Positions 1-64,000 of a DNA stretch of 64,000 bases are shown here, one piece after another. A model generated the notes under the pieces. It saw nothing but the letters and a program-made list of their open reading frames with translations. It made no database searches and had not been told where the DNA came from. The DNA is taken from IMG/VR virus record IMGVR_UViG_3300037493_003528, positions 1 to 64,000 of that record; one strand, given 5' to 3'. Each line of letters begins with the position of its first letter. The first letter of the stretch is position 1. The translations under genes and the position numbers were made by a program. The DNA comes from a virus.

Positions 1-1
1 A

Positions 2-286
2 TTTGTTTTTGCACGAATGGATACACCACTAGAAGTGTGTTTGGATAGAGTTCGTCAGCGTCGTATTGAAAAGGGAAACACTAAACCTTTTAACACTGCA
101 AATACTGAAGGTGCGTACTATGCTGTAATAAATTCTGCTGACAAGTTTAAGGAAATTGGTGTTATTACCAGACTCATAAATCATAAATTGGATCCAGTTG
201 CACAGATTAAGGCTATTTTGGATGAAGATGATGGCTTTAGATTTGAAAATTCTTATATTGAGAAATCTTTTATGGGAGTGAGGTGA
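2..286 (+). CDS. C-terminal part of a P-loop kinase, probably 5-hmdU DNA kinase (cut by window edge)
   Basis: The reading frame is open from the first bases, with residues FVFAR before the first ATG at 17, so the gene starts outside the window and the P-loop is not visible. The visible part carries a 'DTPLEVCLDRVRQRR' stretch, typical of the lid/arginine region of small-molecule and nucleotide P-loop kinases. It ends one base before the next gene, which belongs to the helical family that accompanies 5-hydroxymethyl-dU DNA kinases in thymine-hypermodifying phages. The kinase assignment rests on this stretch; the hmdU substrate is inferred from the neighbour. Confidence 0.6.
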   Translation, partial: FVFARMDTPLEVCLDRVRQRRIEKGNTKPFNTANTEGAYYAVINSADKFKEIGVITRLINHKLDPVAQIKAILDEDDGFRFENSYIEKSFMGVR

Positions 287-287
287 C

Positions 288-1172
288 ATGAAACAATCGC
301 ATAAAGAGGCAATCACAGATGCAATAGTTGTCCACAGATATTTCGAGTTCATAAATCTACGATATAAAATATATCTTGATAAAAATGCTGGTCTTCCACG
401 TCCATGGACAACCGATGTTATTCTTAACACGTATAAGTTTACTAACATTTTTCGTGAATTGGATAGAGGAACGGTTTGGTACAGGGAACATATCAGAGAG
501 CCGTACGCTAATGACCCAGAATTATTCTTCAACACGTGTGTTTATCGTCACTTTAATTACTTTCCAACAGCTGAAAGGATGGGATACATAAATAATTACA
601 CACCAGATTTGATACTAGCGCTGGAAGGGTTGTTTGCTAAAATGAAGAGTATGAAAATTAAGATTTATACATCGGCTCACATGATTAATGGAAACATTAA
701 GAATGGTGGTATGAAAACTAATCAGAGCCTGAATTTTATTTTCAGGGATCTTTGGAAGAATCGTGAAGAATTACAACCAACACCTGATGATACGCTGGAA
801 TCTGCATATAAGAGATTTAAGTCACTTGGATTCGGACCATTTACACGGTACGAGGTAATAACTGATTTGCGTCATACAAGATATCTGAGGAATGCCACTG
901 ATATTATGACGTGGGCAAATGCTGGTCCTGGTGCCATGCGAGGGATTGATAGAATTTGCGGTGTTTATTGTAAGAAGGCTGTATTTTCTGAACAGCAGTA
1001 TTTGTTAATCATGCGTGAGTTGTTATCTGTCTCTAAACGTTACTTGATGGCATATGTGCCAGATATGGAGATGAGGGATATTGAGCACAGTTTGTGTGAG
1101 TTTGATAAGTACGAGCGTGGACGTTTGGGTCAGGGTCACTTACGTGCTAAGTACGTGCCTTATCAAGTTTAG
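288..1172 (+). CDS. 5-hmdU DNA kinase helical-domain / thymine pyrophosphorylase-like protein
   Basis: 294 residues. Near residues 38-58 it has 'PRPWTTDVILNTYKFTN' followed by 'FRELDRGT', then 'NAGPGAMRGIDRI' near 210 and 'DIEHSLCEFDKYERG' near 265. These are the signature blocks, as I remember them, of the helical glycosylase-like family found as the 5-hmdU DNA kinase helical domain and as alpha-glutamyl/putrescinyl-thymine pyrophosphorylase. In known phages such enzymes act on hydroxymethyluracil in DNA after replication to build hypermodified thymines. It directly follows the P-loop kinase fragment, probably as an operon. The exact reaction (kinase partner, pyrophosphorylase or glycosylase) cannot be told from sequence alone. 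Confidence 0.75.
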   Translation: MKQSHKEAITDAIVVHRYFEFINLRYKIYLDKNAGLPRPWTTDVILNTYKFTNIFRELDRGTVWYREHIREPYANDPELFFNTCVYRHFNYFPTAERMGYINNYTPDLILALEGLFAKMKSMKIKIYTSAHMINGNIKNGGMKTNQSLNFIFRDLWKNREELQPTPDDTLESAYKRFKSLGFGPFTRYEVITDLRHTRYLRNATDIMTWANAGPGAMRGIDRICGVYCKKAVFSEQQYLLIMRELLSVSKRYLMAYVPDMEMRDIEHSLCEFDKYERGRLGQGHLRAKYVPYQV

Positions 1173-1174
1173 TA
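1164..1174 (+). promoter_or_regulatory. CAAGTTTAGTA motif, copy 1
   Basis: This copy of the 11-base motif overlaps the stop codon of the preceding gene and lies 21 bases before the Nmad1-like start. The surrounding bases TCAA-g-TTT/AAA-TTGA can form a small hairpin. Seven further exact or one-to-two-mismatch copies occur in this window, all on the + strand and all upstream of a gene. Confidence 0.4.
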
Positions 1175-1194
1175 AATTGAGAGGAATGAAATAA

Positions 1195-1536
1195 ATGACT
1201 ACAGTAGAAGTAACCAAAGGGAAGTTGGAATATATTTCAGATGCTGTTGTAGATCTTGTACTTAAAAAGAATCATGATTACGGGGACGCATGGCAACGAT
1301 ATGGAATTTTTACTCCGCTAATTCGTATAAATGATAAGATACTCCGACTGAAAACTCTAGCGTCGGTTTATGCATTGGTTGTAGATGAGGGTATCGAAGA
1401 TACTCTGAAGGATATTATTGGTTATGCTCTTTTAGCATTGTTGTATATTCAGGAAAATTCCAGTTTGTCATACGAGGATAAGTTACAATTAGTGAAGAAA
1501 ATTGTAGATGAAGACAACGAAGATGGAACCAATTGA
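1195..1536 (+). CDS. Nmad1-like (DUF1599) nucleotide-modification associated protein
   Basis: 113 residues. It shows 'KKNHDYGDAW' near 27, then 'RINDKILRL' near 47, then 'EGIEDTLKDIIGYALLAL' near 70. This matches the KNxDYGD...R..DK..RL...E...DTL.D...YA layout of nucleotide modification associated domain 1, a MazG/dUTPase-like all-alpha family. A role in controlling dUTP or modified dNTP pools fits its place between the hmdU-kinase pair and the polymerase. The start is preceded by GAGAGGAA. The family call is from memory of the motif; the enzymatic activity is inferred. Confidence 0.7.
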   Translation: MTTVEVTKGKLEYISDAVVDLVLKKNHDYGDAWQRYGIFTPLIRINDKILRLKTLASVYALVVDEGIEDTLKDIIGYALLALLYIQENSSLSYEDKLQLVKKIVDEDNEDGTN

Positions 1537-1708
1537 AATATCCAGTTCGAAGTTGTTACCAAAAAATAAAAATGGTTATTACTATACAACCAGTCTTGAA
1601 CAAGCAATAAAGATTTTCAATGTTAAATATCCTATGCATACAATAAAAGAAATTTATAAGTTGTCATCAGGTAAAAAAATAATTTATTACTGTATACAAG
1701 TCCCATGA
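1508..1708 (+). CDS. Small hypothetical protein
   Basis: 66 residues, lysine-rich, no family recognised. It overlaps the previous gene by 29 bases and its stop overlaps the ATG of the polymerase gene, a coupling that supports it being translated. A second in-frame ATG at 1523 would shorten the overlap to 14 bases and is an equally good start; neither has a strong ribosome binding site. It contains the pair 'YYYTTSLEQAIKIF' and 'KKIIYYCI'. Confidence 0.5.
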   Translation: MKTTKMEPIEISSSKLLPKNKNGYYYTTSLEQAIKIFNVKYPMHTIKEIYKLSSGKKIIYYCIQVP

Positions 1709-4269
1709 ATGAAATTTGCGCACGCTGTGGTTTACACAAAGATTGTCACACTCCATTTATGGAGTCACATGGCTCTGATGAACCATTGGTTTTGATAGTA
1801 GGAGAAGCACCTGGAGAGGATGAGGATTCGCAGGGTAAACCTTTTGTTGGTAAGGCAGGGAAATTACTTAGGACAGTTTTGGAAGAGGTTGGATTTGATG
1901 TAAAGAGGGATATAAGGTTTACAAATGTTGTACGCTGTCGTCCTCCGATGAACAAGATAACGAAAAAAGCCATTCAATACTGCTCCAAATTTGCGTTGGA
2001 AGAGATAGAACAATACAACCCAAATATGGTTTTCTTGTTAGGTAATAGTGCGTTATCAGGGATACTTGGTGAAACTGGTATTACGAATTGGAATGGTTCC
2101 ATTATCGATAAGAATGATAGGTTATACGTGCCATTGTACCATCCAGCATATTTGTTACGTAATCCGCAACCCATGGACCAGTGGTTATCTGCAATGATGA
2201 CAGCATTTGATAGACTCGTTGCCGATCCAGATAAGATTACGGCATCTAGTATGCGATATTCTTATCCAAAAACAATGGATGAATTGTTTGAGATGAAAAA
2301 GTATCTTGATGAGTTCGAGTTCATAGCGTATGATACAGAGGTACGGTATCTTGATGCCTTCAATGCGAATAACATTCTTATTTCGGTATCATTTGCTGCA
2401 GGGGATGTAGCTTATAGTGTTCCAATACATCATTCAGAAGCACCTTGGAAGAATATTGATATGGTTAAGGAAATTATAGTTGATATTTTGCGATCACACA
2501 ACGGAAATATTATAGGTCATAACATAAAGTTTGACCAAAAACATACGTATACAACATTGGGATATTGGTTCGATGCTGGTGGTGATACAATGTTGATTAG
2601 TTATTTGCTGGATAATAGGTCGGGTACACACGGATTAAAGCGTTTGGCAGGTGTTTATATTGGGATGTATGAGTATGATTCTGTGTTAGTAGATTATGTG
2701 CGTGAGCACAAAGATGCGGATCCAAAGCGTGGTGGGTCGTATGAAAATATTCCATTAAGCATTTTGGAAACATATTCGGCTATGGATGCAGCAGCAACTC
2801 TATTGTTGGAAGAGAAATTATATCCAATGCTGTCAGACAAGCAAAAGGAATTTTATAGTGGTTTGTTTGTTTCAATATCAAATTTGCTTGGTGAGATTGA
2901 GATGAATGGTTTTATGATAGATGGATATATAGCGGATAGGTACGTTAGGATTTATTCGTCTATGCGTGACAAAATATATGATGAAGTAATTTCTGATCCT
3001 ATTGTTAAGAAGTTGATAAAAAGTCATGTTACTGCACAGAAAGCCGAAGATGAATTTAGGATTTCTAAGAAATTACATGTGAAGAAATCAGTACCATATA
3101 GATTTAATCCTGGCTCACCTGCAGCAATGGTGGAATTAGTTTACGTGTTTGGTAAGACAAAGGTGACTTATACAACAATCAAAGGTGCTCCATCTACAAA
3201 ATCTATTTATATGAAGAAGTATGAAGGAAAGATGCCAGTTTTGGCAATAATACGATATTGGAAATTATTATCAAAAATGATATCAACATATTTAGATCCA
3301 GCTGTTAATGGTCGTTGGGTATCTACGATTGATGGTAAGGTGCGTTGTTCTTACAATATGCACGCAACAAAAACTGGTCGGTTATCGTCTACGGATCCAA
3401 ATCTTCAAAACATTCCTACACCTGAGAAAGAGCCTGGAACGTTGCTTGAGTATTTACCAATAAAGAATGTTTTTACGACATCATTCGAAGATGGTGTTGT
3501 CATGTCAGCGGATCAGTCTGGTATGGAGTTGAGGGTATTTGCAGCATTATCGAAGTGTACGTCTATGTTGGAGATTCACAAATCGGGTGAAGATTTCCAC
3601 AATATGGTTGCGTCAATGGTGTCTCACATTCCTGCAGATAGTGTTCCAAAGCATATACGGTATAAATTCAAGAAGGTTAACTGGACATTGATCTATGGTG
3701 GTAGTGCGTTTACGTTATCACAATTGGATGGTTTTCCCATGGATGAAGCTGAGGAATTGGTTAAGAGTTATTATGATAGATTTCCAGAAGTTCCTGAATA
3801 CATGGAACAGTGTATAGAATTTTCTGAGGATAATAATTATATCGAAAGTCCATTTGGTAGACGGTTACATCTATATTACATAAATGACAAATATCAGATT
3901 AAGTTGCGCAATCATGATAGAAGGACGTGCGTTAATATGCCTGTTCAATCGGGGTCATCTGATCTTGTTTTGAGTGGAGGTGTTATAATTTCTAGGAAAT
4001 TAAAAGATCTCGGTCTTAGGTCCAGGATAGTTAACACTGTTCACGATTCTATTATTTTGGATGTACCAAAATCTGAAATAGCTATGACTGCTGCATTGGT
4101 TAAGTATAGCATGGAAAATGTAGTTAATTTAGCACCAACATATTTTCCAATTGTAGATTTTAGTTGGATGACATGTCCTTTGGTTGTAGATATAGAAATT
4201 GGATCACATTATGGAGCAGAGGAAAAATATGAAGTCAGTAAAGAAGATTTACAAAAAGTTAGATTTTAG
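1705..4269 (+). CDS. Uracil-DNA glycosylase fused to family A DNA polymerase
   Basis: 854 residues in three parts. Residues 1-170 are a family 4-type uracil-DNA glycosylase: ICARC with later 'RCRPP' and 'YCSKF' cysteines for an iron-sulphur cluster, the active-site loop 'GEAPGEDED' near 33 and 'HPAYLLR' near 146. Residues 200-365 are a DnaQ-like 3'-5' exonuclease with 'YDTEVR' (DxE) near 209, 'GHNIKFDQ' and 'YSAMDAA'. Residues 430-854 are PolA fingers and palm with motif A 'ADQSGMELR' near 602, motif B 'KVNWTLIYGG' near 656 and motif C 'VHDS' near 779. SPO1-type phages with hmU DNA also carry a UDG-like domain on their polymerase, as I recall. This is the replicative polymerase. Confidence 0.92.
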   Translation: MNEICARCGLHKDCHTPFMESHGSDEPLVLIVGEAPGEDEDSQGKPFVGKAGKLLRTVLEEVGFDVKRDIRFTNVVRCRPPMNKITKKAIQYCSKFALEEIEQYNPNMVFLLGNSALSGILGETGITNWNGSIIDKNDRLYVPLYHPAYLLRNPQPMDQWLSAMMTAFDRLVADPDKITASSMRYSYPKTMDELFEMKKYLDEFEFIAYDTEVRYLDAFNANNILISVSFAAGDVAYSVPIHHSEAPWKNIDMVKEIIVDILRSHNGNIIGHNIKFDQKHTYTTLGYWFDAGGDTMLISYLLDNRSGTHGLKRLAGVYIGMYEYDSVLVDYVREHKDADPKRGGSYENIPLSILETYSAMDAAATLLLEEKLYPMLSDKQKEFYSGLFVSISNLLGEIEMNGFMIDGYIADRYVRIYSSMRDKIYDEVISDPIVKKLIKSHVTAQKAEDEFRISKKLHVKKSVPYRFNPGSPAAMVELVYVFGKTKVTYTTIKGAPSTKSIYMKKYEGKMPVLAIIRYWKLLSKMISTYLDPAVNGRWVSTIDGKVRCSYNMHATKTGRLSSTDPNLQNIPTPEKEPGTLLEYLPIKNVFTTSFEDGVVMSADQSGMELRVFAALSKCTSMLEIHKSGEDFHNMVASMVSHIPADSVPKHIRYKFKKVNWTLIYGGSAFTLSQLDGFPMDEAEELVKSYYDRFPEVPEYMEQCIEFSEDNNYIESPFGRRLHLYYINDKYQIKLRNHDRRTCVNMPVQSGSSDLVLSGGVIISRKLKDLGLRSRIVNTVHDSIILDVPKSEIAMTAALVKYSMENVVNLAPTYFPIVDFSWMTCPLVVDIEIGSHYGAEEKYEVSKEDLQKVRF

Positions 4270-4420
4270 GATTAGATTATCAACATTGAATATGTGGTTA
4301 GGAAGGGTTGGATTAGTTCTTGTTATTGTAACAGGTGATGATGATTTACCGATTGAGTTGCACTTAACTCTATGGTCCAGTTACAAATTTCATATCATGT
4401 CACATAAAGGATTTTCGTAA
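4229..4420 (+). CDS. Small hypothetical protein overlapping the polymerase end
   Basis: 63 residues from the ATG at 4229, which follows GAGGAAAAAT; two earlier ATGs at 4199 and 4208 are in frame but lack a better ribosome binding site. It overlaps the polymerase by 41 bases and ends with TAATG shared with the next gene. The middle 'MWLGRVGLVLVIVTG' is hydrophobic but too short for a clear membrane segment. No family recognised. Confidence 0.45.
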   Translation: MKSVKKIYKKLDFRIRLSTLNMWLGRVGLVLVIVTGDDDLPIELHLTLWSSYKFHIMSHKGFS

Positions 4421-4674
4421 TGAGAGAAAAATATGATGTTAATTCTGTAATGAATCCTTATATAGTAGAGCCTAGTGAAGTTACAGCTGGAGATAAATTT
4501 GGTTACAAGATAGTTGCTTGTATATGGTCCTTGGATGAGTGGTGTGCGTTTCGTGCTCCAACCAATTGGTCTGATGATAGGGTTGCGAAAGAGGGAGATG
4601 AAATTTTAGAGGATGTAGCAAATTCAATATTTCCAACCTTGGCAAGTTTGGGTATGGTATATGGTAATATTTAA
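4420..4674 (+). CDS. Hypothetical protein
   Basis: 84 residues, acidic, with two tryptophan-containing blocks ('[14 protein letters not shown]' and '[16 protein letters not shown]'). I do not recognise a family. It starts in the TAATG junction with the preceding small gene and is followed 14 bases later by dCTP deaminase, which has its own AAGGAG site, so it is likely translated as part of the nucleotide metabolism operon. Confidence 0.6.
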
Positions 4675-4688
4675 AGGAGATAATTATT

Positions 4689-5255
4689 ATGGGAATATTA
4701 GCGGATTGGCAAATTGAAGCATTAGCAATTGGAGGGATGATAGATCCGTACTGTGCAGGTCAAATCTCAGCATCAGATGATACAGACGAAAAGATTATAT
4801 CGTATGGTCTTTCTTCTTATGGTTATGATTTAAGATTATCTAATGAATACCGCATCTTTTCTAATGCGCATGCTGGAGTAATAGATCCAAAGTATTTCAA
4901 TGATGAATTTCTGTATGATGTTATTGGAGACGTTTGTGTTGTTCCTCCAAATGGTTTTGCTCTTGCACGATCTATGGAATTTTTTGATATTCCACGTAAC
5001 ATAATGACCATTTGTTTAGGGAAGAGTACATATGCTCGTTGTGGTATTATTGTTGGAGTAACGGCACTGGAGCCTGAATGGAAGGGTCATGTTACAATAG
5101 AGATATCAAACACCACACCGTTGCCAGTAAGAGTTTACTCATACGAAGGTATTGTTCAGGTGCTGTTTTTGGAAGGCTCAGGAACATGTAGGAAATCATA
5201 TTTGGATAAAGATGGTAAGTATCAAGGACAAACTGGTGTTACGTTAGCAAAATAA
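4689..5255 (+). CDS. dcd: dCTP deaminase (dUTPase-fold)
   Basis: 188 residues, the usual length of Dcd. It carries 'SSYGYDLRL' near 38, '[31 protein letters not shown]' split across 111-141, and 'EGIVQVLF' near 158. The serine and arginine of GKSTYAR and the glutamate of TIEISN match the active-site residues of dCTP deaminases. It converts dCTP to dUTP, which after hydrolysis to dUMP would feed the thymidylate-synthase-like enzyme encoded at 43915. A bifunctional dCTP deaminase/dUTPase is possible. Strong AAGGAG ribosome binding site upstream. Confidence 0.9.
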
Positions 5256-5265
5256 GGAGCTAAAA

Positions 5266-5823
5266 ATGGATGAAGTAGTTAATATTATTGATGAGATAAA
5301 GGGTACGGTTATTACGGTAGTGACAGATCGTGGTAAGAAGACGTTTGATATTGGGAAACTATTCTTGATTGATGAAGACAATCTTACGAGGGAGTTTGTT
5401 CAACAGGCAGCATTTTACGCATTCTTTTCAGTGTTGATAGCAACAGCAGAAAGGAATGTTGCTAAACGTGACTTATTGAAAGATCAGGAATATTCTGCTG
5501 CAGACGAATCTTATAGAAAAGAATTAACAGATAAGGCTGAGAAATATACGGAAACTGTTATTAAATCTATGGTTTTGCGTGATGAAGATTATCAAACTAC
5601 CATGGAGGAATTGGAATCGGCACGGTATGATCTTAATCTATTGAAGGCAATAACCAGAGCGTATGAACATAAGGGTAATATGCTACAATCGTTGGGAAGT
5701 CATTTACGACATGAATATTCTATGATGGGTATGCACGTGAATGAAGCGGAAGTAGTAGATGCTGTTAAGGCTGTAAAAGAAAACATTACGAAAAGACGTA
5801 AAATTGATAACCAACAAGTTTAG
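5266..5823 (+). CDS. Possible UvsY-like recombination mediator
   Basis: 185 residues, mostly charged helix. After a short beta-rich N-terminus ('GTVITVVTDRGKKTFDIG') come long helices, with 'EELESARYDLNLLKAITRAYEHKGNML' around 120-146. This pattern (leucine-rich helix followed by an 'R-A-x-E-H-K/R' helix) recalls phage recombination mediator UvsY-like proteins, and the next genes are SSB, SbcD and RecA. I see no unique motif, so the call is mainly from context. The stop codon lies inside a copy of the CAAGTTTAGTA motif. Confidence 0.4.
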   Translation: MDEVVNIIDEIKGTVITVVTDRGKKTFDIGKLFLIDEDNLTREFVQQAAFYAFFSVLIATAERNVAKRDLLKDQEYSAADESYRKELTDKAEKYTETVIKSMVLRDEDYQTTMEELESARYDLNLLKAITRAYEHKGNMLQSLGSHLRHEYSMMGMHVNEAEVVDAVKAVKENITKRRKIDNQQV

Positions 5824-5894
5824 TAATGGTAGAGCTAGGACATGGCGAAAGTCGATTAGTCAAGGCTCATACAAAATCTTTAGAGAGGTGTAAA
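5824..5894 (+). promoter_or_regulatory. Structured leader of the SSB gene, with CAAGTTTAGTA motif at its 5' edge
   Basis: The 71 bases between the UvsY-like stop and the SSB ATG follow the motif at 5815-5825. They contain short complementary pieces (GAGC at about 5831 with GGCTC at about 5866; GAC/GTC around GCGAAA), so a folded RNA is possible. The leader ends in GAGAGGTG seven bases before ATG. T4 gene 32 is controlled by its own product binding a leader pseudoknot, so autoregulation here is an idea only. Confidence 0.35.
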
Positions 5895-6836
5895 ATGAAA
5901 CAGACGGATATTGGTTTTGCTGGTAGGTCACGAGCGGAAAATCTTGCGAAGTTGCGTGACAAGATATCGAGGGTTGATGTCTCAACAGGTTCATCTGGTT
6001 TTATGCGGATTCAGGATGGACGAAATATTATCCGCATTCTTCCGCAGGTTGGGAAGATGGAATACTTCTTCCAGACAGTCGGTCGGCACATGATTCCTCC
6101 CGATGGTAAGAAATTCTTCTATTGTCCCAAATTTACCAGCGAAGGTGAGAAGGATTGTCCCATTTGCGAATATGTAGAGGAACTGTATAAGACAGGTGAC
6201 AAGGTAAATAAGGCTCTGGCAAGCGAATTGCGTGTCAAGAGGATGTTTTGGATGAATGTCATAGATCGTGCCAACGAGAAATCTGGTCCACAGATCTATA
6301 CGCCTGGAGTTACAGTTTTCGGTGCTGTCAGTTCCCTGATCGGCGATCCTGATTATGGTGATATCTTCGATTTAGAAGACGGCATTGACCTGATTATCGA
6401 AAAGTCTGGTAAAGGTTTGGATACTGAATATCAGGTTAAGACTAAGCGTTCTTCTACACCGCTATCTGACGATCCTGCCATGGTCAAGAAATGGATAACT
6501 GTTGCAAAAGATTTGTCCTATGTAGAAGTATCCAATGATAAAGAGGAGGACAAGGAGTTGTCAGTTGGGCATGCGGTTTATGTTCTTCCTTATGATAGAC
6601 TTGATAAGGAGTTTGGTTCGATTTCAGATATGGACGAAGATGATGAAGAGGAAGAGGAAGTTAAACCGAAAAAGCGTGTTGTAGCTGTTGAAGATGACGA
6701 AGATGACATTAAACCTTTGAAGAGGACGGTAGTAGATTTGGATGATTCTGATGCAGATGAGGACGATGAGGACGATGAAGAAAAGGAGGATGTTGTTACA
6801 CCTTCTCGTAGGATAGCACGTCGTAGACCACACTAA
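5895..6836 (+). CDS. Single-stranded DNA-binding protein, gp32-like
   Basis: 313 residues from ATG 5895, chosen for its GAGAGGTG site; an upstream ATG at 5826 would add a non-conserved leader. It has an OB-fold core and a zinc motif like T4 gp32: 'VGRH', then 'FFYCPKF' and 'DCPIC' (H-x11-C-x10-C-x2-C). The C-terminal about 90 residues are extremely acidic (runs of D and E), as in SSB tails that recruit partners. It would coat ssDNA in replication and recombination. Codon use is richer in G/C-ending codons than neighbours, as expected for an abundant protein. It is followed by a strong terminator. Confidence 0.85.
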   Translation: MKQTDIGFAGRSRAENLAKLRDKISRVDVSTGSSGFMRIQDGRNIIRILPQVGKMEYFFQTVGRHMIPPDGKKFFYCPKFTSEGEKDCPICEYVEELYKTGDKVNKALASELRVKRMFWMNVIDRANEKSGPQIYTPGVTVFGAVSSLIGDPDYGDIFDLEDGIDLIIEKSGKGLDTEYQVKTKRSSTPLSDDPAMVKKWITVAKDLSYVEVSNDKEEDKELSVGHAVYVLPYDRLDKEFGSISDMDEDDEEEEEVKPKKRVVAVEDDEDDIKPLKRTVVDLDDSDADEDDEDDEEKEDVVTPSRRIARRRPH

Positions 6837-6847
6837 CTTACGTCTAC

Positions 6848-6884
6848 AAAAATGCTACACCAAAACATCGGTGTAGCATTTTTT
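6848..6884 (+). terminator. Intrinsic terminator after SSB
   Basis: AATGCTACACC at 6851-6861 pairs perfectly with GGTGTAGCATT at 6870-6880 around an 8-base loop. It is preceded by AAAA and followed by a TTTTTT run, so it could stop transcription in both directions. It is the only classical terminator I see in the first 45 kb. Confidence 0.9.
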
Positions 6885-6894
6885 GTGAGGTAAT

Positions 6895-8106
6895 ATGAAA
6901 TTCATACACTTTTCAGATACGCACATTGGAGTTGATACCCTAGGATCACTGGATCCTACTACAGGTATCAATCGTCGTGTTTTAGATTATCTTGATATGC
7001 TGGATTCAATAGTTGATTTTGCGGTGGATGAGAACGTGGATTTAGTCCTATTTACAGGCGATGCGTTTCATGTAAATTCACCGCATCCAACGTACCTTAA
7101 TGAGTTTTCCAGACGTATTGTAAAAATGCGTGAGCAGTGTCCTGTGGTATTATTGGTTGGGAATCATGATACATCTCCTAGAGCAACAGCATCTGCAATT
7201 GATATTTATGCATCCCTGCAAATGGATGGAATCGTTGTTGGAAATAAGTTGGAATTACACGTTATTGATACGAAAGCTGGACCAGTTCAGGTTGTAACTG
7301 TTCCATACCCAAATAGGAGTTTATTGCGAAATAGTGTCGTTGGAGTAGATAAAGGTACAATTTCATCTTTATTGCGTAAACAGCTCACCTGGAGTCTCCA
7401 TGACGTTTCTGTGAGTATAAATAAGACGATTCCCTGTTTGATGGCTGGACATTTTTCTGTTGATATTGGAGTTAAGGGATCTGAAACAGATTATGTTCTT
7501 GGTGTCAATGCAGAGTTATGTTTGGATGATATTGCCGATCCATTATATGATTATGTAGCGTTGGGTCATATACATAAATATCAAAATCTAACTGCTGGGA
7601 TGAGTGATGTTCCACCAGTTGTTTATGCTGGGTCGATAGAAAGGGTGTCATTTAACGAACAGAATGAGGCAAAGGGATTTGTATTGGGTGAAATAGTAGA
7701 TAAGAAAACTACTTGGGAATTTATCGAATTGGAAGCACGACCATACAAGACAGTTGAAGTTGTTTGTGAGAACGGTAATGCAACGAAAAAGATATTAGCG
7801 AAGATATCAAAAATGGATCTTAGAGGTGCGGTTGTTCGTTACGTTGTAAGTTTACCTGAGGAGTATACTTCATCAATAGATGATTTTACTATTCAGTTAG
7901 CATTTGAGGAAGCAGGTGTGTTTGCCGTTGGTGCAAGAAAGGTTAACGTTGTTCGTGCTGCAAGTCCCAATAACAGGTCAGAGGGATTCAATGTTGGTTC
8001 TAATCCAATAGAATTATTATCAAAATATTTTCAGCTACATCAGATTGATAAATCAGATATTAAACAATTAATGGTGTTAGCAAAAGAAATTATGAGTGAG
8101 GTATAA
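6895..8106 (+). CDS. sbcD: SbcD/Mre11-like nuclease
   Basis: 403 residues. All calcineurin-like phosphoesterase metal motifs are present: 'FSDTHIG' at 6, 'FTGDAFH' near 54, 'LVGNHD' near 86, 'MAGHFS' near 183 and 'LGHIHKYQ' near 223. This is the Mre11/SbcD/gp47 subunit, which processes DNA ends with an SbcC/gp46 ATPase. No SbcC gene is in this window, so the partner must lie elsewhere or come from the host. The ATG has a GAGGTAAT site immediately after the terminator, so a promoter may lie in the same small gap. Confidence 0.9.
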   Translation: MKFIHFSDTHIGVDTLGSLDPTTGINRRVLDYLDMLDSIVDFAVDENVDLVLFTGDAFHVNSPHPTYLNEFSRRIVKMREQCPVVLLVGNHDTSPRATASAIDIYASLQMDGIVVGNKLELHVIDTKAGPVQVVTVPYPNRSLLRNSVVGVDKGTISSLLRKQLTWSLHDVSVSINKTIPCLMAGHFSVDIGVKGSETDYVLGVNAELCLDDIADPLYDYVALGHIHKYQNLTAGMSDVPPVVYAGSIERVSFNEQNEAKGFVLGEIVDKKTTWEFIELEARPYKTVEVVCENGNATKKILAKISKMDLRGAVVRYVVSLPEEYTSSIDDFTIQLAFEEAGVFAVGARKVNVVRAASPNNRSEGFNVGSNPIELLSKYFQLHQIDKSDIKQLMVLAKEIMSEV

Positions 8107-8107
8107 A

Positions 8108-9160
8108 ATGAATGCTGAAAGCGTTGTTACTAAGGAAGATTTGAAAAGCATTCTGGGGGACCTGGAAAAGAGTAAGAATAAGAAATTTGACGTTTCTTTA
8201 TTATCAGATGATAACTCACCTTGTGTTGTAACAGAATGGATGTCAACAGGTTGTCTGGCGTTGGATACGATTATGGGTGGTGGGTTGCCTATTGGAAGAA
8301 TGACTGAGATCTATGGTGATAATTCAACAGGGAAATCATTGATAGCATCACAGGTTGCTGCGATTGCACAGGATGATGGAGCACTTGTTGTTTATGTTGA
8401 TACAGAATCAGCAGTCAGTTTGCCGATGATGAAGGAAGTTGGTGTTGATATTGATAAACTCATTTACTCTGCTCCAGACACAGTTGAAGAGGTTTTCGAA
8501 TTATTTTCTAGTGCTGTTGAAAGTAAGGTAAAGCGTTTCCCAAATAAACGTATGTTGTTAATATGGGATTCTGTTGCTGCAACGTCTGTGGAACAGGAAA
8601 TGGAAAATCCTTATGGCAAGGCAACCATGGGTCGTCATGCTCAGATCATCAGTCAATCAATGAGGAAGTTTACGAGAACTATATCGAAACAACATGTGTG
8701 TTGTTTGTTCCTGAACCAAACTCGAGAAAAGATTGGAGTTATGTTTGGTGACAATGTTGCTACATTTGGTGGTAAGGCTATTGGTTTTCATGCTTCTATT
8801 CGTATCCAATTGAAGATGGGTCAGAAGATAAAAACAGATGGTAAGAAAACTATTGGTATAAATAGTCGTGCTACTGTTGTTAAGAACAAGGTTGCTGTAC
8901 CATTCAAGATGGCAGAGTTACCAATATATTTTGGGCACGGTATAGATGATGCACTCGCAAGTTTCGAATATTTAAGAGTAGGAGAGTTATTGGTTCGTAA
9001 AGGAAGTTATTACACAATAGTTGGAATACAAGCAGAACCATTTACGAAGGCTGGTTGGGAAAAGTTTTATGATGATAACTATGAAAAGATCGCAGAGATT
9101 ATATCGAAAACTGATTTGATTGATAATGAAATCGAGGAATCTAGTGAGACCAACGAGTAG
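8108..9160 (+). CDS. recA: RecA-like recombinase (UvsX type)
   Basis: 350 residues from ATG 8108, which follows GAGGTATAAA; a GTG at 8096 is in frame but lies inside the previous gene. It has Walker A 'GDNSTGKS' near 74, 'VVYVDTESA' near 94, Walker B-like 'MLLIWDSVAATS' near 150, loop L1 'GKATMGRHAQIIS' and 'FLNQTREKIG' near 202. It carries out strand exchange in recombination-dependent replication, together with the neighbouring SSB, SbcD and exonuclease. The C-terminus overlaps the next gene by 17 bases. Confidence 0.9.
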   Translation: MNAESVVTKEDLKSILGDLEKSKNKKFDVSLLSDDNSPCVVTEWMSTGCLALDTIMGGGLPIGRMTEIYGDNSTGKSLIASQVAAIAQDDGALVVYVDTESAVSLPMMKEVGVDIDKLIYSAPDTVEEVFELFSSAVESKVKRFPNKRMLLIWDSVAATSVEQEMENPYGKATMGRHAQIISQSMRKFTRTISKQHVCCLFLNQTREKIGVMFGDNVATFGGKAIGFHASIRIQLKMGQKIKTDGKKTIGINSRATVVKNKVAVPFKMAELPIYFGHGIDDALASFEYLRVGELLVRKGSYYTIVGIQAEPFTKAGWEKFYDDNYEKIAEIISKTDLIDNEIEESSETNE

Positions 9161-10121
9161 TGAAGAGCCTGTTACACTAATAATTGATGGAACAAATATG
9201 GCGTATCGTGCCAAATATAAGTTTCAGTTATCAAACAAAGGTATTGATACATCAATTACATATGGTTTTATCAAGATGTTAATCCCTCTAATACGAGATT
9301 ACAATGTTAACAGCGTTATTGTAGCGTGGGATGGTGGGATACCAACATTTCGTACGAAGTTGGTACCAGAATACAAGGCAAACAGGCATATTGATGAAGA
9401 TCCTGAAGAGCGTAAGGATTTCAAGAGACAAATGGTGGAACTCCATATACATGCATTACCAGCTATGGGAGTTGTTAGTATTTACAAAGACAAAGTCGAG
9501 GCAGATGATATTATATACCATGCAGCAAAGGTATCAAGTGGAAAGGTTTTGATTGTTAGTTCTGATAAGGATTTACTGCAATGTTGCAGTGAAAGCGTTT
9601 CTGTGTTAAATCCATCTAGAGATAAGGTTTATACACCAGAATTATTGGAAGATGAGATAGGGATACCTGCTAAGGATTATATACATTGGAGAGCATTACA
9701 AGGTGACAGTAGTGATAACATATCAGGAGTTTTTGGTATAGGTGAAAAGACTGCTACTAAATTATTCAAGGAGTTTGGATCACTCAGTGGAATATGCAAT
9801 GCTGCAGATGGTTGTAATCCAGCTGGAAGATTATCTGATAAACTTGGGGATGCTGTTAAGTTGTTTGGAATGAATAGGATTAACAATAATGTAATGGCAA
9901 TGGCATTGTTTAGGGATCGCTGTGGGTGCAGATTACTGATGTATAATGAAATTAGAAACTATCAACCATTAAGTAAGGTAAGGCTCATGAATTATATGAT
10001 GAAGAACGGTTTTGCATCTTTTGTTGATACATTGCCTGGATTAGCATCAAGGTTGGTTAAACCTGCTTTGAATATTCATGAACGTTATCCAGCAATTTGT
10101 GTGGAAAGGATATCAATATGA
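9144..10121 (+). CDS. 5'-3' exonuclease, FEN/PolA-N type
   Basis: 325 residues from GTG 9144, chosen because GAGG lies seven bases upstream; TTG 9120 and ATG 9126 are also in frame. It has 'LIIDGTNMAYRA' near 12, 'VAWDGG' near 60, 'VEADDIIYHAA' near 117, 'IVSSDKDLLQ' near 137 and the helix-hairpin-helix 'GVFGIGEKTATKLFKEFG'. These aspartates form the two-metal site of FEN-type nucleases that remove RNA primers. The phage polymerase has no 5' nuclease domain, so this gene supplies it in trans. Confidence 0.85.
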   Translation: MRPTSSEEPVTLIIDGTNMAYRAKYKFQLSNKGIDTSITYGFIKMLIPLIRDYNVNSVIVAWDGGIPTFRTKLVPEYKANRHIDEDPEERKDFKRQMVELHIHALPAMGVVSIYKDKVEADDIIYHAAKVSSGKVLIVSSDKDLLQCCSESVSVLNPSRDKVYTPELLEDEIGIPAKDYIHWRALQGDSSDNISGVFGIGEKTATKLFKEFGSLSGICNAADGCNPAGRLSDKLGDAVKLFGMNRINNNVMAMALFRDRCGCRLLMYNEIRNYQPLSKVRLMNYMMKNGFASFVDTLPGLASRLVKPALNIHERYPAICVERISI

Positions 10122-10612
10122 GTGAGATAACTATTATAGGTATAGATCCAGGGAAGCATGGTGGTATAGCAATTGTCAATGATGATTTTGTGAGAGTTAT
10201 CCCAATTCCATTGGCAGGTGATGATGTTGATTTAGCTGGTATTCATACTTGGTTGTGTGAGTATGTTCCTTTTAGTAGAAAGCATAATACTGTCATTGCA
10301 TATATTGAGAAGGTTGGTGCTATGCCAAAGCAGGGAGTTACATCAATGTTTTCATTTGGTTTTACAACTGGTGCACTCCATGGTATAGTTGCAGCAATGA
10401 TGATACCACGGTTTATGGTAACACCGCAAGCGTGGAAGAAAGAAATTCTGGTTGGTACTGCAAAAGACAAGAACTCAGCGATAGAATATTGTAGGAGAGT
10501 TTACCCAAATGTTTCGTTGATGGCTACTGATAGATCCAAAACTTGCCATGATGGTATGGCTGATGCATTATGTATAGCATGCTTTGGTGTTTTACAACAT
10601 GGCAATATTTGA
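10118..10612 (+). CDS. RuvC-like Holliday junction resolvase
   Basis: 164 residues from ATG 10118, which overlaps the previous stop (ATGA). It has 'IIGIDPGKHGGIAI' at the N-terminus, 'AYIEKVGAM' near 64, 'TPQAWKKEIL' near 99 and 'DGMADALCIA' near 149: the D, E, (D) and D acidic residues of the RNase H-fold RuvC family. It would resolve replication and recombination branches before packaging. The GxxSxxSFGFTTGALHG stretch is typical of the phage branch. Confidence 0.8.
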   Translation: MSEITIIGIDPGKHGGIAIVNDDFVRVIPIPLAGDDVDLAGIHTWLCEYVPFSRKHNTVIAYIEKVGAMPKQGVTSMFSFGFTTGALHGIVAAMMIPRFMVTPQAWKKEILVGTAKDKNSAIEYCRRVYPNVSLMATDRSKTCHDGMADALCIACFGVLQHGNI

Positions 10613-11297
10613 TACAAATGCAGTTTTGGATCTTGTAAATAGTTACAACAAAACTAAATCAGATGAAACAGCTGAGCTTATTTTGGAATTGTGCAATCCT
10701 CTTATGGTTTACATTATTAATATTTACAATACAGTTGATAATGATGATGTTTTGCAAGAAGTATCAATAAAGTTGTTAGCATCATTGAAGAGTTACAATG
10801 GTGATAAAGGAAGCGTTCATACGTATTTCTCACGAGTTATACGTAATTGTTGCATAACATATTATCATAAACATATTGCTAAGGAAACTCATTACGATTT
10901 GGATGATGAAACAATTAATTTTGGTGTATACATAAATGAGAATGTAATTTTGCAAGGTTTGATGAAGCGCAACAAAGTGAGATTTCCCAGTGTAGAATGT
11001 ATAGATGAAATAACCGAAATTGTTTATGCGTCTATAAATGAGGGATTGGATAAGGGTCGGACATTAGTAAGGGAAATATCGAATAAGTACGGTTTGTCTA
11101 GGGATAATTCGTTGGTTATATATAGTAGTTCTTTGGTGTATTTGAGAATGTTACTATACAATGATTGTAATAATAATAATAATTATGATTATTTATTAGA
11201 TGAGTTTTCGTTATCAGGTGAGATAAGGGAAGTTTTGGGTGATGAAATATTCAATAAGCTGATAAATATATTCTATGGTTTGATAGTCCATTTATGA
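10599..11297 (+). CDS. RNA polymerase sigma factor-like protein
   Basis: 232 residues from ATG 10599, overlapping the resolvase by 14 bases. The block 'DDVLQEVSIKLLASLKSYNGDKGSVHTYFSRVIRNCCITYY' (near 47-88) matches sigma-70 region 2: acidic start, then 'F.sYn..kG.f.tYl..i.rN...d.'. Region 4 is not clear; the C-terminus is low in complexity (NNNNNYDY) and ends in a hydrophobic helix. It may be a late-gene specificity factor comparable to SPO1/T4 gp55-type factors. Its cognate promoter may be one of the recurrent intergenic motifs noted in this window. Confidence 0.65.
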   Translation: MAIFDTNAVLDLVNSYNKTKSDETAELILELCNPLMVYIINIYNTVDNDDVLQEVSIKLLASLKSYNGDKGSVHTYFSRVIRNCCITYYHKHIAKETHYDLDDETINFGVYINENVILQGLMKRNKVRFPSVECIDEITEIVYASINEGLDKGRTLVREISNKYGLSRDNSLVIYSSSLVYLRMLLYNDCNNNNNYDYLLDEFSLSGEIREVLGDEIFNKLINIFYGLIVHL

Positions 11298-11306
11298 GAG
11301 GTTATT

Positions 11307-12008
11307 ATGCCTGTTTCAAAAAAAGAATGTAAAAAGATTCGTGAAGTTGAGGGTATGCAGGGAGGAATAACTTATTACATTACTCACAAAGATTATACTG
11401 AAGAAACGGCTCTTTGTTTTAGATTGATACGAGATCCAAATAAGCAGGATGAGGAGAAAACATTACGTTGTGCTAATCATGCTGGGATGGGGACAGAGCA
11501 TGTTGGTAGTGGTGCTTGTAAGTACCATGGTGGTGCATCAACATCAGTGATAAATACAATAAAAACTGGTAAAGGTGCTGTCATGACACGGAAGTCATTG
11601 TCTGATAAAATTGATACATACTTAGGTGAGGACAGTGAGAAGTTATTTGATCTATCAAAAGAACTTGCTGCAATGCGTGCGGTATTCGAAGAATTTATGG
11701 AGACGTTTGCTTCTCCAACAGATGAGGCAAAATATTCTGGTGATTTGTATAGGTTGGTAAACCTTGTTGGAACAGTAGGAACGTTGGTTGATAAGATATC
11801 AAGGATAAATTCACGTAATACATTGACAAGCGCACAAGTTTTGTATATTAGAGCAACAGTGGCTGATATCTTGGTTAAGTACTTACGGGATCCAATTCAG
11901 CGGGAGATGGCAGTGAAGGAACTAACAAGCAGGGTCACAGGTAATGAGTTACCAGATTACAATTTAGTGAAACGTGAAAAATGGGAATCTGTTGAGAAGG
12001 AGGAGTGA
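11307..12008 (+). CDS. Zinc-binding phage protein, possible small terminase subunit
   Basis: 233 residues. The N-terminal 80 residues have Cys/His pairs 'ALCFR', 'LRCANH' and 'GACKYHGGAS', a small zinc-type fold. A CxxHGG ending is common at the N-terminus of some phage terminase small subunits and related DNA-binding proteins. The rest is helical ('MRAVFEEFMETFAS', 'LVGTVGTLVDKISRINSR'). The large terminase lies about 8 kb downstream. Function is tentative. Confidence 0.45.
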   Translation: MPVSKKECKKIREVEGMQGGITYYITHKDYTEETALCFRLIRDPNKQDEEKTLRCANHAGMGTEHVGSGACKYHGGASTSVINTIKTGKGAVMTRKSLSDKIDTYLGEDSEKLFDLSKELAAMRAVFEEFMETFASPTDEAKYSGDLYRLVNLVGTVGTLVDKISRINSRNTLTSAQVLYIRATVADILVKYLRDPIQREMAVKELTSRVTGNELPDYNLVKREKWESVEKEE

Positions 12009-12310
12009 TGGATGAAAAAACAGCACAGGAATTTTTTATCAAAGCAGTGGCAGACGTGGCAAGTAATCCTTACGAGCGCATCAAAGAACTGGAAGTCAAT
12101 CTCAATGCACTCCAAACAAAATACGAGGAACTGGTGGATGACTATCAGGAACTTGAAGCGGATATAACAATTCGGGATAGAGCATTAGTTAGGCGTAATA
12201 ACGAGATTGCCCGCCTGATGGATTATTGCATCAGTATAAATGAATACCCTGAGCAGGTTACTAGAATACTGTTAGATTGGTGTAAAGCTGATAAGGAGGA
12301 AGAGCAATGA
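12008..12310 (+). CDS. Small coiled-coil protein
   Basis: 100 residues from ATG 12008 (GTG 12005 is one codon earlier) with AAGGAGG just upstream. Residues 20-70 are a strong coiled coil ('IKELEVNLNALQTKYEELVDD'). Similar short coiled-coil proteins accompany terminase genes in many phages, but no specific family is recognised. The stop overlaps the next ATG. Confidence 0.6.
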   Translation: MDEKTAQEFFIKAVADVASNPYERIKELEVNLNALQTKYEELVDDYQELEADITIRDRALVRRNNEIARLMDYCISINEYPEQVTRILLDWCKADKEEEQ

Positions 12311-12573
12311 AATACACAACCGTTCCGCACATAGTTGTTGATGCTACATGCATTGAAAAGTCTGAGTATTTTGGTAAGTCACTTATTATTCAAGGTGATT
12401 ACTTAGTAACAATTCCTATTGGTGTAAATGGTGTTGTTTTCAATATGCCACATGAATTATTCGATGCATTATTCGATAGGCAGTATTCGTGTTTGCAGGA
12501 ATTCATCGATGACAAAAAAGGAAAATATTCAGATGAAGTTCTTGATTGTTTAATTGATAATTGGGAGAAGTGA
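12307..12573 (+). CDS. Hypothetical protein
   Basis: 88 residues, unrecognised. The beta-rich N-terminal half ('LIIQGDYLVTIPIGVNGVVF') is followed by an acidic helical half. It is joined to the previous gene by ATGA and precedes the methyltransferase-like gene by one base, so it sits inside one translation unit. Confidence 0.6.
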   Translation: MKYTTVPHIVVDATCIEKSEYFGKSLIIQGDYLVTIPIGVNGVVFNMPHELFDALFDRQYSCLQEFIDDKKGKYSDEVLDCLIDNWEK

Positions 12574-12574
12574 A

Positions 12575-13114
12575 ATGGAAAATGAATCTATGACGTTACC
12601 TAAGGAAGTTATGGTAAAATACATGCAGTCAATTTTCGTCGAGACAGGGACATTCGATGGTCGCACTGTTCAGATGGCACTGGATTGTGGTTGTATGGTA
12701 GTTTATTCAATTGAAACAGATAACGGTTTGTTTTCAGAAGTGAGTGTACGATTTCGTGGTAATTCTCATGTTCATTTGTTTCATGGTGATTCGTTGGATT
12801 GTCTTGGTTTTATATTACAAGAAATAAAAGAACGTAAAGCGTTGATATGGTTGGATGCACATATACAGGATTCATACGAGTGGGGTAAGGTTGCTGTACC
12901 AATTATCAAAGAGTTAAATATCTTTGCAAGCGCAGATTATTTACAACACACGATTATGATGGATGATATGAGACTGGCTGGAAATGCATATGGATGGCAG
13001 GGAATTTCGTATCAAAACATAACAGATGCTGTATTGAATATTAACAAGGATTACCAACTGTGTTTGGAAGATAGTAAGGTAGCTGCTGCGGATATTTTGG
13101 TTGCTCATATATAA
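12575..13114 (+). CDS. Class I SAM methyltransferase-like protein
   Basis: 179 residues from ATG 12575 (GGGAGAAG site). 'IFVETGTFDGRTVQMALDCG' near 17 resembles the glycine-rich SAM loop, 'VYSIETD' near 42 would be the acidic end of the second strand, and 'ALIWLDAHI' near 87 resembles motif III of FkbM/TylF-like O-methyltransferases. The target is unknown. It is one of four methyltransferase-like genes in the window, which also has several sugar transferases, so sugar methylation is a reasonable guess. Confidence 0.6.
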   Translation: MENESMTLPKEVMVKYMQSIFVETGTFDGRTVQMALDCGCMVVYSIETDNGLFSEVSVRFRGNSHVHLFHGDSLDCLGFILQEIKERKALIWLDAHIQDSYEWGKVAVPIIKELNIFASADYLQHTIMMDDMRLAGNAYGWQGISYQNITDAVLNINKDYQLCLEDSKVAAADILVAHI

Positions 13115-13121
13115 GGTGATA

Positions 13122-13319
13122 ATGTATAACATTGTTGATAAAAATGTAGTCATTGTGCATCCAGAGAATGTTGATGATGCTAATAAAATTAATGGTTTGG
13201 TTTTGAGTGGTAGTATTGTGTTAGAGGAAATTGGTGTTGGTGCAAAAAATAATACCATAAAGAAAGTAATATATATTCGCAGTGAGGTTATAAGAGAAGA
13301 GATTTTTGTAGGAAGTTAA
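13122..13319 (+). CDS. Small hypothetical protein
   Basis: 65 residues from ATG 13122 (AAGGTGATA site). Valine- and isoleucine-rich beta pattern, with 'VVIVHPENVDDANKINGLV'. No family recognised. It is followed 13 bases later by the first tagged gene. Confidence 0.55.
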   Translation: MYNIVDKNVVIVHPENVDDANKINGLVLSGSIVLEEIGVGAKNNTIKKVIYIRSEVIREEIFVGS

Positions 13320-13335
13320 GGTATATTTATTTATG
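13320..13335 (+). promoter_or_regulatory. GGTATATTTATTTATG element
   Basis: An AAGG/TATATTTA string ending in the start codon of the first tagged gene. Close copies precede 21501 (GGTATATTTATG), 26666 (GGTATATTTAATTATG), lie at 43851 and at 47855 (GGTATATTTG). It resembles the T4-type late promoter core TATAAATA, but the GG may simply be part of a ribosome binding site, so its role is open. Confidence 0.3.
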
Positions 13336-15399
13336 TCTATCATCATCACAATGAAATCTTTTAAGGGTCATAAAGGTATTCCTGGCCATCAAGGAGGATC
13401 GTTAGCTAGGAAGTATGAATCCAATGTGCAACTTGGTGAAGGTACTCAAAGTACACCACCTAGAACTGGTGATGTTCCAAAACCAATATTCGAAATACAC
13501 GATGCACGTAAATTAATGAGTAACTTTTATTCTGTAGCAGTTTGTATTCGTGGTGAAAATTTAGGTCGTATAATTGCTGTTAATGCAGATTTCAATCATA
13601 GTTATATGTTACATCAGGCAGGACTAAAAACATCGATAGATGACTGGGTAAGGTTTACTGTTGCAAAAAGAACAGATGGAGGGCAAATTTTATTGGGGGA
13701 TTATTACTTTGCTGGTCAAAAAGTAGTGCAAGGAGAAGATAAGATTTCTGCAATGAATAATATTTATATGGCTTGTGATTATCTAATAGCTGCAGGATTA
13801 TCAGATGATACACCATTGGGAATTACATCCAATTTTCGTAATATGTTGGAACTGACTGTTCATAAAGAGATAGAACTGAAATCGTTTCCTAAGCACAAAG
13901 GTATTCTTGGTCATCAGGGTGGCTCATTAGCCAGAAATGCAGTACAGGAACAACCAGTAACCAATAACAATAAAAATAAATGTCAATTTCCTGGGCAACG
14001 GCTCACGTTAATGGAGCAATTGATTTACGATGATATGACAGATCTTGGAACAGACTTCAAATATTCTACATACGATTCTTCATACACGAATCCTCCACCT
14101 GGAAGTCCTGGATTTGAATTGCGATTAATGACGAAGGTTAGTAAGATTTTACAAGAAACACCTAATAACGATTTTGTGGTGCATCAACGATATATTGGCA
14201 AAGACGGTTATTGTGAGTACGTTAAAGATGATAAGGGTGCGTACATATCATTGCCTGTTTCGAAGGATGATATGCTGTTATTCAAGGAAAAGGTTCATAA
14301 ACTTGTAAGAAACAGGGGTGAAAATATAATACGGGAGTTAGGTTTACCACCCGATCTTGATACACTGGTTAGTGAACTAAAATATACAGGTGATTTTCGA
14401 TCTTATGAATTTCAAGATAAATTGCAGAAAATGGTTGATAAAACAGATTTAACTGGTTACACGAGAGATGAGATACAATATCTCATACCGTATTATTATG
14501 AATGGAAGAATAAGGAAAAGATTGGATTACATTGGGAAGATGACTATCCTGATAATGATGTTAAAAATAAGGATTTTGACCACATGTTGGGCACGGTTGG
14601 TTACACCTTTACCGATGAATATGACTTTCAAGTGAAGCATCAGATAGCTCTTGGTAACTTGGATCCCGATTTCGTTAGTTTTCATTTATTAGCTCCTAAT
14701 CTTGCACGTCCGCAAAGTTCTGCCACTGGTAAGTGGGAATTATTACCATCGGTAATGTATCATTGCGCAACCAATGCTGGAGCTATTATGGCTACACAGT
14801 TGAAATCTCGTAGGGAATTGGGAATGAGAAATGGTACAGGTTTGGGTGGGGGAGAGGATGATACAATATCAATTGGTGTAAGTGAGGAAGTTATCAAGAA
14901 TGTCGAGCGTAGCATACACGAAGCACATGCTGTTGTGACAGGTAAGATTAAGTTTGCAGATTTGCTTCATGCTATGAAAGTTGGTGCTGGAGCAAATGGT
15001 GTACCATTCGGACTAACAACTGAGCCTGCTTGGTATCAAAATATTTTGGATATGGAAAATGGAATTGTTCCTGAAGACAAACCAGGACAATTGATAGAAA
15101 AGATATGGGATTTCTATCATCTTGATTTTGTTGGATATAGGCAAGGAGCTGGTGGTTACGAGAATCCTGTGTTTTTTGGAACAGATTATAAAGCGTTAGC
15201 AAAGTTGGATCCAACAGAGTTCAAGGTTATAAAGTTATCTCCAGCTAATCCAAATGCTAAAGGTAGTAGGATGAACTCGATGACAGAATGGCGATTGATT
15301 GGTGGTGACACTGTAAAAATGGATGAAGTTATTGATTACTACGGACCTGAAGATTATGATGAGATTTTAGGTTATTATCAGAAAGGAGTGCCTAGATGA
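13333..15399 (+). CDS. Double-tagged large protein of unknown function
   Basis: 688 residues with two copies of the Gly/His tag: 'SFKGHKGIPGHQGGSLAR' near 9 and 'SFPKHKGILGHQGGSLAR' near 184. Each tag is followed by a different domain: about 160 residues of mixed alpha/beta, then about 490 residues. The long part contains 'LHWEDDYPDNDVK', 'GKWELLPSVMYHCATNAGAIMA' and a C-terminal 'ENPVFFGTDYKAL' block. I do not recognise either domain. The internal tag strongly suggests fusion of two neighbouring tagged genes. Unlike most tagged genes, the N-terminus has an extra six residues before MKSF. Confidence 0.75.
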   Translation: MSIIITMKSFKGHKGIPGHQGGSLARKYESNVQLGEGTQSTPPRTGDVPKPIFEIHDARKLMSNFYSVAVCIRGENLGRIIAVNADFNHSYMLHQAGLKTSIDDWVRFTVAKRTDGGQILLGDYYFAGQKVVQGEDKISAMNNIYMACDYLIAAGLSDDTPLGITSNFRNMLELTVHKEIELKSFPKHKGILGHQGGSLARNAVQEQPVTNNNKNKCQFPGQRLTLMEQLIYDDMTDLGTDFKYSTYDSSYTNPPPGSPGFELRLMTKVSKILQETPNNDFVVHQRYIGKDGYCEYVKDDKGAYISLPVSKDDMLLFKEKVHKLVRNRGENIIRELGLPPDLDTLVSELKYTGDFRSYEFQDKLQKMVDKTDLTGYTRDEIQYLIPYYYEWKNKEKIGLHWEDDYPDNDVKNKDFDHMLGTVGYTFTDEYDFQVKHQIALGNLDPDFVSFHLLAPNLARPQSSATGKWELLPSVMYHCATNAGAIMATQLKSRRELGMRNGTGLGGGEDDTISIGVSEEVIKNVERSIHEAHAVVTGKIKFADLLHAMKVGAGANGVPFGLTTEPAWYQNILDMENGIVPEDKPGQLIEKIWDFYHLDFVGYRQGAGGYENPVFFGTDYKALAKLDPTEFKVIKLSPANPNAKGSRMNSMTEWRLIGGDTVKMDEVIDYYGPEDYDEILGYYQKGVPR

Positions 15400-15815
15400 C
15401 TGAAGAAAATGTAGCATTAACTGGCGTGCCGTTGAGTATTGATGCATCTGTCATAAGTTCAGGTGGTATTCAGGAAAGAGTTTTCGTTAATAGGATGCAG
15501 ATTTTAGCATTCTTTTCTCGTACGCAAGTTCGGGAAAGTGGTTTGATTGTTGATAGATTGGAAGGGATAGCCATCAGAACTCACATACCTACTAAGTGGG
15601 TAGGTAACGGTGGTGATATGTCTTTTCGCAATTTTATCATAAATTACATGTTCGATTTCAATAAGGAAAAGTTTGATGAAAATAATGAAAAACATTGGGA
15701 TTTTATATTAAAGATATTCCAACCTGGATTTACACGTTTCTGGATACAGGTATTTTCAGAGAAAGAATTTTCAGTGCTTATGGAACTAAATCCAGATTGG
15801 GATCTTAAGGAATGA
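15396..15815 (+). CDS. Hypothetical protein between tagged genes
   Basis: 139 residues, joined to both neighbours by ATGA overlaps. It lacks the Gly/His tag. 'GNGGDMSFRNFIINYMFDFNKEKF' and 'FQPGFTRFWIQVFSEKEF' suggest a compact alpha/beta protein. No family recognised. It could be a chaperone or immunity partner for one of the adjacent tagged proteins; that is speculation from position only. Confidence 0.6.
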   Translation: MTEENVALTGVPLSIDASVISSGGIQERVFVNRMQILAFFSRTQVRESGLIVDRLEGIAIRTHIPTKWVGNGGDMSFRNFIINYMFDFNKEKFDENNEKHWDFILKIFQPGFTRFWIQVFSEKEFSVLMELNPDWDLKE

Positions 15816-16603
15816 AACAACCAATTGTCATAGTTTATAAAGGTGGTAAAGGTAGTGGATTCAAGAACCATCTTAGTAAACCAGGACACTATGGTGGCTC
15901 ATTACCACGTGGTGAGATGCAAGAACAGAAATCTGAACGGTTTATTGTTCCAAAAGAGGCGTGGTATATTGATGAAAGTAGACCAAATTGTAAAAGAGTT
16001 TATGTTCAGGCATGGGTTGATTCGTTGTCAGAAAGAGGTTGGGATGTTCGTGATATCATAGAAAAATCGTTACATGCTGGTGTATTACCACAAGCTTATT
16101 CAAGGGAATATGTCCCTGATTGGGGTGAAGTGACTGAAAAGGAATACACTGTTTGGAGAGCTGGTAAGTTGGATAAGAAGGATGAAGGTATATATTTTGG
16201 TCCAGATATGGAAGAGATAAGAATGTATTCAACAAATAATGGTGCTGATATAAAAAGTTACACAATAAAATTACATAATCCAAAAACATATCTTGATAAG
16301 AATGAAGCCATGTTGGATTTGTTTCCGAATTGTGTATCTGAGGCAAAGATAGAAAAGAAGCGTCGAGAGTATGGTTATGATTGGAATGCAACTGTTAAGT
16401 TGATGCCACATTTGTGGGAAATTCAAGATGCAGGTTATCGTGGTGCAGATGTTGTTAAAGTTAATAGGCAATTGGATGCTCGTATTGCTAAAGCACTAAA
16501 TAAGCGTGGTTATGATTCAATGGTTTTACTTAAACCTGAACCGCCATGTTCACGAGAAATAATGTTGATTGATCCAATAAAGAATTTGGTGCAAAATGAT
16601 TGA
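15812..16603 (+). CDS. Tagged ADP-ribosyltransferase-like protein
   Basis: 263 residues. The tag is a variant: 'KGSGFKNHLSKPGHYGGSLPR' around 13-33. The C-terminal half has 'YTVWRAGKLD', 'GIYFGPDMEEIRMYS' and 'IKSYTIKLHNPKTYLD', and ends 'LNKRGYDSMVLLKPE' then 'REIMLIDP'. The order (R in the first strand, YS after a short helix, final strand with an acidic residue) follows the ART fold seen in phage polyvalent proteins and toxins. The catalytic glutamate is not certain. Probably modifies host proteins, if active. Confidence 0.6.
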   Translation: MKQPIVIVYKGGKGSGFKNHLSKPGHYGGSLPRGEMQEQKSERFIVPKEAWYIDESRPNCKRVYVQAWVDSLSERGWDVRDIIEKSLHAGVLPQAYSREYVPDWGEVTEKEYTVWRAGKLDKKDEGIYFGPDMEEIRMYSTNNGADIKSYTIKLHNPKTYLDKNEAMLDLFPNCVSEAKIEKKRREYGYDWNATVKLMPHLWEIQDAGYRGADVVKVNRQLDARIAKALNKRGYDSMVLLKPEPPCSREIMLIDPIKNLVQND

Positions 16604-17615
16604 TGTTATTGATAACATAAAAAGCATGTTGGTAAATCCAGATAATGCTGAATTTATTGAGCGTATATTATTATCAGGAATGAAATTTAATGGTAATAAA
16701 CCTATCACTATTACCATGAAATCTTTTAAGGGTCATAAAGGAATTCCTGGTCATCAAGGCGGTTCATTAGCTAGAAACGAAACTTGGCAATCAGGTAAGA
16801 CTGAAGCGCAAAAGATAAAAATATTAACCAATGGAAAATTAACTCCTGATTCTAATGTTAGATACATTAAGGGAATCACAAAAAGCATGATTTGTAATGT
16901 GGCTGGTAATGGACGAGTTATTATCAAAGGTGATGATGTTTTGTCCAGTGTTCTTAATCCAATTGCGATGGTTGCCAATGAAAAGTTGGCATATGATGTT
17001 TCTGTGGCTATGGGATTTGATAGATTGGTTCCAACAACAGTTGTCAGAATGTTGGATGAGGATATCGTGGAAGATATTAGTCAAAGTACAGGTACTCATC
17101 GTAATCCAGTTGTGTATAGGAAGGGTAACGTTGTTTCTATGCAGGAATGGATAGAAAATTCAATTGCACCATATGAGATTTACCATCAACAATATTCAGG
17201 TACATTACCAATTCCTGGTGCGTATGCAGAAGGTGAGTTTATCAAGATGGGTGTATTGGATTCTATAATAGGTAATGGTGATAGACATTCTAATAATTCT
17301 GTATTTTTGGTTGATCAAAAGACTGGTGAGATAACAAATGTTTATGCCATAGATCATAACTTGATAAGAGGTTTGTATAATAATACTATTGATGCTGTTA
17401 GAAGAGCAAAGCAAAGTTATTCAGAATCAAGTGGTAAATTTAATTTTGATTTTGTTATACCAAATTCTATGTGTGATACATTAAGAGAAAAGTGCAGCAC
17501 TGATGGTGAAATATATAATTTATTCAAATCTGATGGTGATACAAGATATATGATGGATAGGGTTGATGATTTGTTGCGAATATATGGTGATGGGAAATTT
17601 CTCGATAGAATCTGA
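16596..17615 (+). CDS. Tagged HipA/PI3K-like kinase
   Basis: 339 residues. The tag 'SFKGHKGIPGHQGGSLAR' begins near residue 42 after an N-terminal extension; an internal ATG at 16716 would start exactly at MKSFKG. Downstream are 'GRVIIKGDD', 'ANEKLAYDVSVAMGFDRLVPTTVVRML', the catalytic-loop-like 'DSIIGNGDRHSNNSVFLV' near 225 and 'YAIDHNLIRG' near 250. The GNxDRHxxN ... DH arrangement is that of HipA and phosphatidylinositol-kinase-like enzymes. Such kinases phosphorylate proteins or lipids; the substrate is unknown. Confidence 0.7.
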   Translation: MIDVIDNIKSMLVNPDNAEFIERILLSGMKFNGNKPITITMKSFKGHKGIPGHQGGSLARNETWQSGKTEAQKIKILTNGKLTPDSNVRYIKGITKSMICNVAGNGRVIIKGDDVLSSVLNPIAMVANEKLAYDVSVAMGFDRLVPTTVVRMLDEDIVEDISQSTGTHRNPVVYRKGNVVSMQEWIENSIAPYEIYHQQYSGTLPIPGAYAEGEFIKMGVLDSIIGNGDRHSNNSVFLVDQKTGEITNVYAIDHNLIRGLYNNTIDAVRRAKQSYSESSGKFNFDFVIPNSMCDTLREKCSTDGEIYNLFKSDGDTRYMMDRVDDLLRIYGDGKFLDRI

Positions 17616-17669
17616 ACGAATTATTCGTTGTTTTGTTATGCGACAAGTTTAGTATGTTAGGAATATAAT
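17613..17669 (+). promoter_or_regulatory. Gap with AACGAA/TTCGTT hairpin and CAAGTTTAGTA motif
   Basis: AACGAATTATTCGTT (17615-17629) can form a 6-bp hairpin followed by GTTTTGTT, a weak terminator shape. The motif follows at 17644-17654, then TAGGAATATAAT before the ATG at 17670. It separates the kinase from the next tagged gene. Confidence 0.4.
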
Positions 17670-18251
17670 ATGAATAAGTTGATACTGAGAAGGAAATATT
17701 TTAGAGGGCACAAGGGTCGTCCAGGATTTGAAGGTGGCTCAGTGCCACGCAGTGCTGGTAAGGTCATACCAGATTTTAAGGTTACTGGTAGAGATGAAAA
17801 TGGTATGAGTGCTGGTGATAGACACAGATTTGAATTGACGAAATACTTGCGTCAGGTGAAGAAGGTTGGATCCCGCAGTAGTACCGAATCAGTTGTTTGT
17901 GATTATGGTCATTTCTCTTTTCCTAAAGGTGAACTACCAGCTAAATATAAACTTGGTAAATCGAAAGAATGTTTTAGGAATGCTATGCGATTGGCAGAGC
18001 AGCACCCTGAATTAACTTATGTAGAGGGATTCGCATTCCCTGATTTTATGGATATTCCTATACATCATGCGTGGTGTGTTGATAAGAATAATTTAGTGAT
18101 AGATAATACGTGGCCTAAGATAGGAACAGTTTACAAGGGTATACGATTTGATATTGATTTTATCTACAAAGTTCAAATGGAAACTGAGACGTATGGTGTT
18201 ATTGATTTTAGTAGTAAGTTTTTTCGTGATGCATATCCACCAAAGGTATAA
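17670..18251 (+). CDS. Tagged papain/transglutaminase-like protein
   Basis: 193 residues. A divergent tag 'FRGHKGRPGFEGGSVPR' lies at 11-27. The rest shows 'SKECFRNAMRLAEQ' near 98-111, 'PIHHAWCVD' near 130-138 and 'VIDNTW' near 143-148. A Cys at the start of a helix, then His-Ala-Trp on one strand and Asp-x-Thr on the next is the catalytic order of the papain-like/transglutaminase superfamily. It may be a protease, amidase or crosslinking enzyme; substrate unknown. Confidence 0.6.
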   Translation: MNKLILRRKYFRGHKGRPGFEGGSVPRSAGKVIPDFKVTGRDENGMSAGDRHRFELTKYLRQVKKVGSRSSTESVVCDYGHFSFPKGELPAKYKLGKSKECFRNAMRLAEQHPELTYVEGFAFPDFMDIPIHHAWCVDKNNLVIDNTWPKIGTVYKGIRFDIDFIYKVQMETETYGVIDFSSKFFRDAYPPKV

Positions 18252-18260
18252 TAAACCAGA

Positions 18261-18392
18261 ATGAAACTAATTGTAAAAACAAAATCGTTTCCTGGACATA
18301 AGGGTATTATAGGTCATCAAGGCGGTTCGTTACCTAAGAATTTAGAAATGGAGGTAAGAAATGAAAATAACTTTAAGAACAAAATCTTTTAA
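18261..18392 (+). pseudogene. Orphan tag: 43-codon reading frame that is almost only the Gly/His tag
   Basis: An ATG at 18261 opens a frame with 'KTKSFPGHKGIIGHQGGSLPK' at its start and only about 20 further codons before a stop at 18390-18392. It runs into the start of the next tagged gene at 18361, whose GGAGG ribosome binding site it contains. Either the payload was deleted or this is a free tag peptide. It is too short to have been found by usual ORF cut-offs. Confidence 0.6.
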
Positions 18393-18762
18393 GGGTCATA
18401 AAGGAATTCCTGGTCATCGGGGTGGATCGTTATCACGAGCGGATGCTGGTAGCACTGATAAATTATTAAGAGATGAACAGCATGAATTAGAGCGTAGTTT
18501 TGACTACTTGAGAACAAATACAAATAGTTGGGCAGTACGAGATAACATAAAAACATTATCAAACAAATATCTTGATACAAAACTTTATACTATCGATAAG
18601 AAGACTGCACTAAAGAACGTTGCCAAATTACAGAAAATTATGAAGTTGGATATGATGGATAACGAGGATTTTGTAATTTTAGATATAGCATCAGAGTTTG
18701 ATGGTAATGGTTATGGTGAGTATCCTGACTACATGAATGAAGGGGAAGAGGACAACAATTGA
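18361..18762 (+). CDS. Tagged protein, helical payload
   Basis: 133 residues starting directly with the tag ('SFKGHKGIPGHRGGSLSR' at 9-26). The payload is helical and charged, with 'DEQHELERSFDYLRTN' and 'KTALKNVAKLQKIMK', and an acidic tail. No family recognised. A strong GGAGGTAAGA site precedes the ATG. The stop overlaps the TTG start of the next gene. Confidence 0.65.
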   Translation: MKITLRTKSFKGHKGIPGHRGGSLSRADAGSTDKLLRDEQHELERSFDYLRTNTNSWAVRDNIKTLSNKYLDTKLYTIDKKTALKNVAKLQKIMKLDMMDNEDFVILDIASEFDGNGYGEYPDYMNEGEEDNN

Positions 18763-19322
18763 AACTAGTAATAAGAACTAAATCGTTTCCTGACCATAAA
18801 GGTATTCCTGGACATCAAGGAGGAAGTCTTCCAAAAATTCAAGGAATGCAAAGAAATCTTCCGTTCCCGGAGATAACTGTTGAGCAGGATCAAAATCATT
18901 TTACTGTTCCATGTGAAGGGACAGAGGACATTGATTACAGCAATGCTCAGGATTGGATATGGCACGAGAATGGTTCAAGAATGGTACAGCCAAATTGGTT
19001 CCATGAAATAAAGAGACCGACACCTGCTGAAATGGAACAGATTAAGACAATCGTTAAAGCAGAGCAGGGAAGTTTGGATCAGGAGCATAATACCAATTCT
19101 GCATATGATTCCTATGAATATGTAAGACTTTGGAAGGGTAAGGATTACATAGCTCAGAGACGTATAGTGGTTAGCAAGGATTATCCAACCGACGTAATAG
19201 CGTGGACTGATGGATTATTCTGCAGATGTCCTTATTGTAAGGGACCTACGCTCGAGCCTGATTGGGAGAAAGTGTATAATGCATGCGACAGTTGTGGTAT
19301 TGAATACATTCTTAAGGAATGA
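18759..19322 (+). CDS. Tagged protein with C-terminal zinc ribbon
   Basis: 187 residues from a TTG start that overlaps the previous TGA; the start is fixed by the tag 'SFPDHKGIPGHQGGSLPK' at 9-26, which is positioned as in its paralogues. The C-terminus has 'CRCPYC' and 'ACDSCG', two CxxC pairs about 22 residues apart, a zinc ribbon. The middle has 'YEYVRLWKGKDYIAQRRIVV'. Function unknown; DNA, RNA or protein binding is possible. Confidence 0.65.
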   Translation: MKLVIRTKSFPDHKGIPGHQGGSLPKIQGMQRNLPFPEITVEQDQNHFTVPCEGTEDIDYSNAQDWIWHENGSRMVQPNWFHEIKRPTPAEMEQIKTIVKAEQGSLDQEHNTNSAYDSYEYVRLWKGKDYIAQRRIVVSKDYPTDVIAWTDGLFCRCPYCKGPTLEPDWEKVYNACDSCGIEYILKE

Positions 19323-19325
19323 TTT

Positions 19326-19412
19326 ATGAAATTAAGGGATTACGTAAAAGAGATAGGAAATTCGTTCCGAACCATAGTAGTAAGAAATGGTTATATTGAG
19401 GCAAGATTATAA
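19326..19412 (+). CDS. Micro-ORF upstream of terminase
   Basis: 28 codons (starts MKLRDYVKEIG) immediately after the zinc-ribbon gene. Its stop overlaps a further 17-codon frame at 19412-19465. There is only a weak ribosome binding site (AAGGAATGATTT). It may be real, a translational coupler for terminase, or chance. Confidence 0.25.
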   Translation: MKLRDYVKEIGNSFRTIVVRNGYIEARL

Positions 19413-19480
19413 TGGTGGAGCGACGAATAATTCGTGAAAGCCGTGGAAATGGTAAGATACTCTAAATGGAGTAACGAATA
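19413..19480 (+). promoter_or_regulatory. Terminase leader with two small hairpins
   Basis: ACGAA-TAA-TTCGT (19423-19435) and TACTC-TAAATG-GAGTA (19458-19473). The second one contains the GGAG ribosome binding site of the terminase gene, so folding could limit translation. The first is the same short palindrome, inverted, as the one at 17615. Confidence 0.35.
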
Positions 19481-21007
19481 ATGCTACAAACAACAGAAAT
19501 TAGCAGCATAGGAGAATTGGTAAAAAGCATATCTATACAGGTAAGTGGAACTAGTCAGTTTAGTAAGTTCCAAAGAATGTATAAGAATGATCGAATAGCA
19601 TTCGTGCATGATATTATGCCTAGATTAGGAAAAAGCATAACACCTTATCAGGAGGAGATATTAGGTTACTTTGATGAGGGAGAAAAGAGAGTAGCTGTAA
19701 GAGGACCACACGGTTTGGGAAAGACTTTCTTAGCGAGTATTATCGTGCATCATGGTTTACTTACCAGTGAGGAGGATTGCAAGATTCCCTGTACAGCTAG
19801 TGCATTTAGGCAGTTGGAAAAGTATTTGTTTCCTGAGATCAAAAAGAGCTCAACGTTTATAGCGTGGCCTGCTGTAGGAAGGCAACCTTATACGAGTTCT
19901 GGTGGAGGAAATTGTGAAATGCATCAAATGTCCATCAAGCTATCTGATGGCATGGTAGAAGCGTTTGCTGTAGCAAGCGATAACTATGCGTATATCGAGG
20001 GTGCTCATGCACGACGACTAATATATGTGTTTGATGAGGCAAAGACTATTCCAGATGGCATGTGGGATGCTGCTGAAGGAGCATTCTCCACAGAAGGCAT
20101 AGCATCAGACAACAAAGAAGACTACGCAAATGATAGTGAATGCTATGCATTTGCTATCAGCACTCCTGGTGCTCCATCAGGACGATTCTATGATATACAT
20201 ATGCATAAGGAAGGCTATGAGGACTGGAGAGTAAGGCACGTTACTCTCGATGAAGCTATTAATGCTGGTCGCATAGGAAAAGACTGGGCAGAGCGTAGAC
20301 TTAAGCAGTGGGGAGAAACGTCTAGTACGTACCAGAACAGAGTCCTAGGAGAGTTTGCAGACATGTCAGAGGAAGGAGTTATACCTTTATCTCATATAAA
20401 CATGGCAGTGGCTCGCTGGAAGGCTTGGGACGTGTCTGGACGACCTGTTTTAAAGGGTAGGAGAAGTATAGGAGTAGACGTGGCTAGGATGGGTGAAGAC
20501 AACACCGTACTGGCGTGCAGGGAGGCATCCACCGTCACAAACGTCCATACTTTTACAAAACTTCCGACCACGGCAGTTGCAGGACATGTCAAGCATTATT
20601 CGTCAGGTAGAATTATTAATATAGAAATGGATGGTGGACTTGGTGCAGCTGTATATGATATGCTCCACGAAGAAGGTGTGCCAATGCTTAAACCTATAAT
20701 AGTAAATGGCAAGACGCTTAAGCGAGATAAGTCTGGAGAGTTAAAGTTTGCTAACGTGCGTGCTGCTATGTGGTGGAATATGCGTGAACTACTGGATCCA
20801 GTAAATGGAGAAGGTGTTATGCTTCCACCTATTATTAAGTTGATTGGAGACCTGTCCGCACCGAAGTGGGAGATAAAGAAAGATGCTACTGTGTTCTTGG
20901 AGGATAAGAAATCCATACATGAGAGAATTGGTAGATCTACGGATTATGGAGATGCTGTGTGTCTGGCATTTTGGGAAAGCGGTGGCGGTGGAGGTGTGGT
21001 ATTTTAG
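19481..21007 (+). CDS. terL: Terminase large subunit
   Basis: 508 residues. ATPase: Walker A-like 'VRGPHGLGKTFLAS' near 70, Walker B 'LIYVFDEAKTIPDGMW' near 180, coupling motif 'AISTPG' near 226. Nuclease: 'GRRSIGVDVARMGEDNTVL' near 325, 'IEMDGGLGAAVYDML' near 383 and 'STDYGDAVCLAF' near 485 supply the RNase H-fold acidic residues. It cuts and pumps phage DNA into proheads. It is unusual in sitting inside the cluster of tagged genes and about 24 kb before the portal. Codon use is somewhat less AT-biased than the flanking tagged genes. Confidence 0.92.
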   Translation: MLQTTEISSIGELVKSISIQVSGTSQFSKFQRMYKNDRIAFVHDIMPRLGKSITPYQEEILGYFDEGEKRVAVRGPHGLGKTFLASIIVHHGLLTSEEDCKIPCTASAFRQLEKYLFPEIKKSSTFIAWPAVGRQPYTSSGGGNCEMHQMSIKLSDGMVEAFAVASDNYAYIEGAHARRLIYVFDEAKTIPDGMWDAAEGAFSTEGIASDNKEDYANDSECYAFAISTPGAPSGRFYDIHMHKEGYEDWRVRHVTLDEAINAGRIGKDWAERRLKQWGETSSTYQNRVLGEFADMSEEGVIPLSHINMAVARWKAWDVSGRPVLKGRRSIGVDVARMGEDNTVLACREASTVTNVHTFTKLPTTAVAGHVKHYSSGRIINIEMDGGLGAAVYDMLHEEGVPMLKPIIVNGKTLKRDKSGELKFANVRAAMWWNMRELLDPVNGEGVMLPPIIKLIGDLSAPKWEIKKDATVFLEDKKSIHERIGRSTDYGDAVCLAFWESGGGGGVVF

Positions 21008-21037
21008 AGCGTAAAGGAACTTTAGATAAGGTGACTT

Positions 21038-21481
21038 ATGAAGCTAATATTCAAATCGTTTCCTAATCCTGGACATGAAGGAATCCCTGGACATCAAGGT
21101 GGGAGCCTTCCACGTGGTGAATCATCAAATAAGAAGACATTTAGGCACGGAACAAGTATTGAAAGTGCCGATAAAATTAGAACTGAGGGAATACGTAGAA
21201 ATAGTGCTAGTATAGGTGACAGAGCATCTTCAGTTTATTTTATGCAGGACAAAAGTGCTATTCGTGATTACGTCACAGACAAATACAACGAAAGTGATGA
21301 AGGATTTGCGATTGTTGAATTTGATGTACCAGAGGAATTTACTGACTCCATTTTGGAGGATGAAGAAGAAGGTGACTCCTTCAGAATGGAGAAGGATGTT
21401 CCTACAGAATGGATAAGAAATATTGAATACTATGATGCAAAAGGAAAATTCTCGAAGAGAATTGACATCACGAAAGTTTAG
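21038..21481 (+). CDS. Tagged small ADP-ribosyltransferase-like protein
   Basis: 147 residues: tag 'SFPNPGHEGIPGHQGGSLPR' at 6-25, then 'TFRHGTSIESADKIRTEGIRR', 'SSVYFMQDKSAIRDYV', 'FAIVEFDVPEEF' and 'DVPTEWIRNIEYYD'. A basic/His-Gly-Thr-Ser first strand, a helix with 'G I', a second strand followed by a helix, and a final 'vP.e.I..ie' is the layout of small ART/PARP-like domains. Catalytic residues remain to be confirmed. The stop codon lies in a CAAGTTTAGTA-like motif. Confidence 0.55.
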   Translation: MKLIFKSFPNPGHEGIPGHQGGSLPRGESSNKKTFRHGTSIESADKIRTEGIRRNSASIGDRASSVYFMQDKSAIRDYVTDKYNESDEGFAIVEFDVPEEFTDSILEDEEEGDSFRMEKDVPTEWIRNIEYYDAKGKFSKRIDITKV

Positions 21482-21500
21482 TATTGGTGAGGGTATATTT
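21473..21500 (+). promoter_or_regulatory. AAAGTTTAGTA motif followed by GGTATATTT
   Basis: Both recurrent intergenic strings occur here within 28 bases: AAAGTTTAGTA at 21473-21483 (one mismatch) and GAGGGTATATTT at 21489-21500 directly before ATG 21501. The second may serve as ribosome binding site. Confidence 0.35.
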
Positions 21501-21584
21501 ATGTGGATAGATGTTATGTTCGAGATCGCGATTGTTATTCTGGCATTCCTGGGAATCGTGATCATAAACAAGAGGAAGAAATGA
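21501..21584 (+). CDS. 27-residue single-pass membrane protein
   Basis: ATG 21501 opens a 27-codon frame with a hydrophobic core 'MFEIAIVILAFLGIVII' and a basic end 'NKRKK'. It is a clear single membrane helix with N-out/C-in charge bias. It follows GAGGG and its stop overlaps (ATGA) the start of the metallopeptidase gene. Tiny membrane proteins next to toxins are often toxins or regulators themselves; here the role is unknown. Confidence 0.55.
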   Translation: MWIDVMFEIAIVILAFLGIVIINKRKK

Positions 21585-22441
21585 GAATAGTGTTCAAGTC
21601 GTTTCCTGACCATAAAGGTATTCCTGGACATCAGGGAGGGTCAGTAGCACGTGGTGAAGATTCTAGTATTAATACTGTTTTTAGTAAATTTTCTTATGCT
21701 GATTATACAAAATCCAGTGATAAATCGTCTTTTATTAAGAATAACGTTAATAAAATATTTTCTGTCCTAGGAATAAAATCGAATGTTGAGATTGTCGATG
21801 ACAAAAAGTTCAGTGAGATATTTCACGATATTAAGGTATCTGCTGGCGCCACAATATTAGATGTTCATGCAGGATATCATGCTAAAAATAACATTGTGTA
21901 TTTGAGACAGAGCAGGTTGGATGCTGTTAAAAGTAAGAGTGATTACAGATTATACAAAAATGTTATCTATCATGAAATAGGACATGCTTATCATGCTGAT
22001 ATTCTGGGAATAAAAGTGCAGGATAAGGGTGAATATGGCTCAGGGTGGTGTGAGGACTTTGCAGATGATTTTGGAAATTGGATAGGATATTCAGAACGGT
22101 TGCATAATGTTTATACTGGAATATCCGTACCTATTAATTCTAGGGAACTTGCTAAAGCCACTGATTACAATTTACAGAGTTCTTTTGATGAGATGTTAAA
22201 GAGACACGAGAGAACAAAACAATTTGTTGGCAGATTTCCTTGTGCCAGGAGGTGTAAAATGAAGAAGATACTAAGAAAGACAACAGATAAAACAACAGTG
22301 ACAGAATTTGTGCCAGAAAATGAGAAAGACGTAAAGTTATTATCAGAGTTGGTTATAACTGGTAAAATACCTATAGACGTGGCTCACAAAAGAAAATACA
22401 AAAATGTTGTGAAGTGGAATAAAAATGAAATTAATATTTAA
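21581..22441 (+). CDS. Tagged zinc metallopeptidase-like protein
   Basis: 286 residues from ATG 21581, where the tag begins ('SFPDHKGIPGHQGGSVAR' at 7-24); longer frames upstream belong to the small membrane gene's region. It has 'IYHEIGHAYHADILG' at 129-143, an HExxH zinc site, followed by 'GWCEDFADDFGNWIG' near 153, which gives the third ligand. The last 60 residues form a separate basic piece that starts with a perfect ribosome binding site and ATG at 22259, so a second product is likely. Substrate unknown. Confidence 0.75.
   Translation: MRIVFKSFPDHKGIPGHQGGSVARGEDSSINTVFSKFSYADYTKSSDKSSFIKNNVNKIFSVLGIKSNVEIVDDKKFSEIFHDIKVSAGATILDVHAGYHAKNNIVYLRQSRLDAVKSKSDYRLYKNVIYHEIGHAYHADILGIKVQDKGEYGSGWCEDFADDFGNWIGYSERLHNVYTGISVPINSRELAKATDYNLQSSFDEMLKRHERTKQFVGRFPCARRCKMKKILRKTTDKTTVTEFVPENEKDVKLLSELVITGKIPIDVAHKRKYKNVVKWNKNEINI
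22259..22441 (+). CDS. Possible internal-start product of the metallopeptidase gene
   Basis: In the same frame as the metallopeptidase, AGGAGGTGTAAA precedes ATG 22259; the same GAGGTGTAAAATG string starts the SSB gene. The 60-residue product (MKKILRKTTDKTTVTEF...) would be small and basic. It may once have been a separate gene whose upstream stop was lost, or a second product from the same mRNA. Confidence 0.4.
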   Translation: MKKILRKTTDKTTVTEFVPENEKDVKLLSELVITGKIPIDVAHKRKYKNVVKWNKNEINI

Positions 22442-23153
22442 GACTTTCCCTAATCCTGGACATGAAGGAATCCCTGGACATCAGGGAGGTTCCCTCCCTC
22501 GAGGTGAATCTGCACCAAAACAAGGTAATGATGATGATGCTAAAATAAAAGCAAGTATGTCAAAGTTAGTAACTGTAGATCTTGCAACCATGGAAACTGA
22601 TCCCCCAAAGAAATATTGGATTACTCCACAAAGGGAAATAGTATCAGACACTGTAACAGTTGATCAGTCTCATGCCTTAATGCTTGCTAGACTTATATAT
22701 AGTAATCCAGAATTGGCAAAAGAAAATGGTTTAGATATAAATATTGATGACATCAAGAAAATGTTGGTGAATGATACATATGAGGATACTATATTAGAGG
22801 ATAAGGCTTATCATAATAGATACATGAAGGTGGAATTGAGAACAATTTCATTAAAGCACCCTGAAAAAGCTAACACCATTAGTATATTTACTGGAGAACT
22901 TAATAGTCCTGCATTAAAGAAAATTCAGGATAGGATGGATAAAGGTATGTTGCCAGCTACATATAAAACACCTGCAGGTAAGAAAGAATATTATAATATA
23001 GTATTGAGTGGTTTTTCTGGTGATAAAGTTGTGACGATTAAGACTAATTATAGTGAGCTTATGACATCCACTGGATTCTTTATACCAGAAGGTGATAATG
23101 CATATGAGGCAGGAACACTAAAACATATGAGGAAGGCTAGGTTGATAAAATGA
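22425..23153 (+). CDS. Tagged protein of unknown function
   Basis: 242 residues: tag 'TFPNPGHEGIPGHQGGSLPR' at 6-25, nearly identical at DNA level to the tag of the small ART gene at 21038. The payload is alpha/beta with 'PPKKYWITPQREIVSDTVTVDQSHALMLARLIY' (split 60-92) and 'PATYKTPAGKKEYYNIVLSGF'. The two LEDKAYxxR-like pieces here and in the zeta-type gene are probably chance. No family recognised. It overlaps both neighbours. Confidence 0.65.
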   Translation: MKLIFKTFPNPGHEGIPGHQGGSLPRGESAPKQGNDDDAKIKASMSKLVTVDLATMETDPPKKYWITPQREIVSDTVTVDQSHALMLARLIYSNPELAKENGLDINIDDIKKMLVNDTYEDTILEDKAYHNRYMKVELRTISLKHPEKANTISIFTGELNSPALKKIQDRMDKGMLPATYKTPAGKKEYYNIVLSGFSGDKVVTIKTNYSELMTSTGFFIPEGDNAYEAGTLKHMRKARLIK

Positions 23154-24106
23154 GACTAATTTTCAGAACAAAATCGTTTCCAGATCCAGGTCATAGAGGT
23201 ATTCCAGGTCATAGAGGTGGCTCATTACCACGTAACGAATCTGCATCAGCACCTAAAGAAACACCTAAGGATAAAAAGAAAGTTGAAGAGCCTGCATACA
23301 CTACTGTTAGGACACCAGAATTATCTAAACAGTATAATGACATATTTAAGGGTAGTAAGGTGAATCCTGAAGGTATTGATACAATGGCTGTATACAAAAA
23401 TCCTGATGGAACATGGACTAAGGAAAGACAAGCGTTGCATGACAAAATAATTGATAGCTTTTTTGCTGGTAATACACCTATATTTCGTGCTGGAGAAACA
23501 CCAGTTTCGTATATTCTAGGTGGTGGTCCTGCATCTGGTAAGTCTACACTCGTAAAATCAGGTTTAGTGGATTTACCAAAAAATATGGTTTTTGCTGCTG
23601 CAGATGATATTAAACTTATGCTACCAGAATTTCAATTGTCTATGAAGATTAAGGATGTTGACGGTGCTATTTATGTACATGAGGAATCGTCATATATATC
23701 TAAGGAAATAATGAAAAGATCTGTAGCAGAAGGTTATAATATGCTTATGGATGGAACAGGTGATAATAATATTGAATCATTATCCAAAAAAGTTGTGGAT
23801 ATGAGAACATCAGGTCAGCCAGTGATAGGTTTATACGTAACTTGTGATACTGACATAGCAATTTCTAGGAGTTTGTCTAGAGCCGAGAAAACAGGTCGTT
23901 ATATACCTGAATCTGTTTTACGTAGTAATCACAAATCGGTGTCCATGATTTTCGAGGACATAGTTAAAGCTGGAATTATGGATTCTATATCTTTATACGA
24001 TACGTCTAGTGGTAAAGCTATTGTTATAGCAAGAGCAGTTAAAACAAAATTGGAAATTTTGGATGATAAAGCCTACAAGAGATTTCTTGCTAAGGCAAAG
24101 GAGTAA
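23150..24106 (+). CDS. Tagged zeta-toxin-like kinase
   Basis: 318 residues: tag 'SFPDPGHRGIPGHRGGSLPR' at 9-28, a linker, then 'YILGGGPASGKSTLVKSG' near 122-139 (P-loop), 'FAAADDIKLMLPEF' near 146, 'HEESSYISKEIMKRSV' near 172 and 'LMDGTGDNN' near 190. This is the zeta-toxin/PezT arrangement; zeta enzymes phosphorylate UDP-N-acetylglucosamine and poison wall synthesis, though phage members may have other substrates. No epsilon-type antitoxin is seen next to it, and the next gene is too short and unrelated. Confidence 0.75.
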   Translation: MRLIFRTKSFPDPGHRGIPGHRGGSLPRNESASAPKETPKDKKKVEEPAYTTVRTPELSKQYNDIFKGSKVNPEGIDTMAVYKNPDGTWTKERQALHDKIIDSFFAGNTPIFRAGETPVSYILGGGPASGKSTLVKSGLVDLPKNMVFAAADDIKLMLPEFQLSMKIKDVDGAIYVHEESSYISKEIMKRSVAEGYNMLMDGTGDNNIESLSKKVVDMRTSGQPVIGLYVTCDTDIAISRSLSRAEKTGRYIPESVLRSNHKSVSMIFEDIVKAGIMDSISLYDTSSGKAIVIARAVKTKLEILDDKAYKRFLAKAKE

Positions 24107-24108
24107 AA

Positions 24109-24282
24109 ATGGCACTAACATCTAAGGAAATAGAACAAATTGCTAAGGACGAAATGAGGGGTGTTAAACCGACAATTAAGGGTAAGGATGCCGATGAATT
24201 TAGGAAAAGGTTTGCTGTTGACATGGCATTAGCTAAGGAGAAGGGTTGGATAATAGAATTACCATTTGAGATACCTGAATAG
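24109..24282 (+). CDS. Small basic/acidic protein
   Basis: 57 residues from ATG 24109 after GGAGTAAAA, three bases after the zeta-type gene and three bases before the next gene. Helical, with 'EIEQIAKDEMRG' and 'DADEFRKRFAVDMALAKEKGWIIE'. It could be a partner of the zeta-like kinase by position. No family recognised; too short for standard ORF cut-offs. Confidence 0.6.
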   Translation: MALTSKEIEQIAKDEMRGVKPTIKGKDADEFRKRFAVDMALAKEKGWIIELPFEIPE

Positions 24283-24284
24283 TT

Positions 24285-24947
24285 ATGTTAGTCATTGCTT
24301 ATTACAATAATGATGGTTATAGAAACATGGTCTGGAGACTTGCACAGTTGTGTAATTCTTGGGGCATTCCTTTTAGGTCATACTGCGATACATGGCTTAG
24401 GAAACAACCTGAATATAGGGCAAATATACCAATATTCTCTGCTAATAAAGGTGCAGGTTACTGGGCATGGAAGCCACTAATTATTTTGGATGCATTAAAG
24501 TCATCTGATGAAGTTGTGTACTTAGATTCATCAGTGGTTCCAGTAGATAAAGAAACTATTTGTGATTTTGTTAAATTTACAGATAGACTATGTTCTATAG
24601 AATATGCTGATGTAAATAAGATATGGACTAAGCGTGCATGTTTTGTTGGTATGAATTGTGATTATGAGAAATACTGGGATGCTAAACATGTGTGGGCAGG
24701 TGTTGTATCTGCAAAAGATTCTAGCATTGTAGAGGAATGGAAATATTACTGTTTGCAATATGATATTATTTCCGATTCTCCATGCGAAAATAACTTCCTA
24801 GAGTTTAAAGATCACAGACACGATCAGAGTATACTGGCAAATATTATTATAAAACATAAACAAAAATACCTAATTAACACAAAATTTTTGGATGTTAATA
24901 ATTATAGTCATAGACCTAAACCAAATAGATTTGAGGAGATGGTATGA
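24285..24947 (+). CDS. Glycosyltransferase-like protein
   Basis: 220 residues. 'GAGYWAWKPLIILDALKSSDEVVYLDSS' (split 63-90) matches the G.GYW.WKP...L......D.v.YlDsg signature of a GT-A-like family common in capsule loci, where the YLD aspartates would bind the metal/nucleotide sugar. 'HDQSILANII' near 184 is a further conserved block. It heads a short operon with two methyltransferases. Confidence 0.65.
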   Translation: MLVIAYYNNDGYRNMVWRLAQLCNSWGIPFRSYCDTWLRKQPEYRANIPIFSANKGAGYWAWKPLIILDALKSSDEVVYLDSSVVPVDKETICDFVKFTDRLCSIEYADVNKIWTKRACFVGMNCDYEKYWDAKHVWAGVVSAKDSSIVEEWKYYCLQYDIISDSPCENNFLEFKDHRHDQSILANIIIKHKQKYLINTKFLDVNNYSHRPKPNRFEEMV

Positions 24948-25558
24948 CAGAGAATTTCTTCTCTTACGTATGGGATGGTGGTTATTATGAGGGAAATCCA
25001 TTGGATTATTTTAGTGTATTACACGCAACTTATTTGCGTTGTGTAAAGTCATATGTTAAATCTGATACTACAGCTTTGGAAATAGGTCCTGGTAAGGGTG
25101 CGTGGACATCATGTATGCTAAGTGCTAAGGATGTATGGTGCATTGATGCTTTACCAGTAGAAGACACACAGTTTGCATATACAAATATTGATAACATTAA
25201 ATATGTTCATGTTCACGATTATCTTATGCAGGAACTACCTGATAACTATTTTAGTTATGCATTTTCATATGGTTGTTTGTGTCATGTACCATTTGAGGGA
25301 ATAGAAGAGTATGCCAGAAATATGTTTGCAAAACTGTTGAGTGGAGCAGATGTTTTTTGGATGGTTGCAGATGATGAAAAGCACCGTATAGTAACTGGTA
25401 CTGGTATACCAGATGTTGGTCCAGGTCATTGGTATAATGCTGGCATAGAAAGAACTTGTAATATGCTAAAAGAAGTTGGATATCAAATTGTAGAGTCTGA
25501 TGTGAAAACTGTTTCACGAGATCCTGTCATATATTTCAAGAAGGCAAGTTTAGTATAG
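24944..25558 (+). CDS. Class I SAM-dependent methyltransferase
   Basis: 204 residues. 'TALEIGPGKGAWTSCML' near 44 is the SAM-binding motif I, 'VWCIDALP' near 66 motif post I, and 'FSYAFSYGCLCHVPFEGIEEYARNM' (split near 104) motif III region. The target could be a sugar or a small molecule. Coupled by ATGA to the preceding glycosyltransferase-like gene. The stop lies in the left arm of a palindrome. Confidence 0.75.
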   Translation: MTENFFSYVWDGGYYEGNPLDYFSVLHATYLRCVKSYVKSDTTALEIGPGKGAWTSCMLSAKDVWCIDALPVEDTQFAYTNIDNIKYVHVHDYLMQELPDNYFSYAFSYGCLCHVPFEGIEEYARNMFAKLLSGADVFWMVADDEKHRIVTGTGIPDVGPGHWYNAGIERTCNMLKEVGYQIVESDVKTVSRDPVIYFKKASLV

Positions 25559-25575
25559 TTATACTATACTAAATA
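25545..25575 (+). promoter_or_regulatory. CAAGTTTAGTA motif inside a perfect palindrome
   Basis: TTTAGTATAG (25549-25558) pairs with CTATACTAAA (25564-25573) around TTATA; the motif's TTTAGTA forms the left arm. No T-run follows, so it looks like an operator or RNA hairpin rather than a terminator. The acidic-protein gene starts 13 bases later. Confidence 0.5.
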
Positions 25576-25587
25576 GGTAGGTGGATC

Positions 25588-25827
25588 ATGGACACGAAAT
25601 ATTTTAGTTTTGATGAATGGCTTGCTGCAGTTGATAATATAATTAGTGAAGAATTGGGTGGTTTAACATCAATGGATCTCCCAGATAAAAATTATGTTGA
25701 TTGGTACTCTGATGGCATCTCTCCAGAATTAGCTGCAAATCGTGCTATTTCAGATAATTCTGATTTGGATGATGAGGATGAGGATGAGGATGAAGACGAT
25801 AATGATTATGAACGTGAAAGGTTATAA
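25588..25827 (+). CDS. Small acidic protein
   Basis: 79 residues. The N-terminal 55 residues are ordinary, with 'YFSFDEWLAAVDNIISEELGG'; the C-terminus is a run of alternating D and E ending ERERL. No family recognised. Acidic tails of this kind mimic nucleic acid or interact with basic proteins. Preceded by AGGTAGGTGG. Confidence 0.6.
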   Translation: MDTKYFSFDEWLAAVDNIISEELGGLTSMDLPDKNYVDWYSDGISPELAANRAISDNSDLDDEDEDEDEDDNDYERERL

Positions 25828-26474
25828 TGCCTTACATAATGTCTGAGTCGTGCCAAATTAGAAATTTGACATCTATATATGAGCTATATTTTCCTGATAA
25901 GGTCGATGGACTATTTGTTGATGTTGGAGCACATAACGGTTATGAGTTTTCCAATACATGGGGTCTGGCACAAGCAGGGTGGTCGGGAATTTGTGTAGAG
26001 CCTGTACCAGAATTAGCTGCAGATTGTAGGAAGTTGTATCTTGATAATAGTAAAATTACTACATTGGAAATGTGTATAGGTAATTTTACAGGAGAGGTAA
26101 AATTATACTTAACAGGCAATCCTACAATTGATGAGGAAACAGTTAATATGAGTCCGTGGGATTGTGTATATGATAAAAACAATTTTATGATGTCTCCAAT
26201 TTCTACTCTTGATGATGTACTCATCAAAAATGATATAACTTCCAAATTTCAAGTTTTGTCAATAGATGTAGAGGGTGCTGAATTACATGTTCTAACTGGT
26301 TTTACGTGGCAAATGTGGATGCCTAATATGATTATTATTGAGACTCACGAAAACAATCCAGACAGTAGAAAATCATATCACGTTGATGCGATAAATAAGT
26401 GGTTTGATGGAACAATATACCACAAAATACAGATTGATGGTTTAAATGCAATATACGTTTTGGATGTAAAATAA
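25827..26474 (+). CDS. FkbM-family methyltransferase
   Basis: 215 residues. 'GLFVDVGAHNGYEFSNT' near 30, 'GICVEPVPELAADCRKLY' near 52, 'ISTLDDVL' near 128 and 'VLSIDVEGAELHVLTGF' near 145 are the classic FkbM blocks, including the VDVGA..G SAM loop and the IDVEGxE strand. FkbM enzymes methylate hydroxyls of sugars or polyketides; with the neighbouring sugar transferase-like gene, O-methylation of a glycan is likely. Confidence 0.85.
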   Translation: MPYIMSESCQIRNLTSIYELYFPDKVDGLFVDVGAHNGYEFSNTWGLAQAGWSGICVEPVPELAADCRKLYLDNSKITTLEMCIGNFTGEVKLYLTGNPTIDEETVNMSPWDCVYDKNNFMMSPISTLDDVLIKNDITSKFQVLSIDVEGAELHVLTGFTWQMWMPNMIIIETHENNPDSRKSYHVDAINKWFDGTIYHKIQIDGLNAIYVLDVK

Positions 26475-26475
26475 T

Positions 26476-26652
26476 ATGGCTTTTCAGTGCAATGCTTTTC
26501 AGAATACTGGATTTCAGTCTTGTAAAAAGAAAAGTGGTGAAGCTACTTATCATCGTGTAGTGTTTCAGACCATAAGAAAGTTAGATGATGAAACTGCAAT
26601 AGCATTATTTGTTGCAGCTCGATCGCAGAAACGTAAAATAAAGATTGTATGA
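26476..26652 (+). CDS. Small 'AFQ-repeat' phage protein
   Basis: 58 residues. It starts MAFQCNAFQNTGFQSC, a repeating 'aFQ' motif that I recall at the N-terminus of small proteins near phage tail-fibre genes; then a basic helical part. It lies one base after the FkbM gene and ends 13 bases before the next start. Function unknown; too short for standard cut-offs. Confidence 0.6.
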   Translation: MAFQCNAFQNTGFQSCKKKSGEATYHRVVFQTIRKLDDETAIALFVAARSQKRKIKIV

Positions 26653-26665
26653 GGTATATTTAATT

Positions 26666-27184
26666 ATGAAAAATCTTGGTACAATGAAAACAGTCAGTGA
26701 GCCAGTTGATGCTAAACTGATTGGATGGTTCAAGAATCCTATAAAGCGTAAGAGTTGGAGAGCTAAGGATTTAATCCAGGATTTATTGGATGCTAGGTCA
26801 GAAGAAAGAATGCCGATAGAAACGTCTATTACATCAGAGCCAGAGGTCGTTACAGCACCAGTAACAGCACCAGTAACAGCACCAACAGAATTTACGTTTA
26901 ATATATCTGTTCCTGTTGCAGTTCATGTTCCTACAAATCCTACACCCAATGTTGTGGTAAATAATGAGGTTTTACCCACTCCTATTACTGTAGGCTCTCC
27001 ACAGGTCACTGTAAATCCTCAGGCTATAACTGTGGAGCCTGCAAATGTAGTTGTAAATAATGCTGTTCCTGTGCCAGAAGTTGTTGTTAACAATGAAATA
27101 AAGTTACAACCTTACAATGATTCTACTAACTTTTCTGTTGTGAGGGATGACAGTGGTAACATTACTGGCATAAAGGAAGAATAA
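26666..27184 (+). CDS. Val/Pro/Asn-rich repeat protein
   Basis: 172 residues from ATG 26666, preceded by GAGGTATATTTAATT. A basic N-terminal helix 'KRKSWRAKDLIQDLLDA' is followed by beta-type low-complexity repeats ('TAPVTAPVTAPT', 'NVVVNNEVLP', 'NVVVNNAVPVPEVVVNNEI'). This looks like an extended rod or spacer attached to the virion near the collagen-like fibre genes. No enzymatic family recognised. Confidence 0.6.
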   Translation: MKNLGTMKTVSEPVDAKLIGWFKNPIKRKSWRAKDLIQDLLDARSEERMPIETSITSEPEVVTAPVTAPVTAPTEFTFNISVPVAVHVPTNPTPNVVVNNEVLPTPITVGSPQVTVNPQAITVEPANVVVNNAVPVPEVVVNNEIKLQPYNDSTNFSVVRDDSGNITGIKEE

Positions 27185-27187
27185 TTA

Positions 27188-27580
27188 ATGCCTGTAAAGC
27201 ATTCATTTGTAAATCCTATTGCGGATGAGCCTGGATACACTGGCACAAAGCCATCAGATTGGAATGCTATCCATTCTGGGACAAATGTACATGGGCACAC
27301 AGGGATTGATGATGGTGGTGTTATAACAATTGGTGGAGCTACTGGAGCTACTGGAGCTACTGGAGCAACTGGTCCTACGGGTGCTGGTATTGATGGAGCT
27401 ACTGGAGCAACTGGTCCTACGGGTGCTGGTATTGATGGAGCTACTGGAGCAACTGGTCCTACGGGTGCTGGTATTGATGGAGAAACTGGTTCTACAGGAG
27501 CAAGTGGAGCCACTGGACCACAAGGTTTTACAGGTGCTACCGGACCTGTCAGTAGTAACTATTTTCCAGGTGGATGGTAA
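27188..27580 (+). CDS. Collagen-like short fibre protein
   Basis: 130 residues. The first 50 residues ('[24 protein letters not shown]') form a typical phage fibre attachment head. Then come Gly-X-Thr/Gly-Pro-Thr triplets, including three tandem copies of a 42-base unit encoding [14 protein letters not shown]. It probably trimerises as a collagen helix on the virion surface. The repeated DNA is prone to expansion or loss. Confidence 0.8.
27350..27480 (+). repeat. 42-bp tandem repeat in collagen-like gene
   Basis: Three nearly identical copies of a 42-base unit beginning ggagctactggagcaactgg and ending ggtgctggtattgat. The unit keeps the reading frame, so copy-number change alters fibre length by 14 residues. 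Confidence 0.75.
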
Positions 27581-27583
27581 CAA

Positions 27584-30500
27584 ATGTCTATATTAACTGA
27601 GACCAAAAATCTAGATCAGATAACTTTTGCCAGTGGTGCACAAGCTGATTACGATGGCAATACTACAACAGATTGGACAGATAGTGACACAGGGACTGGT
27701 GTAAGTACGACAGGTATATTCTTTGACAGCAAATCTTGTTTCAAGTTCGACTCAGGAGCAGCTGGAGCAGGAAATGTTGCCATCAGAACAAGGGATGTAG
27801 GAACTTTTGTGGATCCGGAGTGGCTGACCATAAAGTGCTATTTCGATACACTTGGTACTCTGGCTGCAAATGATTATTTTGAAGCAAGGCTCGACGACAG
27901 TGCGTATAGATTATGGATACGATTTGCTTCAGACGGTTTATTCGTGTATGATGGAGCATCTTGGAATGAGGTGGGAACCAATCTGGTTGTACAGGATGTA
28001 TGGCAGGAATGGACTTTCAAATGGTCTGTTATACTAGCTGGTGTTGTTGACGTATATCTTAATGGAGTTCTACAGGCTGCATCCGTTGATTGTTCCTACG
28101 CAATAGCTGGTACAGACGGTACTGCTACTTTCTCACAGCTTGGTACATCGGTGCAGGGTGTTACCTATTTGGATTACATTAAGATAGGACAGGCTCAGCG
28201 CATCAGTGGTGAAGTGTGGGAAATGAATGAGGGTGGTCAATTAACAATACGTACAGATACAAGATGGCATGCAAATTCAGTTGCATCAATGCTTGGAACT
28301 GTCGGTAATCTTACAGTCACAGAGGGAAAACTTGTTTTTGATGGAACAAAGGTTAGATGGATTCCCATAGATACAGGTTCTGGTACATCAGCCATTGGTA
28401 CGACAATAACTCAGGGTGCTGTAACAGGAATATTTTTAGGTTATTGGTCATCCCTAACGGCTGTTCCGTCTGCTACAATTGGAGATTCAGGATTTCTAAA
28501 ATTGTTGGAAGTGACAGGTGGTCCATTTACGACAGGTGCTCTGACCTTCGGTGCTGGGACTGGTACAGCAAATGCCACAGGACCTGATGTTACGGGTTGG
28601 ATAGAGATCGTTGCCGATTCTGCTGCTACGATTACCGTACCGAGACTTGGGGAACATGAGATCCGTGGTGATTGGTTTTATCTCGCAGACACAGATGGCA
28701 CTACTGCTCAGCAGATACAGATACCTACCAATGGCGGTGGAGCCACGACATACTGTCCAGGTGTTTGGGTGGAGACAGTGGAGTCATCAGGTACTTATGA
28801 ATATTGGCCATCGTTAGCTGTAGCTGCTGATGGGTGGTCACGAACTCATCTAGGTGGTGCGCTTGGAGAAAACGACCGTAGACGTAATTTTGTGAAAGAT
28901 GCAGGTAGTGGACTTATCCAATTTGGTGAGGTCTCGGATTTAGCAGCAGCTTATGCGAACGTAGCTGCTCAGGCTTCTGCATATGTTCAAGTAGCTCATA
29001 CTTGTACGTATGCTGTATCAGGAAATATTTGTACCATAACTTATCCAACAGGACATCTTCTGAAGACAGGTGCAGTGGTTGGTGTCAATTTTACAGATGG
29101 TGGTGCTTCAGCATTAGATGGGACTTTCACGATTACTGTCCTGGATGTATACAAGTATACCTTCGCACTAACAACTGGCGATACGAGTGGGAACGCTACC
29201 GTATATCCTGGACTAACGATAACCTTTACTGCTCATGCTCTTGGCATTGGCGATACGGTATACTGCGACTTTACGACTGGTGGTGGAGTTGATGGCGATT
29301 ATACAATTTATGCTTCAGGTGCTAGTGGTACTGCTGCGAATACATATATTGTGGCGTATCCAAACGCAACAGCTGTCGCAAACGGAAATGTTAGCGTATA
29401 CTCCAGATACGTCATAACCTTTAACGGTCATGGTCTTGCCATTGGTAACAGGGTATATCTTAACTTCACAACTGGTGCAGGTGTTGATGGAATTTATACA
29501 ATCGTAGCTGTTCCAGACGCTAATACATTTCACATTGTAGCTAACAATGATGCATCTGCTGACTCCGGTAACGTAACGATACAGCAGATTATTGGCAATA
29601 TCCCTCCGGATAATTGTCACGTTAGGATACCCAATGTATTTTTGCGGGAAGCTGCTACTGCATCAAGAGCATCAAATTTGGTCAATGGAACTATCGGAAG
29701 TCGTCCAGAATGGGCAACTGGCTCTGCTGGAGCTATCGATTTTGAGTTCGCATATTCAACATGGTATATGAACTTCTCTCAGTCATATTCTATGAAGCTG
29801 AACGATTGTTCAACTTACAATACAATAATCATATCCGAGTGCGCTACAGCTTTGGATCTTGATAATGTTGGCGTGTCAAATATTAGCTCGTTGGCTCTTG
29901 CTCCGTTGGCACTGACTTCCGACTTTGCCGGAGGTACGATCCAGAATTGCAATTTCCAAAGGGGTGGAGCACCAGCTTCTAACGGTCATGCCATTGCAAT
30001 GAGTTATTGCATAGGTCAGACGATTTCTAACTGCCTAACTGGTGTCGTGCAATTTGTTAGATCCTCTGGATATGGCATTGGTCTGTCATATTGTTCTACC
30101 ATTACCATCAATAATTGCAGAGGTATAAATTGCAGCGTCAGTGTCGCAGCAAGCAATACAATCGCAGTAAACGACTGGGATCATGTAGATAGGTATGTTG
30201 GATACACTAATCTAACAACTCCGATATACGTTGTGAATGTTGGTGCAGCTTCTGTTAATATTCTTGTTGATGGTATAACATTTGGATTTAATGGCGTCAT
30301 TCCTAACGTACATCCTTACTCAGGATTGTTCACGTCAGCTAACGGAACGAACATAACTTTCAGAAATGCAGGTACTTTTGACAATCCTTTACCATGTGGA
30401 TCATGGAGACAAAGTCTGTACGCGATGGGTGTATGCTTTGGGTCAGGCGGTAATAATTACAATCTTAGGACGCAGAGATTGTACATAGACGACAATATGC

Positions 30501-32095
30501 GTACATCCCCATTTGCAACCATTAACTCAGACAAGAACGTAGCGCATGAATCTGTACTAGGTGGTAGGCTTGCAATGTATCCTACCGCAAATTGTCTTCT
30601 ACTGGATGCAGGACTTAACTCCGTTATGAAAGGTTGCAAGACTGGCGAGAGTTCTGTTACTGGTCAAGGTTCCGTTTATGGTACGCATTTCTTTGACCTA
30701 TTCTCGGGTGACCTATCCGGGAGATATGTGCTGACATTCAACGAGCCGACAACGGAAACATCATCATACTTCACAATGGTATCAGGAACTCGGAAGTTCA
30801 ATTCTGCTGGTGGTATCCTGATGGGTGTTGTTGGTGATCAGGCTGTGTGGGAAGATGCTTACTACAGAAAGGGTCATACTGGTTTTCAGAATGTAACACC
30901 TGTTATGTCAGGTGGAACTATTGGGAATTATACGCTGGAATATGATATTGATGTTAATGACGGTACTGGTTGGAACAATTCATGGACAACTTTATCCGGA
31001 GCTAACTTATCTGCCGAGACCATAGATCCAGCACTTGGCTTCAAATTGAAGATACAGATTACAACGACAACGGGTAACATCACAGCCATTACATATCTAA
31101 GAATATATACTACATCTACGCTTACATCGCAGGAAAATTACACGTACGATTTGGATCAGTATACTCTAACTCTTACTGGTCTACAGACCGGAACAAAAGT
31201 TGCATTTCTGAGTGCCGGTACAGAGACGTTATTGACCAATGTAGTTACATCCGCTGGGGGTGTAGCATCGTATACTTATCCGGACACCTTAGTTGGAAGT
31301 GACATTGATATAGCAATACTGTCTGCCGGATACCTGTATCAGAAGGTACTTACATATGAGCTACTTGCTACTGACTCTTCAATTCCTATAGCACAGAACG
31401 TAGACTATGGGTATGATGCGCTTGTCTCAGCCACTGTGACATTCAATGGGACTACAAAAAGGATAGTATGCGATGCATCCACGACTAGCATTGATGTCGT
31501 AGGTGTCTACACTGAATGGGTAGACTGGGCACTTACGAGCAATAACCTGCGATACAATAATGCCTTCAATGAGCTTGGCGGTAATACCATTGACTCGGGT
31601 GCAGGTACGAGCGTTCCCGTCTATGGTTTCTTGGTTAATAGCTGGAGAATTGCTCCCGACGAAGCCGACCACACCCTAGCAGTTACCGGAGGCATTATCC
31701 TGGTAGATGGTGGTGGAGATCCATTTGTGGATACAACTGGTGCATACACAGTCAGGATAAACTATCAGCAACCAGTTCAGGCGATTACAGTTTCTACTGG
31801 TGGTGGCGGTGGAGCTACTCCAGCTGATATCTGGTCATACACCACTCGCAAGTTGACGAGTGGTGGAAACACGGACGTTGCATCAGCAGTTGCATCAAAG
31901 ATTGTAGAAGGCACACTTACATTAGAGCAGATACTGAGAATTTTGGTTGCTGTTGCAGTTGGGAAGAGTGAGATTACAGATCTTGGTGGAGGTTCCGCTA
32001 CTGTTGTGTTCAGAGATACCAATGATGCAAAAGATAGAGTTACTGCTGACATGCTAAACAGCGAAAGAGTTACTGTTACTGTTGATACTACATAG
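27584..32095 (+). CDS. Large tail fibre/adhesin
   Basis: 1503 residues. The N-terminal 210 residues look like a lectin-type jelly roll ('YFEARLDDSAYRLWIRF', 'DVWQEWTFKWSVI', 'YLDYIKIG'). Near 465-690 three related ~65-residue beta units repeat (..ITYPTGHLLKTG.., ..ITFTAHALGIGD.., ..ITFNGHGLAIGN..). The middle and later part has right-handed beta-helix features ('TIQNCNF', 'TISNCL', 'TITINNC'), and the C-terminus is a beta-rich domain. G/C-ending codons are clearly more common than in its neighbours, which suggests separate origin. It probably binds host surface polymers. Confidence 0.75.
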   Translation: MSILTETKNLDQITFASGAQADYDGNTTTDWTDSDTGTGVSTTGIFFDSKSCFKFDSGAAGAGNVAIRTRDVGTFVDPEWLTIKCYFDTLGTLAANDYFEARLDDSAYRLWIRFASDGLFVYDGASWNEVGTNLVVQDVWQEWTFKWSVILAGVVDVYLNGVLQAASVDCSYAIAGTDGTATFSQLGTSVQGVTYLDYIKIGQAQRISGEVWEMNEGGQLTIRTDTRWHANSVASMLGTVGNLTVTEGKLVFDGTKVRWIPIDTGSGTSAIGTTITQGAVTGIFLGYWSSLTAVPSATIGDSGFLKLLEVTGGPFTTGALTFGAGTGTANATGPDVTGWIEIVADSAATITVPRLGEHEIRGDWFYLADTDGTTAQQIQIPTNGGGATTYCPGVWVETVESSGTYEYWPSLAVAADGWSRTHLGGALGENDRRRNFVKDAGSGLIQFGEVSDLAAAYANVAAQASAYVQVAHTCTYAVSGNICTITYPTGHLLKTGAVVGVNFTDGGASALDGTFTITVLDVYKYTFALTTGDTSGNATVYPGLTITFTAHALGIGDTVYCDFTTGGGVDGDYTIYASGASGTAANTYIVAYPNATAVANGNVSVYSRYVITFNGHGLAIGNRVYLNFTTGAGVDGIYTIVAVPDANTFHIVANNDASADSGNVTIQQIIGNIPPDNCHVRIPNVFLREAATASRASNLVNGTIGSRPEWATGSAGAIDFEFAYSTWYMNFSQSYSMKLNDCSTYNTIIISECATALDLDNVGVSNISSLALAPLALTSDFAGGTIQNCNFQRGGAPASNGHAIAMSYCIGQTISNCLTGVVQFVRSSGYGIGLSYCSTITINNCRGINCSVSVAASNTIAVNDWDHVDRYVGYTNLTTPIYVVNVGAASVNILVDGITFGFNGVIPNVHPYSGLFTSANGTNITFRNAGTFDNPLPCGSWRQSLYAMGVCFGSGGNNYNLRTQRLYIDDNMRTSPFATINSDKNVAHESVLGGRLAMYPTANCLLLDAGLNSVMKGCKTGESSVTGQGSVYGTHFFDLFSGDLSGRYVLTFNEPTTETSSYFTMVSGTRKFNSAGGILMGVVGDQAVWEDAYYRKGHTGFQNVTPVMSGGTIGNYTLEYDIDVNDGTGWNNSWTTLSGANLSAETIDPALGFKLKIQITTTTGNITAITYLRIYTTSTLTSQENYTYDLDQYTLTLTGLQTGTKVAFLSAGTETLLTNVVTSAGGVASYTYPDTLVGSDIDIAILSAGYLYQKVLTYELLATDSSIPIAQNVDYGYDALVSATVTFNGTTKRIVCDASTTSIDVVGVYTEWVDWALTSNNLRYNNAFNELGGNTIDSGAGTSVPVYGFLVNSWRIAPDEADHTLAVTGGIILVDGGGDPFVDTTGAYTVRINYQQPVQAITVSTGGGGGATPADIWSYTTRKLTSGGNTDVASAVASKIVEGTLTLEQILRILVAVAVGKSEITDLGGGSATVVFRDTNDAKDRVTADMLNSERVTVTVDTT

Positions 32096-32104
32096 GTTAT
32101 ATAA

Positions 32105-33471
<1,367 letters not shown>

Positions 33472-33475
<4 letters not shown>

Positions 33476-34362
33476 AAATTATAAATAAACTTGGTGAGGA
33501 AAAAGTTACTGGAGAGTTAGGACCAACTGGTCCTATTGGTGTAACTGGTTCATCAGGACCATCTGGAGCAACTGGTCCTACTGGAGTTACTGGCTTCACT
33601 GGAGCTGGTGTAACTGGAGCTACTGGAGCAACTGGAGTATCGGGGACACCCAATGGTCCTACTGGTCCATCAGGACCAACTGGAGCTACTGGAGCAGTAG
33701 GACCATCTGGAGCAACGTTCACAATTGTTGGTGCCATGTCTTTGTTATCATACGACGAGACTAATTCAGCAGAAAATGTTTCTGCTACTGCAGAAAGTGC
33801 TGCACTAAAAACAGTATCTCTTGCAATAAATAGTTATACATATATTATGATTGAAATTATTGTGCGTAGTAGATATGAACAGGACGTTTCTGCCAAAGTG
33901 GATTTTACATGGAGGATAAAGTATGATGGTTCGACGATAAGAACTTTTATTCATAGAGTTATAGCACTATCTACATCAGGTATTGATTCTGGTGGTAGAT
34001 ATACGAGTACTCTATCACATATTATGGAAGGTGGTCAAGGGTCTGCTAAAAATATTACTGTAACAGCTCAAAATTCTGTTAGTAATGCAAATGTTGGATC
34101 ATTGATACATTCTATAAGAGTTTATGGTATAATGGATGTTGTTACCAATGCTGGTCCTACTGGCTTAACAGGTCCTACTGGAGTTACTGGCTTAACTGGT
34201 CCTACTGGAGTTAGTGGTTTTACTGGAGCTACTGGAGTTACTGGAGCTACTGGAGCAGATGGATCTCCTGGAGGAGCTACTGGAGCTACTGGAGCTACTG
34301 GCTTAACTGGTCCTACGGGTGCTGCTGGTGCAGATACGTTACAAATGTTAGTTTTTTCTTAG
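33472..34362 (+). CDS. Collagen-like fibre protein with inserted beta domain
   Basis: 296 residues from ATG 33472, which overlaps the preceding stop; the start is supported by the paralogue at 35459 that also begins MKIINKxG. Collagen-like triplets (residues 15-80) flank a 130-residue globular beta domain ('[22 protein letters not shown]...'), then triplets resume to near the end. The arrangement resembles other phage short fibres. Confidence 0.75.
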
Positions 34363-34374
34363 GAGGTATATATA

Positions 34375-34727
34375 ATGGCTTTGTTTTCAAAGGTGCTACT
34401 AAGTGGGTCTACTAATGGGAAGGGAATATTGATAACTGGAACAACGTCTGGTTCTGCAACAACTATTCATACTGCTTGTAGTGGGACTGCTAATATGGAT
34501 GAAATTTGGATATATCTTGTAAATCAAGAAGCAACTGAGGAAATTTTAACTACGGTGCAATTCGGGAGCGATGCTACAGCAGATGAAATTGCTGTGAGTG
34601 TACCAGCTGCTGCAGGTTTACAATTCGTAGTTCCAGGATTGGTACTAAATAATTCCAACATAGTAAAAGCATTTGCTGCAACTGGAAGTAAGGTAGTTGC
34701 GCACGGATTTGTTAATAGGATAACTGA

Positions 34728-34731
<4 letters not shown>
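34375..34731 (+). CDS. Fibre-associated beta protein, paralogue 1
   Basis: 118 residues, start MALFSKVLLSGSTNGKGILI. The layout is shared with the gene at 35906: LxSGSTxGKGI, IHT, DEIWxY, a beta stretch, then 'GLxxVVPGLxL' and 'GxVNRI'. Strong AGGAGGTATA site. Each copy directly follows a collagen-like gene, so it is likely the cap or a partner of that fibre. Confidence 0.7.
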
Positions 34732-36264
<1,533 letters not shown>

Positions 36265-36268
<4 letters not shown>

Positions 36269-37275
36269 CAGTGAATTGTATAGCTGTAAGAGGTAGAGCA
36301 TTGGGTGGAAATACGTTTCCTAATATTGTAGATAATACAATAAATAGACCATACGGATACATTCCAGGAGGATATATTAAACATGTATATTGTAAATATA
36401 CAGATGTTATAAATTTTTCGACTGGTGTAGCAGTTAGAGCAAATGTTAGTAATTTATCTACTCGTAGGATAAATCAAGCAAATTTATCTGATCTATCAGC
36501 ATATGGATACACATCAGGTGGATTAACTGGTTATCAAGGGGTGTGCTGTAACACCACAGATTTATTGACATATTCTACTGGCATGTTTTCTCTTAAAACT
36601 ACATCCGATTTACCAACTGCCAGAAAGACGGGATGTGCTACAACAGATGGAAAATTGTACGGTTATATTTGTGGTGGAGAGGATGATAATTATACAAGAA
36701 TAAAATCCATTGTTCAAGTCACATTTTCATCGCAAATAATGGCTACAAAAACATCAATGGAACTCAGTGCAGCAAGTGCTTATCTTGGTTCTACTTGGGA
36801 TTCTGGTGCGTATGGATATATTTTAGGTTGTACTATAACTGGCTGGATTAGTTGGACTAGTATGATTACGTTTTCTTCAGAAACATGTGCTGCACGTACT
36901 GCAGCAAATCTTACTACAGCTAGGTATAGTGTTGGTTGCATATCAGATGAAATTAATTTTGGTTATGCAGTGTGTGGGGTTGGTGGAAATGCAAATCATA
37001 GTAAGTTAGTAGATGTAATTGTATTTTCTTCTCAAACAACTAATGCTCTTACAAGTGCAAGTTTTTCAGTTAATAGTCATAATTTTACAGGAGTTTCTAA
37101 CGGCACTACATATGGATATATTGTTGGAGGGGTTTGTCTTGATAGTAATTCATATGCTATACCAAATAATATTACATTTAAAATGACGTTTTCTACGCAA
37201 ATTATATCAATTGATACAACATGCACATTAGAAGAATGTCATGATGAGGGTATTGGAAGTAATGGTTTAGCATGA
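36265..37275 (+). CDS. Kelch-like repeat fibre protein, paralogue 1
   Basis: 336 residues, about six ~55-residue repeats of the form 'YGYI.GG...(D)...TFS.....A.T...L..AR......D', e.g. 'PYGYIPGGYI', 'LYGYICGGED', 'AYGYILGCT', 'TYGYIVGGV'. This predicts a beta-propeller. Propellers with this 'YGYIxGG' signature occur in phage tail and fibre proteins. It is followed by a paralogue, and the pair probably arose by duplication. Confidence 0.7.
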
Positions 37276-38291
37276 CAAAAGATTATCAAGCTATAAAAAT
37301 AAGACGTGATATACCATTTTGTAGATCTGTTGGTATTGTAGATAATTACATGAGTGTAGGAACGTGTGGTTATATTGGTGGTGGTAATTATTACACTGAA
37401 TATAGTTATGCACCATACTATTTTGTGGAGATGATTACATTTTCAACATCCATTTTGTCGTATTGTTGTCCTGCTACATTGGTTACTGTTACATCATATA
37501 TTTTTAGGACTGCGACCATAACAGATTTTAGTACGTTTGGTTATTGGATAGGAGGTACTGGGGATGCTGCAACAACAGAAGTAATAACTTATTCTACAAG
37601 AGTTACTAATGCTAAAAGTACTAGTAATCTTATACATGCCAGAATTGGATTAGTTGGAATAGGTGATGGTGTATTATATGGATATGTAATAGGTTGCACA
37701 GATGTTTCTGATGCAGTAGAAAAACTTACATATTCTACTGGCACGTTTTCTGCAAAAACAGATTATAATTTGAGTGTGAAGAGAAATATGAGTGGAAGTT
37801 TATCAGATGGATCTATGTATAATAGTCCAGTTAGAGGTTATATCGCTGGTGGAATAGATACTGATACTGTTATACAAAATGTAACAGATGAAATTATATA
37901 TTCTACTGGTGTGATGTCTGCAGTTACAGCTGCAAATTTGCCTGTTGCGAAACATACTTTGGTAGGATTATCAGATGGATTTAGTTATGGATATTTTTGT
38001 GGTGGAATTTCTACAGCTTATTCGTATTCTATAGCTGAATTAGTTTTTTCTACTAGTGTAACATCAGCTGTTACAACACCTAGATTAAGTTATGCTAGAG
38101 CACGAATGTCAGCTATATCAGATGGTATTATGTGTGGATATATAGTGTGTGGAGAATATACTAATTATTATTCAGCAATGATACAGACAATTGACAAACT
38201 TACATATTCTACACACGTAATAAGTTCTGATACTTATGAAAGGGTATATAAGTCACGAGTTGGTTCTGCTGGTATATCGGAGGCATGTTAA
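37272..38291 (+). CDS. Kelch-like repeat fibre protein, paralogue 2
   Basis: 339 residues, ATGA-coupled to paralogue 1. About six repeats: 'TCGYIGGGN', 'TFGYWIGGTG', 'LYGYVIGCTD', 'VRGYIAGGID', 'SYGYFCGGIS', 'MCGYIVCGEY', each followed by 'YSTxVxSAxTxxNL' strands. Predicted beta-propeller. Sequence divergence between the pair suggests different ligand specificity. Confidence 0.7.
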   Translation: MTKDYQAIKIRRDIPFCRSVGIVDNYMSVGTCGYIGGGNYYTEYSYAPYYFVEMITFSTSILSYCCPATLVTVTSYIFRTATITDFSTFGYWIGGTGDAATTEVITYSTRVTNAKSTSNLIHARIGLVGIGDGVLYGYVIGCTDVSDAVEKLTYSTGTFSAKTDYNLSVKRNMSGSLSDGSMYNSPVRGYIAGGIDTDTVIQNVTDEIIYSTGVMSAVTAANLPVAKHTLVGLSDGFSYGYFCGGISTAYSYSIAELVFSTSVTSAVTTPRLSYARARMSAISDGIMCGYIVCGEYTNYYSAMIQTIDKLTYSTHVISSDTYERVYKSRVGSAGISEAC

Positions 38292-39410
38292 ATGGATAAA
38301 GATATTTTGGATAAAATGCTGAGTGCATTTGATGAAATTCAGATGCCTAGAACACCGTATGCACTAGAAAATTTAGTTGTTAATTGCAAATTTACAACTG
38401 AACAGCAATATGCACAATGTGTGCTAGAATTATCAATAGCATACGACAATTTACGCACTGCTAAATTGAATACTAGAATAAAAGAAATACAAATAAAAAA
38501 TCATTTGGTATTTACAGAAACACAGCGTTGTAAAAGGGATATTTTGATTGTAGAATTGGAACAGTTGAGACGTACTATATTGGGTGCTGTAAGAGAATTT
38601 GAGGTGCTGTTCAACTTGTGGAAAAGTTATCCTATTAAGTATACAAGAGAACAACTAAATGATGCACAAAAAGAAGAATTTAGGATTCGTTTGGAAACAC
38701 AAGCACAGTTTGACATGAATGCATCAGGACGTATAAGTGCGAGCAACCAGGAAGGTTTGAGGCAAATTGGTAGAATGACATACCCACAATTGGATGTTTC
38801 TAGGGAAGTGGAAAAAAGATTTTTGGCGGATGGAAAGTTGCGCTGTCTTATGGTAATACCCACCATAAAAAAAGCTGAAACTGGATTGCCATGCATTGAA
38901 AATATTGCATTTCCTAGTGGTGCTGAGGTTAAAATTTTAAATGTTTTTGATAGAGCTGTTGATGATGCATATAATTATGCAATACAGATGGCTTTGGATG
39001 AACAATGTGATTTTGTTTTGACAATTGAGGATGATACTTTTCCACCAGCAGATGCATTTGTTAGCTTGTTGAAATTAATAAGAGAAAATTCTAAGTGTGT
39101 AGTTGGAGCCTGGTATCCAAAAAAAGAAGTCAGTTTGCAAGGTGCTCACATAGAAAAGATTGATAATGTACGTGGACCTATGTCAGCGGATGGAACAATA
39201 AAAGAGGCATACACAATTGCCATGGGTTGCACACTGTATCCAATTGGAATATTCATGAAAATACCATATCCTTGGTTCAAAACAACACCAAATATGACGC
39301 AGGACAGTTTCTTCTCACAATTAGCTAGGGAAGCTGGGTATAAGTTATTAGTAGATACATCGATAAAGTGCCGTCATATTGATGCAATGACGGGAAAGGT
39401 TTATGAATGA
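38292..39410 (+). CDS. Glycosyltransferase with N-terminal helical domain
   Basis: 372 residues. Residues 1-170 are helical ('LRTAKLNTRIKEIQIKNHL'). From 180: 'RCLMVIPTI', 'DDAYNYAIQMALDEQCDFVLTIEDDTFPP' (split near 218-246) with the DxD-like EDD, then 'DSFFSQLAREAGYKLLVDTSIKCRHID' (split near 337-363). This is a GT-A/GT2-like transferase of the kind found in phages with surface glycosylation. It sits between fibre and lysis genes. Confidence 0.75.
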   Translation: MDKDILDKMLSAFDEIQMPRTPYALENLVVNCKFTTEQQYAQCVLELSIAYDNLRTAKLNTRIKEIQIKNHLVFTETQRCKRDILIVELEQLRRTILGAVREFEVLFNLWKSYPIKYTREQLNDAQKEEFRIRLETQAQFDMNASGRISASNQEGLRQIGRMTYPQLDVSREVEKRFLADGKLRCLMVIPTIKKAETGLPCIENIAFPSGAEVKILNVFDRAVDDAYNYAIQMALDEQCDFVLTIEDDTFPPADAFVSLLKLIRENSKCVVGAWYPKKEVSLQGAHIEKIDNVRGPMSADGTIKEAYTIAMGCTLYPIGIFMKIPYPWFKTTPNMTQDSFFSQLAREAGYKLLVDTSIKCRHIDAMTGKVYE

Positions 39411-40279
39411 TACAGGGAATTGACACCAGTAAGTATGTTGATGATTGGAGAACTCCTAAGACTGTTGATTGGGAACAGTGCAAAGTAGCAGGTTGTAGAT
39501 TTGTAATCATGAGAGCCACTCTCAGTACAGATCAGCAGGATGTAGTTTACAAGTTACATAAGGAAGCACTGAGTGGTATTTTACCTAGAGGATCGTATCA
39601 TTATTACCGTACCACATCTAGCATAAGTGATCAGGTAAGGTATTATTACAATTTTGCTGGATGTTTGGAAATTGCACCTGTTATGGATTTAGAAGATTAT
39701 TATAAGGAACTTCCTTATGGACAAGCGTTGATTAACACTACTGAAAAGTTTCTCGCTGAGTGCGATCAAGCATTTGGTCAGGAAACTATTTTGTATACCA
39801 GCTATGATATTATCAAGAATTACATGGCATTACCTGCTGGACATCCGTTGACAAAGCGCAAATTATGGATTGCAAATTACGGTGTGAAAAAGCCACACAT
39901 AGCTCCATGGACAGAATATCTTTTGTGGCAATACTCAGACACTGTGGATGATCAGGGTCGTAATGCAACTTATTACGGATTTAATGAGTGCTTTGCATTG
40001 GATATGAATAAATTCCCTGGATCTGAGGAAGATTTTGCGAAATTTACATCCGGAGCAGTTGTTGATCCAATTCCTCCAGTGATTGGTGAGTTTACATTAA
40101 AAGCACAAATGGAGATGAGGGTCAGGACAGCACCAAATTTATTAGCTCCAGTTATTGGATCAATACCTATTGGTGCAACTATTAAACCTATTGGAATTGG
40201 GGGAGTAAATGCGTGGGCAGAACTGTCTCCAGGTCGCTGGACATGTGTTCAATTAGATACAGAAGTGTTTTATAAATAG
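39407..40279 (+). CDS. Endolysin: GH25 lysozyme with SH3-like C-terminus
   Basis: 290 residues. 'IQGIDTSKYVDDW' at 2, 'GCRFVIMRAT' near 26, 'GSYHYYR' near 63, 'APVMDLEDYYK' near 87 and 'LWQYSD' near 171 are the GH25 muramidase blocks, with catalytic Asp/Glu at DLED. A linker rich in P follows (around 215), then a bacterial SH3-like beta domain ('MRVRTAPNLLAPVIGSI'). It cuts peptidoglycan for lysis and indicates a Gram-positive-type wall. Confidence 0.9.
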   Translation: MIQGIDTSKYVDDWRTPKTVDWEQCKVAGCRFVIMRATLSTDQQDVVYKLHKEALSGILPRGSYHYYRTTSSISDQVRYYYNFAGCLEIAPVMDLEDYYKELPYGQALINTTEKFLAECDQAFGQETILYTSYDIIKNYMALPAGHPLTKRKLWIANYGVKKPHIAPWTEYLLWQYSDTVDDQGRNATYYGFNECFALDMNKFPGSEEDFAKFTSGAVVDPIPPVIGEFTLKAQMEMRVRTAPNLLAPVIGSIPIGATIKPIGIGGVNAWAELSPGRWTCVQLDTEVFYK

Positions 40280-40288
40280 GAGATTATT

Positions 40289-41080
40289 ATGGGTGCAAAA
40301 GTATTATACATAGATAAAGGGGATGCGATCCCGATAATAATACAATCAGGGATTGACGGGATTGTGGCAAAGCCAGCCCCAACTACATTTGGAATGATAA
40401 GCCAGTTATGTGCTGACAATAAGATACCATGTGGAATATTTTACGAAGTCGATATGTTCTGGTATGCCGACCAGGGATTCGATCCTGGTAATTTTACAAA
40501 GTGGCCATTGCCAGACAAGGATGCACAAATTCAATATTTGGACAGGTTCATCAATGGGCACACGGTTCAATTTTGCATGTTGGATTTTTCGGTCATTAAT
40601 CGTAATGGGCAATACCTTGATCCACCCTGGATCGGTAGCGTCGGTAGGCACTTCATGGATATGGTTAGGAAGCGTTACTCGAAACTTATTAAGACCACCT
40701 ATCTTTATCAGAATCTAGACCCAGTAACTCATTATCCTGGTAATCAGGAAATAGTCAGGTTGTTATCAGAAGAAAAAGCATCACTTGCTTTTCCTGATTT
40801 CGAAACTGGTATACTTTCCGGCAAACGTCCTAAGTTACCGTACGATGCCGGTAACTGGGAATGGTGGATGTATTCCAAATCTCCGAAGATGTTTACGTAT
40901 GCTCACGATGTAGATAGTTTGCGTAGAGATATGGGACTTACTTCTTTTATAACACCACCTATTATCCCTCCTACTACGAATCCTGGTACTATTCCCTCTG
41001 GTGTAGACATGGCAACGATAAATTCAAAGCTGGACGCTATTTTAGTGGCAACAAGCCGGATTAATTCAAAGTTCACGTAA
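40289..41080 (+). CDS. Second lysozyme-like TIM-barrel protein, catalytic site uncertain
   Basis: 263 residues. 'VLYIDKGDAIPIIIQSGIDGIVAKPA', 'IPCGIFYEVDMFWY', 'FCMLDFSVINRNG' and 'GNWEWWMYSKSP' (late W-Y block like WQYS) follow the strand order of GH25-like barrels, but the IDxS entry and DLEx site are not conserved. A proline-rich linker and a short helical tail (MATINSKLDAILVATSRI) follow. It may be an inactive or different glycosidase, or a virion protein. G/C use is higher than in neighbouring genes. Confidence 0.5.
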   Translation: MGAKVLYIDKGDAIPIIIQSGIDGIVAKPAPTTFGMISQLCADNKIPCGIFYEVDMFWYADQGFDPGNFTKWPLPDKDAQIQYLDRFINGHTVQFCMLDFSVINRNGQYLDPPWIGSVGRHFMDMVRKRYSKLIKTTYLYQNLDPVTHYPGNQEIVRLLSEEKASLAFPDFETGILSGKRPKLPYDAGNWEWWMYSKSPKMFTYAHDVDSLRRDMGLTSFITPPIIPPTTNPGTIPSGVDMATINSKLDAILVATSRINSKFT

Positions 41081-41091
41081 GGAGGAGCATT

Positions 41092-41382
41092 ATGGTAGTG
41101 TTTTCAGGAGTCAATTTGTGCCTATCGATGCTGTTGTTAATGTCCTCGGTTAGGTATTACTATAAGGTCAAAAATGTTTGCAATTGGGCATGGTTGTTAT
41201 TTTTGACAATTGCCATTTCGGTAGGATGGGTAATTGTGTATGCTATAACGTTATTTACACCAGAGGCTATCCATTCCAGTTTTAATGCTGAAGTAACAAA
41301 CCCGCTATTCACATTGACATTAACGTTGATGGTAGCAAACCAATTAATAGGAGCAAAGCGTTATGCAAATAAACTTAGTTGA
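41092..41382 (+). CDS. Small membrane protein in lysis cassette
   Basis: 96 residues, about three hydrophobic segments: 'LCLSMLLLMSS' near 8-20, 'WAWLLFLTIAISVGWVIVYAITL' (split near 32-55) and 'LFTLTLTLMVANQLIG' near 72-88. Strong AAGGAGGAG site. The position right after the endolysin genes suggests a holin or holin-like role. Confidence 0.6.
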   Translation: MVVFSGVNLCLSMLLLMSSVRYYYKVKNVCNWAWLLFLTIAISVGWVIVYAITLFTPEAIHSSFNAEVTNPLFTLTLTLMVANQLIGAKRYANKLS

Positions 41383-41722
41383 TATTATCTCCGGAATAGG
41401 AGTATTAATAATTTTATGGAAAGCCATGAAGCTGACTCCCAAAGAAGGGAAGGTACTGGATGCGGATGCAGTACTCAAGTATCAGGAAGCATTAACTAAT
41501 CAAATTAGCATAAGTGATGAACTGCGAAAATGCATTACACTTTTGGAAGATGAAGCTAAAGTGTGGCACGCTAAACAAGAAAAATTTGAAGATACGGTTA
41601 TGAAACTGAATCTTAAAATCGAGAATCTGCAAACCGCAGTTGATCTGCTATCTGCTCAGGTTACCTTACTTGGCGGAGAACCATTTGGAAAAAAGAAAGA
41701 AGGAAAGGAGGTGAATAAATGA
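41363..41722 (+). CDS. Membrane-anchored coiled-coil protein of the lysis cassette
   Basis: 119 residues. N-terminal membrane helix 'LVDIISGIGVLIILWKA' near 4-21, then a long coiled coil ('LNLKIENLQTAVDLLSAQVTLLG' near 88-110) and a lysine-rich end. Overlaps the previous gene by 20 bases and the next by 4. The architecture resembles XhlA-type or holin-associated proteins of Gram-positive phages. Confidence 0.55.
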   Translation: MQINLVDIISGIGVLIILWKAMKLTPKEGKVLDADAVLKYQEALTNQISISDELRKCITLLEDEAKVWHAKQEKFEDTVMKLNLKIENLQTAVDLLSAQVTLLGGEPFGKKKEGKEVNK

Positions 41723-41910
41723 ATACAAAACTAAAGTACCTATTGACAAGTCGCAAGTTCTGGGCAGCGTTTATCGGACTGGCTTTAATGACTACAAAAA
41801 CATTTAAACCAGATTTCCCAATTGCGGAAGAGGAGTTAACCAACATTGTCTACATTCTTGTAGCATATATTGTTGGAACAAGTATTGAGACAAAAGCTAG
41901 GAGTGGATAA
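41719..41910 (+). CDS. Holin
   Basis: 63 residues with two membrane helices: 'SRKFWAAFIGLALMTT' near 11-26 and 'LTNIVYILVAYIVGTSIE' near 41-58, with 'KYLLTSRKFW' before the first. This is the layout of short class II holins next to endolysins. Strong AAAGGAGGTGAATA site. It would permeabilise the membrane and release the endolysin. Confidence 0.65.
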   Translation: MNTKLKYLLTSRKFWAAFIGLALMTTKTFKPDFPIAEEELTNIVYILVAYIVGTSIETKARSG

Positions 41911-42128
41911 TGAATTTTGGATTAGCATTTGAGATGGTGAAACTTGGTAATGGTATGAGATTACCACATTGGAGTTCTGATGTTGTTATACGAGCACAAT
42001 TACCTGATGCAAACAGTAAAATGACAGTTCCATATTTGTATGTTAGCAGTCGACTTGGTTGTGTTCCATGGGTAGTAACTGTAATAGAATTGTTTGCTAC
42101 AAATTGGGAAGTTGTTTCTGTTGATTAA
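41910..42128 (+). CDS. DUF2829/Tad2-like protein (possible anti-Thoeris)
   Basis: 72 residues. 'MNFGLAFEMVKLGNGMRLPHWSS' (split) and 'MTVPYLYVSS...VPWVVTVIELFATNWEVV' follow the DUF2829 pattern: MxFgxAlexxkxGxxvxRxxW ... pyl ... PW....dllA.DWevv. Some DUF2829 proteins are Tad2, which bind and hold the gcADPR signal of Thoeris defence. Others have no shown function. It shares TAATG with the holin and could be a misplaced anti-defence gene at the end of the lysis cassette. Confidence 0.6.
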   Translation: MNFGLAFEMVKLGNGMRLPHWSSDVVIRAQLPDANSKMTVPYLYVSSRLGCVPWVVTVIELFATNWEVVSVD

Positions 42129-42141
42129 ATTTGTAAGCATG

Positions 42142-42152
42142 CAAGTTTAGTA
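42142..42152 (+). promoter_or_regulatory. CAAGTTTAGTA motif, copy before GT4 gene
   Basis: The exact 11-mer sits in the 28-base gap before 42157. With upstream ATTAAATTTG (about 42124-42133) it can form a 10-bp RNA stem using G-U pairs, so the element may act as RNA. The start codon follows five bases after the motif, leaving no room for a usual ribosome binding site. Confidence 0.4.
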
Positions 42153-42156
42153 ATGC

Positions 42157-43284
42157 ATGAGAACAAAACTTAGATTACATGTATTAGGTTTAGCTCACGT
42201 CCCTACTCATAGGGACGTGAGTATGTGTGCATACACACAGAAGATTTTGAAGTTTTCTGAGATGATGACAGAATTGGGTCACGAGGTTTATCTTTATTGT
42301 GGAGAGGGTAGTGATGTTAAGTGCACAGAATTGATACAATGTATCACTAACCAGGAGCGTATTGATTGTTATGGTGATTATGACTGGCGCACTGAGTTTT
42401 TCAAACATGATGGTAAAGACTCTGCATACGTAACATTCAATAACAATGCCGTAAGAGAGATAAATAAGAGAAAAGAAAACAAAGATATTCTATGTATCAC
42501 AATGGGAAATTACCAGCAGGTTGTTATTGATGGTACTGGTTTACTTGCAGTAGAGACAGGAATAGGTTATACAGGTACGTGCACAAAGTTCAAGGTATAT
42601 GAATCATATTCTTGGATGCATTACATGTATGGTATTACAAGAGTAAATGATGGACCATCGTACGATTGTGTTATACCAAATTATTTTTATCCTGCTGATT
42701 TTCCATATGTTAAAAAGAAGAAAGATTATTACCTTTACATTGGCAGAATTATATTACGTAAGGGTGTAGACATTGCAGTTCAGGTAACTAAGGAAATTGG
42801 TGCTACACTTATAATCGCAGGACAGGGTACTCTCAAAAATGAGACAGAACATATTGATATTCAAGGGGATCATATTAAGTTTGTTGGTTCTGTTTTATCT
42901 GCCGAACGATCTGTATTGATGGGAAATGCTAAAGCAGTATTTGTTCCAACTTATTACATAGAACCATTTGGTGGAGTAGCTGTAGAAGCCATGATGTGCG
43001 GTACTCCAGTAATAACTAGTGATTGGGGCGCATTTACGGAAACTGTTCTACATGGAGTCACTGGGTATCGTTGTCGTACTATTGATGACTATATCTGGTC
43101 GGCAAAGAATATCAATAAAATATCCACTAGGGCGTGTAGGGACTGGGCAATTAGAAATTTTTCGTGTGAAAGAATTGGTGCAATGTATGAGGAATATTTC
43201 TTTAAGATAATGGATTTATGGAAATCTGGGTGGGGAGAATTACATCCTGAAAGAACTGAATTAAATTGGTTAAGGAAATATTAA
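42157..43284 (+). CDS. GT4-type glycosyltransferase
   Basis: 375 residues. N-terminal 'HVLGLAHVPTHRDVSMCAYTQKILKF' then the GT-B C-terminal half: 'YYLYIGRIILRKGVDIAVQVTKEIGATLIIAGQG' (split near 190-225), 'VFVPTYYIEPFGGVAVEAMMCGTPVITSDWGAFTE' (split near 262-297) with the E-x7-E nucleotide-sugar motif. Transfers an activated sugar to an unknown acceptor. Coupled to the next methyltransferase. Confidence 0.85.
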   Translation: MRTKLRLHVLGLAHVPTHRDVSMCAYTQKILKFSEMMTELGHEVYLYCGEGSDVKCTELIQCITNQERIDCYGDYDWRTEFFKHDGKDSAYVTFNNNAVREINKRKENKDILCITMGNYQQVVIDGTGLLAVETGIGYTGTCTKFKVYESYSWMHYMYGITRVNDGPSYDCVIPNYFYPADFPYVKKKKDYYLYIGRIILRKGVDIAVQVTKEIGATLIIAGQGTLKNETEHIDIQGDHIKFVGSVLSAERSVLMGNAKAVFVPTYYIEPFGGVAVEAMMCGTPVITSDWGAFTETVLHGVTGYRCRTIDDYIWSAKNINKISTRACRDWAIRNFSCERIGAMYEEYFFKIMDLWKSGWGELHPERTELNWLRKY

Positions 43285-43288
43285 CTTT

Positions 43289-43849
43289 ATGGATAAAAAA
43301 TATTTTACTGAGTTAACCATTGAAGAAACACCGTTTGCTAATAATCTTGGTGCTGCAATCATTGATATATTTGCTCCTAAATCAGTGGTAGATGTTGGTT
43401 GCGCTACAGGTTTGTATCTTAAACCGTTGATAGAGAATAATATTGCAGTTCTCGGGATAGATTCTAGCGGTGTTGCTGTAGAAAATGCAGTTATACCACT
43501 GAAATATTTAGTGAGAGTTAACATCTTGGATCTATCATTAAAGTTACAAAGGAATATGTATGATTTATGTATATGCTTGGAAGTTTTGGAGCATATAGAA
43601 GCACAGTATTCACTAAAAGTTATCAAGAATCTTGTGCAACTATCAGATACAATTATATTTTCTGCTGCACAACCTATGCAGGGTGGGGAGGGACACGTGA
43701 ATTGTCGTCCACGCAATTATTGGGAATCTTTATTCGTTTCCCTAAATTTTTATAGAGATATTGAGAAAGAGATTTTATTGAAGGAAAGGATTCTTAAAGG
43801 AGTATATATGGGATGGTTCATAAACAATTTTATGATATTCATTAAGTAG
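43289..43849 (+). CDS. Class I SAM-dependent methyltransferase
   Basis: 186 residues. 'SVVDVGCATGLYLKPLIE' near 32 (motif I), 'VLGIDSSGVAVENA' near 53 and 'YDLCICLEVLEHIE' near 92 (motif post II) are classical. It lies four bases after the GT4 gene. Likely acts on a sugar or a small metabolite; the substrate is unknown. Confidence 0.85.
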   Translation: MDKKYFTELTIEETPFANNLGAAIIDIFAPKSVVDVGCATGLYLKPLIENNIAVLGIDSSGVAVENAVIPLKYLVRVNILDLSLKLQRNMYDLCICLEVLEHIEAQYSLKVIKNLVQLSDTIIFSAAQPMQGGEGHVNCRPRNYWESLFVSLNFYRDIEKEILLKERILKGVYMGWFINNFMIFIK

Positions 43850-43850
43850 C

Positions 43851-43914
43851 GGTATATTTATACGACAATAGCAAGTTTAGCAAATTAGACTAAATTTTGT
43901 TATTGGAGGATATT
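43851..43914 (+). promoter_or_regulatory. Leader of the thymidylate-synthase-like gene: two motifs and an RNA stem
   Basis: GGTATATTTA (43851-43860) is followed by CAAGTTTAGCA (43872-43882). CAATAGCAAGTTTAG (43866-43880) can pair with CTAAATTTTGTTATTG (43890-43905) by about 15 bp including G-U pairs and one bulge; because of the G-U pairs it is an RNA rather than DNA palindrome. The stem ends at the GGAGGA ribosome binding site, so it may govern translation of the gene at 43915. Confidence 0.5.
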
Positions 43915-45009
43915 ATGAGTTACATAAATTTTACTACGGCTCTCGTCAACGAACTGGGAAATTTGTTGGATGATGGGAAGTTTGTTGATATTGTAGGACG
44001 TACTGGTGTCAAGTCTTCAACACTTGAACTAACTGGTCGACTCATAACCATAGATAAACCTACTGAGCGTGTTATATGCATTCCTCACAGGAATAATAAC
44101 ATATTTGCTACAGTTGCAGAGACTGTATGGGTTCTTGCTGGTCGCAATGATGTTAATTTCTTATCAAGATATTTACCTAGAGCGGTAAATTTCTCGGATG
44201 ATGGTGTCGTGTGGAGAGCTGGTTATGGTCCCAGACTTAGGAATTATGACGGTGTAGATCAGATAATGAATGTTGTAAATATACTAAAGAGTAACCTTAC
44301 CAGCCGTCAGGCTGTTATATCAATATTTGATCCACGAAAAGATTATGAAGATTCAAAAGATATCCCATGCACAAATTGGATACACTTCATGGTGCGTGAT
44401 GGTAAATTACTCATGTCAATAGTGATGCGTAGTAATGATATAATTTGGGGTGCGTCTGGGATTAACTGGTTTGAGTGGTCTGTCTTACACGAATATGTTG
44501 CACAAGCAGTTGGTGTGGATGTTGGAAAAATGACATATTTTGCAGATTCCCTGCACCTGTACTCAGATCATTATGGTAAAGCAGAGAAAATCGTTAAAAC
44601 ATATACATCTAATATGTATACTGCTTTTGGATTCGAGTCTGATAAGTTAGTCGTTGGTGCTGATATGGATGAAATACTCAGTGAGATTCTTGAAATTGAA
44701 GACATGATATCGGTTAATGCTTATGCTAGGGGAGGCATGACAATCTTCTCAGATCCAGATGCTGGTTTACTGGGTCGTTTTCGGGATATGCTTATTTTGT
44801 GGAATTTCATAAAAATTGACGATACATATGGTATCACACACGTTTTGAATAGTATGTATCGTGAGAATGGTAACTTGGATTTGAGGGTTGCTGCGATAGA
44901 GTATATAACAAGAACAAAGGAATTACCGTCGGGTGTTCCAGTTCATCCAAATGAAATCGCATTTTTGTCACAATTTTCTGCTACAAATAAGGTCACGAAT
45001 TTATTGTGA
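43915..45009 (+). CDS. Thymidylate-synthase-family enzyme, possibly dUMP hydroxymethyltransferase
   Basis: 364 residues from ATG 43915 (GGAGGATATT site). 'AETVWVLAGRNDVNFLSRYLP' near 67, 'IPCTNWIHFMVRDGKLLMSIVMRSNDIIWGASGINWFEWSVLHEY' (split near 148-192) and 'YFADSLHLYSDHY' near 207 follow the thymidylate synthase fold: the nucleophile Cys, the RSxD, the (G)xN recognition and the final HxY. 'MRSND..WG' and a Trp-rich N loop differ from host ThyA. dUMP and dCMP hydroxymethylases belong here. With the hmdU kinase at the left end, 5-hydroxymethyl-dUMP formation is the preferred reading; plain thymidylate synthase is possible. Confidence 0.75.
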   Translation: MSYINFTTALVNELGNLLDDGKFVDIVGRTGVKSSTLELTGRLITIDKPTERVICIPHRNNNIFATVAETVWVLAGRNDVNFLSRYLPRAVNFSDDGVVWRAGYGPRLRNYDGVDQIMNVVNILKSNLTSRQAVISIFDPRKDYEDSKDIPCTNWIHFMVRDGKLLMSIVMRSNDIIWGASGINWFEWSVLHEYVAQAVGVDVGKMTYFADSLHLYSDHYGKAEKIVKTYTSNMYTAFGFESDKLVVGADMDEILSEILEIEDMISVNAYARGGMTIFSDPDAGLLGRFRDMLILWNFIKIDDTYGITHVLNSMYRENGNLDLRVAAIEYITRTKELPSGVPVHPNEIAFLSQFSATNKVTNLL

Positions 45010-45215
45010 TTTATATAACACTTTTCCGTGGTCGGAATCTCCAGGTACACTATATAATACCGTGCATTGTATATAGCTGTGCAAATTTAGATAATAATGA
45101 TAATAGTTATAATAATGTATAATAAGAATCAATCAAAAAAGCTTTATACAATATTACAGTATACTAACGTATACTGTAAATTGTAAGGGATCTCCGATCC
45201 CACAAGGATAATATA
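45010..45215 (+). promoter_or_regulatory. Portal leader with two hairpins
   Basis: 206 bases without a gene. It contains TTACAGTATAC (45154-45164) / GTATACTGTAA (45169-45179), an 11-bp stem with TAAC loop, directly followed by TTGT-aa-GGGATC (45181-45192) / GATCCC-ACAA (45196-45205), whose 3' end abuts the AAGGATA ribosome binding site of the portal gene. TATATAATA near 45050 and a TTGTATATA near 45070 are possible promoter pieces. I see no open frame here. Confidence 0.5.
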
Positions 45216-47177
45216 ATGAATACTTTTCAAAGATTGAAGATGGGATTGGAAATTGGTTTACGAGCTGTTAGGAATGCTAACAACATAGAAACTATTTCTA
45301 ACAGAATTGATGATATGGTCAGTGAAGGCATAATGGAGGAAAAGGAAGCGTTCTCCAACAAGTCATTATTGGATGTCCGTAATACCAAATCAGATACAGC
45401 GTACGCATCTGCATACTATCTCCTCAGAAACTTTGCAACCAAATCAGATGTTATCCCAGAATATGGAACACAGCAGAGAGATATTTATATCTCGAATTTG
45501 TGGCGTAATGAACCTATCTTGGCAGGTGCAATTTATTCCATGTCTGCAAAAATGACAGCTCAGTCCTGGAGGATAGCTGGTAGGAGAAATTCTGCGCAGA
45601 AATTTGCAAAGTTATTTGCTAGATCTGCGCACATTGGTGGTTATGATTGGGGTGGTTTTATCTCATCAGTTGCACAGGATTTTTATACCACGGATCGTGG
45701 AGTATTCTTGGAAACACCACGTGATGGAGATCAGTATAGTCCTATTACTGAGATAGGGCACATGGATGCATTATGTTGCCAGCTCACAGGAAATACTAAG
45801 ATTCCTGTAGAATACAATTCTGAATTGACTGGTCAGAGGATACGCTTTAAACCTGGAGAGGTTATGCACTTCTCGTCGTTACCATCCACCAGAGAAATAA
45901 ATGTTGGTGCTGGATTCTGTGCAGTATCAAGAGCCTTATCTGCAGCAAAACTACTGATGGGATTGCACGATTATGATGCCGAGAAATTGAATAATCTTCC
46001 ACCAGAGGGTGTTGCTGCAGTAACAGGTATGACAATGGACGAGTTTAATGACGCTATTTCTTTATGGATGGCTAAGAGAAAGCAAAATGATTCTCTAACA
46101 TTCCCACAAGTTTTGTGGCTTATTGGATCGCAACCAAACTCTACTGTAGCAGTTAATTTTACAGGCTTTTCACAATTACCAGAATCGTTTGATAGGACAA
46201 CCGTTGTTACACAATATGTTAATACGTTAGCATTATGTTTTGGTGTAGATGTTAGAGAGTTTTGGGCAGTTTCATCTGGTGCATTGGGAACTGCTGGTGA
46301 GTCAGAGATCCAACATTTGAAGGCAAAGGGTAAGGGTGCGGGAGAGTTTATCTCAATTACAGAACGTCACATTAATGGTGAATTGCCAGAGGGTGTAGAT
46401 TTTGAGTATGATACAAAAGATATTGATGAGGATCTGGTTGCAGCTAATACTGCTAAGGCTTGGATAGATGCATTCTTACCACTGTATACTTCCAAACCAG
46501 GAACATCTGGTCCAGTTGCTGGTCCTGGTGCTGGTCCTGGAGGACAGGCTCTAAATAATCCTACTGGTGCAAATGGTCCTAAGCTCAGTCCAGCGTTTGG
46601 ATCCCCTAGTGCACAGCTGAAGAAAGAGGCAATGACTGGAGCAACAGGACCAACAGGCTCCGATCAATCTGGTCCACCCGACAAACAAAATCCAAATGCT
46701 CCACAAAAAGAAGAGGAACCTGTTATAACCAAAAAACAATTACTACGGTTATTAGCGGATAAAGGTGTTTTACCAGATTACATGGTTACAGATGAGCGTA
46801 CGGTTATTGTAGATTCTGATATCCATAAAGAAGGCCATGGGGATGATTTTACAGAATTTGTTTGGAAGGCTGGAATTTTAACAGAGCGTAGGTTACCACC
46901 TATAACTTTGGTTAGTCCTACAGTTGTAGACTTTTCAAAGATAGATGTTTCTATTGTTACAAAATCAGATGATCCAATAGTTGCAGTGGAAGATGTTCCT
47001 GTTGTTAAAAGGAATATTGTCGGTAAACCTATACCAGATCAGGAAGTTGAACGTGGTGTTCGTATTACAAGAGCAGTGATAAAATCAGAAAGTAAGTTGT
47101 GGCGAAGTAATCCAGATTTAAAAGATCATGCATTAACCGTGGAAGAAGAGGATACATACTTAGATGACAAGAGCTAG
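45216..47177 (+). CDS. Portal protein
   Basis: 653 residues, first of the head genes and followed by the MuF-like gene and protease. 'EPILAGAIYSMSAKMTAQSWRI' near 96, 'SVAQDFYTTDRGVFLE' near 150, 'HMDALCCQLTGNTKIPV' near 180 and the acidic helix-rich middle match portal proteins of siphoviruses. The C-terminal 230 residues are unusual: a Pro/Gly-rich stretch with a small collagen-like 'TGATGPTG' piece near 470, then a further domain. The start has two hairpins in its leader. Confidence 0.8.
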   Translation: MNTFQRLKMGLEIGLRAVRNANNIETISNRIDDMVSEGIMEEKEAFSNKSLLDVRNTKSDTAYASAYYLLRNFATKSDVIPEYGTQQRDIYISNLWRNEPILAGAIYSMSAKMTAQSWRIAGRRNSAQKFAKLFARSAHIGGYDWGGFISSVAQDFYTTDRGVFLETPRDGDQYSPITEIGHMDALCCQLTGNTKIPVEYNSELTGQRIRFKPGEVMHFSSLPSTREINVGAGFCAVSRALSAAKLLMGLHDYDAEKLNNLPPEGVAAVTGMTMDEFNDAISLWMAKRKQNDSLTFPQVLWLIGSQPNSTVAVNFTGFSQLPESFDRTTVVTQYVNTLALCFGVDVREFWAVSSGALGTAGESEIQHLKAKGKGAGEFISITERHINGELPEGVDFEYDTKDIDEDLVAANTAKAWIDAFLPLYTSKPGTSGPVAGPGAGPGGQALNNPTGANGPKLSPAFGSPSAQLKKEAMTGATGPTGSDQSGPPDKQNPNAPQKEEEPVITKKQLLRLLADKGVLPDYMVTDERTVIVDSDIHKEGHGDDFTEFVWKAGILTERRLPPITLVSPTVVDFSKIDVSIVTKSDDPIVAVEDVPVVKRNIVGKPIPDQEVERGVRITRAVIKSESKLWRSNPDLKDHALTVEEEDTYLDDKS

Positions 47178-47832
47178 GGTTGTATACGTTCCAGATGAAA
47201 TTATAACAAAGCAACTTCCAATATCTGAAGAGAGTAAGGGAATTCTGATAGATATTAGACAGAACATATTTGATACAATGGTAAATAATTTATCTGAGAA
47301 AATGTATTCTGGTGATATTTCTCTTGGTCAGTGGGAAGAGTCCATGAAGAATTCTATCAGAGAATTGCATGCTAGTGTATCAGCGATTGCTAAGGGTGGT
47401 TGGGATAATATGTCATCAGTAGATTGGGGTCGTCTTGGTACACCATTAAGAGAGCAGTATAAATACCTTCACAAATTTGCAAATGATATTTCTGCATCAC
47501 GTGATACAATATCATTAGCAAAGATTAAGGCACGTGCACGGTTATATGGTTTGGCATCATCTGGTACTGCAGCATTGGTGGAAGCTGGTCCCATATTTGA
47601 GTACTTACTTCCTTACATGCCGAGGGACGGCTCGACCGAATGTTTGGTTGGATGTAAGTGTAGATGGGTGCTTAATGTTATTTCAAAGACAAAACAGTCG
47701 CAAAAGGTAAGAGCTGTTTGGAAACTATCTGTTGCAGAACATTGTAAAACATGTATATCAAGGAATGAGCACGAGGAAATCTTGGTTATTCCTACAAATA
47801 TAGAAGTACCAAATAACATTGGTGGGTACTAA
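47164..47832 (+). CDS. MuF/SPP1-gp7-like head morphogenesis protein
   Basis: 222 residues, overlapping the portal by 14 bases. 'YLLPYMPRDGSTECLVGCKCRW' near 141-162 and 'VWKLSVAEHCKTCISRNE' near 182-199 form the Cys-rich signature of the MuF/gp7 family (C-x3-C-x-C ... C-x2-C), minor head proteins attached to the portal. The helical N-terminus ('GILIDIRQNIFDTMVNNLSEKM') is typical. It may be ejected or act in connector assembly. Confidence 0.75.
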   Translation: MTRARVVYVPDEIITKQLPISEESKGILIDIRQNIFDTMVNNLSEKMYSGDISLGQWEESMKNSIRELHASVSAIAKGGWDNMSSVDWGRLGTPLREQYKYLHKFANDISASRDTISLAKIKARARLYGLASSGTAALVEAGPIFEYLLPYMPRDGSTECLVGCKCRWVLNVISKTKQSQKVRAVWKLSVAEHCKTCISRNEHEEILVIPTNIEVPNNIGGY

Positions 47833-47854
47833 CACATGATTGTTGAAGTTGTCA

Positions 47855-47880
47855 GGTATATTTGTTTATGAGGATTTCAT
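47855..47880 (+). promoter_or_regulatory. GGTATATTTG element before protease gene
   Basis: A near copy of the GGTATATTTA string in the 48-base gap before the prohead protease, followed by TTTATGAGGATTTCAT with GAGGA as the ribosome binding site. Confidence 0.3.
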
Positions 47881-49299
47881 ATGCCACGTTTTGATAATCG
47901 TATAAAAGAAGTTGATAATGTAGAACTAACGTTGTCACAGGTTAATTCCATTGCACGTATGGCTGATGCAATTGGTGAGGATAAGAATGGTTGGTCTATA
48001 GCAATTTCTAGTTTTAAGAAATCACATAAAATTTCTGGTGGTAAGTGGGTAAAGGATAATATATTAGACAAGGAAATTTCTTCTGCTTATGTCACTAAGC
48101 AGGATAATGGAACTTATTGGATAACTGCCGTATCAACTGCTGCAATAAAAGATCGTGAGGGAGAAACTTTTACAACTGCTGCAATTGATTATGATATGAA
48201 TGTTGCTAAGGAAACTGGAGTTTATCCACAGTTTAGGGTGTTCCATTCTGGTGGTCTTGGAATAGGGCAGGTATCTAAGATGTCCAGAGTTGGTATTTTT
48301 GCTATTGATGAGGGATCGTCTTACAATGATGCCTTTTCTTTGGATGTGTGTGAGAAGATGTTGTCCCGCAATGCAGATGGAAAGTGGCGTGTATCCAGAG
48401 GTTTTAGAGTTCTTGAGGCTTCAGGAATATGTCCAGATTGCGGAGAGGATTTGTTAATCCGTACCAAACACATGGCGATAGGTTTTAGATGTCCCACGTG
48501 TAATTCTATTCAATTGGGATCTAAGGGATCTTTGGGTAACCTTAAATTTCTGAAGGCAAAAACATTTGACATTACGGTAACAGATGTACCTGCTGTGCCG
48601 TGGACAGGTGTTAGTGCATTTCCAATTGATTTATCATATATGGAGGTTGGAATGAATAAAAAAGAATTGCGAACACGGTTACTGAAAGCTGGTTTGGATG
48701 AGTTGAAAGTAGATGAGCGGTTGGAAGGTATCTCGGAAGATACTCTTAAAGAGTTTGACAACATTCCTGAAGCTATACTTCTGAAGGAATTTTCAGCTGA
48801 TGCTGAAGAGTCTGAGACTACCATTGATTCGGATAATGTTTTTACGCTGGATGAAAGTGTCCTAAAGGAATTTTCTAAGATCGTTGCTAAACAGGTATCT
48901 GAAGTCGTTTCTATGCAATTGGATGGTCTGACTGTGGAAGTGGAAGAAGATGAATTGAAGGAAAATTCTAAGATCGTTGAATTGCAAGGTGCCATTGATG
49001 AATTGAAGGAGTTGGTTGAGTTACTAATTGGTAAGAAAACCACAGTTAGTGATGAAGTTGAAACTCCTCGTAACGGTTTGCGTGTCCTGCGAGCTAAGGC
49101 ATTTCCTCCGAAGAAGGATGGTAAGAATAAGTTTCCTCCTGATGAGGAATCCGACGAAGATTCATCTGACGACGAAGATGCCGATAATGCACCAGTGAAG
49201 AAGGTTGCTAAGGAATATGGCGACGATGTTTTGATTGTTGGTGCTAATGGAAAACGAATGAAGAGTATGACAGATTTTGTCACAAGTGGAGGTGACTAA
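47881..49299 (+). CDS. Prohead protease with scaffold-like C-terminus
   Basis: 472 residues. The N-terminal half shows 'AYVTKQDNGTYWITAVSTAAIKDREGETF' (split), 'FRVFHSGGLGIGQVSKM' near 120, 'NDAFSLDVC' and 'KWRVSRGFRVLEA' near 166, the His and Ser of the HK97-type protease fold, plus a zinc ribbon (CPDCGE ... CPTCN) near 180-205. The C-terminal 240 residues are charged coiled coil ('VELQGAIDELKELVELLIGKK') ending in a K/D/E-rich tail, as in scaffold proteins. It contains 'SSFKKSHKISGGKWVK' near 42, loosely like the Gly/His tag. Confidence 0.75.
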   Translation: MPRFDNRIKEVDNVELTLSQVNSIARMADAIGEDKNGWSIAISSFKKSHKISGGKWVKDNILDKEISSAYVTKQDNGTYWITAVSTAAIKDREGETFTTAAIDYDMNVAKETGVYPQFRVFHSGGLGIGQVSKMSRVGIFAIDEGSSYNDAFSLDVCEKMLSRNADGKWRVSRGFRVLEASGICPDCGEDLLIRTKHMAIGFRCPTCNSIQLGSKGSLGNLKFLKAKTFDITVTDVPAVPWTGVSAFPIDLSYMEVGMNKKELRTRLLKAGLDELKVDERLEGISEDTLKEFDNIPEAILLKEFSADAEESETTIDSDNVFTLDESVLKEFSKIVAKQVSEVVSMQLDGLTVEVEEDELKENSKIVELQGAIDELKELVELLIGKKTTVSDEVETPRNGLRVLRAKAFPPKKDGKNKFPPDEESDEDSSDDEDADNAPVKKVAKEYGDDVLIVGANGKRMKSMTDFVTSGGD

Positions 49300-50660
49300 T
49301 GCCTAATGGATTGATAACTAATGTATTTGATCGTCCTGGTTTGGTTCGTCTGAAGGAGCAGGAACTTGGGAGTCCTTCTACGACCAATATTTATGGTCGG
49401 TATTCCATTTTCAATGAGTGTGCTGCAGGAGACATCTTTGGTCTTCAGGTTCAGACTCATGGTCTGTTGAATTGGATCGGGTGGCGTCCCAATAAATATT
49501 ATCGTCGGCGTGTTGATTTTGTGACATGGATGGGTCCAGAAGGCACTGCTGCTGGACAAGCTGGTAATGGTGCTGGAGCTCCTTGCTCAGATCCTACCGT
49601 TGGTTTTGAATATGGTCAGGGTGGTTACGAGATGGTTCACAAATCCTGGTACCACTTTATTGGTGATCCTTTGGATCCTCATACTGTTGTTCAGGAACGT
49701 TGTGAAACATCCCCACGTTACCGTCTTAATGGTCAGCTCATCAGTGATGATGTTGAATGGCAGATGAACGGTATTATGACTGCCATGCAGCAGAATATGC
49801 GTCGTGACTTGGTCCATGGCTCACATGGTAATGCATATGAAATGGACGGTTTGGAATCTATTATTAAGACTGGTTATGTTGATGATTTCAATCAGCCTAT
49901 GCCTATGGTGGATTCAATCTTGGTAGCTTGGAATGATAATCTGGACGGTCTCATAAATGGCAATGGTAATTTCTTTGACTATATGGATGAAGTTGTCAAT
50001 GAGATTGAGTATCGTGCTACAGCGTTTGGCAGCATATCAGAAACTGATATGGTCCTGGTTACCAGTCGGTTTATGGCTACTTGCCTTTTGGATGCGTATG
50101 CTTGTTACACTACCTGCGGTGTTACCGATACAGGCGATGTGTCAGATCAAGCTTTGCGAGCACAGCAACGTCAATTGCGGATGCAGCTTAATGCTGGTCC
50201 TTTGTATGACGGTGCGTCAGCAGTTGGATTTATTCAGTTGAAATCTGGTAGACGGTTACCGATTATGGTGGATGACACCATGGACATTGGTAAAGCGTTG
50301 TACGGCTGGAATACTGATATCTACCTGCTAACTCGTAAGGTTGGTTCTCTCGACGTGCTTTACGGAGAATTTTTGGATATGCGTGTGTACGAGAATCGCA
50401 TCAAGAAATTTGCTCCTAAATTCACTGCTCAGAGTGATGCAGCTGGACGATTTGTAACTAAGGCGAAAGAAGATAATTGGTGTTTCACCCTCATGCTTGG
50501 TACAAGTCCAGAAGTTTATATTTCTGCTCCTTGGGCACAGGCTCGCATCTCCGGAGTTTCTTGTGCTAAGAAACGTCGTCCTGTGAATGGTGATCCTTAC
50601 CAGATCGAATATCTTCCTGGCGAGGGTGTTCTCTACAAAGCAAAGACTTCCCTATACTAA
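49299..50660 (+). CDS. Major capsid protein
   Basis: 453 residues, directly after the protease-scaffold gene with TAATG overlap. 'GGYEMVHKSWYHFIGDPLDPHTVVQERCETSPRY' (split), 'DDVEWQMNGIMTAMQQNMRRDLVHGSHG' (split near 148-175) and 'GRRLPIMVDDTMDIGKALYGWNTDIYLLTRKVG' (split near 313-346) fit the HK97-fold spine helix and P-domain layout of phage coat proteins. Codon choice is richer in C-ending codons than neighbours, consistent with very high expression. Position between protease and the terminator-like hairpin supports the call. Confidence 0.8.
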   Translation: MPNGLITNVFDRPGLVRLKEQELGSPSTTNIYGRYSIFNECAAGDIFGLQVQTHGLLNWIGWRPNKYYRRRVDFVTWMGPEGTAAGQAGNGAGAPCSDPTVGFEYGQGGYEMVHKSWYHFIGDPLDPHTVVQERCETSPRYRLNGQLISDDVEWQMNGIMTAMQQNMRRDLVHGSHGNAYEMDGLESIIKTGYVDDFNQPMPMVDSILVAWNDNLDGLINGNGNFFDYMDEVVNEIEYRATAFGSISETDMVLVTSRFMATCLLDAYACYTTCGVTDTGDVSDQALRAQQRQLRMQLNAGPLYDGASAVGFIQLKSGRRLPIMVDDTMDIGKALYGWNTDIYLLTRKVGSLDVLYGEFLDMRVYENRIKKFAPKFTAQSDAAGRFVTKAKEDNWCFTLMLGTSPEVYISAPWAQARISGVSCAKKRRPVNGDPYQIEYLPGEGVLYKAKTSLY

Positions 50661-50684
50661 TATTGGAAGTTTGGTTATTAATAT

Positions 50685-50721
50685 TTGTAGGAGTTTGGTG
50701 ATGAAAACCAAACTCCTACAA
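50685..50721 (+). terminator. Perfect 15-bp hairpin after capsid gene, followed by CAAGTTTAGTA
   Basis: TTGTAGGAGTTTGGT (50685-50699) pairs exactly with ACCAAACTCCTACAA (50707-50721) around a GATGAAA loop. There is no T-run, so termination is uncertain; an RNA-stabilising 3' hairpin for the capsid mRNA is another reading. The motif CAAGTTTAGTA at 50719-50729 starts within the right arm, and the next gene starts 15 bases after it. Confidence 0.6.
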
Positions 50722-50744
50722 GTTTAGTAGTGTGAGAGGTGAAT

Positions 50745-52484
50745 ATGGATGATGTTCTTGTCTCTGTTGTTACTGGAACGTATAATCGCATACGATATCT
50801 GAAGGCAATGGTAACAACAGTGCGTAGTTCTATAGGTGTGGGGTTGCCATATGAAATAGTTTTGGTTGATGGTGGAAGTACTGATGGTACACAGGCTTGG
50901 TGTAAAACACAAGAAGATATTGTTTTTATTGAACAGAATAAATTGGTTGGTGCTGTGAAGGCATTTAGTGCTGGATTTGCAAAAGCAAAGGGTAAGTATG
51001 TTATTATTGCGAATGATGATATTGTTTTTATGGATGATGCTATTATTGCAGCAGTTGCCTTTATGGAGATTCACATAGATGTTGGTATTGGGTGTTTTTG
51101 TCAGGATCGTGGAGAGCAGGCTTTTCATGTTGAGTTCATGTCAGCAGTTTTGAATGGACAGTCAATTAGCGTTCCTTATGGACAGGTTTGTATAGTTCCT
51201 AGGGAATTGGGTGATAAGGTTGGATGGTGGGGTAATTATCTTCACACATATGCTGGAGATAATGAGTTATCGTGTAATATGTTGGAATTGGGATACAGGG
51301 TAGAGCCTGTAGAACCATGTGCGTGCGTGCATGATTATGTTGTAAAGGATGATCTTAGAGTTGCAAATATGGGATCCATTGACAATCATCCAGCAACAGG
51401 TCATCCAGATTCTAATGCTTGGGTGAAGAAGTGGACTCGTAATGGAAAGCGTGGTCCTATTATTGGTTCAGTTGGGAAGTATAGAACAGAGTCTGTTGTA
51501 TCACGAGTTTTATATGCACCAATATATGATCCATCAATTAGAACGGATTTGTTGCGTACCACAAAGTATGGTTTACGTGAGGCACTTGCCAGAGAATTTC
51601 ATGTTGTAGAATTAGATTATTATGATAATCCATTGGAGATATTGGATGTAGCTGAGCGGTGGAAGCCAGATATATTTTTATTGCAGTTGCAGGATTCAAA
51701 AGTCTTTAATCTAAATCATCTAAAATATCTTATGTCATACAACAGAAATTCCTTATTCATTAGTTGGAATGGTGATTTTATTTCTGAAAATATATTGGAT
51801 TCGCAATATATGGCTATGATGCAATTGATGCATTTACCATTATTTGTTACCACGTTTATGGAAGAGCAATATAAAGCTGTTGGTATAGATTTCAGGTTTT
51901 GGGAAATTGGTTACGAGGATATAAGAAATCCAGATGACGGTATTCCCACGATGAATACACCTAAGCACGATGTTTTGTTTCTCGGCAATGCTTATTATCC
52001 AGATCGTGTAGAACTTGGTAATGTGCTTAGGTCGCTTAAAGGCATAAATGTTGGTATATATGGAAATTGGAAAAGAATAAAAGCAAATGGTATGAACATC
52101 TACGATTTTGCAGATGGTATGAGGTTATACAGGAATTGCAAGATTGCAGTATCTGATTGCAGAAAGGCAAGAGGGTATGTATCAAATAGGTTGTTTCAGG
52201 AATTGTATGCTGGAGCGTTTGTGCTGCAAAAAAGAATTGAGGGGATGGAAGAACTGATTGGTTTGCAGGATGGAGTTCATCTTGTTATTTGGGATACATT
52301 TGATGACCTGAAGGAAAAGATTGTTTATTGGTTGGATCGTGATGAGGAAAGAAAGAAGATTGCAGAGGCAGGTCAATTATATGTTTCTGTAAATCATTCT
52401 TTTGATGTTAGAGTGCAGGAGTTGGAAGTTATGATGGCACAGCAGAAATTTGTATTTCATACAAAGGGTATACTTGGATTATGA
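50745..52484 (+). CDS. Two-domain glycosyltransferase (GT2 plus GT-B-like)
   Basis: 579 residues from ATG 50745 (GAGAGGTGA site). N-terminal GT2: 'VSVVTGTYNRIRYLKAMV' near 3, 'EIVLVDGGSTDGT' near 36, 'YVIIANDDIVFMDDAI' near 84. From about 330 a GT-B-like C-terminal half: 'HDVLFLGNAYYPDRVELG' near 407, 'NRLFQELYAGAFVLQ' near 486 and 'DGVHLVIWDTFDDLKEKI' near 510, as in CgeB/DUF3880-like spore glycosyltransferases. Placed between capsid and connector genes, so a virion protein may be the acceptor. Confidence 0.8.
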   Translation: MDDVLVSVVTGTYNRIRYLKAMVTTVRSSIGVGLPYEIVLVDGGSTDGTQAWCKTQEDIVFIEQNKLVGAVKAFSAGFAKAKGKYVIIANDDIVFMDDAIIAAVAFMEIHIDVGIGCFCQDRGEQAFHVEFMSAVLNGQSISVPYGQVCIVPRELGDKVGWWGNYLHTYAGDNELSCNMLELGYRVEPVEPCACVHDYVVKDDLRVANMGSIDNHPATGHPDSNAWVKKWTRNGKRGPIIGSVGKYRTESVVSRVLYAPIYDPSIRTDLLRTTKYGLREALAREFHVVELDYYDNPLEILDVAERWKPDIFLLQLQDSKVFNLNHLKYLMSYNRNSLFISWNGDFISENILDSQYMAMMQLMHLPLFVTTFMEEQYKAVGIDFRFWEIGYEDIRNPDDGIPTMNTPKHDVLFLGNAYYPDRVELGNVLRSLKGINVGIYGNWKRIKANGMNIYDFADGMRLYRNCKIAVSDCRKARGYVSNRLFQELYAGAFVLQKRIEGMEELIGLQDGVHLVIWDTFDDLKEKIVYWLDRDEERKKIAEAGQLYVSVNHSFDVRVQELEVMMAQQKFVFHTKGILGL

Positions 52485-53764
52485 AAGATGTTACAATTAT
52501 TATACCATCATATGTAGTTGATGACAAAACATATGGTTGGTTGGTGGAATCAGTTGCATCTGCACTAGATCAGATGGTTCATGTAATTGTCTATGATGAT
52601 GGTAGTCCTTATAAAGTTGTAAATAAACTCATTAAGGAATTTAGTAGATCAGACCTGTATGTGTTTGGATCAGATGAAAATCATGGTGTTTCATATGCTA
52701 GGAATAGGGCAACTGAGAAGGTTGAGACGACTCTGTTTATTCCTTTGGATTGTGATGATAAGTTTGGAGAGGATGCCATTGAGAAATTGCATTTGATATG
52801 GGATGGTGTACCAGTTTATTCAGATCTATCTAAATTTGGTAATGAGCATATAATTCATTTCAGGTTATTGGATTTTGATTGTAAAATGTTAAAGGAGAAA
52901 TTGGGCATCGCACCAGTTTCTGTTTTACATTCCATAGAACAGTGGAAAACGTTGGGTGGTTGGAATGAGGATATAAATTTGTATGAGGATGCTGAATATA
53001 ATGCAAGGTTGCTTGGGACATATTGTGGTAAGAATGTTCATGAGCCACTAATCATGTATAGGCAACATGATTTGCAGAGAACTAAGAAATATGATGCTAT
53101 CTCAAGAAACATCAGTAAAAATATTTTGGATATGGTTAGGAGGTATGATATGCCATGCTCATCGTGTGGTGGTGCTCGTCGGTCTCAGATGGTTAAGAAC
53201 AACTCATTTTCTTCAAGTATACCAAATGTTCTTCCTTTACAGAGTAGAATTGATAACATGCCTGGATCGCAGGGAGAACTTGTTTTGGCACATTACGTTG
53301 GTGGTGCAGGGAAAATGACACATTATTATCGTGGGGTTGTTACTAATTATCCCTATAAGGTTATGTACGATTCTCTTTTGTATGTAGATGTGAGAGATAC
53401 ATCAGAGCCAGATTCACTAAACAAGAAATCGTTTTTGTTACGAGTTAATAAGAGTGATACTTCAACAACTACCACTGCTCCAGTTGTTGAAGTATCTGCG
53501 ATAGTTCCTGCAGATGTGATTATTGATACAGCTACTGTTAAAAGAGTTTCTGTTGCATTTGTGGAGAAGGTTCCAATTGTAGATTTGGATAAGGTTGCTA
53601 TTAATGATGACATTGATTACTTGCCTGATATTGCAAATTTGTCTGTAAGAGCAATTCGTAATTTAGATATTGATGAAGAAGTAGCTAGGAAACTGTTGAA
53701 GATTGAGACGTTTGGTCTGAATAGGGAACGTGTTATTGAGTGGTTAAATAACAGGTTAAAATGA
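52481..53764 (+). CDS. GT2 glycosyltransferase fused to a virion-like C-terminal region
   Basis: 427 residues. 'DVTIIIPSYVVDDKTY' near 3, 'HVIVYDDGSPYKVV' near 35, 'ENHGVSYARNRA' near 67 and 'LFIPLDCDDKF' near 86 form a GT2 domain, with 'DAEYNARLLG' near 168. From 215 the protein continues with 'PCSSCGGARRSQ' (CxxC), a beta region 'GELVLAHYVGGAGKMTHYY', and a helix-hairpin-like end 'VARKLLKIETFGLNRERVIEWL'. The C-terminal part resembles pieces of virion proteins rather than enzymes. Overlaps the previous gene by ATGA. Confidence 0.7.
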   Translation: MKDVTIIIPSYVVDDKTYGWLVESVASALDQMVHVIVYDDGSPYKVVNKLIKEFSRSDLYVFGSDENHGVSYARNRATEKVETTLFIPLDCDDKFGEDAIEKLHLIWDGVPVYSDLSKFGNEHIIHFRLLDFDCKMLKEKLGIAPVSVLHSIEQWKTLGGWNEDINLYEDAEYNARLLGTYCGKNVHEPLIMYRQHDLQRTKKYDAISRNISKNILDMVRRYDMPCSSCGGARRSQMVKNNSFSSSIPNVLPLQSRIDNMPGSQGELVLAHYVGGAGKMTHYYRGVVTNYPYKVMYDSLLYVDVRDTSEPDSLNKKSFLLRVNKSDTSTTTTAPVVEVSAIVPADVIIDTATVKRVSVAFVEKVPIVDLDKVAINDDIDYLPDIANLSVRAIRNLDIDEEVARKLLKIETFGLNRERVIEWLNNRLK

Positions 53765-54096
53765 TAAATTACATATACATTGCGTTGGGTGTGTTTGGTT
53801 TTACATATCTTTTACGATATCTGGATGGTCCATTTGACATTCTAAGAAATTTTAGGAAATTATTTGGATTAACATACATTGAGGTTTTGGATAGTCCAGG
53901 TGAGGAAATTGAAGAATATCCAGATAAACCATTGGGTAGGTTCATCAGTTGTTTTTGGTGTCTTACAACGTGGGTATCTATCATATTTTGTGTTACGTTT
54001 TCTATTATCAATAATAATGCAATATTTGACACGTTTGTAGGTATATTTATATGTGTGGGAGTTTCTGGATTTATTCACGATATGATAAGAAGGTAA
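53761..54096 (+). CDS. DUF1360-like membrane protein
   Basis: 111 residues. 'YIYIALGVFGFTYLLRYLDGPFDI' (split near 4-27), 'FISCFWCLTTWVSIIFCVTFSII' (split near 60-82) and 'FVGIFICVGVSGFIHDMI' near 91-108 are membrane or hydrophobic segments, with a CxWC motif. The pattern (tyllr..gp ... CxxCxxxW) is that of DUF1360 proteins common in Bacillus and phages; function unknown. Confidence 0.6.
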   Translation: MINYIYIALGVFGFTYLLRYLDGPFDILRNFRKLFGLTYIEVLDSPGEEIEEYPDKPLGRFISCFWCLTTWVSIIFCVTFSIINNNAIFDTFVGIFICVGVSGFIHDMIRR

Positions 54097-54100
54097 CTAT

Positions 54101-55156
54101 ATGGCTAGAATATCATACAATACATTAGCGGATGATTACCAGGAGGGGATAACTCTTGATAGGTATCAAGAGTTGATGGGATTACCACTAAATGCATTTA
54201 ATGGTTTAAACAATCCTGACGAGATAAATGATTATGTTTGTAGTACGATATGGACTCAGGGTCATCGAGATTATTTAGCAAAATATTTGGCAGCATCAGA
54301 GGAGATGCGTGAACAGGAATTGGGATTTTTCATTGCTCCAAAATATATTTCAAATGAGAGACACGTACCAAAATCATCTACAATACTTAATCGTAAATGG
54401 TTTGTGAAAATTGGTAAGAAAACTGACACGTTAATATCATCTGGTGTATCATTAGTTTTGTCAACAATATATGGTGTTTATGATCCTGTTGTTATAATTG
54501 TTCCAACAACCGTTACAGATGCAAGTGAAATCTTAGTTACTTATCCAGGTGAGAAGATTGCAATACATCCAACATATGTTTCAATTTCGGGTGGGAATGT
54601 AGAGATTCGTATTCCCAGAGGTAGACTGGTGGATCCTACTCTGAATGATGATCGTGAGGATCACCTGGATTATTTTGATGACGCAAATTTTATAACATCT
54701 GTAGACGTTTATCGTCGTTGGTATGATCCAACCTATGGTATAGAAATAGTTTCTCACATAGAAAATACTTTTACGGAAAGCATTAAGGCTGGTTTTGCAC
54801 TGGTGTTGGATAACAGAACTGCAGTTGTGGAGGTGCATCAGGCAACGTGGGTTGCTGGAGTACCTTCTCCTGATTGTGCTGCATCATGCACTGATTTCAA
54901 GTTCATGAGGATTAATTATTTGTCAGGTAGGCAGAGTTCTATAAAAGTGGAACTTGAGACGGCTCGTCTAGCTCATACACTTATGCCATATTCACCTTGT
55001 GCTTGTGAGCCTGTTCAGTTATATTGGTTGGATGATTGCAATTCTAAGGATTATGATTTAACACCTTATGGAAATAAATCTGGTGCTATAAATGCGTGGA
55101 TAGCGGATTCCAGATCTAAGATAGGATTTGGTACTGCTATTGGAGGAATCAAATGA
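54101..55156 (+). CDS. Structural protein, possibly head-tail connector
   Basis: 351 residues, between head and tail genes. Helical N-terminus ('LADDYQEGITLDRYQELMGLP'), a long beta-rich part ('LVTYPGEKIAIHPTYVSISGGNVEIRIPRGRLV' split), and cysteine pairs late ('PDCAASCTDF', 'PCACEP', 'DDCNS'). I do not recognise a family. Overlaps the next tagged gene by ATGA. Confidence 0.5.
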   Translation: MARISYNTLADDYQEGITLDRYQELMGLPLNAFNGLNNPDEINDYVCSTIWTQGHRDYLAKYLAASEEMREQELGFFIAPKYISNERHVPKSSTILNRKWFVKIGKKTDTLISSGVSLVLSTIYGVYDPVVIIVPTTVTDASEILVTYPGEKIAIHPTYVSISGGNVEIRIPRGRLVDPTLNDDREDHLDYFDDANFITSVDVYRRWYDPTYGIEIVSHIENTFTESIKAGFALVLDNRTAVVEVHQATWVAGVPSPDCAASCTDFKFMRINYLSGRQSSIKVELETARLAHTLMPYSPCACEPVQLYWLDDCNSKDYDLTPYGNKSGAINAWIADSRSKIGFGTAIGGIK

Positions 55157-55809
55157 AGTTTATCATAAGAACAAAATCGTTTCCTGATCATAAGGGTATT
55201 CCTGGTCATCAAGGTGGCTCTCTTTCAAGAAATGGCAGTGATGGGAAGGATGAAGATCCTGTAAAGATGTATGAGCAGGGTGCTAAAGTTGGAGATATTG
55301 TAGATCATTTTAGTAAATCGCCACATGCCGAAAATCTTGCAAGGCAGGTTGCCGAAGGAAAGCAAAGGTTCAATGATGATAAAGCGAAGCGTAATCAAGA
55401 GCTAGTTGCAGAGCAACAGGCAAGACGATCGCAAGAATTAAAGATTACAGGAAGTGAGATTTCAGCATATGATAGGATGGTTGCAGATGAAAAGAAGTGG
55501 CGGGAAGATAATCCAGCTCTAGACACAACTAAACTTCCTGAGTATGCAGCATGGAAGAAATTCCAGGATTCAGTCGGTAAATATTATTCATATAACATAT
55601 ATGTGTCTCCAAATTCTAAGACAGTTGAGATTTCATTCAAGAGTAAGAGTATAAGTATCACTAAACAGCGTGCGCAGATTCAGAATATGATAACTAGCAA
55701 CAATCTTCCTGGAAGTGAATTTTATGGTTCTGGTTACGAGGTAGAGCATGATCCAGATGCTATAGAAGGTACTCCAGCATATACTCATACATTCAGGTAT
55801 GGATATTGA
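55153..55809 (+). CDS. Tagged protein in the head-tail region
   Basis: 218 residues: tag 'SFPDHKGIPGHQGGSLSR' at 9-26, the most typical form, nearly the same DNA as at 18759. The payload has a charged helical middle ('NLARQVAEGKQRFNDDKAKRNQELVAEQQARR' split) and a beta-rich C-terminus ('YSYNIYVSPNSKTVEISFKSKSISI'). No family recognised. Its location between connector and tail genes links the tag to virion assembly. Confidence 0.65.
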   Translation: MKFIIRTKSFPDHKGIPGHQGGSLSRNGSDGKDEDPVKMYEQGAKVGDIVDHFSKSPHAENLARQVAEGKQRFNDDKAKRNQELVAEQQARRSQELKITGSEISAYDRMVADEKKWREDNPALDTTKLPEYAAWKKFQDSVGKYYSYNIYVSPNSKTVEISFKSKSISITKQRAQIQNMITSNNLPGSEFYGSGYEVEHDPDAIEGTPAYTHTFRYGY

Positions 55810-55817
55810 GGTAAAAT

Positions 55818-56393
55818 TTGGCAAAACTATTCTCTGTAAATGTTATACGTAGACCAAAAGCAGCAAGACGGGTTGCAGAAGAGGTTAGGAATGAGGTGCG
55901 TACAGCTTATAAGAATTTAGCAGAGGATTGTATAAACAAATTGGATTTCAATGTTCTTGGTTGGGAAAAAGCACCAAAATTTGCTAGTAAGATATCAGTT
56001 ACGGAAAAGGAATGGCAACTGAGTATTGGTTATGATCCTAAGACAGATGGAGGAATGCACTATTTGTGGGCAGACAAAGGAACTGGAGAGCGTGGTGGTG
56101 GGGATCCTTATGAGATTGTTCCAAAGAATAAGAAGGGTCATCTTGTGTTTACGTATCCTCCACACATCCCCAAAACTTTTCCAATTCCAGCTGTTCCTGG
56201 TATAATTGTGCATGGTCTTCCCAGGATTAATATTCGTAAGAAGGTAACAGCTCCTGGTATCTATCCTAGGAACTTCTCGAAGAATCTTACCGACTTTCTG
56301 AAGAAAAGGGAGCAGGTAGGTGGTTTGCGCAGTGTTACGGAAGCAGCAATAAAAAGAGCGTTTAGGACGTTGGGAATATATGATAGAAAATAA
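55818..56393 (+). CDS. Tail completion/HK97 gp10-like protein
   Basis: 191 residues from TTG 55818, which has GAGGTAAAAT upstream; no ATG is available. 'ARRVAEEVRNEVRTAYKNLAED' near 15, 'GMHYLWADKGTGERGG' near 78 and 'NLTDFLKKREQVGGLRSVTEAAIKRAFR' (split near 155-182) recall gp10/neck proteins of siphoviruses. It would close the head-tail joint. Moderate confidence in the exact family. Confidence 0.55.
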   Translation: MAKLFSVNVIRRPKAARRVAEEVRNEVRTAYKNLAEDCINKLDFNVLGWEKAPKFASKISVTEKEWQLSIGYDPKTDGGMHYLWADKGTGERGGGDPYEIVPKNKKGHLVFTYPPHIPKTFPIPAVPGIIVHGLPRINIRKKVTAPGIYPRNFSKNLTDFLKKREQVGGLRSVTEAAIKRAFRTLGIYDRK

Positions 56394-56415
56394 TAATAAT
56401 AAAAAGAGGTGAGAA

Positions 56416-57066
56416 ATGAAAATAATTTTAAGAACAAAATCGTTCCCAGATCCTGGCCATGAGGGAAGACCAGGAAAGCGTGGTGGCTCTCTTCCGAGAA
56501 AGGGTGGTGGGGAGAAGAAGGCTGATGAGAAGATTAATGAGGAAGTTGATTTATCAAAGCCACATTGGAGAGACATAAATGGTGTGACGCATCAAGGTGA
56601 GGAAGAAGATCCTGAGCCATCATATTATTATGGGAAGAGACAGGAGAGAAAGTTTGGAACAGGTCTCAGTTCTAATAATCCAACTTTACTTCAGGATGAA
56701 GGAACTAATGATACAATGTTTAGTACTAGAAGAAGCGATTTGAAGGTAGCTGCAGAAACTGGTGAGAAGATTAATAATATAGGATCGTATAAGAATGTTT
56801 TTCGTGCGCTGGAAGCGTTGGCAGGTGATAATGGTGGTGCTGTTAATACAGAGTATGAGATTCCAAATGGGAAGGTAAAAGCATTTGCCATCGCTGACAA
56901 AGTCCTTAGTAAATTGGATAGAGATGATTTTATGCAGGTTGTTGCAGGTGATTATGACAAGACACAGAAAATATTGAATGGATTTGGACGTGATGGTAGG
57001 ACAACTGATAAATTACTTGAGGCACTATTTCAAGGTAATTTGAGTGATTCTATAAATTATGATTAG
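56416..57066 (+). CDS. Tagged protein in the tail region
   Basis: 216 residues: variant tag 'SFPDPGHEGRPGKRGGSLPR' at 9-28. The payload is charged, with 'RKFGTGLSSNNPTLLQDEGTND' and a helical end ('VLSKLDRDDFMQVVAGDYDKTQKILNGFG', split). No family recognised. AGAGGTGAGAA precedes the ATG. Same reasoning as for the gene at 55153: tagged proteins exist within the structural operon. Confidence 0.65.
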   Translation: MKIILRTKSFPDPGHEGRPGKRGGSLPRKGGGEKKADEKINEEVDLSKPHWRDINGVTHQGEEEDPEPSYYYGKRQERKFGTGLSSNNPTLLQDEGTNDTMFSTRRSDLKVAAETGEKINNIGSYKNVFRALEALAGDNGGAVNTEYEIPNGKVKAFAIADKVLSKLDRDDFMQVVAGDYDKTQKILNGFGRDGRTTDKLLEALFQGNLSDSINYD

Positions 57067-57072
57067 GTAATT

Positions 57073-57444
57073 ATGACAAAACAATCAGAATTTACAATGG
57101 TTAGGTACGTACAAAAGTTTGGTAATGTGGCTGTTGTTAATGTTGATGATGATCTCAAACTCATCCAAAGTGTGTACGTAACCGTTGCAATTGGTGAAGA
57201 ATTTAGCATACCAACTGAGATTTTATTCAGAGGAGTTGATTATGGAATAGACTGGACAGTGATTTATCCTACTGGTTTGCATATAGAGCCTGATAATATT
57301 CAAAAATCTTTTTATGCACACGGTATATTTACAATAGAGGATATTACCAAAGATCCAAACAGAGTTATTGCAGCAATAAATTCTATATTAAAATTGACTG
57401 CCATAAAAATAATTAGTGATACTAAAGAAATGTTAGGAGGATAA
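57073..57444 (+). CDS. Probable tail terminator or tail-associated protein
   Basis: 123 residues, beta-rich. 'FGNVAVVNVDDDLKLIQSVYVTVAIGEEFSIP' (split) and a helical end. The position directly before the tail tube gene is where tail terminators usually lie. No motif recognised, so this is from position. Confidence 0.4.
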   Translation: MTKQSEFTMVRYVQKFGNVAVVNVDDDLKLIQSVYVTVAIGEEFSIPTEILFRGVDYGIDWTVIYPTGLHIEPDNIQKSFYAHGIFTIEDITKDPNRVIAAINSILKLTAIKIISDTKEMLGG

Positions 57445-57445
57445 C

Positions 57446-58930
57446 ATGAAGAATTATTTTCATAAGGATGGTCGGGTGTGGATGCAGCGTAAGAAATTCG
57501 AACCTTACATGCTCCTGCTTCCATACGGCATGACTAACATCACAGATCCTGTTGGTAACTTGAATGCTGTACGAGAGCCTAGTTCCAGTAAACGTGGTGC
57601 AAGCGTAATTACCGATGTAGTTCGTGGTGAGCCTGGATTACCGCAGTTTCAGTTGGAAACACGGTTGCAGAAGACACTGAATTACCTGTTTGGATTGAAA
57701 GATTGCACTGTGCAGATGCAGGCTCATCTTGGTCGTTGTGACCGACCAGATAATTATTTTGCGTCATCTTTGGTAATGCACTGGGAACGTGCGCATCGTG
57801 GTGATTTGGGTATGGATCGTCTCTCTATCGTAGAGGGAGAAAATTCTCCAATTCAGACTCAGGTACCATTTGTTGCGGAAATTGGTCCTATGCTGTTTGA
57901 CATGGACACTGAGTTCTCTTCAGCCAGAACCATTTTTGAGAGTGAAGATATTACTAGTATGTATTTCTTGGGAAGTGAGTGTTTGGAAGATTGCAAATCC
58001 CAGGAAGATGCCGGAGAAAATGGTTATGTTTCTACAACTGCTAAGATTGGTTCTATTACCAATATAGCAAATGTTTGGTCTACAATAGATGCTGGAGAAA
58101 CTTGGGTTCAGACAACCACTAATCCATTTGCTGCTGCACTTGATATATCTGACGTTATTGCAATTGGTACTAAGACGAGTCATCGTGTAATTGTTTCCAA
58201 TGGCACGACCAGAGTAGCTAATCCTGCTCAGGTTGCATATGCGGATGTTAGTATAGTTGGTACAACAACGTGGGTATCAGCTGTAGTAGGTTCTAAAAAT
58301 GGTCAGTTCATTAAAAAACTGTTTTTCTTGGATTGGATGCACGTTTATGCTCTTACCGATGATGGTTACATCTATATGTCAGGTGATGGTGGTGCTTCCT
58401 GGTCTGCAGTTTATTCATCTGGCACTACTGATTTATTGGATATGGGTGGTACTGCCAATGGTGTTTTGTGGGCAGTTGGTGAAACAAGTGTTATCCTTAC
58501 CAGTGGTGATTATGGTGCTACGTGGGATGCAGTTACGGCGCCTGCAGCTTTAACGTACAGTACTGTGTGTGTAACACCTGATGGAACTGTATTGATTGGA
58601 TCATCTACAGGTTTAGTGTACGGTTCGTACGATGACGGTGCTAATTGGTCTACACTGTCGTTACAAGGCATAACTGCTACAGCTGTATCACGTATTAGAA
58701 GTTGGGGAGATTCTAATATTTGGGTGATTGCCGAAACAGCTGGTGGTGGTAAAGCGTTGCGCTCCATTGATGGTGGTGCAACAATCAGGTTGTGGAAGTT
58801 AAATATGCCTACTAATGTGGGATTAAATGCACTGTTCTTGGTAGATACCAATATGGTATTTGTTGGAGGTGATGCTGTTGCTGGTTCTGCATTTATTTCT
58901 AAAACAATATCTAATGTGGTTGGTTTATAA
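57446..58930 (+). CDS. Major tail protein with BNR/propeller domain
   Basis: 494 residues, strong AGGAGGATAAC site. The first ~190 residues look like the tail tube ('YMLLLPYGMTNITDPVGNLNAV', 'VQMQAHLGRC'); the rest has BNR/sialidase-like Asp-box repeats: 'STIDAGETWVQTTTN', 'MSGDGGASWSAVY', 'TSGDYGATWDAVT', 'GSYDDGANWSTL', 'RSIDGGATIRLW'. A beta-propeller decorating a tail tube could bind host glycans. C-ending codons are frequent, as for other abundant virion proteins. It ends before a hairpin and the CRISPR-like repeat. Confidence 0.7.
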   Translation: MKNYFHKDGRVWMQRKKFEPYMLLLPYGMTNITDPVGNLNAVREPSSSKRGASVITDVVRGEPGLPQFQLETRLQKTLNYLFGLKDCTVQMQAHLGRCDRPDNYFASSLVMHWERAHRGDLGMDRLSIVEGENSPIQTQVPFVAEIGPMLFDMDTEFSSARTIFESEDITSMYFLGSECLEDCKSQEDAGENGYVSTTAKIGSITNIANVWSTIDAGETWVQTTTNPFAAALDISDVIAIGTKTSHRVIVSNGTTRVANPAQVAYADVSIVGTTTWVSAVVGSKNGQFIKKLFFLDWMHVYALTDDGYIYMSGDGGASWSAVYSSGTTDLLDMGGTANGVLWAVGETSVILTSGDYGATWDAVTAPAALTYSTVCVTPDGTVLIGSSTGLVYGSYDDGANWSTLSLQGITATAVSRIRSWGDSNIWVIAETAGGGKALRSIDGGATIRLWKLNMPTNVGLNALFLVDTNMVFVGGDAVAGSAFISKTISNVVGL

Positions 58931-58954
58931 AGTCATTCTCATTATCTCCTTGAA

Positions 58955-58990
58955 AGAGCAGTAGGATTTACTCCTTTTTCCTACTGCTCT
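58955..58990 (+). terminator. 12-bp hairpin after the major tail gene
   Basis: AGAGCAGTAGGA (58955-58966) pairs with TCCTACTGCTCT (58979-58990); loop TTTACTCCTTTT. No terminal T-run follows. It is directly upstream of the CRISPR-like repeat and may end or protect the tail transcript, or isolate the repeat RNA. Confidence 0.55.
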
Positions 58991-59002
58991 AAGGATATTC
59001 TA

Positions 59003-59035
59003 GTAGTCTCCCTCATGGGAGACGTGGATTGAAAC
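59003..59035 (+). CRISPR. Solitary type I-C-like CRISPR repeat unit
   Basis: One unit: GTA, then GTCTCCC (59006-59012), TCAT, GGGAGAC (59017-59023), then GTGGATTGAAAC (59024-59035). The 7-bp stem, 4-base loop and the GTGGATTGAAAC tail are the standard form of type I-C repeats (about 32-33 bases), in which Cas5c/Cas5d cuts after the stem and leaves an 11-base 5' handle. I see no second copy, so it is not an array. Phages carrying solitary repeat units can use them as RNA anti-CRISPRs. The tail-chaperone ATG starts two bases after the repeat. Confidence 0.7.
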
Positions 59036-59036
59036 T

Positions 59037-59573
59037 ATGGATAACTTGAAATTGACATCTGGCTTTGTTATATCAATAAAACAATTATCGCCGTACTATT
59101 TGGATTTTATAACTGAAGCGTTCCCTATGCCAGATTTCCCAGTGCGTAAGATTAAGTTGTTTTCTGGGGATATTATTGATTACGATTATGTTTTATCAGA
59201 TACAATTCCTTCTGAGCCTGGAGAGGAGTTGGATTTATATCTGAAATATAAGAGAGTAGAGGTAGAATGTGCAAAAGTTGAAGTTGCTCGTCAGAGAGCT
59301 AAAAGAGATTATTTGCTTGCTACATGCGTATTCATTGAAGATGGACCAATAAAGTTTGAGGATAAAGAGTGGGAATATAGGATGGAAGCAGCATTTCCAA
59401 ACTATAAGATTCCCACACATCCTGGTAGGAGAGCGTTGGCATTCCTGAAGGGAATTGCTATAACATCTAAGGAAGAGATGGAAATGATTATTAGTAGGTG
59501 TCTATATCAGGAGGTAGACATGCAGAGCATAATCACTGCTCTGCAGGGTTTTCGGTCTGAAATGGCACGATGA
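59037..59573 (+). CDS. Tail assembly chaperone, 'G' part
   Basis: 178 residues. The gene lies between the tail tube and tape measure genes, where the G/GT chaperones of siphoviruses lie. The ORF is helical in its second half ('YKRVEVECAKVEVARQRAKRDYLLATC', split). The ATG follows immediately after the CRISPR-like repeat, so GGGAG in the repeat stem, 15 bases upstream, is the only ribosome-binding candidate. The frame ends at 59573; an open +1 frame continues to the tape measure start. Confidence 0.65.
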   Translation: MDNLKLTSGFVISIKQLSPYYLDFITEAFPMPDFPVRKIKLFSGDIIDYDYVLSDTIPSEPGEELDLYLKYKRVEVECAKVEVARQRAKRDYLLATCVFIEDGPIKFEDKEWEYRMEAAFPNYKIPTHPGRRALAFLKGIAITSKEEMEMIISRCLYQEVDMQSIITALQGFRSEMAR

Positions 59574-59802
59574 ACCATTAGTAGATGTAATTGCGGACAG
59601 AGATAATAATGATGGTAAGGTTGGTTATAGTGTTAGATTGTTGGAAATGGAAACTGCAATGGCTTATTCAATTACTTATGATGACACTTGGTACACAATA
59701 TCAGTATTAGCTAGAGCTAATATGATAGCTGGTAGATTGGGTAGGCAGTGGTTGGAATCGTTGCAACAGGAAGAGATTAATGAAACTATTGGAGTTAAGT
59801 AA
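59550..59802 (+). CDS. Frameshift extension ('GT' part) of the tail chaperone
   Basis: After the G stop, the +1 frame is open to TAA at 59800-59802 (about 80 codons with 'WHDEPLVDVIADRDNNDGKVGYSVRLL' split, then 'TYDDTWYTISVLARANM'). It has no start codon near its left end. A +1 slip at TTT-CGG (59550-59555), where tRNA-Phe can re-pair with TTC and CGG is likely slow, or at CGA-TGA (59568-59573), would join it to G. The stop overlaps the tape measure ATG. A -2 shift would give the same frame. Confidence 0.55.
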
Positions 59803-62186
59803 TGAATGATGATGATTCTGGTAGTAATGAGGTTGTATTTCAGGCAAGATTCAAGGATGAGACAGATTCATTCTTCCAGAAATTTGATGCAAGTATTGAT
59901 AAAATATCTACTAAAACAGAAGAAGGTTTTGGTAAAGTTACAGAGTCAATAGAATCTGTTGCACCAGCAGCAGGTGCTATGGCTGGAGTGGTGGCTGCAC
60001 TTACAACTAAGTTGGCTGAGTGGGCAGTTCAATTTACACAAAACATACTGGATTTTATTAGTGCATCTGAATTGATTGCAGAAAAGACAGCGTCTTTGGG
60101 TGTCAGTTTGTCTGTTGTCGGTGAGAATGCTGGTGTATCCAATGCAGCACTAAATGAATATGAAGTTACGTTGAAGAAGATAGGATATACGAGTTCTGAA
60201 TCCAGACAAGCTTTACTGAAAATGTTACAGGCTGAACTTGATTTGAGTGATTCAGCAAAATTAGCGAAGGTTGCTATGGATGCTGCTGCAGTAGGTGGTG
60301 TAGATCAGTATACAGCATTGGAACGGATTATTACGTCGATAACGTATCAATCTCCACGAATGCTAAAAACATTGGGATTGGTTGTCGATTTTCAGGATGA
60401 GCTTAAGAAAGCAGCACTGGTTGCAGATAGGGCACTTACAGAGACAGAAAAGCGTCAGGTGTCTCTTAATGCAGTAATGACAGCAGGTCTGAAATTAGAG
60501 GGTGCTAGTGATGCAGCACGAAATACTGCCACTGGACAAAAGATATTACAAGCTAATCAGATAAAAGATTTGCAGGAAACAATTGGTGGTATGTTTCAGG
60601 GCTCTACAGTTGAGATTCTTAAGACTGGAACAGAGGCATTGCAAGGGATTATTGAATATCTTGCTAGTAATAAGGAAAATATAGATTCAGTGAGAGGTTC
60701 TCTTGCTGGAATAGTTGCATCTGTTATTGATATTACAGTGGCTACCGTAGAACTTTCTGTACCAATAATTGAAGTTATAGATAATATTACAAGATTGGGA
60801 GGACTACTTCCAACCATATCAGACTTGTTTAGTGATTTATTTAAGGATAAAACAGCTTTTGAGGTGGTGGTTGACTCACTAACAACAATTAATCAATTGC
60901 TTATGATGTATGCATCACTAACTACAGCTATCGCTGGTCAGACTGATGATACGTGGGATAGACAAGCTGAAATATGGAAAACTCGTTTATATATGTTAAC
61001 AAAAAAACTTTCTGTGTCTGAAGGGAAAGATAGAATTGCAGACTTAGAAGATGAACAGACATTTGTGGATTTGTTTAATGGAAAACTGAAGGAATTGGTG
61101 GAAACAGCTAAAAGTGCAGAGGATGCATTAAAAGGTACTACTGATGCTACTGATAATCTTGCAGAAAATGCAGCACGAAAATTGGATTCTGCTCTTGTTA
61201 CTGCAAATGCACAATTGAAGAAGTTGAAGGAAGATCAGGATTTAGCAGCATCTGAAAGAGTTATAAAGGTTCAGAGATCTGCAATAGAGGAAGAATTACG
61301 TCTCCAGTGGGCAAGAGAAGATCATGAGCGGTCTCACAATGAGCGGATCCAACAGATCTTGGTTAGTGCTGAAGAAAGAAAAGCAGAACTCGTAAAAACT
61401 GCATCAGAAAATAAGTTGAATGCTGAGAAGGAATATAGTAGACGTTTACAGGATATATTAAATTCGTTCAACACAGAATCATCTGAGTTGATTAGGAAAC
61501 GTGATGCAGTTGGATTGTTACAATTATCTCGTAATTATGATAAGTCACTAGCTAACGAGAAGGTTGTGCAGGAACGTCGTCGTAAGGATACTGAGGAAGC
61601 ATATCAGAAGACTATTAAGAATATTGATGAGTCTGTTAAGAAGCAGTTGCAGAAGGCAGATGAGGCACAAGCTAAAGAGTTAGAAAATTACCAGCGTGGT
61701 CTTGATAGACAAAGACAATTGAAATTGTTGAATGATAAGTGGGCAGAGGAAGATAGGCAGAGAGCACTTGCTAGGACATTGGATACAATGGCAAAAGGAT
61801 TTGTTGCCATGGATGGCATGACTGCTGCAGGATTACGTAAAATATACGATCAGTGGGGTGCGTATTTTCAACATTTGGGTACTATGATAACAGGTTGGTC
61901 GCAGTGGATAGCTGCAGGTGTGACATTTAGTGGATTATCTAATCCTGCACTTAATCCCAAACTTCCAACGGTTACAAAAGGACAAGCTGGAATAGTATCA
62001 CAAATGTTGGTTCCCGAAGCACTAAAAATGGCTCCCAGCATTGGTCAGACTCCTTATACAACTCCATCATCTACTAATTACGAGAAACGTGATATAAAGA
62101 TAACTGTTGATGGAAATGCATTAAGTCCTTACATCCAGAGAGTTGTTGTAAATACCTTGATGGAGATAGAGAGGAATCGTGGTTAA
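59802..62186 (+). CDS. Tape measure protein
   Basis: 794 residues, the longest tail gene after the fibres. A charged N-terminus, a hydrophobic helix near 50-70 ('AGAMAGVVAALTTKLAEWAVQF' split), alternating coiled coils ('EETIGGMF..', 'AKAEELEN..'-type, especially residues 470-660) and a hydrophobic end region fit a tape measure protein that sets tail length. About 2.4 kb suggests a tail near 120 nm if the usual 0.15 nm per residue holds; this is an estimate only. Confidence 0.85.
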   Translation: MNDDDSGSNEVVFQARFKDETDSFFQKFDASIDKISTKTEEGFGKVTESIESVAPAAGAMAGVVAALTTKLAEWAVQFTQNILDFISASELIAEKTASLGVSLSVVGENAGVSNAALNEYEVTLKKIGYTSSESRQALLKMLQAELDLSDSAKLAKVAMDAAAVGGVDQYTALERIITSITYQSPRMLKTLGLVVDFQDELKKAALVADRALTETEKRQVSLNAVMTAGLKLEGASDAARNTATGQKILQANQIKDLQETIGGMFQGSTVEILKTGTEALQGIIEYLASNKENIDSVRGSLAGIVASVIDITVATVELSVPIIEVIDNITRLGGLLPTISDLFSDLFKDKTAFEVVVDSLTTINQLLMMYASLTTAIAGQTDDTWDRQAEIWKTRLYMLTKKLSVSEGKDRIADLEDEQTFVDLFNGKLKELVETAKSAEDALKGTTDATDNLAENAARKLDSALVTANAQLKKLKEDQDLAASERVIKVQRSAIEEELRLQWAREDHERSHNERIQQILVSAEERKAELVKTASENKLNAEKEYSRRLQDILNSFNTESSELIRKRDAVGLLQLSRNYDKSLANEKVVQERRRKDTEEAYQKTIKNIDESVKKQLQKADEAQAKELENYQRGLDRQRQLKLLNDKWAEEDRQRALARTLDTMAKGFVAMDGMTAAGLRKIYDQWGAYFQHLGTMITGWSQWIAAGVTFSGLSNPALNPKLPTVTKGQAGIVSQMLVPEALKMAPSIGQTPYTTPSSTNYEKRDIKITVDGNALSPYIQRVVVNTLMEIERNRG

Positions 62187-62631
62187 TAGTAATTATAATA
62201 AGGACACGTCATATAAAATTGGAGCATCGCTTACAGCAATGGTTGCTCTTAGAGATCTTAACATAGGTGTACCTGATCAGGTTACGTTTAAACCTGCTGG
62301 TCTGTCTTATGTAAGAGCAGACTATTCTAGGGTGTCAGATGGTGCTGCAATGGCGTCTTGGGTTTGGGATATTATATCTATTCACAAGTTAGCGTTGCTG
62401 TTGAATTTCTTGAATGGAACCACATTTGCAAGCGTTTATATACAAACCGATGTAAGGGATGGTACGTTTGCAATTCCTAAAAATGCATTTAAGGTTTTTT
62501 CTGCTATTATGTGGAAGCCATTACTATATGGTGAGGACGGTGTTCCAGTTGCCAGGAGTCCTTATGCTATGCAAACAGTTAATATTCAGTTTGTAAATTT
62601 GGTGGAGCAGATTGGATATCTTAGTTTATGA
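62179..62631 (+). CDS. Tail protein
   Basis: 150 residues from GTG 62179, supported by GAGG four bases upstream and an overlap with the tape measure stop. Mixed alpha/beta with 'TFASVYIQTDVRDGTFAIPKNAF'. Position after the tape measure suggests a distal tail/baseplate role. No family recognised. Its stop overlaps the next ATG. Confidence 0.5.
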   Translation: MVNSNYNKDTSYKIGASLTAMVALRDLNIGVPDQVTFKPAGLSYVRADYSRVSDGAAMASWVWDIISIHKLALLLNFLNGTTFASVYIQTDVRDGTFAIPKNAFKVFSAIMWKPLLYGEDGVPVARSPYAMQTVNIQFVNLVEQIGYLSL

Positions 62632-64000
62632 GCACCATATCACCTGCAGAACTTGTAACTCTTAGGACAAAACATCCTCACAGTGGGAAGTTTTATTTAT
62701 CAATTTTATCTCCTACCGTTGTGTATTGTGGGAAGATATCTATTGCTATTGTTAGAGGTGCAACACAAATAACGTTATCCAACATTAGTGGTGATATTGC
62801 AAATGTTGTTGAAGGTAATACAATTTATGTTGGTATGGCGTGTGGGGATTATAGTGTTTCTATCAGACGATACAGGTCCAGAGTTGGAAATGTTATTACA
62901 GTAGACGAAAATTCTGTGGTGTGGGATGTTTCTCACTACATAACAATTCTTGATAATCATGAAGTATTCCCAATATATCCCTTTATTTCTGATACTACAC
63001 CATTTGTTTTTTACAAGGATAAGGACATAGTTTATTCAGATCAGAATACATATCCTCCTCCAGTTGCAATAGCTGGTGCTCCAAAGGTTGGTTTTCTGAC
63101 TGCTGGTATGATAACGTTCGACTTGGATGCAAGTGATAGTTATGTAATTGCTAGTGGTGCCACAATTACAACATATCACTGGGAGTGCTCCAGTGGTAGT
63201 ATAGCAAATAGTAACATTGCTGTTACAACTATTTCATTTACTGTTGCAGGGCAATATTGGTTAAAGTTAACAGTAACTGATTCCAATAATAAGTCGCAAA
63301 TAACTTATAGACGTATTTATGTGCATGAGAGAAGTGGTGTAAATGCTCCATGCCTTGATTTTGAGATTACATCTAATCCTAATGGCTCTTACGATTCTGG
63401 TTGGAGTATGAGGGTGAAGTTACTGAAGGGAGCAGAACTAACAAATATATCAGATGGTACTCAGGTAGTTTTGTGGTATGAATCTTACTACGATGGTGTT
63501 GAACAGTATATTGGTGATGCTGGTAATGTTAGGTTGGTTGGATACATAAGATCTGAGACAGTTAATAGGCAATTATCGTTGGGATATGTTGAGTTTGAGG
63601 TTGCTACGATAGATGCTGTTTTGGATGCTTGTAATATGTTTAGTATATCGCTCGAAGAAAATGCTATAGTTGATACATGGTATAAATTTCCAACCACAAC
63701 ATTAACGGTTGCTAGGGCAATACACCATTTGTGGAAATGGCATAGCACTTTGTTTGAAGTATGCGATGTGTTTTTACCAGTAATAAATACCAACACAATG
63801 TCTGCATGTGATGATATGGAGAATGGAACGTTATTAACTCTTACGAGTTGGGCATATTCTAATGGTATTTATGCTAAGACATGTTGTGACAAACTTGGTA
63901 GAATGCACGTGGAAGAGGATTTGTTACTGGTGTCATTGACAAGACAAGCTGCAGTTCCTGTGGTTTTGGATATATTAGCAGTGGATAGACGTGGTGAATC
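62628..64000 (+). CDS. Large tail-tip protein with PKD-like domain (cut by window edge)
   Basis: The frame starts at ATG 62628 (ATGA overlap) and stays open to the last base, at least 457 codons. 'GFLTAGMITFDLDASDSYV' and 'ITTYHWECSSGS...TVAGQYWLKLTVTDSNNKSQ' around residues 155-225 are a PKD/Ig-like domain. The rest is beta-rich with a helical 'AIHHLWKWHSTLFEVCD' piece. Likely a tail-tip or receptor-associated protein. It runs off the right edge, so its true length is unknown. Confidence 0.7.
   Translation, partial: MSTISPAELVTLRTKHPHSGKFYLSILSPTVVYCGKISIAIVRGATQITLSNISGDIANVVEGNTIYVGMACGDYSVSIRRYRSRVGNVITVDENSVVWDVSHYITILDNHEVFPIYPFISDTTPFVFYKDKDIVYSDQNTYPPPVAIAGAPKVGFLTAGMITFDLDASDSYVIASGATITTYHWECSSGSIANSNIAVTTISFTVAGQYWLKLTVTDSNNKSQITYRRIYVHERSGVNAPCLDFEITSNPNGSYDSGWSMRVKLLKGAELTNISDGTQVVLWYESYYDGVEQYIGDAGNVRLVGYIRSETVNRQLSLGYVEFEVATIDAVLDACNMFSISLEENAIVDTWYKFPTTTLTVARAIHHLWKWHSTLFEVCDVFLPVINTNTMSACDDMENGTLLTLTSWAYSNGIYAKTCCDKLGRMHVEEDLLLVSLTRQAAVPVVLDILAVDRRGE

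Follow-up and report, generated by a model that had tools for sequence, protein, structure and literature searches.

A tag-only reading frame in a phage contig and crossovers at tag DNA in related phages

The window analysed here, i.e. the whole stretch of 64,000 nucleotides, is part of the 78.8-kb virus record IMGVR_UViG_3300037493_003528 of IMG/VR, and positions refer to this window unless stated otherwise. At 18261-18392, on the plus strand, it contains a reading frame of 43 codons (hereafter the orphan), with its ATG at 18261 and a TAA ending at 18392, coding for the product MKLIVKTKSFPGHKGIIGHQGGSLPKNLEMEVRNENNFKNKIF. The first 26 residues of this product, encoded by 18261-18338 (+), correspond to a complete copy of a tag, MKLIVKTKSFPGHKGIIGHQGGSLPK, which appears to be a short protein module placed at the start of, or between the domains of, many unrelated cargo proteins. 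The remaining 17 codons run, in a frame other than that of the tagged gene that follows (18361-18762), through a few bases, the ribosome-binding site (RBS; GGAGG at 18350) and the first codons of this gene. The initial annotation had described the frame as almost pure tag running into the next tagged gene, in agreement with the 26 of 43 codons taken up by the tag and with an overlap of 32 nt between the end of the frame and that gene. The tag is separated from the RBS of the next gene by only about 11 nt, and no payload lies behind a frameshift there. A DNA profile of the tags, with the orphan itself in the training set, scores this copy with E=1.2e-17, and the orphan peptide is 81% identical to the tag of the gene at 18759 (E about 1e-12), so that a chance resemblance can be dismissed. 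The motif is nearly intact, with a core proline changed to isoleucine. An open frame with a nearly intact motif implies that the orphan is either recent or used, and its 26 tag codons carry too little power for a selection analysis to tell these two apart.

In total, the window contains 14 tag copies in 13 frames, all on the plus strand. The gene directly behind the orphan (18361-18762) codes for 133 aa and is followed by a gene for 187 aa (18759-19322) with cysteine pairs near the C-terminus that look zinc-ribbon-like by eye. Upstream of the orphan lie a gene for 193 aa with a divergent tag, RRKYFRGHKGRPGFEGGS (17670-18251), a gene whose tag is internal, starting at about residue 40, and whose payload is PI3/4-kinase-like (16596-17615; Pfam PF00454, E=1.9e-5, just below the cut-off; PADLOC PDC-M03A, 9e-6), a gene with an ART-like payload (15812-16603; PF18760, E=2e-4, below the cut-off) and the GSG-class tag KGGKGSGFKNHLSKPGHYGGS, and a gene for a 688-aa protein with two tags at 13366 and 13891 (13333-15399), in which a Pfam search named no domains. 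The large terminase subunit gene (19481-21007, +) is adjoined on both sides by clusters of tagged genes. Behind it are found a gene for 147 aa whose payload is homologous to tagged proteins of the related genomes G002 and G003 (21038-21481), a gene with a weakly metallo-protease-like payload (21581-22441; phrog_87, E=0.012), a gene for 242 aa (22425-23153) and a gene with a zeta-toxin-like payload (23150-24106; PF06414, E=7.8e-23). The last two tagged genes, at 55153-55809 and 56416-57066, occupy two variable slots.

In order to assess how alike the tags are at the DNA level, we compared 600-bp windows centred on the motif. Similarity between tagged genes did not go beyond the tag, or beyond tag, RBS and start in some pairs, and covered only about -33 to +40 nt relative to the motif; outside the tag, the payloads of the tagged genes of the window did not match each other. 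This bears out the earlier observation that the tags are more alike than their payloads, with homology stopping at the tag borders. The further claim of nearly identical tag DNA holds for the pair 18792/21608 (95.5% identity over 44 nt) and for the pair 16731/18394 (an exact run of 33 nt), but was overstated for the tag at 55186, which is 80% identical to 18792 over 90 nt and 85% identical to 21608 over 47 nt. Identical codons among the tags were in modest excess (567 versus 494 expected from codon usage; 7 of 1000 simulations). When codons were shuffled within columns among tags having the same residue, tag pairs with a run of at least 10 identical codons were expected 0.07 times and seen twice (p=0.002). 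Thus, the tags of the window carry DNA haplotypes that are common to unrelated payloads beyond codon composition. The 5' end of the gene at 18361 is a mosaic: 39 nt comprising RBS, start and first codons are 92% like the gene at 56416, and the next 51 nt with the tag core (motif 18394) are 90% like the gene at 16596; these two genes have no detectable match to each other. A PHI test on 19 third positions of the window tags was not significant (p 0.17-0.68), so that the window alone is no proof of recombination. Maximum-descent triplets took in unalignable upstream DNA and were not counted as proof.

Among the relatives identified by their terminase (44-64% terminase identity), a gene-by-gene comparison of the contigs revealed a syntenic core. 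The variable intervals filled by tagged genes lie between the terminase genes, downstream of the large terminase and in two slots (55153 and 56416). G008 has other tagged genes in both slots, G006 has one in the second slot alone, and the core genes on either side adjoin directly in G004. Much of the gene turnover in the lineage involves whole tagged genes and occurs at gene boundaries rather than at tags. The class of the tag is genome-specific, with KSFPxHKGIPGHQGGSLP in the window, G003 and G006, GGxGSGNFGHAGRPGxVGGS in G001, G002 and G004, and a mixture in G008. For 66% of the tags, versus 16% after shuffling, the closest other tag comes from the same genome. Co-evolution with a genome-specific receptor could account for genome-specific tag types in place of conversion. 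The ART-like protein encoded at 15812-16603 carries the sole tag of the other class in the window (KGGKGSGF...), and its gene is perhaps a recent import from a phage of the GSG class.

Wider scans of IMG/VR phages returned hundreds of tags, so the family is widespread. A tblastn search with the short tag as query gave no matches, for which the low-complexity filter is perhaps responsible. The motif strings were absent from the literature text searched, which covered neither figures nor most subscription papers, and the novelty of the tag is provisional. A Pfam search of 96 tagged proteins named MuF, ADP-ribosyltransferases, portal, DUF2213, topoisomerase IB, zeta toxin, CdiA-C and PBECR3. MuF (PF04233) was matched by 8 of the 96, all from relatives, and by none of the tagged window proteins searched. 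Since the family mixes head proteins with effectors, the tag most likely acts as a signal by which proteins are packaged into the head or attached inside it. The fusions to MuF, portal and DUF2213 domains in relatives and the neighbourhood of the terminase suggest that virions may carry the tagged proteins and deliver them to the host.

The initial annotation had proposed homologous recombination at the tag and, as a check, an alignment of relatives in search of breakpoints clustering at tag DNA. Over independent close pairs, with a set repeating the same contigs many times left out, homology ended within 30 bp of a tag in 5 of 37 cases versus 0.89 expected by circular shift (p=0.0028), which corresponds to about three events, a small number, in metagenome assemblies. 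In one of these comparisons, the crossover could be resolved to about 11 nt. The contigs L059 and L069 (G019 and G020) have flanks that are 97.5-98.6% identical, and L069 is identical to one gene of L059 upstream of its tag and through half of it, and identical to the neighbouring gene of L059 from there on. The switch lies in about 11 shared nt, AACTTCGGTCA, removes about 0.67 kb and joins the start of one gene to the payload of its neighbour. As both flanks have their own 1.5-2.5% of differences, L069 represents a separate strain and a same-read chimera is unlikely; an assembly error at the junction is a residual concern. In G015 and G016, a MuF region and the tag behind it are identical, and identity ends about 10 nt past the tag, where 1.6 kb of different payload follow. 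Homology between G010 and G011 on the one hand and G012 on the other hand likewise ends at tags. Near 29599, G011 has the motif GDVEGHPFRGNQWT where G012 (41693-41766) has the tag GGAGSGNFGHAGRPGEVGGS, and GDVEGHPFRGNQWT is possibly a parallel tag class. The proposed clustering was thus found, and tag DNA is a crossover site in related tag-bearing phages; for the window itself, the common haplotypes and the mosaic at 18361 favour recombination, and the PHI test was not significant. We infer that the same crossovers occur in this phage.

The phage codes for a recombination set which, judged by sequence similarity, is T4-like. It comprises a gp32-like single-strand DNA-binding protein (5826-6836), an SbcD-like nuclease subunit (6895-8106), a UvsX/RecA-like recombinase (8096-9160; PF00154, E=1.4e-60), an exonuclease (9120-10121) and a RuvC-like Holliday junction resolvase (10097-10612), all on the plus strand, as well as a UvsW-like helicase at position 67550-68899 of the contig. 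With the tag copies and the UvsX-, gp32-, SbcD-, RuvC- and UvsW-like genes, both substrate and machinery would therefore be at hand. As each genome holds many tag copies, homologous recombination between them can link the beginning of one cargo gene to a different gene's payload with the reading frame kept, as seen in related tag-bearing phages, and the process would probably be driven by the phage's own UvsX-type machinery.

We hold, with moderate confidence, that the tag DNA serves as an exchange joint and that the orphan was once the beginning of a cargo gene, which has since had its payload deleted or exchanged. The orphan would thus probably be a remnant left after the loss of one cargo. 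The initial annotation had regarded such remnants as a product of recombination at the tag itself, which does not work: a crossover between direct repeats yields one tag with a payload and never a payload-less tag, as one tag is removed together with its payload and none is left over. A crossover between tags therefore did not produce the orphan directly, and a break must be assumed where its tag ends on the 3' side. Breaks at this edge do occur, as seen in G015/G016. After such a break, the payload may have been deleted, or a downstream cassette of RBS, tag and payload may have arrived in its place behind the orphan tag. The event itself was not seen, since no close relative of the 18.3-kb locus was found by searches with the 18361 protein, by megablast against phage records or among the terminase relatives; the protein search gave no relatives carrying the 18361 protein. 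A DNA profile search across the 78.8-kb contig did not reveal other decayed or partial tag DNA as scars. We rejected the idea of the orphan as a recent tandem copy of the neighbouring tag, its core being closer to 18792 and 55186 than to 18394. In an improbable extension of the exchange-joint reading, the tag would work on two levels, as a protein sorting signal and as the DNA crossover site of an exchangeable effector arsenal, and a payload-free tag would act as an empty landing site at which homologous recombination can capture a new tagged payload.

Alternatively, selection on the protein motif together with inheritance by duplication might explain the likeness of the tags with no special recombination at the tag, the orphan being an ordinary deletion remnant. 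The non-significant PHI test, the modest size of the codon excess and the frequent gain and loss of whole genes at gene boundaries are in line with this explanation. We judge it rather unlikely in view of the crossover inside the tag in L059/L069, the enrichment of breakpoints at tags and the haplotype runs beyond column composition. A second possibility, which we regard as improbable, is that the orphan is a working tag-only peptide under selection, e.g. a decoy, a spacer or a regulator of cargo loading. The start codon, the frame and almost every residue of the tag are preserved and the start lies 9 nt past the stop of the preceding gene, where translational coupling is possible; against this, the RBS is weak (-3.9 kcal/mol), the tail is set by RBS and start of the next gene and the core proline is lost. 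Such a frame is also almost alone among about 220 tagged frames of many phages, the one other payload-poor case being L190 with 25 aa after its tag. This tag lies on the minus strand near 880, and the gene is likely frameshifted or broken. It is very improbable that orphan and next gene belong to a single protein with two tags, either interrupted by an indel from sequencing or assembly or made through programmed frameshifting. A +1 slip at TTT-TAA in the overlap would fuse the frames, and proteins with two or three tags are known from this set, but successive tags in the 220 frames are at least 125 aa apart and here would be about 33 aa apart, the gene at 18361 has the strongest RBS among the starts examined (-10.6 kcal/mol), and a two-tag protein broken by an indel is without precedent in this set.

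The swapping of effector modules is known in phages, and the joints are seldom identified at the base level. Here, a protein tag which probably sorts cargo would double as the DNA joint, so that exchanged products would remain in frame and retain the signal. A joint of this kind offers a testable route by which phages may renew their cargo against bacterial defences, and the tag could be a handle for spotting such cargo in metagenomes. The internal proteins of T4 carry a short N-terminal capsid targeting sequence that sends unrelated proteins into the head for ejection. By description, the tag resembles it as a short N-terminal element common to unrelated proteins; to our knowledge, the T4 sequence is not known as a recombination joint. 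Orphan pieces at Rhs/CDI loci are C-terminal toxin cassettes, whereas the orphan described here is the N-terminal constant part. At these polymorphic toxin loci, shared sequence permits the replacement of payloads, and partial copies are left behind (PMC3482391).

The MuF polymorphic toxins of temperate phages combine a conserved delivery-associated region with variable effector domains (PMC5576092). The order MuF, tag and payload in G015/G016 is similar, and the C-terminal parts of the tagged proteins vary likewise, with unrelated payloads that include a zeta toxin and an ART-like domain. In contrast to the MuF toxins, the constant part in the window is the 26-residue tag and not a MuF domain, there are many tagged genes per genome, some of them with several tags, and the joint of exchange lies within the tag DNA. 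In phages and conjugative elements, polyvalent proteins are described, in the parts of the source consulted, as multidomain proteins linked to the capsid, with domains of the ART, zeta-toxin, PBECR and metallopeptidase types and with fusions to MuF and portal proteins, and cassette recombination is raised there as a possibility (PMC5512222). The tagged family shares with them, as far as these parts go, the ART, zeta-toxin and PBECR payloads and the fusions to MuF and portal proteins, but the same parts contain no short glycine-rich tag. In L050 (1654-3495), a phage portal protein has its tag near residue 470, behind the portal domain (Pfam 48-399).

Several further features were noted. The large terminases of six relatives are 110-280 aa longer than that of the window, the extra sequence lying before window residue 220 and being absent here; in three tested, Pfam names no intein or nuclease in it (window 19481-21007 compared with L030, L033, L036 and others). 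The gene at 47164-47832, after one for a 653-aa protein, codes for a protein that is conserved in the head region and has its cysteines in a MuF-like pattern; its structure gave no PDB match, so the likeness to MuF rests on this pattern as seen by eye. The counterparts in G004 (70904-72100) and G001 (24087-26192) have N-terminal extensions, and in G008 (41467-43509) the 47164-like protein is preceded, as a fusion, by a tagged region that weakly matches 2H-phosphoesterase. Myo-inositol-1-phosphate synthase-like and thymidylate synthase-like genes are present at 75130-76215 of G000 (12131-13216 of L003) and at 43897-45009 of the window, and several proteins encoded at 27584-36268 contain collagen-like G-x-T repeats.

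Follow-up and report, generated by a model that had tools for sequence, protein, structure and literature searches.

A solitary type I-C-like CRISPR repeat of 33 nt lies on the + strand at 59003..59035 of a 64,000-nt stretch of viral DNA (hereafter the window; positions 1 to 64,000 of IMG/VR record IMGVR_UViG_3300037493_003528), immediately in front of a tail-chaperone-like gene. On the strength of its sequence, its copy count and a covariance model, we confirmed the element as solitary and as matching the known subtype in both sequence and structure. As to what it does, our analysis leans toward a Racr, an RNA anti-CRISPR in the form of a solitary repeat unit, acting against a type I-C system.

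The element reads GTAGTCTCCCTCATGGGAGACGTGGATTGAAAC and is laid out as GTA-GTCTCCC-TCAT-GGGAGAC-GTGGATTGAAAC, followed by a single T and the ATG at 59037. Its arms (GTCTCCC, 59006-59012, and GGGAGAC, 59017-59023) close the TCAT loop through a perfect 7-bp stem (hairpin at 59006..59023, + strand), and the 12-nt tail GTGGATTGAAAC is exact. Folded alone, the hairpin reaches -13.6 kcal/mol (z -3.4), and the same hairpin also formed in its mRNA context when a 140-nt leader was folded. Type I-C systems are without Cas6, and Cas5c (Cas5d) cuts the repeat, leaving an 11-nt 5′ handle (PMC5965380). The last 11 nt of the tail, TGGATTGAAAC at 59025..59035 (+ strand), are identical to the 5′ handle expected if Cas5c were to cut at the predicted site between 59024 and 59025.

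Allowing up to 3 mismatches, this is the one copy in all 78,810 bases of the virus record. No second repeat, full or partial, was found near the element or in its flanks, and at a single copy in 78.8 kb there is no mini-array of at least two repeats with spacers. Similarly, no match to the Cas5d family was found in the record, Cas5 being the cas gene searched. An earlier note, made from the letters of this DNA, had described a type I-C-like repeat with this stem, loop and tail, solitary and with neither spacers nor cas genes; its description stands on the repeat form and the solitary state, and for the cas genes as far as Cas5 goes, and its coordinates are exact.

For the subtype assignment, we gathered I-C loci by a Cas7c protein search of plasmids and built the covariance model from the repeats of nine arrays, excluding phage repeats; each array belongs to a locus that has I-C cas genes or matches Cas7c. 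The window element scored 26.7 bits, with E=8.2e-6 within the window, where the next-best match had E=2, and E=7.4e-5 across 574 kb, where noise began at E=0.65; by the tool's own statement, these E-values are rough. A chance origin was rejected on this score together with 0 matches in 100 shuffles. The agreement with I-C arrays comprises the stem register, a G-C pair near the stem base and the 11-nt handle, and arrays from Zymomonas (L055), Brevibacillus (L047) and Nitratidesulfovibrio (L056) share with the element the hairpin position, the GTGGATTGAAAC tail and a length of 32-33 nt. Compared with these arrays, the window has one copy, no spacers and no Cas5 in the record, and the element departs from them in two details. 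It has A at position 3, whereas in 9/9 array repeats a pyrimidine there closes the stem with G; the stem base is thus an A-G mismatch, so that Cas5c cutting could be reduced. Its stem register also exceeds the usual one by one pair, a feature shared with the repeat GTCGTCCCCTGTGCGGGGGACGTGGATTGAAAC of an unrelated viral contig (L049; E=1.3e-8 with the same model). In Rfam, the family CRISPR-DR9 covers the same 33 nt at E=0.07 and 20.1 bits, below its gathering cut-off of 45; at the gathering threshold, Rfam gave no match in the window or in the relatives G001, G003, G004, G009 and L017.

The repeat is intergenic, between a stop at 58930 and the ATG at 59037. The gene upstream (57446..58930, + strand) is tail-tube-like by position, and the C-terminal half of its protein carries sortilin/BNR-type repeats; the tail-chaperone-like gene downstream (59037..59573, + strand) begins 1 nt after the repeat. 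An open frame from 59540 to ~59801 that shows no obvious start overlaps the end of the chaperone frame, which suggests that this gene, like other tail chaperones, uses a programmed frameshift; a long tape-measure-like frame follows. Within the gap, a 12-bp hairpin (58955..58990, + strand), at a position common to relatives and with no T-run after it, precedes an AAGGA Shine-Dalgarno-like sequence (58991..58995, + strand). The earlier note had correctly put the repeat between the hairpin of the tube gene and the chaperone. Note that AAGGA lies close to the ATG in the relative G009, whereas it is 41 nt away in the window because the repeat intervenes.

Nine relatives at 60-70% identity were found by means of the capsid protein; pattern searches with the chaperone or the portal-like protein found no close ones. 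The orthologous tube-chaperone gap is present in three of the relatives (G004, G005 and G009), and in 0/3 does it contain the repeat. Instead, the start codon comes only a few bases after a hairpin in each, and G005 and G009 have a Shine-Dalgarno sequence there. From this absence it follows that the repeat was gained in the lineage of the window phage. The possibility, raised in the earlier note, that relatives keep the hairpin solely as a conserved ribosome-binding element is excluded by the same repeat-free gaps.

Relatives do carry I-C-like repeats at other sites. In the 36-kb G009, the nine-array model detected GTCGCTCCTAATTCTGGAGCGTGGATTGAAAC (E=1.8e-8), a near-perfect match to the I-C consensus, inside the portal-like frame, where the copy may be partly constrained by coding, and a second repeat, GTCATTTCTATAACAAGAAGTGTGGATTGAAAC, in an intergenic gap of 279 nt (E=9.3e-5). 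In G001, GTCGCTCACAGAATTGTGAGTGTTGGATTGAAAC (E=0.019) lies about a dozen bases past the major-capsid stop codon; its standing as an I-C-like repeat is moderately supported, and this site is without a repeat in the nine other records (9/9). A near match in G008 was discarded as coding sequence rather than a repeat unit. Among the four family elements (one in the window, two in G009, one in G001) the stems differ, the hairpin and tail are kept, and every copy is in sense orientation, located among structural genes or genes next to them. The nine family records, which are possibly incomplete, gave no match to the Cas5 family, the cas family searched in them.

The exact 30-mer of the window repeat was absent from a genome collection covering 84,980 species by representatives, and likewise a relaxed pattern leaving the stem tip and loop free. 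For reference, SRUFinder accepts a repeat at ≥90% identity over ≥90% of a catalogued one. The viral collections searched did not contain the exact window repeat, and matches to it in INPHARED and plasmids were dismissed as chance matches in coding genes, for example ribonucleotide reductase. One Lysinibacillus plasmid repeat from the plasmid search pointed to real I-C loci. The Lysinibacillus plasmid pSSII-1 (L067) has cas5c-cas8c-cas7c at 6414-10840, a degenerate array and, ~4 kb away, a second group of I-C-like repeats that are divergent (14789-15300); cas3, cas1 and cas2 are not annotated in this 18.8-kb stretch.

One narrow I-C pattern yielded 17 solitary copies, spread over 16 viral contigs, with G009's own among them. 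In L078 (position 1048), L082 (3958) and L086 (2889), a solitary I-C repeat sits between a GAGGAG Shine-Dalgarno sequence and an ATG, much as the repeat of the window does. A single 20.8-kb phage contig has two solitary I-C repeats (L070, 5366, and L080, 1144), the L080 copy starting a few bases after an ATG with in-frame read-through.

How would the window repeat be transcribed? We found no promoter-like site on the + strand just upstream of it. A predicted promoter in the 250 bp upstream, which the window copy lacks, was the published authors' rule for choosing Racr candidates to test and is not a defining feature. The phage family does share a promoter-like motif, CAAGTTTAGTA followed by TATAAT-like letters, which occurs on the sense strand only and often directly follows a hairpin and precedes a gene. 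In the form CAAGTTTAGTATaaTAgAg, the record has 9 exact copies on the + strand and 0 on the − strand, with 0.05 expected per strand; they lie at 1164, 5815, 17644, 25545, 42142 and 50719 of the window and, beyond it, at 67429, 71583 and 73334 of the record, and the relative G005 has 15. The phage also encodes a protein with sigma-70 region 2 (window 10584-11294), a candidate reader of the CAAGTTTAGTA motif. With the nearest upstream copy at 50719, the window repeat is presumably part of a long structural-gene transcript. The intergenic repeat of G009 has the motif 39 nt upstream, which suggests that it would be transcribed near the 5′ end of its RNA.

In the Racr reading, to which we give about even odds, the repeat would be transcribed as part of the tail-gene mRNA and bound by the Cas5c of the host, which would probably cut between 59024 and 59025. 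The upstream RNA, ending in the hairpin, would then retain one Cas5c. The mRNA downstream of the cut would start with a true handle and nucleate a Cas5c-Cas7 filament without a useful spacer. As an abundant late mRNA, the transcript could in this way soak up Cas5c and Cas7 and prevent the formation of new Cascade. The conserved parts of the element fit what is known of processing to an 11-nt handle (PMC5965380) and of the Cas5c-Cas7 clamp on the handle, which nucleates Cascade (PMC7684278), and this fit counts for a Racr. So do the model matches, the solitary state and the strong, different I-C-like repeats in at least one other family member. Further points in its favor are the absence of a Cas5 family match, the repeat-free orthologous gaps, the single occurrence of the G001 copy after the capsid gene, the motif upstream of the intergenic G009 repeat, the inhibition of type I-C by RacrIC1 (PMC10651486) and the solitary I-C repeats of like form in other viral contigs.

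The earlier note had gone further, proposing that the mRNA, if cleaved by Cas5c, becomes a false crRNA with the start of the chaperone gene as its spacer. This is weakened, as a full false crRNA would take a second cut and there is no second repeat. Lacking a defined 3′ end, a normal crRNA would not form, and the products would be decoys; from one cut only the mRNA fragment with the 5′ handle and the upstream hairpin-ended fragment could arise. The I-C-like repeat, its solitary state and the analogy to Racrs drawn in that note are supported; the late position and the missing array match weaken the rest. Against the Racr reading stand the lack of a matching host array among ~85,000 genomes, the failure to find an own promoter near the repeat and the A-G mismatch at the stem base. 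Late position and cleavage of phage mRNA speak against a simple early anti-CRISPR action: a long structural-gene transcript for which no own promoter was found would come late for protecting incoming DNA, and with copies among structural genes, one of them inside a portal-like gene, cutting would damage phage mRNA late in infection. Moreover, the candidate hypermodified-thymine genes of this phage might already blunt DNA targeting.

The main rivals of the Racr reading are passive capture and a Cas5c-responsive leader. That the element no longer has a function, being the remnant of a mini-array of host or phage or a fragment captured passively from one, would agree with its single copy, the off-consensus A at position 3 and the unrelated places at which the family repeats sit. 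Yet the 7-bp stem is perfect and the 12-nt tail exact, with no decay, the flanks contain no partial repeat, and other family members hold intact copies of their own, so we regard this origin as unlikely. The leader hypothesis starts from the position of the repeat between AAGGA and ATG, 41 nt apart, with the same placement in L078, L082 and L086: Cas5c binding or cutting before the chaperone ATG would alter tail-gene translation in an I-C host, the start being normal otherwise. We consider it quite unlikely, given that the other family copies are not at start codons (past the capsid stop, in mid-leader, inside a frame), that nearness to a start codon is expected anyway in the short gaps of phages, and that 13 of the 66 window genes have a Shine-Dalgarno consensus match of ≤3 nt.

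The idea of a phage regulatory hairpin with no more than a likeness to a CRISPR repeat is largely refuted, and we rate its chances as slim: hairpins before genes are frequent in the phage family, and the gap indeed holds another one, common to relatives, but the I-C model score and the exactness of the GTGGATTGAAAC tail argue otherwise, as do the absence of the element in the orthologous gaps and the relatives' elements at other sites, which have the same tail and a different stem. A further reading, in which the repeat between Shine-Dalgarno sequence and start codon would make the chaperone mRNA a Cas5c substrate, so that the phage would both sequester Cas proteins with its late mRNAs and sense host CRISPR through structural-gene translation, the family repeatedly gaining such sites with stems differing to fit hosts, strikes us as highly improbable. 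Finally, a single repeat is a minimal integration target, and the element might accordingly act as a decoy at which Cas1-Cas2 would land to integrate spacers, or as the seed of a mini-array. Viruses do carry both solitary repeats and mini-arrays (PMC11656645), but no leader sequence was recognized and none of the four family elements has a second copy beside it; we give this last idea hardly any credence.

The Racr idea itself is already known, having been published and tested for type I-C: 2,103 solitary repeat units have been catalogued in viruses, and RacrIC1 inhibits type I-C (PMC10651486). RacrIC1, from the acr-racr locus of Bifidobacterium pseudocatenulatum next to acrIC5, is like the window element a solitary I-C repeat in a mobile element and a mimic of the Cas5c substrate (PMC10651486). 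It is co-transcribed with a neighbouring anti-CRISPR gene, its start has been mapped and its effect tested, whereas the neighbours in the window are tail genes and the element is a candidate from sequence. RacrIF1 resembles the window element in that a single repeat ties up the repeat-processing enzyme and Cas7; it belongs to another subtype, type I-F, with Cas6f, has a strong promoter of its own, and its active fragment lies upstream of the cut. Two features are less ordinary: the repeat separates the Shine-Dalgarno sequence of a tail gene from its start codon, and members of a single phage family carry independent copies.

Among the other genes of the phage, a family A DNA polymerase is fused to a uracil-DNA glycosylase domain (window 1705-4266), and candidate hypermodified-thymine genes lie at 288-1169, 23150-24103 and 43897-45006 of the window and at 16821-17897 of L002; these candidates comprise a 5-hmdU DNA kinase helical domain, a zeta-toxin-type P-loop kinase, a thymidylate-synthase-like protein and an amino acid:DNA transferase.

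If the element is functional, repeat mimicry would be carried on a structural-gene mRNA, and not by a small-RNA gene, in environmental phages with hypermodified-thymine genes. This would raise the question of whether late expression can still counter immunity. The recurrence of I-C repeats at non-homologous sites in relatives would then be direct evidence that mimicry of CRISPR repeats is selected for.
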